Assembly (NCBI RefSeq): GCF_018873765.1
Contig: NC_057918.1
Coordinates: 35,751,871-35,815,870 of the forward strand
Length of the DNA: 64,000 nt
Source: Telopea speciosissima
Lineage: Eukaryota > Streptophyta > Magnoliopsida > Proteales > Proteaceae
Direction: 5' to 3'
Numbering within the stretch: position 1 is the stretch's first letter; every line of letters starts with the position of its first letter. Below, piece by piece: positions 1 to 64,000 of the stretch. The notes beneath the pieces were generated by a model, which was not told the DNA's origin, did not search any database, and saw only the letters and a program-made list of their open reading frames with translations. Both the position numbers and the translations under genes were made by a program.

Positions 1-1022
1 AGTTGCTGTTAGTTTTATCATAATGGCCAAATTACCCTTAGAAGGAATAAATGTACCATAATACCCCTTAAGGGTAAAACCCTCTTTTACCCAAAAAAAA
101 CAAAACACATCATCGTTTTACCACCGCTGGGCTGAAGGAAGAAGACGGTAGAACTGTGTAGTACAGTGAGCTTCGACGCCATTGCTAGACCCATCTCCAT
201 GCTCGAAAGACGAAGATGGAAAAACACCAACACATGTATGTTTTCCCCCCTTCAGTCTTTCCTATTGAAGACAAAATTAAATACTCCATCCAGCCCTAAC
301 GTTTTGTCATTTGTAACACAGGTACCCCTTCTTCCTCTTCTTCTTCTTCTTCTTTCTTTTTCCTGCAACATTCATAGAAGTTGAAACAGATACAAGAAAA
401 CTAACGAGAGATTGATTGTTCAAAAGCAAAGACGGCAGAGCGAATGAGGTATCGAGAGAAGAGATATCGAGAGATGTGAATGAGGTATATTCAGATTTCT
501 TGTTTCCCCTTTCTGCAGATGGATGATGATTAGTTGCTACAAGTAATCGTCGTTGGAGAAGAAATCGTAAGACTTTATTCTCGACAAAGCTAGAAGAAAT
601 CGCCGGAGTTGACCTCGGCCATGGTGGTTCTATTCTTCGTGCTCCAACGGGAAGAATCCGCTCTTTCCCTAGTCATTTTTCCCTAAAAATTACTAAGAGG
701 GTAAAATCAACATTTTATCTTGGGGGGTTCACCCTGATTAACGTCAAGGGAAAGTTTGCTATTTTGACCAAGTATGGTAAGTTTCTGAGATATTGGATAC
801 TTTTAGGGTGTGTCTATGAAATTTTCCCTATTTTTTTTAATCAAAGCCTGATAATGGATAAGAGCCTATTAAGTCAATCTGATAAAACATCAAATCGGAC
901 TAGACCAACCGAAATCAAAATTTGTTTTAACTATTTGGTTTGGGTTTGGCTAATACTCAACTGAAACCGATTCAGCATGACCCACCCAATGTATTGACAT
1001 CCCTACATTTACGTAAAACACA
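1..1022. other. Gene-free flank
   Basis: No open reading frame here looks like a gene on either strand. The stretch is AT-rich with a short TTC/CTT run near 325-360. It includes a 60-70 codon frame near 166-384 that is only low-complexity serine/leucine sequence. No RNA gene or recognised repeat was seen. Confidence 0.4.
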
Positions 1023-1033
1023 TTGAGGGGAAC

Positions 1034-1161
1034 GTGAGCGGGGGAATCTTCACGTACGTGAACAACTCACAGCCGTTCAGATGAAATCCAATCTATGAGA
1101 ATATTCCATCTGAATGGCTGAGTCGTTCACGTACGCTCACATACGTGAAGATTCACCGAAT
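1034..1161. repeat. Foldback MITE with direct-repeat flanks
   Basis: Two arms of about 50 bp are inverted relative to each other: both contain GAATCTTCACGTA, then GTGAAC and a CATTCAGATG or CGTTCAGATG motif. The identical 11-bp sequence TTGAGGGGAAC lies on both sides (1023-1033 and 1162-1172), as expected of a target-site duplication. The length fits a Mutator-type MITE (9-11 bp duplications), but no transposase is present, so the superfamily is inferred. Confidence 0.6.
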
Positions 1162-1172
1162 TTGAGGGGAAC

Positions 1173-2540
1173 ATATGTTTTGGATGTTGGATGTGCATCC
1201 AAGCCTGCAGTATTGTAGTCTGTCGTTACCATTGTTGATGTTCATATATACATGTTCCTATAAGTAATAATTGTATAGTTCTATTAAATTGTGTTAATAT
1301 TAATGGGAGGCTTAACCTTAATAAGAGTTTGAATTTCTATATCTATGTCCATGCAAGGAGGATAGCAATATAATCGTCAAAGTTAAATGACATATATGGC
1401 GATTTTGCAAAAGAAAACAAAGAGAAAGTGAAATTAAGCACACAAGACAACGATTTTACATGGTTCACCTCCAAAAAGGAATGCTACATCCACGGTCGAG
1501 CGATAGTCCGAATCCACTATTTTTGTGAAGAAAAATACAAACCCTCTCACACATCTCTCAAAGAGATAACCACAATATATAGGAAAACCCTAACCCATGA
1601 AAGTACAAAATTGCCTCCAAAAACTCACCCGGTTTGATCTGAACCAACATAGGACAAACTACATATCAAATCGAAGCTATGGACGAGCTCTTCAAGCATC
1701 AGCATTAGCTAATGTATGCACTTTTTGGCCTTTTATGTGCATTTCGAAGATGAAATAACACAATGAAGATTCACTATAGTACTTTATGAATTAGAGTTGA
1801 GATCAATCTTCACCAATAATAATATATAGCCAATTCATGATTAAAAGATCCATTTCATCTACGGATTTTTGTAATAATGTAGTTTTTATGATTAGTAGTT
1901 ACGAAGAATTGCTTCTAATACAATCCTAAATATAACTTTTCATTTCCTCTCAACAAACCATCAATGTTGATATGTTAGATTTATTTTTTGGGATATGGTT
2001 CTGTGAGCAACTGGATTAGAGGAGTGCATCAATAGGGTGAGACAAAAAGGTATCATACATTGGAGAGCAACAATATGAAGAGGAGAGTGATAGACAGAGA
2101 ATTGCTAATATATCCTACTAGAGCGGCTCAGAGAACTTTTCTCACATTTGTTTTTGGGAAAAGTGTTAATGATGCCCTCTTACATATGAATTTTTTTTTT
2201 TTTTTAAATTCTCTCATAAAAATGAATAAAAATTGTTATTGTAAATAAACGTAGGGAATGTTGTAGATTCAAAAAAACCCTTCTTTTTTCTTTTTCTATT
2301 CTTTCTTAGGAAAATGGTTTTTTTCCATCCACAATGAAGGAAACGCCTACTTGTTTAGGGTTGTTATTACTTCTCCCTATTTATTGAAAGTTTGAGATGC
2401 CCTTCACCATTGCCAGGCAACCATCCAAGAAATCAATTAGGTAAAATCTTTTTTTTGGAGGTAAGGACACTATGGTTTGAGGTATCACTAACTTACACCC
2501 AAAAAAAAAAAGTATCAGTAACGGATCTCCCAATGGATTT
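1173..2540. other. Gene-free AT-rich stretch
   Basis: No coding sequence with gene-like composition was found. There are several A- and T-homopolymer runs. No recognised element was seen apart from the foldback that follows. Confidence 0.35.
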
Positions 2541-2697
2541 GGCTCTCCTCCAGCCGTGGCGGGAGCTGGTGGATCCAGTCCAACAAAAACAAGGGTTGGG
2601 CATTTCATAGGGTGTCCCATTATGAAATAACCCAAACACCTCTGTTTTTGCTGGGCTAGCTAGATCCTCTAGCTCCCGCCACAGCTGGACGAGAGTC
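2541..2697. repeat. Foldback (hairpin) element
   Basis: The left arm contains GGCTCTCCTCCAGCCGTGGC and continues GGGAGCTGGTGGATC. The right arm is its near-complement (GATCCTCTAGCTCCCGCC, ACAGCTGGACGAGAGTC). The inner parts also pair: CAACAAAAACA near 2581 with TGTTTTTGCTG near 2642, so almost the whole ~157 bp folds on itself. No clear target duplication was found. Confidence 0.6.
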
Positions 2698-3146
2698 GAA
2701 TACTCCCCCGATATAGTTGTACTGCACGATTTGAAGGTGATCCCCGATATATCTAGCTGATATGGAGTAAAATCGTAAAAAAAAAATCATTTTAAAGAAA
2801 AACTGAGGGTTAAAACTTGTACGAAACAGTCGATCTGTTCCGATACTTAATCAATATCACATCGATTTTGAAGGTGACTGATATCCGATGTAACACCGTG
2901 TACTAAAACCATGATATACACTCAGGGTTACACGCATAACGTACGTACAATGGAACCAACTGACTTTGTCTATTTTTACCACAAGAAAAACTAACTTTGT
3001 CTATTTTATTCCTTTCAAGACCTTAAAAAACGTTTTGAATCATATCCCACCTATTATGACCCGAGAATTCCTCTACAACACCACCCTGAGAAACTGCCGG
3101 CGAGTTCTCTTCTCCAAAATAAGATATGAAAACCACTAGAACTCCT

Positions 3147-3154
3147 TATAAATA
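3147..3154 (+). promoter_or_regulatory. TATA box of the secreted-peptide gene
   Basis: TATAAATA lies about 150 bp before the ATG at 3301. Transcription would start near 3180, giving a ~120-nt leader. The leader ends in a purine-rich GAA microsatellite (about 3270-3299) next to the start codon. Confidence 0.6.
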
Positions 3155-3300
3155 ACATTCCAATCTCTCATTCTTCCTCACCATCTCTTCAACTGCATTC
3201 CATTCAATAATCATCTCATCTCTTCTTCTTCTTTCACACTAACCAAGTAAAGATCTTTATATCCCAAAAAGAAAGAAGAAGAAGAAGAAGAAGAAGAAAG

Positions 3301-3531
3301 ATGGCCTCCAACAAGGTGATTGCCATGTTCCTTATCTCTGCTTTGGTTGTGATGGCTTGTGTTGAAATGGGCGAGTCCCTCACACAGTGTGGGCATGCTT
3401 CAATGCCTCTTTGCATGAAAGTTGACGGTTCCACCCTGGGTGTCTGTGAGAAAAGTGTTGAGAAGATTTGCAAACAATTCGCAGAAGATTTTGAGAAGGT
3501 CCAGGCCAAATTCAATGCCATTCTTGACTAA
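3301..3531 (+). CDS. Small secreted four-cysteine peptide, family not recognised
   Basis: The frame encodes 76 residues without an intron. Residues 1-25 form a classical signal peptide: a basic MASNK start, then a hydrophobic core of Ile, Met, Phe, Leu, Ala and Val, then a likely cleavage site near GES. The mature part of about 50 residues has four cysteines at positions 30, 38, 49 and 57, spaced C-x7-C-x10-C-x7-C. It ends in a charged, probably helical tail rich in Lys, Glu and Phe. The start is well supported by the TATA box 150 bp upstream, the AAAGATGGCC context and the signal peptide. Plant defence and signalling peptides often have this layout, but the spacing matches no thionin, defensin, lipid-transfer or hairpinin pattern I can assign. 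Function is therefore open. It is the only complete, undamaged gene in the window. Confidence 0.75.
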   Translation: MASNKVIAMFLISALVVMACVEMGESLTQCGHASMPLCMKVDGSTLGVCEKSVEKICKQFAEDFEKVQAKFNAILD

Positions 3532-3715
3532 TAAATTTTCTTAAAATATCTCTCTCATCGATCACCCTATACAACCTTTTTTCTTTTTTTTTTTATATCT
3601 ATTCTACATATAATGTTGTTTGGGTGGGTGTTGTAAGGTATGAAGCCAAATTTCCTTGTACTTGTTGGATTCCCTATGTATTTCCATCAATAAGATCTTA
3701 AATTTTAATCAATCC
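3530..3715 (+). terminator. Probable 3' UTR and polyadenylation region
   Basis: AATAAA overlaps the stop codon of the peptide gene. Two T-rich tracts and an AATAAG motif near 3689 follow, before sequence quality changes to generic AT-rich DNA. The cleavage position cannot be fixed from sequence alone. Confidence 0.35.
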
Positions 3716-4145
3716 AATTTGATATATGTTGTTTTTTATATAGAGAAATTGTTTTGCATGTATTAATGGAAGATATCCAATAATATATTTGGTTAATTAG
3801 TTGCTAATCAGGTAGGTTTATCGCTAAAAGGTCATTTGTATTAAAAAGAAAAAAAGAGTTACAATCCAAAGAGAACTAAAAACAAAATGGTACAACCCTT
3901 TTAGCCCCACCTATGACATTGCCATTTGCAAGAAAAAAAAGCAAGCAACAAAACAAAATTACATATTACGAAACCGATATCTCGGTCCACAATAAGCATC
4001 CACTAAGAGGAGCACTAATCAAGTAGGAAATTAATGATGGATTTAGCTCAATGGTTTCATCCTATCCAAAGCATAGAAACTGAGTAGCTAGCCAGGTCGG
4101 AGTCCACAATCATCATGTTTGGCATCACTTAAAAAGGAGGAGATT

Positions 4146-4283
4146 GTTGGTATATAATATTTTACTGTATGTTTTGGTGATGACCTAAACATGGTTGTGA
4201 TGGTTCTTGAGAATGTTGGTATATAATATTTTACTGTATGTTTTGGTGATGACCTAAACATGGTTGTGATGGTTCTTGAGAAT
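4146..4283. repeat. Tandem duplication, 69 bp x 2
   Basis: The segment starting GTTGGTATATAATATTTTAC is repeated immediately, with a period of 69 bp (4146-4214 and 4215-4283). The copies appear identical, so the duplication is recent. It lies in non-coding DNA. Confidence 0.8.
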
Positions 4284-4408
4284 ATTAATCTTATTTGTTA
4301 ATTGATTTAATAGTGTTATTCTCAGGGTTCAAAAACTTGGAATCGGGATCTAAATTGGTCCCAGTAGCCTAAATGGGGGGAAGGATCGAATTCGACGAAT
4401 CCTTATCC

Positions 4409-4562
4409 CCTCTAATTCGCTGCCTCCCTCCAATTCCTCCAATTTCTCACATGGGGGCAGAAATGACCACCCTACCCTCTGCCCGAAAACACTGTCCAAG
4501 GTGGGGTCCACTCCCTCTATTAGAGGAATTGAAGGAATTGAAAGTACCTACGAATTGGAGGT
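4409..4562. repeat. Imperfect foldback element
   Basis: The left arm (CCTCTAATTCGCTGCC, then CCTCCAATTCCTCC) is partly complementary to the right arm (GAGGAATTGAAGGAATTG, then CGAATTGGAGG). A related CTCTAATAGAG / TTAGAGGAATTTGAAG foldback lies at 6110-6262. Both look like old copies of one family. Ends are uncertain. Confidence 0.4.
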
Positions 4563-5570
4563 GATAATTATTCAAATTCGATTGGACCGATCCAATTATG
4601 TAAACCTTGATTCTCTAGCTTAAGTGTGAATTTAATACTTCAAGCATCAAACAAGTATGAAAGAACAATTCAATCTTAGGTTTCCATCTAGTGCCTATTT
4701 TCACCAAAATTAAAGATAAAAGACAAAAATCATGAGCCCTTTATTAAGAAGCTTGTTCTGGTTTAACCTGATTCAACAGCTTGTTTACATAGATTACTTA
4801 TAGCCCATAAAGACAGAAACATGGCACACAAAATTGTTCTATTAAAACTCTTTTTTTACTGATTTGAGAGACAGTTGGGACAAGCGTCACACCCCCATCT
4901 TCTGTTCCAGATCCCCAACTACCACAAAAATGGGGGATGGGAGGGCCTAGTGTTAAGCATCTTTAGCATATTCCTAATGGAGTCAGGATGTTCTCCATAT
5001 CTCTGATTCTGCATAGAAGGAGTCCAAAAAGGAAACTAGAAACAACCATCTCCCATTATAGTTTAGCATTGAAGGGTATTTTAAAATCTGACATGTGGCA
5101 AATTCACATTATTCTTTAGAAGTCATTGTTTTCGGCAGTAACTGTCTTCTTCCTCACGAGCGATCCCTTTACCTAAAATTCATATAGTAAAGGGCCAGTG
5201 GGAGGGGGGACTCTCTAACGATCAAGTCAGTAATCAGAATTGAGTAATGGGAAACCGATGAGCTATTAAGTATTCAGATCGTCTAGTTCCCTTGATATAT
5301 AGTCAAGTAACTCTGAATTAGCAAGAGTCCTGATAAGGATGGAATCTCTGATTCGGCGGACTTTCCACTTTCAGTGCAGTGCTCTAAAGATGCCCGCCAA
5401 ACATAATAGGAAAGTGATATGGTGCCAACCATGGAGGCCAATCTTTTATTAATTTGTTTCTTTTTTGGGAGAATCTTCATTGATCACATGTGTAATTCAA
5501 TCGTACCTTCACATTTAGTGTTACGTGTCAAATATCTATTGGATGGATATAATTGTCCTTATCATTTGCG
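4563..5570. other. Gene-free stretch
   Basis: No coding sequence, RNA gene or clear repeat was recognised between the foldback at 4.4 kb and the microsatellite at 5.57 kb. Confidence 0.35.
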
Positions 5571-5616
5571 CCCCCCACCCCCTCTCCCCTCCCCTCCCCT
5601 CCCCTCCCCTCCCCCA
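5571..5616. repeat. CCCCT microsatellite
   Basis: A run of CCCCT units, about six in tandem, follows a C-rich lead-in. It is a simple repeat with strong strand asymmetry. Confidence 0.85.
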
Positions 5617-6109
5617 TCTAAGCTAGAACTAAGCTGAGGGAGGATTGTCTTTAAATACCGAGCATAATTGTTAACCGTACAGCGCATAGGATTGTTGTTC
5701 ATCGCGGAGGTGGTAGAAGCTTATGCTCTAATGTCAATTTGTTACCCCCACCTAAAACAACATATTTCTTCTCATAGCAATGGAAACAGAGCTGATGCTC
5801 GGGTACCGATGCATTGTAAGAAGTGACCGTTCATCTGAGATGCACTTCATAGGATTTTGTTGTTTCATCAACCGTTGTCACTCATGTTTCACGATGCACC
5901 AATGTCTTTTGGGAACCTGCATCAAATGATGAGACAGCTTTTAAAAGGCGAATATCAAACGATCCCTCTGGCTTTGGTGTTAAAAGCGTGACAAAGAAGC
6001 TTTGTCTAAGATGTTGATCAACGGTGCAATCCACAGTGCACCTTTAAAGTTAATCTTCTCAGTCCCATAGGCCATAGCCACCACCAAATGTATTTTTATT
6101 TACTTTATT

Positions 6110-6262
6110 TCCTGTCCGCTCTATTTTTCCAAATTCCTCTAATAGAGAGGGGTAGACTCTATCCGGACAGTATGTTTGGGCAAGAATAGGATGGTTATTT
6201 TCATCCTTTTTCTTAGAGGAATTTGAAGAAATGGAGTTGTCTAAGAAATAGAGCAGATAAAG
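6110..6262. repeat. Foldback element upstream of the ELF6 pseudogene
   Basis: Left arm GTCCGCTCTATTTTTCC and AAATTCCTCTAATAGAG pairs with the right arm TTAGAGGAATTTGAAG ... AAATAGAGCAGATA. The middle holds a C/G-rich TATCCGGACAG. It resembles the foldback at 4.4 kb. Confidence 0.45.
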
Positions 6263-6660
6263 GTCCACCATCAAATGCAGAGGATAAAAAAATTCTCTTT
6301 GGAACCCATTATTAGAACCGAGCGATCTACCTCTCTCAGAGTTCCTCTGTATTCTTTCGCAAAAGCCCCACTTACTACGTCACAGCTGAAGCCTTACAGA
6401 GTTGCAGGTTATGTTCTTCATGTCTTCGCTACACCTTTAAGCTTTTGTTTATCTTATTATTATGTATCTTCTTTTTCGTTTCGACTTAATGTAATCTCAT
6501 TCCACAAGAAACTCACATGTACCTTCTATCAAAATCTTCAATCTAGGGCTGCAAACAAATAAGTCATTCATGTTTTGTTTGAGAATTTGATTTCCAATTG
6601 TATAAGATTGACATTCTGTGGATTATTGTTTCGTTCGAGCTCTTTAAACCTTTTTTGTTA

Positions 6661-7807
6661 ATGGGTGATATGGAGATACCCCTTTGGCTAGAAGGGTTGC
6701 CTTTGGCACCTGAATATCACCCAACGGATACCAAATTTGCTGACCCAATTGCTTACATATCAAAAATCGAGGAGGCTAGTGCTTTTGGTATCTGTAAAGT
6801 CATTTCGCCATTGCCCAAACCTTCCAAAAAATACGTTCTTTCTAACTTGAATAAGTCGCTCTCTAGGTCCTCAGAATTGGGCCCTGATGCCAAGGCCTCA
6901 ACTAATTCTTCTTCTTTTCAAATGGGTTCTGGGAATAATGGGAATGATGGGGATGTTCGGGTTGTGTTCACCACAAGACACCAAGAATGAGGACAGAAAA
7001 CAAAACGATCTAAAGGGCTTCCTCCATTTCGGCAGGCAGCAGTTCATAAGCAAGTTTGGCAAAGTGGGGAGGTGTACACACTGGAACAGTTCGAGACTAA
7101 GTCAAAGGATTTTGCTCAGAATCATTTGGATATGATAAAGGATGTAACCCCACTTGTTATAGAGGCATTGTTTTGGATAGCATCTTCTGAGAAACCTATT
7201 TATGTGGAGTATGTGAATGATGTACCGGCTCAGGTTTCGGAGAACCGGAGGAAACATTACGATATTTCCATAAGCAGAGGAGAAAGAGGAATTTTGGTAA
7301 TAAACATCGAGGAAGCATTAATATTGAGAGTCAGGAAAGGGATATTATTAGTAGCTCCCACAAGAATGCAGGGAAAGATTCTTCTATGATGACTGCTTCT
7401 GATCCATCTTCGGGGTGTTTGAATCCCTGTTCAAGCTCATCAACTCCTTAACCAGATGAGGGTTTAAAGCTACTGAGGCAAATGATTCCAAATACTTGCA
7501 CTGACAGGGAAGGTACAGCTGGCTGGAAGCTTTCAAACAGTCTTTGGAATCTACAAGGTGTTGCACAGTCGCGTGGCTCACTTGCGGTTTATGCCGGACG
7601 AAGTCCCTGGTGTTACTTCTCCCATGGTTTACACTGGAATGCTGTTCAGCTGGTTTGCTTGGCATGTGGAAGATCATGAGCTTCACAGCTTGAATTTTCT
7701 CCATACTGGTTCACCAAAAACTTGGTATGCGGTTCCTGGAGATTATGCCTTTGCTTTTGAGGAAGTTGTTCGTGGCCAGGGTTATGGAGGAAATCTTGAC
7801 TGCCTAG
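6661..7807 (+). pseudogene. ELF6-like exon 1: JmjN and start of JmjC
   Basis: JmjN is seen in the first ~60 codons, then a KPSKKYVLSNLNKSL motif. A TGA at 6988 replaces a codon in RHQE-x-GQ, and the same frame continues with QVWQSGEVYTLEQFE and PLVIEALFW. One base is lost near 7229: the frame that should read DVPGSGFGEPEET shifts. A TAA follows at 7449 and another shift near 7580. The JmjC part then reads MPDEVPGVTSPMVY, FAWHVEDHELHSLNFLHTGS and PKTWYAVPGDYA. It holds the first two iron ligands (H and E of HVE). The exon ends CTAG|GTACA, a good donor in the phase of the next exon. Confidence 0.85.
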
Positions 7808-7949
7808 GTACATAACTTGATTTTTCTGATTAGTCGATCCATCTAAAATATTGCTTTGGAAAGTCATAGAAACTTGGGCTTGAAAAACTTGCTTTGAGGT
7901 GTTCCAACCTTGAAAATAGTTCAAATAGAAAATTTTCAAATATTCAATT

Positions 7950-8455
7950 CATAGTTGTCATGGCGACGCCATGGCGTCTGGGCGGAGAGGGCTGCATGGC
8001 GACCTACGCCATGGCGACCCTCTTTGATTTCTTCTTCCGACTCTCTTTCCCTCTTCGATTTCTTCTTCCTGTCTTCGATTTCTTCTTCCCTCTTCGATTT
8101 CTTCTTTCCCTCTTCAATTTCTTTCGATTTCTTCTTCGATTTCTTCTTCTGTCTTCTTTCCCTCTTCGATTTCTTCTTCCTGTCTTCTTTCCCTCTTCGA
8201 TTTCTTTCGATTTCTTCTTTCCCTCTTCGATTTCTTCTTCGATTTCTGAATTTTCTTCTTAAAACTTGAGAAACAATAGAGAAAAAATAAAACATGGCTT
8301 GAGTATACATCTATTAACACATTAAAAATAGAGAAAATAAAAATAAAACATGGTCGACATGCTCGCCATGGCAACGCCATGGCGGGCGACATGTCGATAT
8401 ATCGACGGGACACCCCTCCACCGACTTGGATCGCCATGACGCCGTGACAACTATG
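7950..8455. mobile_element. Non-autonomous hAT element in ELF6 intron 1
   Basis: The 506-bp insert has 11-bp terminal inverted repeats CATAGTTGTCA / TGACAACTATG. It is flanked by a perfect 8-bp duplication ATTCAATT at 7942-7949 and 8456-8463, diagnostic of hAT. Subterminal ATGGCGACGCCATGGCG-like motifs recur near both ends. The middle (about 8020-8260) is a degenerate array of CTTCGATTTCTTCTTCC units. No transposase is encoded. Confidence 0.88.
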
Positions 8456-8867
8456 ATTCAATTATGCCTCCTGCATTCAGTTGGTGTATGTAGTTATTTC
8501 TGTTTTTAGTACTAACTATTTTAGGGTGTAAAAATTAGCTGTTATGATGAATGTAATATCTCTTTCTGTATTTCTACCTTCGATGTATGAACCTTGACTA
8601 AAATGATTTTCTCGTGTTTTTTTCCTTGTCCTGTATGGCTTCTCTAATTCCTTATTGTTTCCATTTTCCTCTCTAGTGATTAGCTGTAATATATTTGCAT
8701 GTCTTCATGTAGCGAGGTTTACGCTTCATACATTTGGGCATACTCCCTCCATTGGCTTCTTGTGCAACCTAACAAGTTTTCTTCACTTTTTCATTTCAAA
8801 AGTGCTTTTGAAAATGACCATGCATTCTATCACTGTGGTACATTACTCATGTCTTTTCCCCCCTCAG

Positions 8868-9147
8868 CTGCACTGACAATACTAGGTGAGAAGACAACTC
8901 CATTATCTCCTGAGGCAGTTGTTGCATCAGGGATTCCTTGTTGCAGGTTGTTACTACTTTTTTAGAATTACTTTTTAATTGTTCTTCCATTAACTAACAT
9001 CTATATTAGGCTGACTTCTTCTATTTCCTGGTTGTTATATTTGGTGAGTTTGACTATTTTTTATTTGTGGTTTTCCTTTAGGTTAGTGCAGAATCCTGGC
9101 GAATTTGTTGACCTTTCCAAAAGCCTACCATGTAGGATTCGGCCATG
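8868..9147 (+). pseudogene. ELF6-like exons 2 and 3: JmjC continuation
   Basis: Exon 8868-8946 reads AALTILGEKTTPLSPEAVV then ASGIPCCR in the phase left by exon 1. The intron 8947-9081 is GT...AG. Exon 9082-9147 reads LVQNPGEFV, then a two-base deletion near 9110 shifts the frame, and the sequence resumes as TFPKAYHVGFGH before a GTAATT donor. The next expected exon (NCGEAANF type, with the third iron ligand) was not found downstream. Confidence 0.82.
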
Positions 9148-9445
9148 GTAATTTCTATATGGATTTCTTGTTCTTGATTAATATAGGAGCATTATTTACC
9201 AAGCCTAGGTTTTGTAAGTTTGTTTCATGAACAAACCACAAAATTTAAATGTGGTTATAGAATTTCTTGATAGCCTAATTCAGAAGGCATAAGAATTTCA
9301 AATAAAAGTTATTGACTGGATGCATGATAGTTTGGATCTTATTATTTTTTGGGGTGGATAGGGAAGGAAAGGGATTGATTTTGTGTAAGAGCAAGTATAG
9401 AACTGCTAGAAGTTGACCTAGTTGGTTATGAAACAGGAAGGGTTC

Positions 9446-9603
9446 ACAACTGGTTTTGCCTGGTAAGGGCAGGTCTCTACTGACTCCTGTGGATTATATT
9501 TCAAAGTTCTAATCTTGCTGAACTACAACTGGTTTTGCCTGGTAAGGGCAGGTCTCTACTGACTCCTGTGGATTATATTTCAAAGTTCTAATCTTGCTGA
9601 ACT
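9446..9603. repeat. Tandem duplication, 79 bp x 2
   Basis: The unit starting ACAACTGGTTTTGCCTGG is repeated exactly, with a period of 79 bp (9446-9524, 9525-9603). It lies in the old ELF6 intron. Confidence 0.85.
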
Positions 9604-10768
9604 TGTAAAACAACAAACTGATACATCTGAAAGTAGTAAAGCATGAAATAAACCATTGGAAAGAATTAGAATTTTGAAATAGAATATGTGTTAGCCTAAT
9701 TATATGGGCCTAACTTGGAATTAAATTAAACCTTCCACAAATACTGATTAATACTGATTTTACACATTAGTTTATTGACAGAAAATAAAAGGAATTAAAC
9801 TTGAGAAAATCCAAAGATGAAATATCCCTAATCGTGCATGAAAATTATGAAAAAACAATGAAAACATGGTGAAACCGCCATTTTATAAAGAAAAGAAAGA
9901 AGAATTGGTGGGGAAGATCGAATTGAAAGAGAGGCTCTCCCCTGAGCTTTCTTTACTTTTCTTGAATGCAACAGAACATAAAAATGCCCTAGTAATGTAA
10001 TGAGAAACTTCTGTCCTCCTCAACAAGACTTCAAAAATCAGTGTTATAGATGCTATGACCTTACTTGCTGAGAATATTTTTATGCAGGTCTTGCTCACCT
10101 TCATCAGAAAATCTTTCAGTTGCTCTTCTGTTTTCACACAAGATACAATCACCCTTGAGTTTCTCCTCCATAAAAAATTGATCTAATGCAATTTGTTCCT
10201 TTCAGTATTCTTAAATCAAACTCGGCATTGGACTGTTCTGCCATCTGGGCTTGCGGTTCATTCCAATGGTCCACCATTCTGAAATTTGGAATCGTCTAGA
10301 TGATTCAAAAATCAGTTCAGATGATCCAAGCAATTAAATCATTCAGATGGGATTGTTCAGAGACTGGTAACCATTTTTCAAAGGACATATCATCCTTTGG
10401 TGATCCAGACTGTTAGGCCCAGTGATTGGTAGTCTGATTGGTCCAATTGCAGTTTGACCACCTGGTCCAACAGCCTGTGAAGACATGGATTTCATTCAAT
10501 CACGTTTAACTGGATTTGTGCACAATATAGATGGTCCCAACAGCATGTGAAGACATGGATTCGTTTAATCATGTTTAACTGATCGTGCACAATATAGATA
10601 GCAACCTTATTATAATTATAAGGGTTCGTGCAAACATAAATTTAAGCCACAGGAGATTTGTAAGATTTAGTGTCTTATGTCTGTTACTCAGCTTCTACTC
10701 TAGAGCTCACTACTATTGGCCATTTTTCACTTGATGTATATCGAAATATGAAGAAAAAAAGATCAAAA
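9604..10768. other. Intron-like DNA where ELF6 exons are missing
   Basis: No ELF6 coding similarity is visible. A degenerate ~70-bp duplication with GTGAAGACATGGATT and GTGCACAATATAGAT motifs lies at about 10480-10600. The rest is AT-rich and unassigned. Confidence 0.4.
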
Positions 10769-10800
10769 CACTGTTCATGGTACAGTTCACGTGAACAGTG
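10769..10800. repeat. Short palindrome CACTGTTCA/TGAACAGTG
   Basis: Two 9-bp perfect arms flank a 14-bp centre that itself contains TTCACGTGAA. It may be the end of a decayed transposon, but no partner end was found. Confidence 0.45.
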
Positions 10801-10887
10801 TCACAGCCCATATTTGCCTTGTGTAGGGATGCTTTTTAGAAGATCTTGTGGGCCCATCAAATGGAGAAGATTCTATCCTAATGCTGT

Positions 10888-11161
10888 TGTTAGAGAACCA
10901 TAATCCTGTAACCAAACTTCAAGAAAAGAGAAGAGAAGAAAGGGAGCTGTGATCCCAAGGGAGGAGGCAGCCTGCGGTAAAGAGATCTTAATCTCTATCG
11001 TGGCTGCCTCTCCCTAAATATTATTAGAAACCAAAAAAAAAAAAAAAAAAACATGAAAAGTACAGAACTACCCCTGTACTTACACACTAATACAAAAAAG
11101 AGAATAAAATAAGTAATAAGGGCAGTGGACAATTCTGCCCCTAATACCCGAGACTTCAACA
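10888..11161 (-). mobile_element. Copia 3' LTR
   Basis: The 274-bp segment starts TGTTAGAG and ends CTTCAACA on the + strand (TG...CA). It sits directly against a CTCCTCCTCAAG tract, whose complement CTTGAGGAGGAG is the usual copia polypurine tract before the 3' LTR on the minus strand. A poly-A/T run lies inside. The matching 5' LTR is absent. Confidence 0.65.
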
Positions 11162-12913
11162 CTCCTCCTCAAGTTGGAGCATATATATCACCCATGCTCA
11201 GCTTGTTACAAGACACAAAAAGTAGAAGCAAACAAAGACTTGTTAAACATGTTCATCAGTTGATCTGACGAAGATACAAAAGGAGTTTCGACCAGCTTCT
11301 TCAAGATAGTATCTCGAACCATAGTTGTCAAGGCGTCGCCGTCCAGGCGGTTTTGTTGGGGCCTAGGCGACAACCACCTTATTGCAGGGCGCCTTGAACT
11401 GGTTTTATTGGTATTGAACCTGGTATTGGCCCGTATTTATGCCAAATATCATTTAAGTAAATGATAATTTCATTTACTTAAGATATTATTCATAAATAAG
11501 CAAATACCCCCTATTTCAATCCAATAAAAATAGTTAAAAATCAAATTCCAAAAGGATAAAAAGTCACCCCCCTAGTTCATGAACAAAAACTAGATTTTCG
11601 ATGATAGGTGAAATTTTCAACTTTCAAATGCTGGTGTTTTTCTCAAACCTAAAAATTCTATAAATCTAATATGGTAAAACATTGCTAAGAACCAACAATG
11701 CGGTAAAATATTCATTTGTTTTGATATATAAAAAATATTTTCATTCAGAGCGATTTGATAGCCTTTGCGCAGACCAAATAAGGTTTGACCGGAACATAAC
11801 TTTTTCAATATAAATCAAATTTAAGCAATTTTGGATTTGTTGGAAGGTTGGTTTTGTGCTCTAACTAATACAAAAAGTCTCGTGTAAAACTAAAATCATT
11901 TGACTAGTCAAACTTCTTAGAGAACAAGAACATCTCTCTAAATCGAAAGCAATTTAATTACTTATAGATAAGATCATATTTTCTACAAAAAGTATAAACC
12001 AAATGTATGTTTTGATTGTTTCAACCTTCTAATAGATTGCTTCTTCAACTCTGTTGTCTTCTAGTTCTATGCTGATTTTTATAACTTGATGTGGCTTAAT
12101 GTTATTTTTGATGACTTGATGTGGCTTAATGTTGATTTTTGATGACTTAAGGTGACTTAATGTTGATTTTGTATGACTTTCTGAGGAGGCTTAATGTTGA
12201 TTTTTGATGATATAAGATATATATTGTAGCATACTAAAATATTGTAGCACATTAAATAATTTTAGAAAAGGGGGGAAATAAACAAATAACACTTGAGGGC
12301 ACCTTGTCGCCTAAGCGCTTAGGCACCTCTCCACCGCCTTGGGTCGCCTTGACAACTATGTCTTGAACAAAGTTACAATCCACTTCAATGTGTTTAGTCC
12401 TCTCATGAAAGACGGGGTTACTAGCAATATAGTGGCTGCTTGGTTGTCACAGTACATCTTCATCAGAGTTGACACAGGAAGGCCCATCTCAAGAAGTAAG
12501 GAGCGAACCCACATTAATTCAGCAGTAGTATGCACCATTGCTCTATACTCTGCTTCTACACTAGACCTAGTAATGGTAGTCTCTTTCTTACTACGCCATG
12601 TAACCAGGTTACCCCCTACAAAGGTACAATACCTTGTAGTAGAACAACGAGCACTAGCCAAACCAGCCCAATCAGCATTAGAGTACGCCACCAATTCCAT
12701 ATGCCTATTAGGACGATAAACAAGTCCTTTACGCAGAACTCCTTTCAAGTAACGAAGAATACGAACAGCAGGATCCCAATGTGCCTTCTGAGGAGACTGC
12801 ATAAACTGACTGAGTACCCCAACAACAAAGGACATGTCCAGTCTTGTGACTGTCAGATAAATTAACTTCCCAATCAAGCGATAGATAACTGAAAACTTTA
12901 TTGATTGTCCCAT
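11162..12913 (-). mobile_element. Ty1/copia pol C-terminal fragment, split by a hAT insertion
   Basis: On the minus strand, 12913-12356 is an open 185-codon frame covering the end of reverse transcriptase (GKLIYLTVTRLDMSFVVGVL, RILRYLKG) and a Ty1-type RNase H (AYSNADWAGLASARCSTT, WRSKKETTITRSSVEAEYRA, YCDNQAA). The frame ends at the hAT insertion at 12360. The continuation beyond it at 11311-11180 reads ETPFVSSSDQLMNMFNKSL and SMGDIYAPT, the normal copia C-terminus, up to the polypurine tract. The 5' end is truncated at about 12913, so this is a dead 3' fragment in the ELF6 region. Confidence 0.85.
11320..12360. mobile_element. Non-autonomous hAT element nested in copia
   Basis: The 1,041-bp insert has ends CATAGTTGTCAAGGCG and CGCCTTGACAACTATG, the same terminal motif as the 7950-8455 element. 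The flanking 8-bp duplication is TCTCGAAC / TCTTGAAC (7 of 8 match). It splits the copia RNase H reading frame. No transposase frame is present. Confidence 0.85.
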
Positions 12914-13162
12914 CTATTTAGGAATGCTAACATCTCGCTCAGTGGGAGGAGACTCATTTTGTATTGTCAGGTTCTTTTTTTCTCTTTATATGCGTACTTT
13001 TTGTTGGTTCATGACTCTTAACACGAACTTTTATTGCTTTCAATAGTTACTTTCTTCTTTCAATCAGTGTTAAAAATTTCAATCCATTGTGAGAAAAAAA
13101 TTCTGAAGTTATTTACAGTATTTGATAACTAGATTTTTTTTTTCAATGTAAATATTGTACAG
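12914..13162. other. Residual intron before the central ELF6 exon
   Basis: T-rich DNA leads to a TACAG acceptor at 13158-13162. Nothing else was recognised. Confidence 0.4.
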
Positions 13163-14346
13163 ATGCAAAAAATGAAACTGATGCTACAGCTATTACTTCA
13201 CCTTCGGAAGCAAATGAGAATGGAGAGCTGAAAGAGACCGATTCAAATAACCACCTAATTGAGACATTTTCCTTTGCCAAACTGAACCAGTCAATGCTTC
13301 CCCAAACACATGATCACATGTTAGCCCCTGCAGTTCAGAACTTCCTGAGGGTAGGCAAATACCTTCTACAGTGAAGGCTGACAGTCAAGATGACAAGTTC
13401 TGGAATACATCTAATGGATATCTATGACCGCGAATCTTCTGCTTGCAACATACCCTCGAGGTCACAGAAATGTTGCACCCAAAGGGTGGTGCAAATGTAC
13501 TAATCATTTGCCATTCAGGTGTGGTAGTTTTCTTTGCCTTTTTTTCTTAAATATAGTGGTCTTTTTATTATTGGTATTACTCCCATCTCTTTTTTTCTTT
13601 TTCTTTTTTATTGCATATGGCATTGAAATTCAAGACTGCTGTTTTATCTATTTGCTTAGTTGTGATTAAGCTTTGCCTGGTGATTTGATTGATGCAGACT
13701 ATCTTAAAGTAAAGGCACATGCTGTAGCGATAGCAGAAGAAATTGGTACTTCTTTTAATTATAAAGACATTCCCTTGGAGCGTGCATCTCTAGGAATTGA
13801 ACTTGATTATATATCAATAGACACCGAAGAACAGGAAGAATGTGGGGAAGACTGGACTTCAAAACTTGGTCTCAACCTTAGCTACTTTGTTAAGCTCAAA
13901 AAGATGTCTCCATTGAGCCGAGAACAGCATGCACTCACCTTGGGTGGGTTGTTCTCCGACATTAACCCTGGTCCAGACATCTCAAGCATAAATTGGCCTC
14001 CCAGAGATCTCGTACTCATCACAAGGCAGCAACCGGCTTGAGTAAATTCAAACTGTGTGAGAACACACTAATAAAGAACAACGATATAGTGGAGCAATCA
14101 GATGGCTGCAAGGTCGTTTCAGAAAATAAAATTAGTCAATACTCGAGAAGAAAATACAATGCTGATCCAAGTGGTACGGGGGAAGCTAGTAGGCCTCATG
14201 GCCGTACTAGAAAGCACTTGCTAAGAGATATTTCAAAAACTAAGGATGGAGACCTGGAGGCTGACAGCAGAAAGGCATCTGAATACACTTCCTGTCCCAT
14301 GGAGAAAGGAGGAAATAATAATGTGGAGTCAGGTTTTTTTTTCTAA
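13163..14346 (+). pseudogene. ELF6-like central exons
   Basis: After a TACAG acceptor, 13163-13518 encodes an acidic linker, then (after a shift near 13340) SELPEGRQIPSTVKADSQDD and, past a TGA at 13423, PRIFCLQHTLEVTEMLHP and NVLIICHS. The intron 13519-13697 joins in phase to DYLKVKAHAVAIAEEIG, the LERASLGIELDYI segment, and DWTSKLGLNLSYFVKL with ALTLGGLFSD. A frameshift near 13995 separates this from a basic, low-complexity segment (SRSRTHHKAATG, ISQYSRRKY) running to about 14346. This order matches the region between JmjC and the zinc fingers in ELF6. Confidence 0.82.
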
Positions 14347-14402
14347 AGTTAAGAACTCTTAACACACATCAAATAATCCAGCAAAATGAGGAAGCAAATA
14401 AG

Positions 14403-15571
14403 ATGAGAAAGGTTTCTGATCCTGTGCAGTCTGCAGGTTTGTCTGCTGCCTTCTCCATCTTTGGAAGTTCGGAAGTACTGACAGATAAGCAGAATGCTGA
14501 GGAAACTAACATGGATAGTGAGCCTTGTAATTTGGTTACTCGACAGGGTTCTGCTATGCAATATGACATGCTGTCTGTTGATGAAACCAGCAAGATGAGT
14601 AAGACTTCTGATTATTCTACTTAGACTAGTCAGGTTTCTGGCCATATAGAATTTTCCTGGTTCACCCACAGTTTCTTCGTCAACTGATAGAATTTTCAAA
14701 TCAAAGTCAGAGGAAGTGAATAACACCACTGACAAGTCTTCTAATTATATGACACCAGAAAAGTCAGAAATGCAGGAAGATATCAAAACTGCAATGGAAC
14801 TGACTCTTATCCCAGGGTTTGTGTTCATGCTAACGCTGAAGATGAATATATTCTTCCTGTTTCAATACTTGGAAGGTTTTGAAGTCCCAGAGGAGATCCA
14901 AGCTAGAGATAAACCTAAGGAGAGTGGGGAGGTTCATTCTCCACAGAGTAGTATGGAGGTGAAGGATATCCAACCCACCATTTCAGAGTCTAAGCCAAAT
15001 AGAAGAGAGGGAAACAAAAGGAAAAGAGAAGTACAGATTACAGTAGGTCAATATTGCTGTAATGGCTTTCTTAAGAGCCCATGCGAGGGACTGCAGTCAA
15101 GGACTGGGAGAGTTGCAGTTTCTGGGACTGGACCTGACCCCAATAGAACGTTGAAAAGACAGTGAAGAAGGAGAAGAGATGGCAGGATGGTCAGCTGCTT
15201 GTACAGAAAATAAAGAGAAAGTGAAGGGTGCTCACAAGTGTGACATTGAAGATTGCCATATGAGTTTCAAGACAAGGGCAGATATGCTTATCCACAAACG
15301 AAATTGGTGCCCACATGATGAGTGTGGCGATTCAGTTCCCACTAGTACGCAATGCTTCATCAGCAGATTTATGCTGAGGACAGGCCCCTGAAATGCCCGT
15401 GGAAGGGTTGTAATATGTCCTTCAAGTGAGTTTGGGCAAGGACTGAGCACTTACGAGTGCGCACACAGGGAGCAACCATATGAGTGCAAGGTTGTGGAAT
15501 GTGGTCTTACTTTCAGGTTTGTGTCAGACTTCAGCCGGGACAGACAAAAAACCGGGCATTATATGAGGTAA
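14403..15571 (+). pseudogene. ELF6-like C-terminal region with broken C2H2 zinc fingers
   Basis: A low-complexity linker is interrupted by stops near 14624. GFLKSPCEGLQSR, a motif that precedes the fingers in ELF6, lies near 15070-15100. Finger 1 is intact (HKCDIEDCHMSFKTRADML). Finger 2 is split by TAG at 15343. Finger 3 keeps PLKCPWKGCNMSFK, but TGA at 15427 replaces its Trp codon. A shift near 15470 precedes YECKVVECGLTFRFVSDFSR. Zinc histidines are also substituted: HLRVRTGEQ has Arg where the family has His, and FSRDRQKTGHY has Asp. The old stop is TAA at 15569-15571. DNA binding would be lost even if the frame were open. Confidence 0.82.
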
Positions 15572-16719
15572 CTTCTATTTTAAGGGCTGTTTTGATGGTT
15601 GTTGGTTAGTCGTGGACATGTGGATTTTGTTCTTGCTGGAGAGGACCAAAATCCTTGATTCTGTGGCTGGTGTGTGTTATGGGAAACTGCTAGTCCACAA
15701 TGATGTAGTTTTAGAGTAGACAGCATTGGTAGGAATACATACATGTTTGATTCAGCCGTTCCAGAAAAAAGATGAAACATTTCTGGGTTTCTGCATGTCA
15801 TTCTGTTCACATTTTGCCGTCTATGGGTGGGGTCATATTGTTAACAGGTTGCTTGACTCAGATATCTTCCAACAGTGAACTGTGTTCCATACTGATGTCT
15901 CAAACAGATCAACGGGGATTGTGATGGATACATTGGGGATAATCTTGACCTGGTTCTGTGTAGTTCTGTTTGACACAATGACACCTTTATCGAATTGTAT
16001 CATATGTTCATTTTATTCTTTTCGTTTTTTCTTGTTTGGGTACCCAATGGCTTTGGCCCCAAAAAAGAATGGATACTGATTTAAATTCATTGTATAATCA
16101 AAGTTCACTTGTAAATTCACTCATCCTTGCATTCTTTTGGTTTTTTGGGACAAACTGCCACTCATATTTTGCCACGCTTCAACTCGATCGTAAGCTAGTC
16201 AGCCATAATCCTTCATCTTGATTTGCTGGATGCCTGCAAGTTGCAAGCATCACTCTCAGGCACACCACATGATCACTGCCTTCTAGCTTGATACCATTGC
16301 AGGGGAAGCCACATCTATATATTGTCGCAGGAAGACTAGGAATTGCTTTGACATGCCATAACAGACTCTTCTCTTGAATCAATGTACACTATTAGGGCAA
16401 ATTTTATCAATCCAACAACAGTGACTTGTTCTTGTAGATATTTTGTAGTTTAATTAGGTAACGACAGCTTGAGCTATCATAATGAGGTTTGTTTTGCCAC
16501 ATCAAATATCACCAACGTAGTGCCAATAAGTTTAAACTCAAAAGCTAAATTAGATTGACAGAGTTAAAAGATCAGGGGCGTTTCTGAAGTTTCAAGCCTA
16601 GTTGATGCCTTATTGAAGAGCCCACATAAGTCTTAATTGATTCAAAGTCCTCAAGATTCTTAATCTGTAGAAGCCTGGAAGGAGAACAAGATGAGTGAGT
16701 CTGATTCAGTTTTGAAGCT
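15572..16719. other. Gene-free DNA 3' of the ELF6 pseudogene
   Basis: Unique-looking sequence without coding structure. It may contain the ancestral 3' UTR and downstream region of the ELF6 copy. No repeat was recognised. Confidence 0.35.
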
Positions 16720-16738
16720 CCCCCCCCCCCCCCCCCCC
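16720..16738. repeat. Poly-C tract
   Basis: Nineteen consecutive C residues. The length is likely unstable and hard to sequence. Confidence 0.9.
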
Positions 16739-16776
16739 AAATTGAATTACAACTTAAAATTGTACCAAAAAAAAAT

Positions 16777-16930
16777 GGGCAAGAGATCTCTACTTGGCCG
16801 CATGGTCTCTATACAAGCGTCTGGGCCAATGGGTGAGCATGCCAGGGTATCTACCCAAGGGGCTGAGGCATCATCTCACGGTGCCCTGTGAGGGGCATAG
16901 GAAACACCACCAAGTAGAGATCTTTTTCCC
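16777..16930. repeat. MITE with AGAGATCTCTACTTGG ends
   Basis: The left end GGGCAAGAGATCTCTACTTGG is mirrored by CCAAGTAGAGATCTTTTTCCC on the right, ~154 bp apart. The interior is not coding. No clear target duplication was found. Confidence 0.55.
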
Positions 16931-17504
16931 AAAAAAACAAATTAATAACTTACAAGATTTCATTCAGATGCATATCCATATTGAAATTGTGACCCAAAAA
17001 AAAAGGGAGGAGACATACATTTCGGGTGTATGCTGGGGCTTGGGCCAAGCTCCTAAGGAGCCTTTTCCCTTCCTTGTATTCTCCAAACTCACCCAGGCAA
17101 CTTGTTTGCCTTTTCCCTTCCTTCCTTGTATGGGTAGTTATTAAGAGTTTTAAGGGTAGTTATTAAGAGTTGTTTCTTAGGAGTGGGGTGTGAGTTGGGT
17201 GTAGTTAGTATGATGTGTAGTAGGAAGTTAGTAAAATCGTTTAGTTTTTCCTTATTATGTGTTAGTGGAAGTGATGGGTTGGTTTAGTTTTCCTTATTTT
17301 GTGGAAGGGATCAAGGGATGGGTTTGTTAGTTATGTTATCTCTTATTTACATTACCGTAATGGAATGAAGATGAGAGAAGTTTAATCCCAATTAATCTCT
17401 TAAGAGATAGAGGTCGGCTCCCTCCAAATTAGCCAAAACCGATTCGTATTTCCTCTCTTTCATATTCTTATCTTCTTTTCAAGATAGCAAAGCAAGGGAA
17501 GACC
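16931..17504. other. DNA upstream of the transposon-protein gene
   Basis: Contains short repeats of TAGTTATTAAGAGTTTT and of CCTTTTCCCTTCCTTG, and purine-rich leader-like sequence. No coding region was seen. It may hold the promoter of the gene at 17526, but no TATA box stands out. Confidence 0.3.
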
Positions 17505-17525
17505 GTGCACGTACCAGATTTATCC

Positions 17526-18674
17526 ATGGTTCCACGCAGGAGAAATGCTCTAGCCATTGTGCCAGCTCCTCCCCTAGCCTTCAATGCTGGGAGATTTATA
17601 TCTGCAGAGACTGAGGGCATTTACCGAGAGTATCTCCATGATAGGAAGATTTTAGTGGAGGGGGACATCATGGTTGAGGAATTGATTGCATTCAAAGTGC
17701 GCATCAGATTCAGCAATTTGAGGTGGAGTAGCATGTTGACCAACCCCGAATTCTACTACCCCACACTAGTCAAAGAGTTTTAATCCAACATGGTACTAGT
17801 CAATGAGGATGCAGAGGGCATTAGGTTGACTTCTTTTGTGAAGGGGGTGCCTATTGCTTTTAATGACGTGGAATTGGGAATACTCCTGAGCATCTCTGCA
17901 GAAGGTGACAGAGTATACTATTACCCTGGGAGCAACCCTAACAGATGCTTGTCCCCTACAGATCGTCAGTTGCTGTATCGGACACCTACAAATGATTTGA
18001 TTGATGATAGTGATGACCTTTCGAGATTCGGTCCTTCCCAGCGGGTCCTTACTTTCATTGCCAAGACCAACTTGTCTCCTTCTAAAGGACATAGCACCCA
18101 GCCTCCTTTGATGGCAGCAACACTGGCATACTCCCTCTACACTGGTCAGCAGACATGTCTCCCTTATGTTATCATCCAGCACATGTCACATGCGGTGGCC
18201 AATCCTCGCCGCAAGAATACCTTGTCATATCATAGGTTGCTCACCTAGATCTTCCTTCATTTTGGAATAGACCTCGACGATGAACCCAAAGAAACAAGCT
18301 CCGAAGGGCCTTTTGGGTTTAATGCATTGCAGAGAATAGGCATATATTGTGATTACTACAGCTCCAGGGAGCCGATCAACTATGAAGGGGGTGGAGGGGC
18401 CCGAGGAATTGAAGATGATGATGTAGAGTTTGTGGGATCTAGACAGCACACCAAAGGGGCTTCCAGTGCCAGGGATGCAGGTGCATATGTTGTTCTTCTG
18501 GCCATAAGACGCATGAATTGGAGGATGACAAAGGGGTTTGAAGAAATCAAGGGGCAGTTCTCTTCTCATGGTCAGCGCCTCGAGAGGATAGAAAAAAAAT
18601 TGAACGACATCAACACTTTCCTCTACTATGATGGAAACGAGAGAACAGATGATCGTGATGGCATGGAGAACTAG
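17526..18674 (+). pseudogene. Plant transposon-protein gene (Transposase_32-like), near full length
   Basis: One reading frame of ~383 codons runs from MVPRRRNALA to DGMEN. It is interrupted only by two in-frame stops: TAA at 17781 (KEF-stop-SNM, where the family has Tyr) and TAG at 18246 (LLT-stop-IFLHFG). The N-terminal half has the layout of the family called 'putative plant transposon protein': a REYLHDRKI segment, YYPTLVKEF, SFVKGVPIAF and LSISAEGDRVYYYPG. It continues LYTGQQTCLPYVII, HFGIDLDDE, and a C-terminal coiled coil (QRLERIEKKLNDINTFL). The start at 17526 was preferred over 17505 because MVPRRR aligns with the MAPRTRR start of the array copies. It lies antisense to its host LTR element. 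The biochemical function of this family is not established. Confidence 0.7.
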
Positions 18675-18920
18675 CCCAGTCACTCATTTCAGAATCAGAA
18701 GTTGTTTAATTTAGACTTTTCTTTCACTTGTCTTGGATTTGTTGGAATTCCTTTCCTTTTGACTTTTCTCTATTTTTTTCTCTCTTTTTTTTTTATCAGT
18801 TAAATTTTAGAGGCTTTGGTGATGGTGGAAATGTATATTTTGGGTTGAAAGAGATGTAATTACCTCCAAGGGTGGGTTTGAACATATGGGAAGTTGGATT
18901 TTTAACTCGGTATATATATG

Positions 18921-18923
<3 letters not shown>

Positions 18924-18988
<65 letters not shown>
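18924..18988. repeat. (AT)n microsatellite
   Basis: About 32 uninterrupted AT dinucleotides lie within the internal region of the old LARD element. Confidence 0.95.
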
Positions 18989-18990
<2 letters not shown>

Positions 18991-19318
18991 CTCATTTCAT
19001 TTAAATTTGGATTTCATGGATTATTATGGATTATCTAGGATTATGATGGGTTATGATGGACATTCATGCGATGTCCATAACATACTCCCTTAGGGGTATA
19101 ACAATGCAACCTAATAGTTAACACCCAGACAGCATACACTTCAAGTCCTAAATTCCATAATTGTCTATTATTTTCTAGAGTTCTCAGTTGCACCATAATC
19201 AGTCTTCTTCCTATGTCTGCATACACTTATTTATGATCTTGAGACTTTTAAATTAGAACCTAATTGTTGGGAGTAAATCAAATGGTTACGCCAGATTGCG
19301 ATCGGTGCAGAGCATCAC

Positions 19319-19330
19319 ACTCTGATACCT
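19319..19330 (-). promoter_or_regulatory. Degenerate tRNA-iMet primer binding site
   Basis: ACTCTGATACCT is the complement of AGGTATCAGAGT. It differs from the canonical TGGTATCAGAGC at its two ends. It sits between the LTR and internal region of the reversed element, as expected. Confidence 0.65.
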
Positions 19331-22325
19331 CACGCCATAATTTATAAGAAAAGGGGTGACTGAGATGACAGGTGTCATCCCAATACTACCAGGATCACAG
19401 ATACAGTGTCCCGATCCACAGCCTACCCAATATCAAGGCATGATGATGTCAGGGTGCGTAAACCAATGGAGTAAATCATTCTAAAATAAAGATATCAAAA
19501 TCAGCGGAAACGTAAATGATTTTAAAATCGAATAATACAAGATGTCAGTTCACTAATGATAGCATATATTATAGTTTCTATATCCCGTATCCATCTAGTA
19601 AATTTCATAAATTTATGCATGGAGTCCGTACATGACTAAAGATGAATACAAAAGTAAAGATTTAAATCACGCCAGAAGGGCACCATTCTTGGGTGTACAT
19701 CGACATCCAAGTCCAAGTGACTCACTCCACTCGATTCGCATCCATAGGAGCTCATTAAGATTACTGCATATCAACTAAAAGAGGTTGGCAGGGTTAGCTC
19801 CATAAGCTAGTGAGAGAGCAGGGAAATGCACATACATATAAACAAGCAAATTTAGTCAATCCATGATGCATGCACATGTTAGATTCATTTTCACCTAGCA
19901 CACACATCTAAGTCAAGTATATACTACTATGATAACTCGGAGACACTGTGGGTCACTTAGCTTATCTCCATAATGAAACCTCAGTTATCACAAGGGAGCC
20001 TACGCCAATCGAAGCCATCAGACCACCCAGTGACAGACCCCGATAGCCATCACTACCCCTGACTTGGCCTCTCTCCCCCACAGGAAATAGGTGCTCAGAC
20101 TATCCAACACATAAATCCTTGTTGGTAAGGGTCGTAGCATAAGAAAACAAGAATCCTAACCACAGATATACTATATACAAGTCCTATCGTCCCGAGAGGT
20201 ATTCCGGGTGCATCAACCTCCCATTCCATCTAGTACCCGGGTACCAGCACGGCACGGCGCATACAAGGCAGGATGACAGTCAACATATTTTATAAATATT
20301 TCTGGGGTTCCGGTACTGGTACACCCGACACCGTGACCCGATACAATAGTGAAACCATTAACACATCACATTCATACCAGCTCACAATCAAGATAAATAA
20401 TGCAAATGCGCAAGATGCTTATAAATCATATAATAGCATGATATTAAATATTTAATATATATTTAAGCCCAAACAAATCACCTATAACCCACTCACATAA
20501 CTCGGGTATCACCCGATGTGGTTGACATAAATCTCACCGGTGCACATTATTTCCATCAAGTTGGGTAGCCTAAGGACGCGAGAGCAAGTGTTATGTATAG
20601 AGGGGTCCTATGTTATGCCCCCAAAATTAAAATTGGGTTTCAAACAAGACAGCATGGACGGACTCATGGACGGAAGCAACAGGGTGAGTCCATCCCTTAC
20701 TCCGTTCAGGCCAACAAGTCAAAATACGAGGGACGGATCCACGAACGGAACTTCCACCTGAATCCGTTCCTGCATCCGTTCAGTTCCTGAGACATACCTA
20801 AGAGCGAACGGAACCACCCTGCATCGGTTCGATTCCTGAGACATTCCCGAGAGGGAACGGAACCACGGATGGAGGCAACAAAGTGAGTCCGTTCCTGGCT
20901 CCGCTCGAACCAGTCACCAACATACACTGGACGGAACCACGACGCTGGATCCGTTCGTGCATCCATCGAGGTTCTTTCCAAGATTTCTTAAGATTTTCTC
21001 CTCCATCTTAGAACCTGGAGTTCACATGGCCCTTAGGGTCATGGAGGGGAGTCATAGGCCTTCCTAAGGTCACTAGAACCTAGTCCTACTTCATGGATCC
21101 AAGATCACACAAGGATCTAACTTCTTTTGATCCAATATAGGGCTTGGGTTTTGAAAATCATAGAATTAGCAATAATGGTTGTAACTTGGCTAAGTGGAGC
21201 TTACAATAGGGATTGGTCTTCATGAATAGAGCCCCCATTAAGGGCTAAGACCCACCTTGAGTCCCAAATGGAACCCTAGGTCAGCTCTATTTTAATAAAC
21301 CTATCCAAACTCAAGAATAGATGGAGAAGAGGGAGGTACCATAAGATGAAAACATACCTTAGTGAGTTTACCTCAAACCCCAACTCCAGCTAGCCTTGAA
21401 GACCCACCTTCTCCTCTCTCCTTCTTCCCTTTCTCTTCTTTTCTTCAATCCTTATCCAGACAGCAAGAGGAGAGGAGGTAGGGCAACAAGGCTCCTCTTG
21501 CTTCCCCTTCCTTCTTCTTCCTTCCCCTCCCATTCCTCTTCCTTGCTTCTTCTTCTCCTCCACGGTTTGGCTTAGAGGGGGAGAGATGGGCGAGTTTAGA
21601 GCTAAGCCCTCCTTTATAAAAGATAAAGGGGCCTTAGGGCTTGTTTGCCTAGGTGCCCCCAAGGCTAAGAATTCTTTAAGTTCAAGTGGGCTTTAAGGTC
21701 TATTTGGCTAAGGTTAAAAACCCTACTAAGTCTAATTGGTTAGGGCACATTCGGCTTAGCCTAAGGTCCTATAAAAATATTTTAGTTTTAGGGCTTGTTT
21801 GGATCAAGCTAAATAAAAGAACCAATTATTCAATTAAGTTAAGTTCTATGGGCCCACTTTCATGGCCCAACAAACTCTAAGAAGGTAAGGGTGGGGGGGT
21901 CCATCTTGTCTGAGGACCTAGTTATTGTGTCCGAGACACGGGGACGTGAGTCCCATATGAAAATACAACAAAAGGGCAAGAAACAGCACAGACGGATCCA
22001 CGAACGGAACTAGTCTGGTGAGTCCGTTCGTGACTCCGTTGCTACTGTAAGGGCCCAAATTACAAGGAAAGTTGCAGGGATTTGACCCACACTTCTAGGA
22101 CTCCGAAGGGGATATGTATAATAGAATTTAGGGTTCAAATTTTACCCAAGATGAGGTCCAATCGCCCATTAAGGTGTGAATGCAACCCTCAAGTTTTGAG
22201 TTTTCCTCCTTGACTGTTACAGTTCAAGGTCACAGGTGTTGACCATTGCCATCGTGGTATCACCCGTCAATAAAAGTTCAATTTGACCCGGGGTATTAGG
22301 GTGTATTTCGGGCACGGGTGTAACA
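19331..22325 (-). mobile_element. LTR of the reversed LARD element
   Basis: The right edge reads GGGCACGGGTGTAACA, the complement of a TGTTACACCCGTGCCC start that parallels TGTTATACCCGCACCC of the array LTRs. Shared blocks inside include GGTACCAGCACGGC with GCGCATACAA, and TTCCGGTACTGG. The ~3.0-kb length exceeds the 2.55 kb of the array LTRs. The boundary at 19331 is set by the primer site. Similarity is patchy, so the element is old. Confidence 0.65.
20638..20975. repeat. Cluster of GAACGGA / TCCGTTC inverted repeats
   Basis: Short units built on GGACGGA, GAACGGAAC, GGATCCACGAACGG and their complements (GAATCCGTTC, TGAGTCCGTTCC) recur about every 40-80 bp. They can form several alternative stems. 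TTCCTGAGACAT also recurs. A lone hairpin of the same kind lies at 22000-22031 (ACGAACGGA / TCCGTTCGT). Confidence 0.65.
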
Positions 22326-22329
22326 GTCA

Positions 22330-23209
22330 GGACCAAATTTCTGAATCATCTCCAAGGTCTTTTCATCCTCCGGGTCCAAAAGGGGAATTCTATTTAGTTT
22401 ACTGGTCTTTGGAAAACCCTATTGATGGGGAAAACTGGGATCAGTGTAAGAAGCCCAGAAAAACCTCTGCTTCCATGCGTGGATTGAAGAAAGGGGTGGC
22501 TTCATAATGGGAACCTGAAGACTTCGTTGGCGGAGGGTATACCGCCAACTTGTTCCTTATGGGTGCTAAGTAGGAAACATTTGACAAACAAGCCAACGAA
22601 AAAGGGCCTACGCAATCCTAAGCATGAACCTACAAACCATCCTCCAATAGTTTGAAACCAGTTGACATGGAGCTAGCTCATAGTGGGCTAGAAGCCGAGA
22701 AACAAAAGAGGGAAAGGGAAGACAAAATCTGGCTTCGAAGGAATCTACAATAACAGTGATCTCTCCAGGAAATGTAGAATTTAACCTATCCTCAGGATTG
22801 GCGGCTCTAAGATCGATGGAGTCAGGAATGGAGTAAAACCCTCGATAATCAACTACATCATCGAGTGTCAACACTGAAGGAAGTCATCGATAGACTTCCG
22901 AATGGTTCCATCGGGAGGAGGCTGATGGGTATATTCAGACTTTTTGCTAGTGGGCTTGGATAATTTCTTCATATGAGAGGAGCTCAATAAAGCAGAAGGC
23001 TTCTGTGGAGTTTTCATCTTTAACAAGTTGGGGTTAGAAGAACTGGCGCCAACTCCGGAATGAACTCATTGCAGTTGGGAGGATCCACTGGGATGATACG
23101 GAGGAAGATCCTCGCTCTCACCAGAATAATATAAATGCTCTCCCTGTTGGAGCAGGGCAGCAGTCTCATCTTCGGTTTTTGAGTTGGAAGAATTGCCAGA
23201 AGTAGACAT
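22330..23209 (-). pseudogene. Gypsy-type gag fragment (Transposase_28-like)
   Basis: On the minus strand an ATG at 23209 begins MSTSGNSSNSKTEDETAALL, a serine-rich N-terminus. After a frame break near 22875, a segment (22874-22608) contains FEARFCLPFPSFVSRLLAHY, then ELAPCQLVSNYWRMVCRF. This is the pattern of the 'putative gypsy type transposon' domain. A further shifted piece near 22490 reads SSIHAWKQRFFWAS. The sequence stops at 22330, next to the LTR of the reversed element, which seems to have inserted here. The remainder beyond that insertion was not found. Confidence 0.6.
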
Positions 23210-26200
23210 CGTTGAAGTAAAACAAAGAAAGCAGTAAGTGAAGAAGAAAACTTACTCGAACAGAAGTTGGGATTGAAGAAGGAAAAAGCGCACGCTGAGA
23301 AGATCCCTGATGAGCGAATCGAAAGCGGGAAAAATCCAAATGCTTGAAGAACTTGGAAAGTTGCAGAGGTTCAAAGGACGATTAAGAAGAAAAAGAAGAT
23401 GAAAGAGACATAGTATTTAAGTACTCGAGCGCAAAAAGGGACGTTCGAGATCACATCAGTAAGTTCAAATAAGCAGCCGAGATCAAATAGTAGAATCCAA
23501 GAAATGGAAATGATGGGGGGATACATCGATTCACCCAAGGAAGCTTAAGTGACAAGTAAACGCCCAGAGGAAGAAGAGTTCCAATCTTGACTTTTTCGAG
23601 TATCTTCTGAAGAAATACAAAACCAAAAAAAAAAAAAAGACTTTTTGGGGAAAAAGGGGATGAAAAGTAAAAAGTGGCGGCGGAGAAGTGACAACCAAGT
23701 CATCACGCACAAAGACGGTTCCCATCCACGGCCATAGGTTCGAGGGGGAAATGATGCAACAATTTCGAGTATGTATGAAAAATGAAGATAATTTGATGAA
23801 GCCGAACAAGGAAGTCATACCGATCATCAAAGGTGCACACTACAATCGCATTAATGCCGTAATTGGCAAAGCTAAAATCCAAGGAAAGGATAATAACTCC
23901 TTATGTTCAACTTAAACAATATAAGGAGTAGAGGACAAATGATATGAACAATTTCACATTATTCAATCCTGTGAGGACACGTGGAAAGAAGGAATCTATA
24001 AAGAAATGATAAACAGAGGAAAGGGGCAAAGGATCTACTGCAACGAAGATTAGGTAAGCCCGCAAACAGGGAATCAAGATCCCAGAGGGGCAGTCTTGGA
24101 AACGCACTATGAGAACTGAAATAAGGGAGAAGATTATAAATAGGAGGAAAGGAGACAGCAAAGGGGGACCAGAATGCAAAAATTCTCCCGCTCCTCCAAA
24201 GTATTCAGATCTATTTTCCCTCTCCCTCTCACTCTCACACCTCCATGAATGTCTTGATCTCTTGTCTCTTCACTAATCTTTATGTATTCCAATTTCGATT
24301 AAAACAAATTAAGCCGATCGAGATCTCCAGATCCTCGATCTTTTAATTGAAGTGTTGTCAAAGGATTCCTGCAATTTACCCAACAACCAAAATTCTTCTC
24401 CAAATAACAGTAGGTTCTCTGGTAAAGATTTCCAGATAAGAATGGCAAAGCTCTCATAATGAAAAATGAAAGAAACAATAGGGTGATGATGATAACATGC
24501 AACCAGCTGTTGAACAAGATCTAGATGAATCTTAAAGGATCGAAACCAGTAATAGATTGAAAATTCTTGGAAATATCAAGCGTCATTTAATGCAATGCAG
24601 TAACCACTTGCATGAGACCAAGAGAAGCTGAAGGGACTTACAGGTAGATATAAACGCAGCCTATAGAGGAAATAATGATTAAGAAAAGGCTCAATGGCGT
24701 ATCCCCGACCAAGCTTGATGGCAAGGTACCTCCGGCGAGCTGAAGATCACATCAATGACTTATAGTAAAGCGACTAGCTGAAGGAGAAACCCATTTGATA
24801 ATCATAACACATCATCCTCTTTGAAACCCATTACTAGAACAAACACATGTGATCTCATCTTCCAGCGTCCCTATTTTAAATGTTTCGAAAAAAGTCTTAA
24901 AAAGCAGAATAGGGATCAAATTGGTTAGTGCCGATTCTGATCCTAAATGGATCTGATTCAACCGATTCCATGTCATTTTGTGCTAGAAACGAGATCGGCT
25001 GTGGACTTTGGAAGTGGCCTTGGAATCAGTCCCATTTTTTTTAATAAAGAAAATGACTTAGAATCGGCTGATGCGATTCCATTTTAGTGACTATTGATAC
25101 AAATGGTCTAGAGTCGGAATCGTTGAACACCAATTCTGATTCAAGAGTACTCTATCCTAAGGATTTAAAAATCAGATCAGATTAACCGACTAGGATCGAT
25201 CGGGATCGGAGTTGACCAAAGCCTATTTTGATTCCCACCCAAATTGTACGCATCCCAATCATGTTTTGAGGTATCGATAACGAATTGCTCGATACGGGCA
25301 TTCTGTATCAGTATCACTAACCACCGATTCCAATACCTGGCCAATCCCATATTGGTGGAACAATGCAGTGCAGATCAACAGTGAACCTATCTGTTGATTG
25401 TATCAATATCATATCGATTTTTGAAATAGCAGATGCCCGATCTAATACCTTGCACTAAATCCATTATCCCAATTCCTTATTGAATCACTTATGTTTGGTT
25501 GCAAAGGAAATGAAAATTTTTAAACCTAAAAAAAATTGTAGTCATTACCCAACACGATTATATGAAATACTTAAATTTCTTACTTTATTTAGTAATGAAT
25601 AATGATGCTCTTTAGATGTAATTTTTATTTTATTTTTCAAATTAAAAAAGATTTAGATGCAAAGTAAAAAAAAAAAAATTTAATAATTAAATATAAAAAA
25701 GTTATTTTTAATGACATAATTATATGAGGTAATGATTACAAATGTTTTTCTTTTATTAGATTAAAAATTTCACGTTCCTTTCAATTTTCCTTCAAACTAA
25801 ACGGAGCCTAAAGTTAGGGATCTGATTCCAGGTATTTTTGGGCCGGGTTTTTAAACCCTACCTTTCCTAAGCTCCCTGTGAAGAGATTCTATACAGACTC
25901 TAGAAGAAGCTCGTTTTAGTGAAAACTATAGAAATAGCAGCATCGTTGAGGCGCGAGTGTTGCTTGACCAGTTATGGTTTATGATGCCAAAATTGTCCTT
26001 GGGAATCATTCCAGGTGGAGGAATACTTGGCACCAGGATTCGATGCAATGTAATGATGCATGTGTGAAGGGGAACAGTTGGGGGGTGTACGCTTTGCTCT
26101 TCCTCTGAAAATCTAGTGTAGGGGTATAGTTATAATTTTATGCATTGAAAGGAAGTAACAATTCTTATTGGGGAAAAAAAATTAGGAAAATTACCTGATT

Positions 26201-26350
26201 AGCCATTATTAGATTTGTGTTTGCAAACTGATCACTCATTGTTTTGAGTTTAGATTTACAAAACTATCCAAAAAAGTGCTCATTGCTCATCTAAAGACTT
26301 TTGTTGACAGTTTTACCCTTACCTCCCCTTCTTCATCTTCTTCTCATTGT
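23210..26350. other. Repeat-derived gene-free DNA
   Basis: 23210-23480 is leader-like on the minus strand of the gag fragment. A TATAAATAGG box on the + strand near 24135, followed by CT-rich DNA, resembles an LTR promoter, but no LTR ends were found. From about 24900 to 25460 the DNA is dominated by degenerate GATCGG, CGATTCC and ATATCGAT motifs of a dispersed repeat. No gene was recognised. Confidence 0.4.
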
Positions 26351-26356
26351 TGCCAC

Positions 26357-26759
26357 TAGGGCTGCAACAAGGTCGGGTTGGGTCGGGCCTTTTAAAACCC
26401 CAACCCAACCCTGAGTCCCCTTAGCTGGGCCCAGGCCCGACCCAGCCTTGACTTAGGGCCAGAAAAATCCAACCCTGACCAGCCCTCAGGGCCGGGTCAA
26501 GCTGGGCTTACTCAGGAAGAAGAAGAAGAACATATTAAAAAGAAGAAAGAATAGGAAGAAGAAGACAGGGTCGGGTCAGGTTGGGCCGGGCAGAGCTCAG
26601 CCCGAGGCCTCAACCATGATCCGGCTCGACCTTGACTCAGGGCTAGAAATTCCCAACCCTAATCCGCCCTTAGGGCCAAGGTATCTTAACCTAGGCCCTA
26701 TTCGAGCTCAGGGCGGTTTAGGGTGGGCTAGAGCCGTTAGGGCCAAACTTGCACCCCTA
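26357..26759. repeat. GGGTCGGG-rich repeat with hAT-like ends
   Basis: The block starts TAGGGCTGCAA and ends TTGCACCCCTA (8 of 11 positions inverted-complementary). It is full of GGGTCGGGTTGG / CCAACCCGAC motifs on both strands. Such TAGGGGTGCAA ends are common in plant hAT MITEs. No 8-bp duplication could be confirmed. Confidence 0.45.
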
Positions 26760-27150
26760 ATTAACACCTCACCAGCCATGCCTTTGTGCCCACACGCCTC
26801 CACCTGCCCCTCCCCTACCCCACTTCTTCTTCCTCTTGCCACCCCACCTGTCCCTATCCCCACACCACCCTCCCATGTAATCCCTTGCAACCACGCCCCT
26901 CCCCCCACCCTTGCTTCTATGCCCCACCCTGCAACTACCCCTTCCCCCCACCCAACCCACCCCCTGCAACCTCCCCACCCCTCTCCTGGTTCTCAACAGC
27001 ACCCACCCCCTCCTCTTCTTCTCTTCTTCTTCTTGCAACCTACAAATTCCACCCAACACCTCTGCAACCCCCACCCCTGCCCAACCCCCACCTTCTCCCA
27101 CCCACCCTGCAACCCCGCATTGTAACACCCTACCTTGCAACTGCACCTTA
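26760..27150. repeat. C-rich low-complexity tract
   Basis: The + strand is a long CCACCCC / CCCTGCAAC pyrimidine-rich tract. Long open frames across it encode only Pro/Thr/His-rich or Gly/Arg-rich low-complexity sequence and are not credible genes. Confidence 0.7.
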
Positions 27151-28528
27151 TGGCACCTTACCCCACAATCCCATGTTGGATGTAATGTTTATGTGTCCAT
27201 CAAACCCAATTTAATTTGATTAAATTAATTAATTTAGTTTTATTTAATTATGTGTTTGTCATAATTGTATATTGCATCTACCCAATTCAAACCATTTTGT
27301 TCACAACTACGGATAGATTTGGGCAATCTGTTCTATGGTTGCTATATTTTACATTCGTACAATAGTGATTGGACCAAAATGTAAATATAGACACATTTCG
27401 TGTTGAACATGATCCACGGGGATTCCCGAATTATTTACCGTCAAGTTATAGTTGCAATGGGAATCTCCGGTAGTTATTTTCTCTGTACTTGAGTGACACT
27501 TGCCATTTTATTTATGTTCTGTACATTTGTGGTGTATCAATGGTTGATGTCTACTGAAAGGACTGACTAAATATCGGCTGCTCGGTGTGTACAATGTAAA
27601 TAGTTATGGATGTGATGCTCAATAAAGTTTCCACTGCCCATAAAGGGAGAACACCAAAAAGGGAGTGAATGGATTTGATTGTGTCAAATCCAAGGCCTTG
27701 ATATTTTGTAAAGTGTTTGCAAAAAGTATTTTATTTTATTGATATTAAATTAAATGTATTTTGGAAAAGAGTTTTCAAAGAGTTTTATGGCCAATCAAAG
27801 TCCTCCATACTCTCATGATAAATTATAATGGACTAGAATTGTGGCGGTGACATTTATTCCATGGTTGCAATGGCTCATTATAGGTGTTAGTAGTGTGGGG
27901 AGAAAATGTAATAAAATTACATACTGCAAGAGGTTTTTCAGGTTACGCCCTGGTAGGATCGTCTTTTACTGTGACTTTGAATAAGTTTTATCCTTATGTG
28001 CAATTTAGGATAATCTTATGGGCTACCCTTTAGGATCACACCACTTGATTAGATCTAGACCGTAGGTTTGCCACCTCCTCAATTAGGTCTCTTTATATGC
28101 CAAAGATGATTGATGATGATAGAGAAAAAATCATTAGAAGAATTTGCACAAAATTGTGAGAGAGCTTAGAGAGAGATAATTATCGATATCGATACCATGC
28201 ACTATAACCCTGAGTGATTATCAACAAAAGACAATTGATTGTTTTTTCAAGGTAGAAAAAACGCTACCTGGACAAGTGCGGTGCAACCCCTGCTCCTAGA
28301 CATAGTGGCGGGCAAAATGATCATCGAGCCCCCAAGAAATTCATTTCGCTCCTTATAAGCCGATACGGTCTTATCCATATTGTATTAGTTTCAATATCAA
28401 TGGTGATGATGTGAACAATATATCGATACCAATACCTATACCCTTGGTCTAGTAGATATAGAAAGAACATACATACCTATTTGTGTTGTATGGATTGGTG
28501 ATGTGCCTATTTTGACCATTGTGTAGAA
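27151..28528. other. Gene-free stretch
   Basis: AT-rich DNA without coding structure. A dispersed-repeat motif (ATCGATATCGATACCATGCA) is present near 28180, and a related one near 28400. Confidence 0.4.
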
Positions 28529-28780
28529 AGGATACAACAACAACAAACTTAGCCTTATCCCAACATGGATCCAAACAAAGTAAAGTAGGGAAAACTGAGG
28601 TTGAACAAAAAAGAGGGATGAAAAATGAGATGAGAAGTGAAAAATAAAAAAAATGATAGATAAAAGACGAAAGATGAAAACAAGAGGGAAGAGGTACAAC
28701 CCAGCAAATCAAGAGAATCTCGGGTAAATAGGGCTTCTGAACATAATTCAATCAAATACCTTATCGAGTATTCAAACTCC
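28529..28780 (-). mobile_element. 3' end of an RTE-type LINE
   Basis: ACAACAACAACAAACTTAGC then CTTATCCCAACATGGATCC matches the 3' tail of the larger RTE copy at 33.3-34.6 kb (CATAGCCTTATCCTAATTAA). A GGGAAAACTGA segment and an AGAGGG/GATGAAAA purine-rich stretch follow. Only the non-coding 3' part is left. Confidence 0.55.
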
Positions 28781-28887
28781 TCTTTTAATTTTTTCAATGC
28801 TTTATTTTGTTATTTAACAAACTTCAGTTTAATTGAAACTACAAATTTTAAGTAGGGAAAAAAAACACTCTCCCCGGGAGTGGGATC

Positions 28888-29034
28888 AGGATCGTCTCCA
28901 GGGAGTCCAGCGCCTAGGGGGCATCCAGCAGTTGAGCTGTGCCGCACACATCTCGGCACATGCCTAGAGATGTGTGCGGCACAACCCAATGGCTGGATGC
29001 ACCCTGGGCATGCTGGACTCCCTGGAGACGAGCT
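28888..29034. repeat. Foldback MITE family F1, copy 1
   Basis: ATCGTCTCCAGGGAGTCCAG at the left pairs with CTGGACTCCCTGGAGACGAG at the right. Inside, TGTGCCGCACACATCTC pairs with GAGATGTGTGCGGCACA. The arms cover almost the full ~147 bp. Related copies lie at 29375-29525 and 60238-60396. Confidence 0.8.
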
Positions 29035-29374
29035 AAATTCCCAGGAGTGTGGCTTACCAGCACTCCCATGAGCGTATCTCTCCCCTCCTCATGTGAAAAG
29101 ATACATAAATTTTCAGTTCTATCTAGTTTGTAGCACAGTAGATTTTTGTGTCAAGCTAGAGAAATTCTAGGTATGTTGGACTAGAAAAACACCATTGGTT
29201 GTCACATCGGATAGGTGCTCAAATACGTATCTAGGTCCCCTACTCATGTTACTCCTGTTAGATTTATTCCCGTGGCAAAATGTTGGAATTAGGCTACAAA
29301 TCTATCAGGTGGCAGTTTAAACTTCAAACCAAGATTTTATCAAAGAAGAAAAAGGCAATTCAAACTAGGATCAG

Positions 29375-29525
29375 GATCGTCTCCAGACTCCAGGGAGCCC
29401 AGCGCCCAGGGGGCATCCAGCAGTTGAACTGTGCCACACACATCTTGGCGCATGCCTAGGGTGTGTGCGGCGCAGCCCAACGGTTGACAGTACCCTAGGC
29501 GTGCTGGGCTCCTTGAAAACGAGCT
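29375..29525. repeat. Foldback MITE family F1, copy 2
   Basis: Same layout as copy 1, with more mismatches: ATCGTCTCCAG ... GGGGGCATCCAGCAGTTG at the left and GTGCTGGGCTCC ... AACGAGCTAAATTC at the right. It lies only ~340 bp from copy 1 in the same orientation. Confidence 0.75.
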
Positions 29526-30481
29526 AAATTCTTCAAACTATGGTTTGAGGGATATATATCGGTTTTGCATGTGACCGCTCCTGATACCATGTCTTTATTA
29601 TATCGGTGACATGGTATAGACAAGGGGTAAAATGATTAAAAAACCATTTTTAAAGGAGAACCAGGGGCAAATTAAAAACCCTTTTTTTCTCTCATAAAAA
29701 AAAAATCCAATCCATCCATATCAATCCGATATCATACCGATTTACGGGTTGACCGATACTTGTTCTGATAACGTGCTCTAAAACCATGGTTCAAACAAAG
29801 ACATCTCTATCCAAAACAGTTGTTGGAAATTGGAATGGTTACATGAACTCATAGGCATAGGTATTGGTATCAATACCATATGTCCCAACCAATATTAGTA
29901 CGGATCGGCCGCATTGAGTCTTATTGGACTGTTATGCCCTTTAAAATATCATGACCTTAGTATTTGGATTATTTTACCCTCCTCACAATATCAATCACAA
30001 TTTCACAACAATAATGAATATGGCTCGGCCGATACCTAAAAGGTTCATGAAATATCTACTTTGCATGGTTTAAATCGTATTGGTATCCGATCGTCCAATA
30101 CTATACGGTTTTGAAGGTGATCAATACGATATCGATACTGCACGATCCATGCCGATACCATGCATTAAAAGTTTAAAACCATACCGTTTTGAATCTATTT
30201 TTCGAAAGATGGTAATCATAATGGTATTATGATAATTTCACTTATACGTTAAGGGTAACTTCATCTAATAATGAAAATATCAATGACACTCCCACGTGGC
30301 CACGTCCTTCTAAAAGAGGAAGGAGAAGCTAAGGAAAAAGAAAAGAAAATTGGCTTTATAGGGGTTGTATAGGTGCAGTAGGGTTACTGTAGTGACGTGA
30401 AAGGATGACGTACACTAATAAGGTTGTCGTCAGATGCTGGCTTTGATTTTGTTCCTTTTGCAGTTTTTTTCTAGAGTGACT
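29526..30481. other. Dispersed GATATCGATACC-type repeat DNA
   Basis: Several degenerate copies of a motif series run through here (CCGATACTTGTTCTG, CGATATCGATACTGC, GCCGATACCATGCA, often followed by AAAACCAT). No gene is present. Confidence 0.45.
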
Positions 30482-32161
30482 GGTCGCAGTACAACCCTTA
30501 TTTTACTTAAACGTAGCATTAAACGCAACATATCAATGGTAGCCGTTGATTCTTGTGACTGCAATCTTAACCGTTGATATTTATTGTACCTGATTATCCC
30601 AAGGTTACCGGTACCACCTCCTATCTTCGGTCATGAAAACAACTTAAATGAAGATTACTTTCTTCTTTGATTATGAATAGGAAGTCTCCGGAGATAAACT
30701 TGCTGGAGAGGGAGAAGGATATGGAGAAGAAGTGCCATATGTGTTCTGCAGATCGTCTATGGACACAGCAAATAGCGTTTCCTGGTATCAGCCAAGAAAA
30801 GAAAAGCTCCCGTGGCAACGCCGACGACAACAAATGAAGAAGAAGAACCATTGAAATCGTTGGAGATCTGAGAAGAAGAAGAAAGTTTTTTCAAACCCTA
30901 ATGCGGAATGATGGTTCCTGCAACTTCTTTTTGAATAGTGCATTATTGAAACTAGCCTCTTGTACCAAGATTCCCAAGTGCATTCAATAAAATTTTAAAA
31001 AAAATACAAGTTTTGGAAAACTTTTCTTCTTCTTTCTAATTCCAATTTCTGTTGCTTAGTCCATAGAATTTGTTCTATGTGATCTTTCAATTCCATCATC
31101 AAGACAATAGATGGGTTAGGGGAGGAGTAGGGAAGAGGGAACATTAGGTTAAAACCACGAACTCTACAATAAACCCTAGTATCCTAAAGAAAAAGTGGAA
31201 CTCTACTGAGATGGGATGAAAAAACAGAGCGTGGGTAGGGACTGGGATGGGGGTGAGGGGTTAAGGGAGGAGTAGGGAAGAGGGAAGGCGTGAACAGGGT
31301 TGAAAGAGCAACAGTCATCTCCGTTTACATGAGGTACCTATACTGGATGACTCCGTTGGATTCAAGTTCTTGATTTGGGGATTTCTCAGTTGGATTCTCA
31401 GGGTTCTAAAGACTCTATGTTTCTGATCTTCTGAAGTCTCGCACTCCCAAAAAAGAAAAAAATAAATTTCTTAACTTTCCACGTAGAACAATATTGTTCA
31501 GCACATTATTGATTGAGGTCTCTGACAATAGTCTTAAAAAATAGCTGGTTTTCAAGAAAATTTTTAGTTAGCCCTTATGTTTCCACGGTCATACTCATAC
31601 ATCAGTCCTTGTAGGATTTGGGTTTGCAAATCCTGAACCTGTTTAAAATTTCTTACCCTTAACCACAAAAATTAATCTACCATTAATAAAGAAGAAGAAG
31701 ACTAACAATTCAAAGCCAATCTACCATTACTCTGTTTCTGTTTTTCTGTTTTTATCTTCCTTCATGTGTCCATGGTTGTACAAAGTACAAGTTAGATTTT
31801 CTCTCAACTGCTCGGAATATGGAGAAGATTCTCCGGAATGATGTTGGATCTCAAATGGGGTATTTCTAACAAATGAAGGAAGAACATTCGCAAGAAAAAA
31901 GGTTTTCCCCACCACCAGCCGAGAAGAAGACCCTTCGATGTTTGATGAGGTTATTTTTTTATTTTTTTATTTTTTTTCGTCTTCTCCTCTAACCGGTTAA
32001 GGTAAAAAGTTAGTCGATTAAAGGAAAAGTGTTAGCAGGTTATGGGTTCACATGTTGGACAGTAGTCACAGTACATATGATTTTGGATTAAAATCAACGG
32101 TTCATATTGGTCCGTTGCGTCTAACGCTGCGTTTAAAGAAAATATGGGTCGTGGCACGATC
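30482..32161. mobile_element. Candidate Mutator-like element
   Basis: GGTCGCAGTACAACCC, then ACGTAGCATTAAACGCAAC and CCGTTGAT, at the left is mirrored by ATCAACGG, then GTTGCGTCTAACGCTGCGT and GGGTCGTGGCACGATC at the right. The terminal inverted repeats are about 70 bp and imperfect, 1.68 kb apart. Long TIRs of this kind suggest a Mutator-like element. The interior has no transposase frame, and no 9-bp target duplication could be recognised. Confidence 0.5.
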
Positions 32162-32271
32162 TTTTTCCCTTTTTTCATAAATTCGTCTAATTCTTTTTTT
32201 AATTAAATTTGTAATTACCTCATTTACCCTCTACCAGTCGACGACAGGTTGTAGAGTCCTTCGGGGAAAAT

Positions 32272-32415
32272 TATCGCCCCCAGTACTGGGGGTGGTCCAT
32301 TGCGCATCATGCAGCTGGGCACCGCCCATGTGTGCACAGTGGGCCCCACCGTGTACACATGGGTGGTGCCCAGCCACACGATGCGCACAAGACCCCCCCA
32401 GTATTGGGGGCGATA
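32272..32415. repeat. Foldback MITE family F2
   Basis: TATCGCCCCCAGTACTGGGG at the left pairs with CCCAGTATTGGGGGCGATA at the right. The inner GGGCACCGCCCATGTGTGCA pairs with TGTACACATGGGTGGTGCCC. It is nearly fully palindromic over 144 bp. Confidence 0.8.
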
Positions 32416-32841
32416 AAGATCCATCTTTCGGAGAAGATTTCCCCCAACTAGGGACTCGATCTGTTTCCCCAATTGGGAATTTGTGGTTCTGGATCTCGGA
32501 TTGGATCGGTTGATATTGGCCGGATCGGATCGGTGTCGATCGAGGCCGATCCCAAGATTAGACCGATACAACTAGGTTTGACTGGATCATTCCTTGGATT
32601 GGTCGATCCGATCCAATCCTTGACTGATCCGACTGAATTTTTTTTATTTTTTTAAAGTTTTTAGAATTTTTTTTATTGTTTATATTTATTTTATCTTGAC
32701 CGATACCAACTGATATTGACCAATCTGATCTGGATAATATCGGTTAATCCGATCCCAAGATTTGGCTGATACATGACCTGATCCATAAAAAAAGGAATAA
32801 AAAGATCCTCTACTTCCGCCCTACCCGTACTGCCATGTGCG

Positions 32842-32928
32842 CCCCACACACAACAAGGCACGAAAAGACTGCCTTACCTCTACTCGAGCGGGGGTAAGGT
32901 GGCCTTTACCGCCTTGTTGTGTGTAGGA
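32842..32928. repeat. Foldback hairpin F3
   Basis: CACACACAACAAGGC and GACTGCCTTACC at the left pair with GGTAAGGTGGCC and GCCTTGTTGTGTGT at the right, with a ~12-bp loop. Confidence 0.75.
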
Positions 32929-33144
32929 TAGCCAAGAAATTCTGTCACTTGCCCCTCCATTCCCCCCATATTCCAACAATGTCCCTCCTCTACCTGCATT
33001 TACTAAACACACCTGTGACGGGTGGAGGTGCTTCATATTTTTCTATCAGCCGTTCGATTCTAATCAGAGACAAACCCACGTCCTTAATCAAATATTGGAT
33101 GTATATCTATGTCATGGTTTTAGTATTGGTGTTGTACCTAATTT

Positions 33145-33328
33145 GGATACTCTACTGCCGAGCTACCCGATAGGACCGTGCTGCCTAGACACAATGAGAC
33201 ATGCAATGATCGCCTTACCCCTATCCAAGTGCCTTGCCCAAGTGGGGGTAAAGCGGTCATTACACGCATCACTGTGTCTAGGCAGCACCGTCCTGTCGGG
33301 TAGCTCAAAAGTAGAAGATCTGGATCCT
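33145..33328. repeat. Foldback MITE F4
   Basis: GAGCTACCCGATAGGACCGT and GCTGCCTAGACACA at the left pair with TGTGTCTAGGCAGC and ACCGTCCTGTCGGGTAGCTC at the right. Weaker pairing extends outward (CTACTG / AGTAG). Confidence 0.8.
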
Positions 33329-33339
33329 GTTGTACCGAC

Positions 33340-34588
33340 AGCATATCAACTTATATATCAATATCAACAACTACAACATAGCCTTATCCTAATTAAATGA
33401 GGTCGGCTACATGGATCTTTTCAAAAACAAAATAGGGAAAACTGAAGTCCTCATAAAGGGAAAGGAAAGTAAGAGAAACTTAAAAGAAATTGGATAAGAA
33501 AGGTAGTAAGACGAAAGTGGATAGCCAAGAAATTCAGAAAAATCTCAGCTACATGGTGGCGATAATGCGGATCCTTGCCCTCTAATAGGCTCTATTTGAG
33601 GTCATACTTGGTACAACACACAGACTGTGCATGTCATTCTTCACAACCTCACCTATGGTCATTTTAGGTCTGCCCCTATCTCTTTTAGCTCCTTCTATCA
33701 ACATCAGATCACTTCTCCTTACTGGGGCATCCTTAGGCCTCCTTTGTACATGGCCAAATCACCTCAAGTGACATTCTCGGAGCTTGTCACTGATCGGGGC
33801 GACACCCACATCTGCTCTAATACATTTGTTTTTCACTTTATCCTTCTTAGTTATGCCGCACATCCATCTTAACATCCTCATCTTTGCAACACATAGCTTC
33901 GCTATATGACATTTCTTAACTGCCCAATATTTTCGCCCCATGGACAACAGTCCTGTAGAACTTTTCTTTAAGCTTAAAGGAATGTGTCGGTCACACAGAA
34001 CTTCGGTCGCACCTCTCCACTTTATCCATCCTACTTTAATTCTTTGTGAAACATCATCATCTATGTCACCTTCTTTGTGTATGATAGACCTTAGATTTCT
34101 GAAATAGTCACTTGATGGTATCTCTCATTCCTCAATTTTCATCGTGTCATCATCCATCATTGTATGAATAAAGTTACACATCATATACTCCGTCTTTGAT
34201 CTACAAATCTTAAAGTCTCTTGTTTGCAAGGTTGATCTCCACACCTCTAACTTAACGTTAATCCCTGCTTTTGTCTTATCCACCAATATGATATCATCGA
34301 CGAAGAGCATACACCATGGTACCTCGTTTTGGATGTTATTGGTTGATTCATCCATGATAAGTGCAAACAAATAAGAGTTTAGGACTGATCCTTAATGTAA
34401 CCCAACCGTTATTGGGAATTCCTTGCCTTGGCCCCATACAGACCTCACACTAATCCCCACACCCTCATACATATCCTTAATTACCTCTATATACTTACTT
34501 GACACCCCTCTCTTCTCAAGAACATTCCGAATTAAATCTCTAGGTACAATGTCATACAAATTGATTGTATCGATAAAAAAATATTTCA
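33340..34588 (-). mobile_element. RTE-type LINE, 5'-truncated and broken
   Basis: On the minus strand, in order: FIDTINLYDIVPRDLIRNVL (decayed reverse transcriptase), IKDMYEGVGISVRS, FPITVGLH, then DESTNNIQNEVPWCMLFVDD, a catalytic-type motif with FVDD in place of FADD. SKTEYMMCNF follows, then KMRMLRWMCGITKKDKVKNK, VGVAPISDKLRE, and 3' UTR remains ending in a CATAGCC...GGTCGGCTACATGGATC tail. Multiple shifts and stops separate these pieces. It is a dead copy. Confidence 0.8.
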
Positions 34589-34589
34589 A

Positions 34590-35059
34590 TTTTTAATTTA
34601 CATTTGATACGGTGCGATGCAATCTTATCCTTATTGTATTAGTATTGATACCAACTGAACTATAGTTTTGGAAATCGGTATCAAATTGTTCGTATTGACC
34701 GATTCGTAATGATAGCCACATAGTCATTATAGATTGACTAATGCAAAACAAATATGATACTTTATGAAGAAATGTTATTTCTGGAATCAGGCTGATATGA
34801 CCCAATACAACTGATGCGTATCAATATCTAGACATTGATAAATGATAACTATAACCTTGGTCTATGTTCATCAATCAAACCTGATCTCAATACAATAGAA
34901 CTTTTTTTTTTTTTGGTAAACAATACAATAGAACATAAACACTGTATGATTAAATTTTGGCATCATATCAGTGTATCGATCAATATAATCTGATAACAAT
35001 ACTAAGCAAGTATTCTAAAATCTAGATTAGACAATAGAATCAAAAAATGATTTTTATAC
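34590..35059. other. Dispersed repeat DNA
   Basis: Degenerate ATCGGTATC, ATATGATAC and GATACCAACTGA motifs of the dispersed family. No gene is present. Confidence 0.4.
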
Positions 35060-35169
35060 GGTCGTGCACTTGCGTGGCTCCCATGCCTTTTTATGGGGGC
35101 TAAGGCAGTCATTTCTAGGCGACAGGGTGGTTTTTGTGTCTAGGTGTGGGAGCCACGCTAGGCGTGACC
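35060..35169. repeat. Foldback hairpin F5
   Basis: GGTCGTGCACTTGCGTGGCT then CCC at the left is complementary to GGGAGCCACGCTAGGCGTGA then CC at the right. It ends about 120 bp before the LARD array. Confidence 0.7.
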
Positions 35170-35282
35170 AGTTAGCATTCTCTCACCTAAAAAAAAAAAT
35201 TAACTGTTTAATTTGAAATTGGACTGATATGTTTTTATTTTGTAGATCCACATTGGTATCAAGATCGCCAATGACTGAATCG

Positions 35283-35287
35283 GTATC
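35283..35287. repeat. Left target-site duplication GTATC
   Basis: GTATC immediately precedes LTR1 and is identical to the 5 bp after LTR4. A 5-bp duplication is normal for LTR retrotransposon integration. Confidence 0.85.
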
Positions 35288-35583
35288 TGTTATACCCGCA
35301 CCCCGAGAGTATAATTAATTATTAATTCTTCCCCGTGACGTGTAGTTATCACTGCCACATATGCTGGTGAGTTGTTCTCACTGGTGGTCAAACCCAGCTA
35401 TAAAATTATTGACCATAGTACGAGTTTGCCTGTGGAAACTAGTCAGGACCACGGAGGTTGCACCTTGACATGTCAGGGGTAAGTAGTTGACCGAATTTGT
35501 TGTGTGCTTACTGCCCTCTCAAAGCCCTCGGAGTGTGGTCCAAAGGCCCTGACCTCATGGTGGGAACCACCTTCCTACTCGCA

Positions 35584-35612
35584 TCGGAGGCAAGGTTACT
35601 GGCTGCCTCCGA
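35584..35612 (+). repeat. LTR hairpin H1 (TCGGAGGCA stem)
   Basis: TCGGAGGCA and TGCCTCCGA form a 9-bp perfect stem with an 11-nt loop, starting 296 bp into LTR1. It recurs in the other three LTRs. Confidence 0.7.
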
Positions 35613-36409
35613 CCATGCATCCAATGCTGCTGACAAGGACTCTTGTGGGTGAGACCCTGTGGCTAAGGTGCTATTGGTGTCCCCGCCATGTTTGACCCTA
35701 CCCAAATAGACCCTAGGTTACACTTATGAGGCCTTATCCAAATATGAGGCCAATAAATGTGATTTTTTTTATATGAGAGAGATGGGTAAGACTATTCCTT
35801 AGTCTTTCTTTTTTTTTTCTTTTCTAACCTAATCGTGAAAGGAGAGGAGAGCTTTGAAGAGAGGAGGCAGCAAGGAGGAGAAGAAGGAGAAGAAGGAGGA
35901 GAAGAAGGAGAAGGAAGGGAAGAAGAAGAAGGAAACGGCTGCTGGGTTTGGAGCTTTAAAGAGGGCACATCTTGTGTATCTCAGACCAGGTAAGCTAAGT
36001 GCCCTTTTCCCCCCCTTTTTTCTCTCTTTCCCCCTTGCTCGTTTGAGCTTGGGTGGTTCTTTGGTTGCAGCCCCAAGATGGGGATTTCTTTTTGGAAACC
36101 CAAAGGGTTAGCTCGAGCCATGTGTAGTTTCCCCTTGTAGGATGCTATCCCAATTTCATTACAATCCTATAAAGACCTCTATTTGACCTCTTGCTGAATC
36201 TATTTGATTCTAAAGCTTCAACCACCAAAGAAAACCCCAAATCTGGATTTTTGAGCTTTTGATCCTTTAAACCCCCTTAAATCTTTGGATGTTGGGTGTT
36301 TCTAAGACCCAAATAGACTCCAAGACACCCCTCCCTTGTCCCTTGAGGCTTAGAGAACCAAATGGGACGACCCTGGGCTTTTAAAGACCTTGAAATCACA
36401 CTTGGGTTG

Positions 36410-36535
36410 CATCGGAGGCAAGGCTGCGTGAGTCCGATGTTTGCCTCCGATGTGTCCCCGAGCTCGCAGGAAGGTCGGAGGCAAGGTCGGAGGCAAGCCT
36501 GCTGAGTCCGACGTTGCCTCCGATGCAGTTTTTAA
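36410..36535 (+). repeat. LTR hairpin cluster H2 (CGGAGGCAAG / TTGCCTCCG)
   Basis: CATCGGAGGCAA and TTGCCTCCGATG form a 12-bp stem around CGTGAGTCCGATG. Two further GTCGGAGGCAAG copies then face TTGCCTCCGATGC. The block recurs in LTR2-LTR4, where its length varies at CTG/CAG positions. Confidence 0.75.
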
Positions 36536-37867
36536 GGCTTATAACTTATGTAAACTGTGGGGTTTCTCTATGAGGCCTCCCCTACACTCTCTCACACTCT
36601 TATTCACTTCCATAGGCGCCAACATATGTGCAATGGAGTGATTTTGAGCAGGAATCGTTGCGCTTATACAAATTCCATTTGAAGTAATTGGTGAGTGGGT
36701 TTGGGTGACTGTTTGAGCTTGTTTACTATTGCTTATTCATGCATTTATGAATTATATTGTGACATTATCATTCAAGCATGATTGCATATTTGCATTTATT
36801 CTTATTCGATGATGATGATTTGGATGATATGGATTTGTGTTGGGTTACGGTCGGAAGTACGGCACCGGAACCCCGAATTACGTGGAATTATATATTGCAT
36901 CTCATTCTTGTCTGTATGCGCCGTGTTGTGCTGGTACCCGGGTGTTAGATGGAATGGGACGTTGACACACCCGGATGTACCTCTCAACACGATAGGATTC
37001 ATGTAGTATATCTGTGGTTAGGCTCAGTTCCCTATGCTATGACCCTTACCAACAGGGGTTTAGGTGTTGGGTAGCCAGAGCACCTGCTGTCTGTGGAGAG
37101 TTAGAGAGGCCAGGCCAGGGGTAGTAATGGTTATCGGGGTCTGCCTCTGGGTGGTGATGACTACGACCGGCGCGGGCTCCATAGTAATAATTGAGGTTAC
37201 ATTGTGGTGAGAATGGAAGGATCCACAATGTCTTCCCGAGTTATTGCAGTAGCATATACCCATTGACTTAGCATTGTGTGTTAGGTGGTAAATGAATTAA
37301 TAATAGCATGCACCATGGACTATTTGTGATTGTGTGATTGTGCATCCCCTTTTCTCTCTCACTAGCTCGGTGGAGCTAACCCCCGTGTACACATTCTTTT
37401 TAGATTTTGATGCAGATGATTACTGTGGAGCCAGAGACCGTGACTGAGGATCATGGCGATGGTTGCCCATGATGATTGTGCCTACGGGCTGTATTGATAC
37501 TTGGGACTTGTTCCCTTCTTTTGTTTTTTTTTGGGGCCACGTGCCTTGTATAAATATTTATTATTATACTTGTTTTGGGGTAGTTATGCTATGGTCATTC
37601 GGGATATCCATCCAAACTATTTATGTATCACTTAGCCGTGTGAACATGAGGTAACTACTGTAAACGCTTCCGCTTATTTTATGATCGTTGGAAATGTAAT
37701 ATTCCTTTATCTTTCGCACTCTGATATTATTGTATTGTAATATTGGTTTATGACTGTGAGTTGGCCACTGCATCGAGATCCTGGCGGTGAGGTGGGATGA
37801 CGCGTGTCACCCCAATCATACCCTGATATTGTATTTTATCCCTTGTCGGGATAGGGGTGTGACAACA

Positions 37868-37879
37868 TGGTATCAGAGC
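37868..37879 (+). promoter_or_regulatory. Primer binding site 1
   Basis: TGGTATCAGAGC is complementary to the 3' end of plant initiator tRNA-Met. It lies 3 nt after LTR1. Confidence 0.9.
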
Positions 37880-38584
37880 AATGATGCTCTGCACCGACCA
37901 CAGTCTTGCGGACTCTTGATTTACTCTCCACAATTAGGTTCTAAATTAAAAATCTTCAAGAACATAAATGATTGTGTGCAGACATAGGAGAAGACTGATT
38001 GTGGTGAAACAAGGACTTAGAAGATAATAGGTAACATGGAACTTAGGACTTGAACCATAGGCTGTTAAGCTACAACAATGTAATTGCTTGGTTGAGTCTT
38101 AAGTAGGTCATAGATGGGAAATTATATGCTATAATTCATAAACACTAATGAATCAATCATAACTAAGCACAATTATCAGCAATGATTTAAACAAGAGAGA
38201 ATTAAGCAAATACATCGAGATACATATAAGATTAATTACAAATATCTAATTGTTCCAAATTTTCTTGGGAGGCAATCATATCCTTCCTATTTCAACATTC
38301 ATGATTTCATCTATTCCAATAAAAACATATGACCCCATCCTGCTCAATCAAAAGATACCAATCTAAACACTATAATTGTTTCAGATTCTCTGTTTGGGCA
38401 TAACTGTGCCTTTCCCAACTCAGAATGCAAGACCCCATTTGTTCCAATTCGAAGCTTTTGATTCTGGTTATCTCAGATTAAATATACAAGTCTACCATTT
38501 CTAAAAGTTCCTAGTTGTTCATCCTAAGACAAGAACTAGAAGAACTGATCCGAGATAACTTCAATTTGTTGAGAGAAAGCTGGG

Positions 38585-39219
38585 CTAGTCATTTGCACCA
38601 CCGCCACCACCGCGACCAAGAAAGGTATTGATGTCATCTACCCCTCTCTCGATACCCTCTAGGCGCCGAGTCTGGTCGAAGAGTTGCTTCGTGACCTCAT
38701 CGAAGCATCCACCACTCGCAGGTTCAGTCGCCTGATGGTCGTCAGAATGTCAATACCTCCCACCTGATGAAGGTATAGGGATTCCTTCTAGGTGAACAGT
38801 AGGTCTTCTCTTCCCCAATGGAGACATTGATAATGCCGGCCAACTGTGCTGCAGTGAAGGCTATAGGAACCCCCTTTACATACGAAACAACCCGATAGTT
38901 TTGTGTGCCCGGGTTCTCGGTGTTCAGATTTGCATAGAAATATCCGATGAGTTTTGGGTAATATGGTTCAGGGAGGTTGAGAATGTCGGTCCACCCCAAT
39001 GCCTCGAATCTCTGTTCCACATTGTATGCTTTGAGATCATCCAACACTACATTTTGCCCCTTCCACTATATTTTTGAAGCGGAAGTAGTCTTGATAAAGC
39101 TCTTGGTCCTCTATCTTTTGAAACCAAAGTGGATCTAGGACAGTTGGTGCAACTTGTTCCACGCATGCACGCCGTGTTCTTGGAGCCATTGATTGTTTTA
39201 ACCTGCAGCCAAAAGCCAA
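38585..39219 (-). pseudogene. Antisense transposon-protein gene, internal region 1
   Basis: Minus strand, so opposite to the host element. The frame reads MAPRTRRACVEQVAP (ATG at 39189) to FRFKNIVEG, then a frameshift near 39045, then LKAYNVEQRFEALGWTDILN, YYPKLIGYFYANL, VSYVKGVPIAFTAAQLAGII and YCSPRRNPYTF. After a second break near 38740 the C-terminus reads RRLEGIERGVDDINTFLGRG and ends GAND-stop. It is homologous to the gene at 17526-18674 (SFVKGVPIAF; LERIEKKLNDINTFL), but the ~150 residues between the YYxPxxNP and coiled-coil parts are deleted. An intron acceptor (GGCTGCAG) lies just before the first codons. Confidence 0.75.
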
Positions 39220-40299
39220 GTAGATAGCAAATTAATACCTTGAATGCTAAGGCCTAAGTAGATGATCAATGTAAGGTAATGGGGTTTAAAACCTAGCCTT
39301 TGATTCTTTTCCCAAGGCAATCAAGTTACAGCAGGATTCTTAGGCTAGAAATTTCTGATTTTTTTATCAAATTGTGATCTAAGAAGTTGGGAAAAAAGGG
39401 AATGCATGGCCACTATATGAATGCAATCATACATGATAGAGGTTAATGGCCAAATTATGCCTAGAAAGTAATATTTTATGCAAAACAGTGGGTTCAAGCA
39501 AGAAATGGGTTTATTCAATCATGGAGCATGCCTTGAACTTCAAAGAAATTTTTTTTAGATTTTGTGGTTGGAAGTTTGAATCTTGGGAAACAAGTAAATA
39601 TGATTTGTGATAACTCAGAAAATGTAAGCTAAGCCCTATCTAGTAAGACCGAATCAAATATGGCAAAAGAGAAGAGGAAAGATTCTAAGGATTTTATCAA
39701 CAATCATGTATACAAGAAAATATGTTTGAAGATAAGACATTGTGATAATTTTCTATGAGATTTTATGGCATGTAAAAGAACTAGATTTGAACTTGGAGAG
39801 TTTTCCCAAAATATTGTGAATTGAGGACTTTACCACAACCAAAACCTGAACATAATCCTAGTAAAATTCAACTAGACATGACAAACATAGCAACAATCTC
39901 TAAAATGTTTGCAAAGACTTGAAAATTTATAAAAGATGCAATAATCAAACGAGGATCCAACAACTTAGTGCCATCGATCAAATAGGGCTTGATTTACATC
40001 TAAAAACCCTAGTTCCGACCAATCGATTTTGGCATGGACTTGGTGTACATGGCCATGGGATTACAAGCAAAATCAAGACATGATCACAACTTGAGATGAT
40101 TCATCCCAAATCCAAGAAAGAGAAAGTAGGAATGAGAAGAAAGTCATATCATGAACAAGTAAGAGTTGAACCTTGAGGCTTAAGATTACAAGAAAACCAC
40201 CTAAGGGGAGCTTGAACGAAAGTCCCTGTAGAGCTTTTTCTCCCTGCGGTTATGTCCTTTTCTTTGGAGCCAAAAAATGCGTTTTAAAACTCGTGGCTC
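39220..40299. other. Non-coding internal region, part 1
   Basis: No gag, pol or other coding similarity on either strand. The same sequence recurs in internal regions 2 and 3. It would include the upstream region of the antisense gene. Confidence 0.5.
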
Positions 40300-40580
40300 T
40301 GTTTTGTTAAAATTCTACGAACAAACGAACGAACGGATCCACTTGTTGTGAATCCGCTCCGCACAAAACTCGAAATTATCATTTTAAAACTGTGCAGATC
40401 AACGAACGGATCCACACTCATGCATCCATTCATAGATCCGTTTGACTTCAACTCTCTCTGCCTTTGAGACTTCTGAGACCGGACGAATGAACGGATTTGC
40501 ATTCCACATCCGCCCGTTAATCCGCTCTACCTATTTTCACGGAGGAGTCACGAACGCACCCGGAATGCTGACGTCGCTTG
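40300..40580. repeat. GAACGGATCCAC / GGATCCGTT stem cluster in internal region 1
   Basis: CGAACGGATCCAC and GTGAATCCGCTC, CAACGAACGGATCCAC and ATAGATCCGTTTG, then GAACGGATTT and AATCCGCTC. These resemble the stems found in the LTR of the old reversed element (20638-20975), here moved into the internal region. Copies recur at about 47.1-47.35 kb and 53.85-54.1 kb. Confidence 0.6.
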
Positions 40581-42096
40581 TGAGTCCACCCGATTTCTTT
40601 TAAGATTTTGAGCCTATTTTGGAGACCTTTTGACCACACTTATATGTGATGATTATGTGCCTATACCCTAGATCGGACACCCCGTTGTGTGACCCATTGG
40701 TGGGAACCACCTAAGTCTAGTCAATACCTCGAATTGAAAGAGGTTAGGACTTGTACCCGACTGGACCAGCTAATAAAAAGTAGCAGGCATTGGTAACCTT
40801 TGTGACTCCTCTCTTACATAAAGGAAGAAGAGTTACCTTTGAGGATGAAGATCCTTAGACCCTATGAATGTAAGGACTCAAACCTTATGGATAGGGAAAC
40901 CTAAATCTATGCGGGTAGAGACCCTTAAGGGGGTGCGTAGAATCTAAACTTGTGGGTAGGTACTAGGAAAGGAAAGTAATAGGCTGGTTTGGGCTGTTTA
41001 TTTGAGTAAGCCATGAAGGTCACGTGTATTTGGAAGTCACTCATAACACCTCAAGCTAGTGATGACTCTATTTGGACTTTACTTGGTCCATCCAAACCTT
41101 GTTTAGACTCATAGAGGAAGTCCTACACCGTGATTCGACTTTCCAAAGAAAGGACTTAGCGAACCGCACGAGAACTTCTTGTTCTTGTGGATTGACCTAG
41201 ATGACAGATATGTCCATAGGGATTTGAATGTAATTATTGAATCTATGCCTACATATTGGTGTGATAAATATATATAGATATCCCTTAGAACCTTGGACTT
41301 GTGTGACGAGTGATTCTCTGGTACTACAAGTATGACTTACCTCGACCTTGCTGTGAAACTAGCTGGAGCCCTGACCTTGGTTGACCAAACCTTAGGGTAA
41401 TGAATAATGAATTTAATGACCGGATAGGTTAAATTATGGAGACTGCTTGAAGAGTTGACTTGGACAAAAGCTAGTAAAGGTTGTTGGTTCTCGAAAGAGG
41501 ACTGATGTGGACTCTTTCCTGTGGGATAACTGTGTTATAGGTTTAAAGGTTGTGAAAGCTAAAACTGAAGGATGTAACAAAACCTTCTCCAACGACAGAT
41601 ATGAATGGGGTAATGGATCACCAAATGCGTTCCCTCCGTACGGGAGTGAACAATAGGAGATTCCATCAATATTCCAAATCATTCTAAAGTTGGGTTAGGT
41701 AATGAGACAACCAGATGTGAAAGCCTTCAGAATGTGAACCCTATGTTGGGTCATGGACAGGTTAAATCCTGTAACCCAAGAATGACCAGAGTACTGAAGG
41801 CTAGAGTGGTATCACCCGATCTGGAAGATCTAGGGAACCTTTGTTCCTTGAGACTTAACTTAGTAGTTGGAACCCTGTTTTCCTAGGGTTATTGTGAACC
41901 ACACCCCGGTGGTAATGTGACCCTGTAAGGAAAAGAGAATTGTGGAACCTGACTTGCTGCGACATGTAGGCACTGCCTGATCTTGACCCGACCTTTGACT
42001 TAGTTTAAGATGTGGGTGACTTGGGATGTTGTTATCCAACAGCCCTTATCACTTGAGACCCTAGCTGCCTCAAATTTCGGGGACGAAATTTCTTGT
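40581..42096. other. Non-coding internal region, part 2
   Basis: No coding similarity. It contains a stretch of regularly phrased short motifs (CCTTATGGATAGGG, ATCCTTAGACCC) without clear periodicity. It leads into the polypurine tract through CGGGGACGAAATTTCTTG. Confidence 0.45.
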
Positions 42097-42109
42097 AAGG
42101 TGGGGAGAA
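42097..42109 (+). promoter_or_regulatory. Polypurine tract 1
   Basis: AAGGTGGGGAGAA directly abuts LTR2. It is the expected plus-strand primer. Confidence 0.85.
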
Positions 42110-44657
42110 TGTTATACCCGCACCCCAGGAGTATAATTAATTATTAATTCTTCCCCGTGGCGTGTAGTTATCACTGCCACGTATGCCGGTGAGTTGTTCT
42201 CACTGGTGGTCAAACCCAGCTATATTGACCATAGTACGAGGTTGCCTGTGGAAACTAGTCGGGACCACGGAGGTTGCACCTTGACGTGTCAGGGGTAAGT
42301 AGTTGACCAAATTTTGTTGTGTGCTTACTGCCCTCTCAAAGCCCTCGAAGTGTGGTCCAAAGGCCCTGACCTCTTATGGTGGGAACCACCTTCCTACTCG
42401 CATCGGAGGCAAGGTTACTGGCTGCCTCCGACCCTACATCCAATGCTGCTAACAAGGACCCTTGTGGGTGAGACCCTGTGGCTAAGGTGCTATTGGTGCC
42501 CTGCCATGTTTGACCCTACCCAAATAGACCCTAGGTTACACTTATGAGGCCTTATCCAAATAGGCCAATAAATGTGATTTCTATATGAGAGAGAGGGGTA
42601 AGACTATTCCTTAGTCTTTCTTTTTTTCTTTCTCTTTCCTAACCTAATCGTGAAAGGAGAGGAGAGCTTTGAAGAGAGGAGGCGGCAAGGAGGAGAAGAA
42701 GGAGAAGGAAGGGAAGAAGAAGAAGGAAATGGCTGCTGGGTTTGGAGCTTTAAAGAGGGTACATCGTGTGTACCTCAAACCAGGTAAGCCAAGTGCCCTT
42801 TTCCCCCATTTTTCTCTCTTCCCCCTTGCTCGTTTGAGCTTGGGTGGGTCGTTGGTTGCAGCCCCAAGATGGGGATTTCTTTTTGGAAACCCAAAGGGTT
42901 AGCTCGAGCCATGTGTAGTTTCCCCTTGTAGGATGCTATCCCATTTCATTACAATCCTATAAAGACCTCTATTTGACCTCTTGCTGAATCTATTTGATTC
43001 TAAAGCTTCAACCACCAAAGAAAACCCCAAATCTGGATTTTTGAGCTTTTGATCCTTTAAACCCCCTTAAATCTTTGAATGTTGGGTGTTTCTAAGACCC
43101 AAATAGACTCCAAGACACCCCTCCCTTGTCCCTTGAGGCTTAGAGAACCAAATGGGACGACCCTGGGCTTTTAAAGACCTTGAAATCACACTTGGGTTGC
43201 ATCGGAGGCAAGACTGCGTGAGTCCGATGTTTGCCTCCGATGTGTCCTGAGCCTGCAGGGAAGGTCGGAGGCAAGGTCGGAGGCAAGCCTGCTGAGTCCG
43301 ACGTTGCCTCCGATGCAGTTTTTAAGGCTTATAACTTATGTAAACTGTGGGGTTTCTCTATGAGGCCTCCCCTACACTCTCTCACACTCTTATTCACTTC
43401 CATAGGCGCCAACATATGTGCAATGGAGTGATTTTGAGCAGGAATCGTTGCGCTTATACAAATTCCATTTGAAGTAATTGGTGAGTGGGTTTGGGTGACT
43501 GTTTGAGCTTGTTTACTATTGCTTATTCATGCATTTATGAATTATATTGTGACATTATCATTCAAGCATGATTGCATATTTGCATTTATTCTTATTCGAT
43601 GATGATGATTTGGATGATATGGATTTGTGTTGGGTTACGGTGCCGGGAAGTACTGGCACCGGAACCCCCGAATTACGTGGAATTATATATTGCATCTCAT
43701 TCTTGTCTGTATGCGCCGTGTTGTGCTGGTACCCGGGTGTTAGATGGAATGGGACGTTGACACACCCGGATGTACCTCTCAACACGATAGGATTCATGTA
43801 GTATATCTGTGGTTAGGCTCAGTTCCCTATGCTATGACCCTTACCAACAGGGGTTTAGGTGTTGGGTAGCCAGAGCACCTGCTGTCTGTGGAGAGTTAGA
43901 GAGGCCAGGCCAGGGGTAGTAATGGTTATCGGGTCCGCCTCGGGTGGTGATGACTACGACCGGCGCGGCTCCATAGTAATAATTGAGGTTACATTGTGGT
44001 GAGAATGGAAGGATCCACAATGTCTTCCCGAGTTATTGCAGTAGCATATACCCATTGACTTAGCATTGTGTGTTAGGTGGTAAATGAATTAATAATAGCA
44101 TGCACCATGGACTATTTGTGATTGTGTGATTGTGCATCCCCTTTTCTCTCTCACTAGCTCGGTGGAGCTAACCCCCGTGTACACATTCTTTTTAGATTTT
44201 GATGCAGATGATTACTGTGGAGCCAGAGACCGTGACTGAGGATCATGGCGATGGTTGCCCATGATGATTGTGCCTACGGGCTGTATTGATACTTGGGACT
44301 TGTTCCCTTCTTTTTTTTTTTTTTTGGGGCCACGTGCCTTGTATAAATATTTATTATTATACTTGTTTTGGGGTAGTTATGCTATGGTCATTCGGGATAT
44401 CCATCCAAACTATTTATGTATCACTTAGCCGTGTGAACATGAGGTAACTACTGTAAACGCTTCCGCTTATTTTATGATCGTTGGAAATGTAATATTCCTT
44501 TATCTTTCGCACTCTGATATTATTGTATTGTAATATTGGTTTATGACTGTGAGTTGGCCACTGCATCGAGATCCTGGCGGTGAGGTGGGATGACGCGTGT
44601 CACCCCAATCATACCCTGATATTGTATTTTATCCCTTGTCGGGATAGGGGTGTGACA
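42110..44657 (+). mobile_element. LTR2 of the array
   Basis: 2,548 bp. It shares with LTR3, but not with LTR1 or LTR4, variants such as GGGTACATCGTGTGTACCTC near 42755. It acts as 3' LTR for internal region 1 and 5' LTR for internal region 2. Confidence 0.9.
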
Positions 44658-44660
44658 ACA

Positions 44661-44672
44661 TGGTATCAGAGC
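44661..44672 (+). promoter_or_regulatory. Primer binding site 2
   Basis: TGGTATCAGAGC, 3 nt after LTR2. Confidence 0.9.
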
Positions 44673-45377
44673 AATGATGCTCTGCACCGACCACAGTCTT
44701 GCGGACTCTTGATTTACTCTCCACAATTAGGTTCTAAATTAAAAATCTTCAAGAACATAAATGATTGTGTGCAGACATAGGAGAAGACTGATTGTGGTGA
44801 AACAAGGACTTAGAAGATAATAGGTAACATGGAACTTAGGACTTGAACCATAGGCTGTTAAGCTACAACAATGTAATTGCTTGGTTGAGTCTTAAGTAGG
44901 TCATAGATGGGAAATTATATGCTATAATTCATAAACACTAATGAATCAATCATAACTAAGCACAATTATCAGCAATGATTTAAACAAGAGAGAATTAAGC
45001 AAATACATCGAGATACATATAAGATTAATTACAAATATCTAATTGTTCCAAATTTTCTTGGGAGGCAATCATATCCTTCCTATTTCAACATTCATGATTT
45101 CATCTATTCCAATAAAAACATATGACCCCATCCTGCTCAATCAAAAGATACCAATCTGAACACTATAATTGTTTCAGATTCTCTGTTTGGGCATAACTGT
45201 GCCTTTCCCAACTCAGAATGCAAGACCCCATTTGTTCCAATTCGAAGCTTTTGATTCTGGTTATCTCAGATTAAATATACAAGTCTACCATTTCTAAAAG
45301 TTCCTAGTTGTTCATCCTAAGACAAGAACTAGAAGAACTGATCCGAGATAACTTCAATTTGTTGAGAGAAAGCTGGG

Positions 45378-46012
45378 CTAGTCATTTGCACCACCGCCAC
45401 CACCGCGACCAAGAAAGGTATTGATGTCATCTACCCCTCTCTCGATACCCTCTAGGCGCCGAGTCTGGTCGAAGAGTTGCTTCGTGATCTCATCGAAGCA
45501 TCCACCACTCGCAGGTTCAGTCGCCTGATGGTCGTCAGAATGTCAATACCTCCCACCTGATGAAGGTATAGGGATTCCTTCTAGGTGAACAGTAGGTCTT
45601 CTCTTCCCCAATGGAGACATTGATAATGCCGGCCAACTGTGCTGCAGTGAAGGCTATAGGAACCCCCTTTACATACGAAACAACCCGATAGTTTTGTGTG
45701 CCCGGGTTCTCGGTGTTCAGATTTGCATAGAAATGCCTGATGAGTTTTGGGTAATATGGTTCAGGGAGGTTGAGAATGTCAGTCCACCCCAATGCCTCGA
45801 ATCTCTGTTCCACATTGTATGCTTTGAGATCATCCAACACTACATTTCACCCCTTCCACTATATTTTTGAAGCGGAAGTAGTCTTGATAAAGCTCTTGGT
45901 CCTCTATCTTTTGAAACCAAAGTGGATCTAGGACAGTTGGTGCAACTTGTTCCACGCATGCACGCCGTGTTCTTGGAGCCATTGATTGTTTTAACCTGCA
46001 GCCAAAAGCCAA
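45378..46012 (-). pseudogene. Antisense transposon-protein gene, internal region 2
   Basis: Same structure as in region 1, with the same two breaks, so these predate amplification. Differences include VEGVKCSVG for VEGAKCSVG and KLIRHFYANL for KLIGYFYANL. Confidence 0.75.
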
Positions 46013-48886
46013 GTAGATAGCAAATTAATACCTTGAATGCTAAGGCCTAAGTAGATGATCAATGTAAGGTAATGGGGTTTAAAACCTAGCCTTTGATTCT
46101 TTTCCCAAGGCAATCAAGTTACAGCAGGATTCTTAGGCTAGAAATTTCTGATTTTTTTATCAAATTGTGATCTAAGAAGTTGGGAAAAAAGGGAATGCAT
46201 GGCCACTATATGAATGCAATCATACATGATAGAGGTTAATGGCCAAATTATGCCTAGAAAGTAATATTTTATGCAAAACAGTGGGTTCAAGCAAGAAATG
46301 GGTTTATTCAATCATGGAGCATGCCTTGAACTTCAAAGAAATTTTTTTAGATTTTGTGGTTGGAAGTTTGAATCTTGGGAAACAAGTAAATATGATTTGT
46401 GATAACTCGTAGAAAATGTAAGCTAAGCCCTATCTAGTAAGACCGAATCAAATATGGCAAAAGAGAAGAGGAAAGATTCTAAGGATTTTATCAACAATCA
46501 TGTATACAAGAAAATATGTTTGAAGATAAGACATTGTGATAATTTTCTATGAGATTTTATGGCATGTAAAAGAACTAGATTTGAACTTGGAGAGTTTTCC
46601 CAAAATATTGTGAATTGAGGACTTTACCACAACCAAAACCTGAACATAATCCTAGTAAAATTCAACTAGACATGACAAACATAGCAACAATCTCTAAAAT
46701 GTTTGCAAAGACTTGAAAATTTATAAAAGATGCAATAATCAAACGAGGATCCAACAACTTAGTGCCATCGATCAAATAGGGCTTGATTTACATCTAAAAA
46801 CCCTAGTTCCGACCAATCGATTTTGGCATGGACTTGGTGTACATGGCCATGGGATTACAAGCAAAATCAAGACATGATCACAACTTGAGATGATTCATCC
46901 CAAATCCAAGAAAGAGAAAGTAGGAATGAGAAGAAAGTCATATCATGAACAAGTAAGAGTTGAACCTTGAGGCTTAAGATTACAAGAAAACCACCTAAGG
47001 GGAGCTTGAACGAAAGTCCCCTGAGAGCTTTTTCTCCCTGCGGTTATGTCCTTTTCTTTGGAGCCAAAAATGCGTTTTAAAACTCGTGGCTCTGTTTTGT
47101 TAAAATTCTACGAACAAACGAACGAACGGATCCACTTGTTGTGAATCCGCTCCGCACAAAACTCGAAATTATCATTTTAAAACTGTGCGGATCAACGAAC
47201 GGATCCACACTCATGCATCCATTCATAGATCCGTTTGACTTCAACTCTCTCTGCCTTTGAGACTTCTGAGACCGGACGAATGAACGGATTTGCATTCCAC
47301 ATCCGCCCGTTAATCCGCTCTACCTATTTTCACGGAGGAGCCACGAACGCACCCGGAATGCTGACGTCGCTTGTGAGTCCACCCGATTTCTTTTAAGATT
47401 TTGAGCCTATTTTGGAGACCTTTTGACCACACTTATATGTGATGATTATGTGCCTATACCCTAGATCGGACACCCCGTTGTGTGACCCATTGGTGGGAAC
47501 CACCTAAGTCTAGTCAATACCTCGAATTGAAAGAGGTTAGGACTTGTACCCGACTGGACCAGCTAATAAAAAGTAGCAGGCATTGGTAACCTTTGTGACT
47601 CCTCTCTTACATAAAGGAAGAAGAGTTACCTTTGAGGATGAAGATCCTTAGACCCTATGAATGTAAGGACTCAAACCTTATGGATAGGGAAACCTAAATC
47701 TATGCGGGTAGAGACCCTTAAGGGGGTGCGTAGAATCTAAACCTGTGGGTAGGTACTAGGAAAGGAAAGTAATAAGCTGGTTTGGGCTGTTTATTTGAGT
47801 AAGCCATGAAGGTCACGTGTATTTGGAAGTCACTCATAACACCTCAAGCTAGTGATGACTCTATTTGGACTTTACTTGGTCCATCCAAACCTTGTTTAGA
47901 CTCATAGAGGAAGTCCTACACCGTGATTCGACTTTCCAAAGAAAGGACTTAGCGAACCGTACCTGAGAACTTCTTGTTCTTGTGGATTGACCTAGATGAC
48001 AGATATGTCCATAGGGATTTGAATGTAATTATTGAATCTATGCCTACATATTGGTGTGATAAATATATATAGATATCCCTTAGAACCTTGGACTTGTGTG
48101 ACGAGTGATTCTCTGGTACTACAAGTATGACTTACCTCGACCTTGCTGTGAAACTAGCTGGAGCCCTGACCTTGGTTGACCAAACCTTAGGGTAATGAAT
48201 AATGAATTTAATGACCGGATAGGTTAAATTATGGAGACTGCTTGAAGAGTTGACTTGGACAAAAGCTAGTAAAGGTTGTTGGTTCTCGAAAGAGGACTGA
48301 TGTGGACTCTTTCCTGTGGGATAACTGTGTTATAGGTTTAAAGGTTGTGAAAGCTAAAACTGAAGGATGTAACAAAACCTTCTCCAACGACAGATATGAA
48401 TGGGGTAATGGATCACCAAATGCGTTCCCTCCGTACTGGGAGTGAACAATAGGAGATTCCATCAATATTCCAAATCATTCTAAAGTTGGGTTAGGTAATG
48501 AGACAACCAGATGTGAAAGCCTTCAGAATGTGAACCCTATGTTGGGTCATGGACAGGTTAAATCCTGTAACCCAAGAATGACCAGAGTACTGAAGGCTAG
48601 AGTGGTATCACCCGATCTGGAAGATCTAGGGAACCTTTGTTCCTTGAGACTTAACTTAGTAGTTGGAACCCTGTTTTCCTAGGGTTATTGTGAACCACAC
48701 CCCGGTGGTAATGTGACCTGTAAGGAAAAGAGAATTGTGGAACCCGACTTGCTGCGACATGTAGGCACGCCTCGATATTGACCCGACCTTTGACTTAGTT
48801 TAAGATGTGGGTGACTTGGGATGTTGTTATCCAACACCCTTATCACTTGAGACCCTAGCCCAAATTTCGGGGACGAAATTTCTTGT

Positions 48887-48899
48887 AAGGTGGGGAGAA
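48887..48899 (+). promoter_or_regulatory. Polypurine tract 2
   Basis: AAGGTGGGGAGAA, immediately before LTR3. Confidence 0.85.
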
Positions 48900-51426
48900 T
48901 GTTATACCCGCACCCCAGGAGTATAATTAATTATTAATTCTTCCCCGTGGCGTGTAGTTATCACTGCCACGTATGCCGGTGAGTTGTTCTCACTGGTGGT
49001 CAAACCCAGCTATATTGACCATAGTACGAGGTTGCCTGTGGAAACTAGTCGGGACCACGGAGGTTGCACCTTGACGTGTCAGGGGTAAGTAGTTGACCAA
49101 ATTTTGTTGTGTGCTTACTGCCCTCTCAAAGCCCTCGAAGTGTGGTCCAAAGGCCCTGACCTCTTATGGTGGGAACCACCTTCCTACTCGCATCGGAGGC
49201 AAGGTTACTGGCTGCCTCCGACCCTACATCCAATTCGCTAACAAGGACCCTTGTGGGTGAGACCCGTGGCTAAGGTGCTATTGGTGCCCCGCCATGTTTG
49301 ACCCTACCCAAATAGACCCTAGGTTACACTTATGAGGCCTTATCCAAATAGGCCAATAAATGTGATTTCTATATGAGAGAGAGGGGTAAGACTATTCCTT
49401 AGTCTTTCTTTTTTCTTTCTCTTTCCTAACCTAATCGTGAAAGGAGAGGAGAGCTTTGAAGAGAGGAGGCGGCAAGGAGGAGAAGAAGGAGAAGGAAGGG
49501 AAGAAGAAGAAGGAAATGGCTGCTGGGTTTGGAGCTTTAAAGAGGGTACATCGTGTGTACCTCAAACCAGGTAAGCCAAGTGCCCTTTTCCCCCATTTTT
49601 CTCTCTTCCCCCTTGCTCGTTTGAGCTTGGGTGGGTCGTTGGTTGCAGCCCCAAGATGGGGATTTCTTTTTGGAAACCCAAAGGGTTAGCTCGAGCCATG
49701 TGTAGTTTCCCCTTGTAGGATGCTATCCCATTTCATTACAATCCTATAAAGACCTCTATTTGACCTCTTGCTGAATCTATTTGATTCTAAAGCTTCAACC
49801 ACCAAAGAAAACCCCAAATCTGGATTTTTGAGCTTTTGATCCTTTAAACCCCCTTAAATCTTTGAATGTTGGGTGTTTCTAAGACCCAAATAGACTCCAA
49901 GACACCCCTCCCTTGTCCCTTGAGGCTTAGAGAACCAAATGGGACGACCCCGGGCTTTTAAAGACCTTGAAATCACACTTGGGTTGCATCGGAGGCAAGC
50001 TGCGTGAGTCCGATGTTTGCCTCCGATGTGTCCTGAGCTCAGCGAGGAAGGTCGGAGGCAAGGTCGAGGCAAGCCTGCGAGTCCGACGTTGCCTCCGTGC
50101 GTGTTTAAGGCTTATAACTTATGTAAACTGTGGGGTTTCTCTATGAGGCCTCCCCTACACTCTCTCACACTCTTATTCACTTCCATAGGCGCCAACATAT
50201 GTGCAATGGAGTGATTTTGAGCAGGAATCGTTGCGCTTATACAAATTCCATTTGAAGTAATTGGTGAGTGGGTTTGGGTGACTGTTTGAGCTTGTTTACT
50301 ATTGCTTATTCATGCATTTATGAATTATATTGTGACATTATCATTCAAGCCATGATTGCATATTTGCATTTATTCTTATTCGATGATGATGATTTGGATG
50401 ATATGGATTTGTGTTGGGTTACGGCGGAAGTACGCACGGAACCCCGAATTACGTGGAATTATATATTGCATCTCATTCTTGTCTGTATGCGCCGTGTTGT
50501 GCTGGTACCCGGGGTTAGATGGAATGGGACGTTGACACACCCGGATGTACCTCTCAACACGATAGGATTCATGTAGTATATCTGTGGTTAGGCTCGGTTC
50601 CCTATGCTATGACCCTTACCAACAGGGGTTTAGGTGTTGGGTAGCGAGCACACTGCTGTGGAGAGTTAGAGAGGCCAGGCCAGGGGTAGTAATGGTTATC
50701 GGGTGCCTCTGCGGGTGGTGATGACTACGACGCGCGGGCTCCATAGTAATAATTTGAGGTTACATTGTGGTGAGAATGGAAGGATCCACAATGTCTTCCC
50801 GAGTTATTGCAGTAGCATATACCCATTGACTTAGCATTGTGTGTTAGGTGGTAAATGAATTAATAATAGCATGCACCATGGACTATTTGTGATTGTGTGA
50901 TTGTGCATCCCCTTTTCTCTCTCACTAGCTCGGTGGAGCTAACCCCCGTGTACACATTCTTTTTAGATTTTGATGCAGATGATTACTGTGGAGCCAGAGA
51001 CCGTGACTGAGGATCATGGCGATGGTTGCCCATGATGATTGTGCCTACGGGCTGTATTGATACTTGGGACTTGTTCCCTTCTTTTGTTTTTTTTTGGGGC
51101 CACGTGCCTTGTATAAATATTTATTATTATACTTGTTTTGGGGTAGTTATGCTATGGTCATTCGGGATATCCATCCAAACTATTTATGTATCACTTAGCC
51201 GTGTGAACATGAGGTAACTCATCGAACGCTTCCGCTTATTTTATGATCGTTGGAAATGTAATATTCCTTTATCTTTCGCACTCTGATATTATTGTATTGT
51301 AATATTGGTTTATGACTGTGAGTTGGCCACTGCATCGAGATCCTGGCGGTGAGGTGGGATGACGCGTGTCACCCCAATCATACCCTGATATTGTATTTTA
51401 TCCCTTGTCGGGATAGGGGTGTGACA
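48900..51426 (+). mobile_element. LTR3 of the array
   Basis: 2,527 bp, the shortest LTR. It is nearly identical to LTR2 except for many 1-4 bp gaps, most at CTG, CAG or CCG trinucleotides (for example near 49234, 50040-50102, 50645 and 50705). Confidence 0.9.
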
Positions 51427-51429
51427 ACA

Positions 51430-51441
51430 TGGTATCAGAGC
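51430..51441 (+). promoter_or_regulatory. Primer binding site 3
   Basis: TGGTATCAGAGC, 3 nt after LTR3. Confidence 0.9.
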
Positions 51442-52146
51442 AATGATGCTCTGCACCGACCACAGTCTTGCGGACTCTTGATTTACTCTCCACAATTAGG
51501 TTCTAAATTAAAAATCTTCAAGAACATAAATGATTGTGTGCAGACATAGGAGAAGACTGATTGTGGTGAAACAAGGACTTAGAAGATAATAGGTAACATG
51601 GAACTTAGGACTTGAACCATAGGCTGTTAAGCTACAACAATGTAATTGCTTGGTTGAGTCTTAAGTAGGTCATAGATGGACAGTTATATGCTATAATTCA
51701 TAAACACTAATGAATCAATCATAACTAAGCACAATTATCAGCAATGATTTAAACAAGAGAGAATTAAGCAAATACATCGAGATACATATAAGATTAATTA
51801 CAAATATCTAATTGTTCCAAATCTTCTTGGGAGGCAATCATATCCTTCCTATTTCAACATTCATGATTTCATCCATTCCAACAAAAACATATGACCCCAT
51901 CCTGCTCAATCAAAAGATACCAATCTAAACACTATAATTGTTTCAGATTCTCTGTTTGGGCATAACTGTGCCTTTCCCAACTCAGAATGCAAGACCCCAT
52001 TTGTTCCAATTCGAAGCTTTTGATTCTGGTTATCTCAGATTAAATATACAAGTCTACCATTTCTAAAAGTTCCTAGTTGTTCATCCTAAGACAAGAACTA
52101 GAAGAACTGATCCGGGATAACTTCAATTTGTTGAGAGAAAGCTGGG

Positions 52147-52774
52147 CTAGTCATTTGCACCACCGCCACCACCGCGACCAAGAAAGGTGTTGATGTCATC
52201 TACCCCTCTCTCGATACCCTCTAGGCGCCGAGTCTGGTCGAAGAGTTGCTTCGTGACCTCATCGAAGCATCCACCACTCGCAGGTTCAGTCGCCTGATGG
52301 TCGTCAGAATGTCAATACCTCCCACCTGATGAAGGTATAGGGATTCCTTCTAGGTGAACAGTAGGTCTTCTCTTCCCCAATGGAGACATTGATAATGCCG
52401 CCAACTGTCCTGCGTGAAGGCTATAGGAACCCCTTTACATACGAAACAACCCGATAGTTTTGTGTGCCCGGGTTCTCGGTGTTGATTTGCATAGAAATGC
52501 CGATGAGTTTTGGGTAATATGGTTCAGGAGGTTGAGAATGTCAGTCCACCCCAATGCCTCGAATCTCTGTTCCACATTGTATGCTTTGAGATCATCCAAC
52601 ACTACATTTCACCCCTTCCACTATATTTTTGAAGCGGAAGTAGTCTTGATAAAGCTCTTGGTCCTCTATCTTTTGGAACCAAAGTGGATCTAGGACAGTT
52701 GGTGCAACTTGTTCCACGCATGCACGCCGTGTTCTTGGAGCCATTGATTGTTTTAACCTGCAGCCAAAAGCCAA
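52147..52774 (-). pseudogene. Antisense transposon-protein gene, internal region 3
   Basis: The N-terminal 60-codon frame (52774-52592) equals that of region 2. The following part carries extra small gaps near 52400, 52483 and 52530 that break the ~100-codon frame still open in regions 1 and 2. The C-terminal coiled coil and GAND ending persist. Confidence 0.7.
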
Positions 52775-55650
52775 GTAGATAGCAAATTAATACCTTGAAT
52801 GCTAAGGCCTAAGTAGATGATCAATGTAAGGTAATGGGGTTTAAAACCTAGCCTTTGATTCTTTTCCCAAGGCAATCAAGTTACACAGGATTCTTAGGCT
52901 AGAAATTTCTGATTTTTTATCAAATTGTGATCTAAGAAGTTGGAAAAAGGGAATGCATGGCCACTATATGAATGCAATCATACATGATAGAGGTTAATGG
53001 CCAAATTATGCCTAGAAAGTAATATTTTATGCAAAACAGTGGGTTCAAGCAAGAAATGGGTTTATTCAATCATGGAGCATGCCTTGAACTTCAAAGAAAT
53101 TTTTTTTAGATTTTGTGGTTGGAAGTTTGAATCTTGGGAAACAAGTAAATATGATTTGTGATAACTCGAGAAAATATAAGCTAAGCCCTATCTAGTAAGA
53201 CCGAATCAAATATGGCAAAAGAGAAGAGGAAAGATTCTAAGGATTTTATCAACAATCATGTATACAAGAAAATATGTTTGAAGATAAGACATTGTGATAA
53301 TTTTCTATGAGATTTTATGGCATGTAAAAGAACTAGATTTGAACTTGGAGAGTTTTCCCAAAATATTGTGAATTGAGGACTTTACCACAACCAAAACCTG
53401 AACATAATCCTAGTAAAATTCAACTAGACATGACAAACATAGCAACAATCTCTAAAATGTTTGCAAAGACTTGAAAATTTATAAAAGATGCAATAATCAA
53501 ACGAGGATCCAACAACTTAGTGCCATCGATCAAATAGGGCTTGATTTACATCTAAAAACCCTAGTTCCGACCAATCGATTTTGGCATGGACTTGGTGTAC
53601 ATGGCCATGGGATTACAAGCAAAATCAAGACATGATCACAACTTGAGATGATTCATCCCAAATCCAAGAAAGAGAAAGTAGGAATGAGAAGAAAGTCATA
53701 TCATGAACAAGTAAGAGTTGAACCTTGAGGCTTAAGATTACAAGAAAACCACCTAAGGGGAGCTTGAACGAAAGTCCCTGTAGAGCTTTTTCTCCCTGCG
53801 GTTATGTCCTTTTCTTTGGAGCCAAAAATGCGTTTTAAAACTCGTGGCTCTGTTTTGTTAAAATTCTACGAACAAACGAACGAACGGATCCACTTGTTGT
53901 GAATCCGCTCCGCACAAAACTCGAAATTATCATTTTAAAACTGTGCAGATCAACGAACGGATCCACACTCATGCATCCATTCATAGATCCGTTTGACTTC
54001 AACTCTCTCTGCCTTTGAGACTTCTGAGACCGGACGAATGAACGGATTTGCATTCCACATCCGCCCGTTAATCCGCTCTACCTATTTTCACGGAGGAGCC
54101 ATGAACGCACCCGGAGTGCTGACGTCGCTTGTGAGTCCACCCGATTTCTTTTAAGATTTTGAGCCTATTTTGGAGACCTTTTGACCACACTTATATGTGA
54201 TGATTATGTGCCTATACCCTAGATCGGACACCCCGTTGTGTGACCCATTGGTGGGAACCACCTAAGTCTAGTCAATACCTCAAATTGAAAGAGGTTAGGA
54301 CTTGTACCCGACTGGACCAGCTAATAAAAAGTAGCAGGCATTGGTAACCTTTGTGACTCCTCTCTTACATAAAGGAAGAAGAGTTACCTTTGAGGATGAA
54401 GATCCTTAGACCCTATGAATGTAAGGACTCAAACCTTATGGATAGGGAAACCTAAATCTATGCGGGTAGAGACCCTTAAGGGGGTGCGTAGAATCTAAAC
54501 CTGTGGGTAGGTACTAGGAAAGGAAAGTAATAAGGCTGGTTTGGGCTGTTTATTTGAGTAAGCCATGAAGGTCACGTGTATTTGGAAGTCACTCATAACA
54601 CCTCAAGCTAGTGATGACTCTATTTGGACTTTACTTGGTCCATCCAAACCTTGTTTAGACTCATAGAGGAAGTCCTACACCGTGATTCGACTTTCCAAAG
54701 AAAGGACTTAGCGAACCGCACTCGAGAACTTCTTGTTCTTGTGGATTGACCTAGATGACAGATATGTCCATAGGGATTTGAATGTAATTATTGAATCTAT
54801 GCCTACATATTGGTGTGATAAATATATATAGATATCCCTTAGAACCTTGGACTTGTGTGACTAGAGTGATTCTCTGGTACTACAAGTATGACTTACCTCG
54901 ACCTTGCTGTGAAACTAGTTGGAGCCCTGACCTTGGTTGACCAAACCTTAGGGTAATGAATAATGAATTTAATGACCGGATAGGTTAAATTATGGAGACC
55001 GCTTGAAGAGTTGACTTGGACAAAAGCTAGTAAAGGTTGTTGGTTCTCGAAAGAGGACTGATGTGGACTCTTTCCTGTGGGATAACGTGTTATAGGTTTA
55101 AAGGTTGTGAAAGCTAAAACGAAGGATGTAACAAAACCTTCTCCAACGACAGATATGAATGGGGTAATGGATCACCAAATGCGTTCCCTCCGATCTGGAG
55201 TGAACAATAGGAGATTCCATCAATATTCCAAATCATTCTAAAGTTGGGTTAGGTAATGAGACAACCAGATGTGAAAGCCTTCAGAATGTGAACCCTATGT
55301 TGGGTCATGGACAGGTTAAATCCTGTAACCCAAGAATGACCAGAGTACTGAAGGCTAGAGTGGTATCACCCGATCTGGAAGATCTAGGGAACCTTTGTTC
55401 CTTGAGACTTAACTTAGTAGTTGGAACCCTGTTTTCCTAGGGTTATTGTGAACCACACCCCGGTGGTAATGTGACCCTGTAAGGAAAAGAGAATTGTGGA
55501 ACCTGACTTGCTGCGACATGTAGGCACTGCCTGATCTTGACCCGACCTTTGACTTAGTTTAAGATGTGGGTGACTTGGGATGTTGTTATCCAACAGCCCT
55601 TATCACTTGAGACCCTAGCTGCCTCAAATTTCGGGGACGAAATTTCTTGT

Positions 55651-55663
55651 AAGGTGGGGAGAA
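55651..55663 (+). promoter_or_regulatory. Polypurine tract 3
   Basis: AAGGTGGGGAGAA, immediately before LTR4. Confidence 0.85.
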
Positions 55664-58199
55664 TGTTATACCCGCACCCCAGGAGTATAATTAATTATTA
55701 ATTCTTCCCCGTGATGGCGTGTAGTTATCACGCCACGTATGCCGGTGAGTTGTTCTCACCGGTGGTCAAACCCAAACTATATTGACCATAGTACGAGGTT
55801 GCCTGTGGAAACTAGTCGGGACCACGGAGGTTGCACCTTGACGTGTCAGGGGTAAGTAGTTGACCAAATTTTGTTGTGTGCTTACTGCCCTCTCAAAGCC
55901 CTCGAAGTGTGGTCCAAAGGCCCTGACCTCTTATGGTGGGAACCACCTTCCTACTCGCATCGGAGGCAAGGTTACTGGCTGCCTCCGACCCTGCATCCAA
56001 TGCTGCTAACAAGGACCCTTGTGGGTGAGACCCTGTGGCTAAGGTGCTATTGGTGCCCTGCCATGTTTGACCCTACCCAAATAGACCCTAGGTTACACTT
56101 ATGAGGCCTTATCCAAATAGGCCAATAAAAGTGATTTTCTATATGAGAGAGAGGGGTAAGACTATTCCTTAGTCTTTCTTTTTCTTTCTCTTTCCTAACC
56201 TAATCGTGAAAGGAGAGGAGAGCTTTGAAGAGAGGAGGCGGCAAGGAGGAGAAGAAGGAGAAGGAAGGGAAGAAGAAGAAGGAAATGGCTGCTGGGTTTG
56301 GAGCTTTAAAGAGGACACATCTTGTGTATCTCAGACCAGGTAAGCCAAGTGCCCCTTTCCCCCCTTTTTCTCTCTTTCCCCCTTGCTCGTTTGAGCTTGG
56401 GTGGTTCGTTGGTTGCAGCCCCAAGATGGGGATTTCTTTTTGGAAACCCAAAGGGTTAGCTCGAGCCATGTGTAGTTTCCCCTTGTAGGATGCTATCCCA
56501 TTTTCATTACAATCCTATAAAGACCTCTATTTGACCTCTTGCTGAATCTATTTGATTCTAAAGCTTCAACCACCAAAGAAAACCCCAAATCTGGATTTTT
56601 GAGCTTTTGATCCTTTAAACCCCCTTAAATCTTTGGATGTTGGGTGTTTCTAAGACCCAAATAGACTCCAAGACACCCCTCCCTTGTCCCTTGAGGCTTA
56701 GAGAACCAAATGGGACGACCCTGGGCTTTTAAAGACCTTGAAATCACACTTGGGTTGCATCGGAGGCAAGACTGCGTGAGTCCGATGTTTGCCTCCGATG
56801 TGTCCCGAGCCTGCAGGAAGGTCGGAGGCAAGGCTCGAGGCAAGCCGCCGAGTCCGACGTTGCCTCCGATGCGCTTTTAAGGCTTATAACTTATGTAAAC
56901 TGTGGGGTTTCTCTATGAGGCCTCCCCTACACTCTCTCACACTCTTATTCACTTCCATAGGCGCCAACATATGTGCAATGGAGTGATTTTGAGCAGGAAT
57001 CGTTGCGCTTATACAAATTCCATTTGAAGTAATTGGTGAGTGGGTTTGGGTGACTGTTTGAGCTTGTTTACTATTGCTTATTCATGCATTTATGAATTAT
57101 ATTGTGACATTATCATTCAAGCATGATTGCATATTTGCATTTATTCTTATTCGATGATGATGATTTGGATGATATGGATTTGTGTTGGGTTACGGTCTGG
57201 GAAGTACCGCACCGGAACCCCGGATTACGTGGAATTATATATTGCATCTCATTCTTGTCTGTATGCGCCGTGTTGTGTGGTACCGGGTGTTAGATGGAAT
57301 GGGACGTTGACACACCCGGATGTACCTCTCAACACGATAGGATTCATGTAGTATATCCGTGGTTAGGCTCGGTCCCTATGCTATGACCCTTACCAACAGG
57401 GGTTTAGGTGTTGGGCAGCCGAGCACCCGCTGTGGAGAGTTAGAGAGGCCAGGCCAGGGGTAGTAATGGTTATCGGGTCTCGCCTCGGGTGGTGATGACT
57501 ACGATCGGCGCGGCTCCATAGTAATAATTGAGGTTACATTGTGGTGAGAATGGAAGGATCCACAATGTCTTCCCGAGTTATTGCGTAGCATATACCCATT
57601 GACTTAGCATTGTGTGTTAGGTGGTAAATGAATTAATAATAGCATGCACCATGGACTATTTGTGATTGTGTGATTGTGCATCCCCTTTTCTCTCTCACTA
57701 GCTCGGTGGAGCTAACCCCGTGTACACATTCTTTTTAGATTTTGATGCGGATGATTACGTGGGAGCCGAGACCGTGATCGAGGATCATGGCGATGGTTGC
57801 CCATGATGATTGTGCCTACGGGCTGTATTGATACTTGGGACTTGTTCCCTTCTTTTATTTTTTATTGGGGGCCACGTGCCTTGTGTAAATATTTATTGTT
57901 ATACTTGTTTTTGGGTAGTTATGCTATGGTCATTCGGGATATCCATCCAAACTATTTATGTATCACTTAGCCGTGTGAACATGAGGTAACTACTGTAAAC
58001 GCTTCCGCTTATTTTATGATCGTTGGAATTGTAATATTCCTTTGTCTTTCGCACTCTGATATTATTGTATTGTAATATTGGTGTATGACTGTGAGTTGGC
58101 CACTGCATTGAGATCCTGGCGGTGAGGTGGGATGACGCGTGCCACCCCAATCATACCCTGATATTGTATTTTATCCCTTGTCGGGATAGGGGTGTGACA
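55664..58199 (+). mobile_element. LTR4 of the array
   Basis: 2,536 bp, ending GGGGTGTGACA. It has private substitutions in its 3' part (GGTGTATGACTG for GGTTTATGACTG; CACTGCATTGAG for CACTGCATCGAG). Near 56313 it matches LTR1 (ACATCTTGTGTATCTCAGAC) and not LTR2/3. This suits an original outer LTR. Confidence 0.88.
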
Positions 58200-58204
58200 G
58201 TATC
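58200..58204. repeat. Right target-site duplication GTATC
   Basis: GTATC follows LTR4 and matches 35283-35287. Joining the flanks restores CGGTATCAATATCGG, a typical unit of the dispersed repeat into which the element inserted. Confidence 0.85.
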
Positions 58205-58349
58205 AATATCGGTCTTTGCAAATACCGATCCATTGGTTAAGTTTACCTATGTTTTCTTTATAAAATTAGATTTTTTTAAAAACATTTTGCTCTTATTTTC
58301 TTTAAAAAAAAATGATTTTTTTTTGATGAGTAAAACAAAAAAACAACTA

Positions 58350-59429
58350 CTACATATCACCAATATGGGCAGAGACAGTATTCTTAGCCATATTCTTAGC
58401 TAGGGTTATACAAAACCGGTCACCATCCTTTACAAAAGTTATATCCTGAGTACGATCAGATATATATAAACAGTCTATAAACAAGGTCCACGACCATAAG
58501 CATTTGGTAGGGGATGGTAGCGTATCAGCAACGAAACTGTTGTTACACCAAACCGCTTTAATCTGCAACCTACTTCTAGCAGCATGGTCGATACCTCTAC
58601 GGATCGCACAAAGGACAGCAGTTAACTCGTCAACAGCTTGCAAAGTTCCTGCATCAAAAAACTTAAGTCTGCCATCTATCAAAAAGAAATAGGACCATCC
58701 TGCTTGGTTTAACCCCAGTAGACAGTAGCCTGCACAGATCAGAACAGTGAAATTGAGCATTGGCAGTTTAAGGTCAAAAGAAGTAAGGGAGATAGATTCA
58801 ATATCATCTATTACACAGGCGGGGACGAAAGAGGGGGGGGATGTAAAGTGCGATCTATGATCCAATTTTGCGTGCATTGAAGCACCCAACGGGGATCGGG
58901 GGGATGTGCACCATAGACACATCGATTCCTTGTCAACCAAATAAAATAGTAGGTAATTAAAATGACACAAAAAACCCATGAGGCCAAGTGTTTATCCAAC
59001 CCGAGAAGAGAATAAAAAAAACAAAGAAAAGGCCTTAAGACAGTCAAACCCCAATGAGTCTGTTCTTAATCCCAGAGGTCCTGCAGCCCAGATGCATTTG
59101 ACCCAATTACAAGATAAGAAGAGGTACCATGAAGATTCAACACCAATTCCACAAAGAGCACATGAGGAGTCAATCTGGATCCATTTCGAAAGGGTGGCCT
59201 TTGTAGGAATTCCTGCATTTAGCAAACGCCAGAAGAAAATCTTAAATTTTGGATGAACTGGAATTTTCCAAAAGAATTTCCACCAATCAAGCTCAATTGA
59301 AGAACATCTACAAGTATCAGAACTAAGATAACGAGCAGCAATTTTAGTTGTGAGAATACCATTTTTGGCTTTTAAACACCACCACTTATCTTCCGAATCA
59401 AAAAAAAAGATTTTTGTTTGATATTTCAC
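58350..59429 (-). mobile_element. L1-like LINE, C-terminal fragment (zf-RVT and RNase H)
   Basis: Minus strand. 59429-58992 reads DWWKFFWKIPVHPKFKIFFW, RLLNAGIPTKATLSKW, CALCGIGVESSWYLFLSCNW, the zinc-binding region that follows reverse transcriptase in plant LINEs. After a frame change near 58990, 58979-58350 carries an RNase H-like domain (AGYCLLGLNQAGWSYFFLID, TLQAVDELTAVLCAIRRGID, AVWCNNSFVAD). The reverse transcriptase itself is missing, as expected of 5' truncation. A short A-rich tail lies near 58310 on the minus strand. Confidence 0.78.
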
Positions 59430-59574
59430 CCTTGCTCGTACTGATCCACCAATATGGGATCAGCCAAGATTCAAATTTTTTTTTTTTTTTTTTATATTTT
59501 CTCTTGTTTTCATAAAAAAAAATTGTTTTTCATTTCACACTTGTTCGTATTGATCCACCAATATGGGATCGGCT
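59421..59574. repeat. Direct duplication around a T tract
   Basis: A ~45-bp unit (TTTCACCCTTGCTCGTACTG, then ATCCACCAATATGGGATC) at 59421-59466 recurs at 59530-59574 with a few changes. Poly-T and poly-A tracts lie between. It may mark an old insertion or slippage. Confidence 0.6.
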
Positions 59575-60237
59575 AGAAATCAATATCGGTTTCCACCGAT
59601 ACCAATCTAAACCGACCAATCCGATCAAATCGATACCGATTCGTGAAAACCATGCCATAGATACAGTATTGTGATTTAAATCAATAATAAAGCCCATCAT
59701 AAAAATAGGAAAAAATTGATACTTACTTCGAAGGAGTAAATAGTAAATTAGCCATACTTTTAGTAATAACAAAATGGATGGTGGACGTTGGGAAAAAGAC
59801 AAGGACGACTGGGATCCCGGCCTTCTCTTTAATATTTCGTAACTGGGAGTGAGAGTTTCTGAGCTTAAAAGTAGCTCGATGCAGGGACCGTATAGATCCT
59901 ACGTTTCTGAGAACAAACAACGTTTATCGGTAATCGGTGAAACCCCTACCCCAACAAGCAAAAGATCTGGCGGTAGACCATGACCATGACCATGACAGAG
60001 GTTCATAAAAGCGGCTCGGCCCTCGTGGGTTACCGGGAACCGTCCCTCATGACATCACAACACACCTTGTAGTGCGCACGATTAGCTGTAAAAACTCTGT
60101 TCCCGGCCCCACCTAAGCACTTAGACAGACAAACCAAAAAACTGTAGTTTCTGATAACTGAACTTAAACATGGATCTTCTACTTAAAAAAAAATAAAAAT
60201 AAAACTTAAACATGGATCGATCATATCATATTGTTTC
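59575..60237. other. Gene-free stretch
   Basis: Dispersed GATACCAATCTAAACCGACC-type repeat near 59590, and an (ATGACC)3 run near 59980. No gene was recognised. Confidence 0.35.
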
Positions 60238-60396
60238 GGATTGAGCTCCTCTCCAGGAAGCCCAGCACGCCCAGAGAGCATCCAACTGTTGGGTTGTGTT
60301 GCACACATCCCTAGGTGTGCACCAAGATGTGTGTGATATAGCTCAACTCTTGGATGCCCCCTAGGGCGTTGAGCTCCCTAGTGAAGAGCCGAATCC
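60238..60396. repeat. Foldback MITE family F1, copy 3
   Basis: GGATTGAGCTCCTCTCCAGG, then AAGCCCAGCACGCCCAGAG, pairs with CCTAGTGAAGAGCCGAATCC at the right through the same GCATCCAACTGTTGGG and TTGGATGCCCCCTAGG blocks as copies 1 and 2, 30 kb away. Confidence 0.7.
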
Positions 60397-61109
60397 TTTT
60401 CGACTTGATTATAAATTAAAATCTTAAAGGGAAGTAGTTTTAACACTATTTTCATTAAAAATAGACCAAATGTTCTCTATTTCAGGGGTGCAGGCTGCGT
60501 ACAGACACATGGAGTGGGTGAAATGACCACCTTGCCCCCTTGAATGGCTAACGCATGTGTTGGGTGTAGGCTGCACTACGGCACAAAGAACATCAGCCCA
60601 AAATTTATATTTATATTATGGACAACAGAACCCTAGGCAATCGTGTAGCCCTTGCACCAGTACTGTAACCAATGAAAGTGTGTACAAAGGCATTGGTTTA
60701 GATGCAATTTTCAATTTCATTCTTTGTTGAACGATATTTTCATTCACAAAGGCATTGGTTTGTGTCTGTACGTAGGAACCACACGTACCATGCAACTAGT
60801 TAACATAAAAAACCAATCTATATTTATCAAGTATCAGTATTGGTACTGGTTTCGATCATGATTGAGATTGATAGTTATCGGCCTATCTATCATTGATTCC
60901 TAAGAATGTGGAACTAAATCCCTACGATCTGATGACATACCAAGTTGGTAAAATAGACCCACATCACTAGGCCCAAACGAAATCTCTCAGTTACTAAATG
61001 GTCTAATATTGGCTCAAGACCGATTCATTTATAGCTTGATCAACTCGTTTATAACTTATTACTATCGATTTATAATTTAATTAATCCATTTAAAGATTGA
61101 GTGTAGCTC
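60397..61109. other. Gene-free stretch
   Basis: No gene or clear element. GCATTGGTTT occurs twice (near 60690 and 60750). GATTTATAATTTAATTAATC-type AT-rich runs are present. Confidence 0.35.
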
Positions 61110-61470
61110 GATTAACAATCTTTTCCCAACTAAATGGGATCGGCTGCAAAGACCCTAATAAAAAGTTAAAAAGATAGTAAGAAAAAAAAAGTACAACACT
61201 ATTGACAAAAGCTCAACAATAACATACCTAAATGGTGTCGTGCTGTTAATTACATGGAACTTAGTCCTCTAATCAGCTCTATTCAAGGTTATACTTGAGA
61301 CTGACCCAAACTATGCATGTCTTTCTTCAATTTTTTCTCATGAGATCATTTTAAGCCTAGCTTTTTTAAATTCATTAATTTGAATTAAATCACTCATTCC
61401 TTATTTATGCATCCTAAGGTCTACGATGAATATAATCAAGCCACGTCAAACGTCTTTCATAAATTAGTGG
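61110..61470 (-). mobile_element. Decayed RTE-type LINE 3' end
   Basis: CTTTTCCCAACTAAATGGGA and TCGGCTGCAAAG, then CCTCTAATCAGCTCTATTCA, CTATGCATGTCTTTCTTCA and CATGAGATCATTTTAAGCC, run parallel to the 33.4-33.8 kb copy. There is no open frame. Confidence 0.55.
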
Positions 61471-61795
61471 GGCCGATCACGCAGAGTAAAAAACTGACCG
61501 GACGAGAAGGTTGACGCACCTAGAATGGTAGTATCGTGAATTGAAGAATCCCATTAGGACTTTTATGTCACTTAATGCCTTTTTAATGACCAACTTTCTA
61601 GCCTACAGAGTAGCCAGGGTAGGGTCTTAGGGAGGACATGGGAAGTCCACTTCTTTATAACGTACTTCCCTCGCCATCCTTTCAATTCCAGTGGTACTTT
61701 CGTAATTTAAGATTCAATAAAGGGGTTTGGTTTTCGCATTTACTATCCCATCGCTTTCTGATGCTTTTTCTTGTCTGATGCCTCGACTGGGCTTT

Positions 61796-61802
61796 TATAT
61801 AA
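61796..61802 (+). promoter_or_regulatory. TATA box of the BEL1-like gene
   Basis: TATATAA in a GCTTTTATATAACCCC context, ~370 bp before the first splice donor. The start of transcription would be near 61830. Confidence 0.55.
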
Positions 61803-61829
61803 CCCCGAACGAGAAAGAAGCAAAGTCTT

Positions 61830-63356
61830 TGTTTCTGTAGACTGTAGCTGTTAGGCGATTGAGGTGAAAAAGAAACTCCAAAAGCGTGTCTTTCGACGTT
61901 AAATATAACGGCTGGAAAGGCTATTGCGTGCTGAGTGGGTAGAAGTTAGCAACGTTAAAAGGTAACGGCGATTATTTATTTGTTCGCCATTATCGTTTTC
62001 GAGCTCTCTCCGAAGTTCGTTGGTTAGCTTACCTTTGACACTTCGTCGTATTGTTGCCGGTTCTCCGGCGAAGTGAAATTTTGTCTGGAAAAAACTTTGG
62101 TTTCCGCTTTCAATGAAGCTTCCATACAAATTCGTCATGGACGATCAAGTAACGATTGTACGAGAGGTAATGACGAATCGTGTTTTTAGTCACTATACAC
62201 TGCAAGATTTCGCACTTCTTATTGTAGATCTAGTTTGGTTTTCGTTTCATCGAGTGATCGTTTCTGCTCAACTGTTGGCGAAATCGTCATAGTTTGAGTT
62301 CTGCTACTTTGCTGATCACCTAGTCACTAACACTGTTGAGTACTGTTGGTTACTGGAGAGACAAATATAATTGGACTTCAGGAATTATTGATTGTTTTTG
62401 GAGCTTTAAAGCTCATTCATGGTGATTTTCGAGTGGATCCAGTCGTATGAAGTTGCGTTTCCCGCGGGTCTAATTGACTCATTGTTTCGACCTTTTCAAG
62501 TCAAGTTTGATTACTGTTAACCTTTCGTGAGGTTAGGGTTTCGTTAGCTGGACTAGACTTTCTACTGTTTGCAGTCCTCATTTTTCGTGTTTTCTAATAT
62601 TATGGTTTCACCATTTTCGTGATATCTAAGCTTTTCCTGCTTAAGTTTACCCACAGTAGTAAAATTGCACCGTTTTGGATACAACTGAGTTTATAAGGGA
62701 CGCAGATAGGAGTTTGTCTAAAGTGCTAAAAATTCTTAGACAGTGGATTAGTGGAAGCAATAAAAGCGGAGAGAGTCTTAGACAGTGGAAGCAATAAAAG
62801 AGAGAGAGAGAGAGAGAGTGTCTTGGTCTTTTCAATTATCACCAAAGTCATGTGATGCTTACTTGAGTAGACATTCTTTGCCTTTTCTTTTGTTTTACCT
62901 TCGTCTTTGAACTCTGCGGTCTCTGTAAACATCTACTTTTTTTTTCATCTTTAGTTTATATTTGGCTGTTTTGATGATGATAGAGATATTTGTATTTTGC
63001 CCCTCTTTTGTTGGGTTGTGACGTTGTGTTCGATGCGGTAAGGGACAGAAATATGATACTGGAAGAAGTGAATCGTTTTAGATAAAATATTGTGTGTGAT
63101 TATCTTTCTGATTTCATGTTTAGTCTTTATTCTGGGGGATGGGGTGTTCAATACTCAAACTGATGAAGGTGTCTTATGTAGAGCTTGAATGATTTCGGTT
63201 ACTTGGTGCTATACTAATCTATATTGTATGTGGTTGCAGGAGAACGACTTGTGATTTGGTTGTTGATATTCGTGTCTGTAACTCCCCTTGAAGATGATTG
63301 GAGCGGAGAGATTAAAGTAATCGAACACCGATGCCAGACAGATTTGAGTCGGAAAG
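61830..63356 (+). other. 5' leader of the BEL1-like gene: exon, 1.07-kb intron, small spliced uORF
   Basis: Leader exon to 62166, intron 62167-63239 (donor GAG|GTAATG, acceptor TGGTTGCAG), then leader sequence up to the ATG at 63357. An upstream ATG at 62113 starts MKLPYKFVMDDQVTIVRE. After splicing it continues ENDL-stop, giving a 22-residue uORF across the junction. The intron has a GA microsatellite near 62800 and a local duplication (CTTAGACAGTGGA...GGAAGCAATAAAAG). Long leaders with an intron are common in this gene family. Confidence 0.55.
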
Positions 63357-64000
63357 ATGTTTCAACCAAACAATAACGAGATTTGAGACTTCACTGCTGG
63401 GGTCGAGCAACTTTAGGCCCGAATCGCATGTAGCGTAGCAAAGCCGCCGTGACAAGTTGGACAGTTCAGCAGTAATCAAGAACCATCGCTTGCTGAACCT
63501 GATTTTATCAAACACTTTGTGTTCTTAACCTGAGAGTATGGAATAATCCAGATGTGATTCAAGTTCGAAATGTTAGAAGTTGTGATCTGTTGTATGATCC
63601 AGCCCATTATCCCTCTTCGGAAATGTTAAATTTTTCAACGAATACTCATGGTTTGTTAGCTCAAAGGGATGCAATGCTGCAACAAGACTCAAGTGCTAAT
63701 CGAAATGGTAGGCCTGTTGGGGTGGAGAATGCTCCATTTGATACCCATCCAGTGACTTTTGACTTTAACCCTTCAGCTAAGGCTAGTGATGCATACAACC
63801 CCGGCTACTTGAAAGGCTTTGTGCCGCAACAAAACTGTGATTGGAATGTGAATTACATGAATGGCGGTCCGGCTACCAATGGGTGCAATCAGAGCCCCTC
63901 ATTTGTGGGGGGAATTTTATCTGGCAGTGTGAAGGAAAACAGCATTCCTTCCTCTACCCTTTATTCCTTGCCTGCCTCTATTGGGTATTATGATGTAAGA
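63357..64000 (+). pseudogene. BEL1-like homeodomain gene, first coding exon, broken N-terminus, cut by window end
   Basis: BEL1-like (TALE homeodomain) proteins pair with KNOX proteins to control meristems and organ form. The start MFQPNNNEI is followed by TGA (63384), DFTAG, a one-base shift near 63400, SNFRPESHVA, TAG (63436), then QSRRDKL, two more shifts near 63455 and 63510, and an open frame of 158 codons from 63527 to 64000 (LRVWNNPDVIQVRNVRSCDL, LYDPAHYPSSEMLNFS). The HVAQQSRRDKLR-type motif and the VRNVRxxDLLYDP block identify the family. SKY, BELL and homeodomain regions would lie beyond the window. The first ~60 codons cannot be translated as they stand. A later in-frame ATG at 63623 could start a shortened protein. 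Confidence 0.72.

What the first reader, a model, noticed from the sequence alone, without database searches (positions are those of the whole stretch)
35288..58199. Four-LTR, three-body tandem LARD array with a single target duplication
The order LTR-body-LTR-body-LTR-body-LTR is seen directly, each body with its own perfect primer site and polypurine tract, and one GTATC duplication bounds the whole. Neighbouring units share LTRs, so this is not three separate insertions. LTR-LTR unequal recombination after one insertion explains it best; insertion of a pre-formed concatemer is the alternative. Arrays of more than two bodies that stay free of flanking rearrangement are uncommon, and here the element lacks all its own proteins.
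Basis: partly seen in the sequence, partly recalled or inferred. Interest (0 to 1): 0.8.

Follow-up and report, generated by a model that had tools for sequence, protein, structure and literature searches.

The report
Tandem plant retrotransposon grown by crossover
A plant jumping element without replication genes of its own seems to have inserted once and later been stretched into three copies in a row, and the shared end repeats look like hybrids that record how: by misaligned crossing-over long after the insertion.

Summary
The structure is as described: LTR-body-LTR-body-LTR-body-LTR at 35288-58199, three identical primer sites and polypurine tracts, one GTATC duplication around the whole. 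Such tandem elements are a known kind, common in plants; the main survey could not tell post-insertion crossover from insertion of a ready-made concatemer (PMC11899658). Here the sequence can. Both inner LTRs are hybrids: left part like the last LTR, right part like the first. Of 18 strictly filtered informative sites 17 fit one breakpoint of this polarity (34 of 100,000 shuffles as good). The outer LTRs differ at 15 of 1299 strict sites where LTR2 differs from its donors at 0; bodies differ at 5-14 of 3972. So one insertion probably stayed single for most of its life, then gained bodies by two unequal crossovers. Joining two elements predicts the opposite polarity. A false assembly loop would mimic the pattern and is not excluded without reads. 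Many small differences look like base-calling artefacts: 11 of 25 non-homopolymer one-base indels hit CAG/CTG. A patch private to both inner LTRs at the crossover interval is unexplained.

The parts
35283..35287 (.). left copy of target duplication GTATC
35288..37864 (+). LTR1 (old 5' LTR)
37865..42109 (+). body 1, primer site at 37868-37879, polypurine tract 42097-42109
42110..44657 (+). LTR2, hybrid: left like LTR4, right like LTR1
42730..43671 (+). interval of the first crossover as seen in LTR2 (alignment columns 658-1605, looser filter)
42760..43078 (+). patch (columns 688-1010) shared by LTR2 and LTR3 against LTR1 and LTR4
44658..48899 (+). body 2, primer site at 44661-44672, polypurine tract 48887-48899
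48900..51426 (+). LTR3, hybrid as LTR2; same patch at 49547-49865
51427..55663 (+). body 3, primer site at 51430-51441, polypurine tract 55651-55663
55664..58199 (+). LTR4 (old 3' LTR)
58200..58204 (.). right copy of target duplication GTATC
38588..39231 (-). broken antisense frame in body 1; PF20167-like stretch in 38742-39065

Best explanation
A non-autonomous, LARD-like LTR retrotransposon inserted once (one GTATC duplication). Its two LTRs drifted apart while it stood as a single element. Then an unequal crossover paired the 3' LTR of one chromatid or homologue with the 5' LTR of the other. That made a two-body array whose middle LTR starts as the old 3' LTR and ends as the old 5' LTR. A second, later unequal exchange, out of register by one unit and in or near the first shared LTR, copied body 1 together with the hybrid LTR and gave three bodies. 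Shown: structure, single duplication, hybrid polarity, outer LTRs more diverged than bodies, and bodies 1 and 2 as the closest pair. Inferred: that exchange rather than repeated conversion did it, the order of the two events, and that the assembly reflects the genome. The patch private to LTR2 and LTR3 is guessed to be a conversion tract at the first crossover; its donor is unknown.
For: Single duplication around the whole, none inside. Polarity: at strictly filtered sites where LTR1 and LTR4 differ and LTR2=LTR3 match one of them, the order is 444444441411111111; the best breakpoint leaves 1 misfit of 18, the opposite polarity 9 of 18, and 34 of 100,000 label shuffles do as well. Looser filter: 3 misfits of 33, 0 of 20,000 shuffles. 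Over left plus right parts LTR1-LTR4 differ at 15 of 1299 strict sites while LTR2 differs from its matching donor at 0 of 1299 (Fisher p 6e-5); LTR1-LTR4 against body 1-body 3 (13 of 3972) gives p 0.0013. LTR1-LTR4 is the most divergent LTR pair raw, looser and strict. Strict differences of bodies: 1-2 5, 1-3 13, 2-3 14 of 3972; LTR2-LTR3 2 of 2120 looser and 0 strict, so the second step looks younger than the first.
Against: Five strict sites (columns 694, 701, 706, 779, 1010; eight in the looser set) are shared by LTR2 and LTR3 against both outer LTRs, which one clean crossover does not make. LTR columns 1020-1560 hardly differ in any pair (0 of 454 strict), so divergence is uneven. In the looser count bodies 1-2 differ at 14, 1-3 at 18 and 2-3 at 24 of 4010, so the order of the two steps rests on the strict filter; three bodies without an outgroup cannot be rooted. 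The filters were chosen after seeing the alignment. LTR versus body assumes equal rates. No reads or other individuals were available.
Confidence: 0.72

Rival explanations
1. Assembly artefact: the real locus has one or two bodies, and the assembler looped from the 3' LTR back into the 5' LTR or merged two haplotypes.
For: A loop gives exactly the hybrid polarity seen. Copies carry an excess of CAG/CTG one-base indels, 11 of 25 outside homopolymers against 3.7% background, a sign of uneven consensus quality.
Against: LTR2 and LTR3 share sites found in neither outer LTR, and each of the three bodies has isolated differences of its own (strict: 2, 3 and 11 private), which a plain loop over one haplotype cannot make. 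Two merged haplotypes could make part of this.
Confidence: 0.17
2. A concatemer formed during retrotransposition (read-through RNA, template switching or joined cDNAs) was inserted as such.
For: One duplication around the whole; the inner-LTR patch with LTR1=LTR4 against LTR2=LTR3 is what a concatemer with identical outer LTRs would show. Template switching is proposed for complex insertions in Triticeae (PMC1950507, abstract).
Against: Outer LTRs, which this scheme makes identical at insertion, are the most diverged pair; bodies are less diverged than outer LTRs; joined cDNAs give the opposite polarity, which misfits 9 of 18 sites.
Confidence: 0.06
3. The clusters are separate: the left of LTR1 and the right of LTR4 were each overwritten by conversion from other copies, and the array formed in some other way.
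For: Divergence along the LTR is patchy, with a near-invariant stretch at columns 1020-1560 and a third-source patch beside it.
Against: Needs two unlinked events that by chance give the polarity one crossover predicts.
Confidence: 0.04
4. Two or more independent neighbouring insertions fused by recombination.
For: Complex elements sharing an LTR were long thought to arise so (PMC1950507, abstract).
Against: Matching GTATC at both ends, none inside; polarity opposite to that expected.
Confidence: 0.01

Closest known systems
Tandem LTR-retrotransposons of rice, Arabidopsis, almond and cotton (IDENTAM survey, PMC11899658)
   Same: Alternating LTRs and bodies sharing inner LTRs, a 5-bp duplication around the whole where intact, high identity.
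   Different: Its two worked examples have two bodies, the 28 hand-checked rice arrays all encode retrotransposon domains, and it leaves open whether crossover or complex insertion made them; here three bodies, no gag-pol found, and inner LTRs with a readable polarity.
Cassandra TRIM long tandem arrays (PMC7215508)
   Same: Non-autonomous element without gag-pol in head-to-tail arrays with shared LTRs, at least 12 repeated LTRs (abstract).
   Different: Short 5S-bearing LTRs and a very small internal domain; here LTRs of 2.5 kb and bodies of 4.2 kb.
BARE1 structures of three LTRs and two bodies in barley (passage in PMC7215508)
   Same: Shared-LTR structure put down to LTR recombination; at least 4600 stated there.
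   Different: Autonomous copia element; the original paper was not read.
LARD elements such as Sukkula (named in passages of PMC7215508)
   Same: A sizeable body that encodes no proteins of the gag-pol kind.

Membership tests
tandem LTR-retrotransposon | alternating LTRs and bodies, starting and ending with an LTR, neighbours sharing LTRs | tested here: met
tandem LTR-retrotransposon | one target site duplication around the whole, none inside | tested here: met
tandem LTR-retrotransposon | spanning long reads confirm the unit number | not testable with these tools
   no reads held; own-genome search unreachable
LARD | LTRs with primer site and polypurine tract | tested here: met
LARD | body of some kb without gag-pol domains | tested here: met
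   14 body-1 frames against Pfam, no gag-pol family; frames under 60 aa left out save one; bodies 2 and 3 not scanned
LARD | dispersed, structurally uniform family moved by a partner element | not tested
   host genome could not be searched; one diverged relative lies in the window
derivative of a Tekay-like chromovirus | LTR ends, primer site and 3' end like Tekay/Del | not tested
   resemblance recalled from memory only

The most novel reading that the evidence does not exclude
The polarity of the inner LTRs, together with the ratio of outer-LTR to body divergence, can decide between post-insertion crossover and concatemer insertion at a single locus. This array shows stepwise growth by two crossovers late in the life of an old single insertion, perhaps with a conversion patch from a third copy at the first junction. 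Applied to the arrays already catalogued, the same test would settle how plant tandem elements form.
Probability: 0.6. Interest if true: 0.5.

Novelty: new member of a known kind. Interest (0 to 1): 0.38.

Why it matters
Tandem LTR elements are common and polymorphic in plants, and the survey that showed it left open whether they are inserted ready-made or grow in place (PMC11899658). A locus whose inner LTRs carry the signature of crossover makes that question testable from sequence alone. The CAG/CTG indel excess also warns against dating such arrays from raw LTR identity.

Tried and rejected
Independent insertions were rejected by the single duplication and by polarity. Raw LTR identity (97.1-98.8%) was rejected as a clock, since CAG/CTG indels are in excess and an old relative in the window agrees, by eye, with the longer forms at several of these places (alignment). 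No calendar dates are given. The paper on plant base-callers (PMC9749173, passages read) says methylation differences likely lower accuracy but holds no 'CHG', 'CAG' or 'CTG', so the CHG-methylation reading is inference; a search for nanopore CHG errors gave 0 papers. Searches for hybrid or chimeric inner LTRs gave 0 papers, 1 paper on yeast circles seen in the listing only and 28 papers of which 10 were listed, seen as titles and starts of abstracts; none of those listed is seen there to use polarity. The main text of PMC11899658 holds no 'hybrid', 'crossover' or 'mosaic'. Other copies of the element in its genome could not be sought. The joined flanks match nothing else in the window.

Full report
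Structure. A repeat search and an LTR-against-window comparison give four LTRs and three bodies, head to tail on the + strand. Limits are LTR1 35288-37864, LTR2 42110-44657, LTR3 48900-51426, LTR4 55664-58199, and bodies 37865-42109, 44658-48899, 51427-55663. Each body opens with the same primer-site region and closes with AAGGTGGGGAGAA before the next LTR. GTATC flanks the whole, and the inner LTRs have no duplication of their own.

Coding. All 13 stop-to-stop frames of 60 aa or more listed for body 1 plus one of 53 aa were scanned against Pfam; none matched gag-pol families. One antisense frame (38742-39065) matched PF20167 Transposase_32 with E 1.9e-9 and 38.1 bits, under the family's cut-off of 45. 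The region is broken by stops and frame changes in all three bodies. An old relative on the minus strand near 20346-17500 has a 75.6% LTR piece, an 81% piece next to the primer site, and a homologue of the antisense frame at 36% amino-acid identity, E 2.6e-17; the overlapping sense frame also matches there, far more weakly (26%, E 1.4e-5). The relative's frame 17790-18248 matches PF20167 too, at 29 bits. Antisense extra frames are known in plant LTR elements (PMC7264820, passages read; there mostly between pol and the 3' LTR, with pfam04195 in Retand).

Error signature. The copies show 51 columns with one-base indels, 25 of them outside homopolymers; 11 of these 25 add or remove the middle base of CAG or CTG, against a background of 3.7%, p 5e-10 (51 is my count of its list). 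The old relative agrees by eye with the longer forms at several of these places. This looks like base-calling error at methylated CHG sites; that reading is inference. I therefore counted only substitutions away from gaps and not of the CWG/CSG type (43 of 99 LTR substitution columns kept, 28 of 41 in bodies), and then only isolated ones (23 LTR and 16 body sites).

Hybrid inner LTRs., looser filter: in columns 0-680 LTR2 and LTR3 each differ from LTR4 at 1 of 500 and from LTR1 at 13 of 500; in columns 1560-2600 they differ from LTR1 at 3 and 2 of 842 and from LTR4 at 14 and 16 of 842; LTR1-LTR4 differ at 12 of 500 and 17 of 842. One breakpoint leaves 3 misfits of 33 sites; 0 of 20,000 shuffles do as well., strict filter: 1 misfit of 18, 34 of 100,000 shuffles; opposite polarity 9 of 18. 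Over left plus right parts LTR1-LTR4 is 15 of 1299 and LTR2 against its donors 0 of 1299, p 6e-5. Raw counts by 200 columns show the same shift with more noise, and one raw block (1800-2000) runs against it for LTR2, 7 differences to LTR1 and 5 to LTR4, in the stretch rich in CAG/CTG errors.

Why polarity decides. In an unequal crossover between the 3' LTR of one copy and the 5' LTR of the other, the new middle LTR begins as the 3' LTR and ends as the 5' LTR. Joining two different elements or cDNAs gives the reverse. A reverse-transcribed read-through RNA gives outer LTRs identical at insertion (recalled scheme). Observed: the first pattern, with the outer LTRs the most divergent pair. The argument is mine; the searches listed no paper seen to use it.

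Order of events. Strict body differences are 5 (1-2), 13 (1-3) and 14 (2-3) of 3972; LTR2-LTR3 differ at 2 of 2120 looser and 0 strict sites. So body 3 seems to have split first, and body 1 with the hybrid LTR to have been copied later. That fits a second crossover between LTR1 and the hybrid LTR, to the right of the patch, or just inside the body. Looser body counts are 14, 18 and 24 of 4010, with the same order but less contrast. Scaled to outer LTR divergence, the first split lies at about 28-31% and the second at about 11% of the element's age on strict counts, and at 21-28% and 16% on looser ones (arithmetic; equal rates assumed). Rough.

What does not fit. Five strict sites in columns 694-1010 are shared by LTR2 and LTR3 against both outer LTRs; the stretch lies inside the crossover interval. 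A conversion tract from another copy at the first crossover is my guess. Columns 1020-1560 are nearly invariant in all pairs. Neither is explained.

Caveats. A false assembly loop would give the same polarity. The shared patch and three mutually different bodies speak against a simple loop, not against merged haplotypes. The window's own genome could not be searched.

Known or new. PMC11899658 (text parts 1-4 of 6 read) reports tandem LTR elements as common and polymorphic in plants, with gypsy elements overrepresented in the rice pangenome and Arabidopsis but not significantly in almond and cotton, and leaves the mechanism open. PMC7215508 (abstract and passages) reports Cassandra arrays and mentions at least 4600 BARE1 structures. 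So this is a new member of a known kind, of interest because its mechanism can be read.

Noticed in passing
38588-39231 (-) and matching places in bodies 2 and 3: Broken antisense frame with a PF20167 Transposase_32-like stretch (38.1 bits, below the cut-off of 45), near the 5' side of the body.
   Followed up: partly
17500-20346 (-): Old diverged relative of the element: LTR piece, primer-site side and a homologous antisense frame, with an open frame of 152 aa at 17790-18248.
   Followed up: partly
LTR columns 1020-1560, e.g. 36298-36836 in LTR1: No strict differences between any LTRs (0 of 454), against 15 of 1299 in the left and right parts for LTR1-LTR4.
   Followed up: no
35288-58199: One-base indels outside homopolymers concentrate in CAG/CTG (11 of 25), unevenly among copies; possible footprint of CHG methylation in base-calling.
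   Followed up: partly
9446-9603 and 4140-4277: Exact or nearly exact tandem duplications of 79 and 69 bp outside the array.
   Followed up: no
12359-12913 (-): Open frame of 185 aa that reads like the end of a copia polyprotein (recalled); no Pfam match at E up to 1.
   Followed up: partly
58353-58979 (-): Open frame of 209 aa right beside the array, perhaps an RNase H-like piece of a non-LTR element (recalled); no Pfam match at E up to 1.
   Followed up: partly
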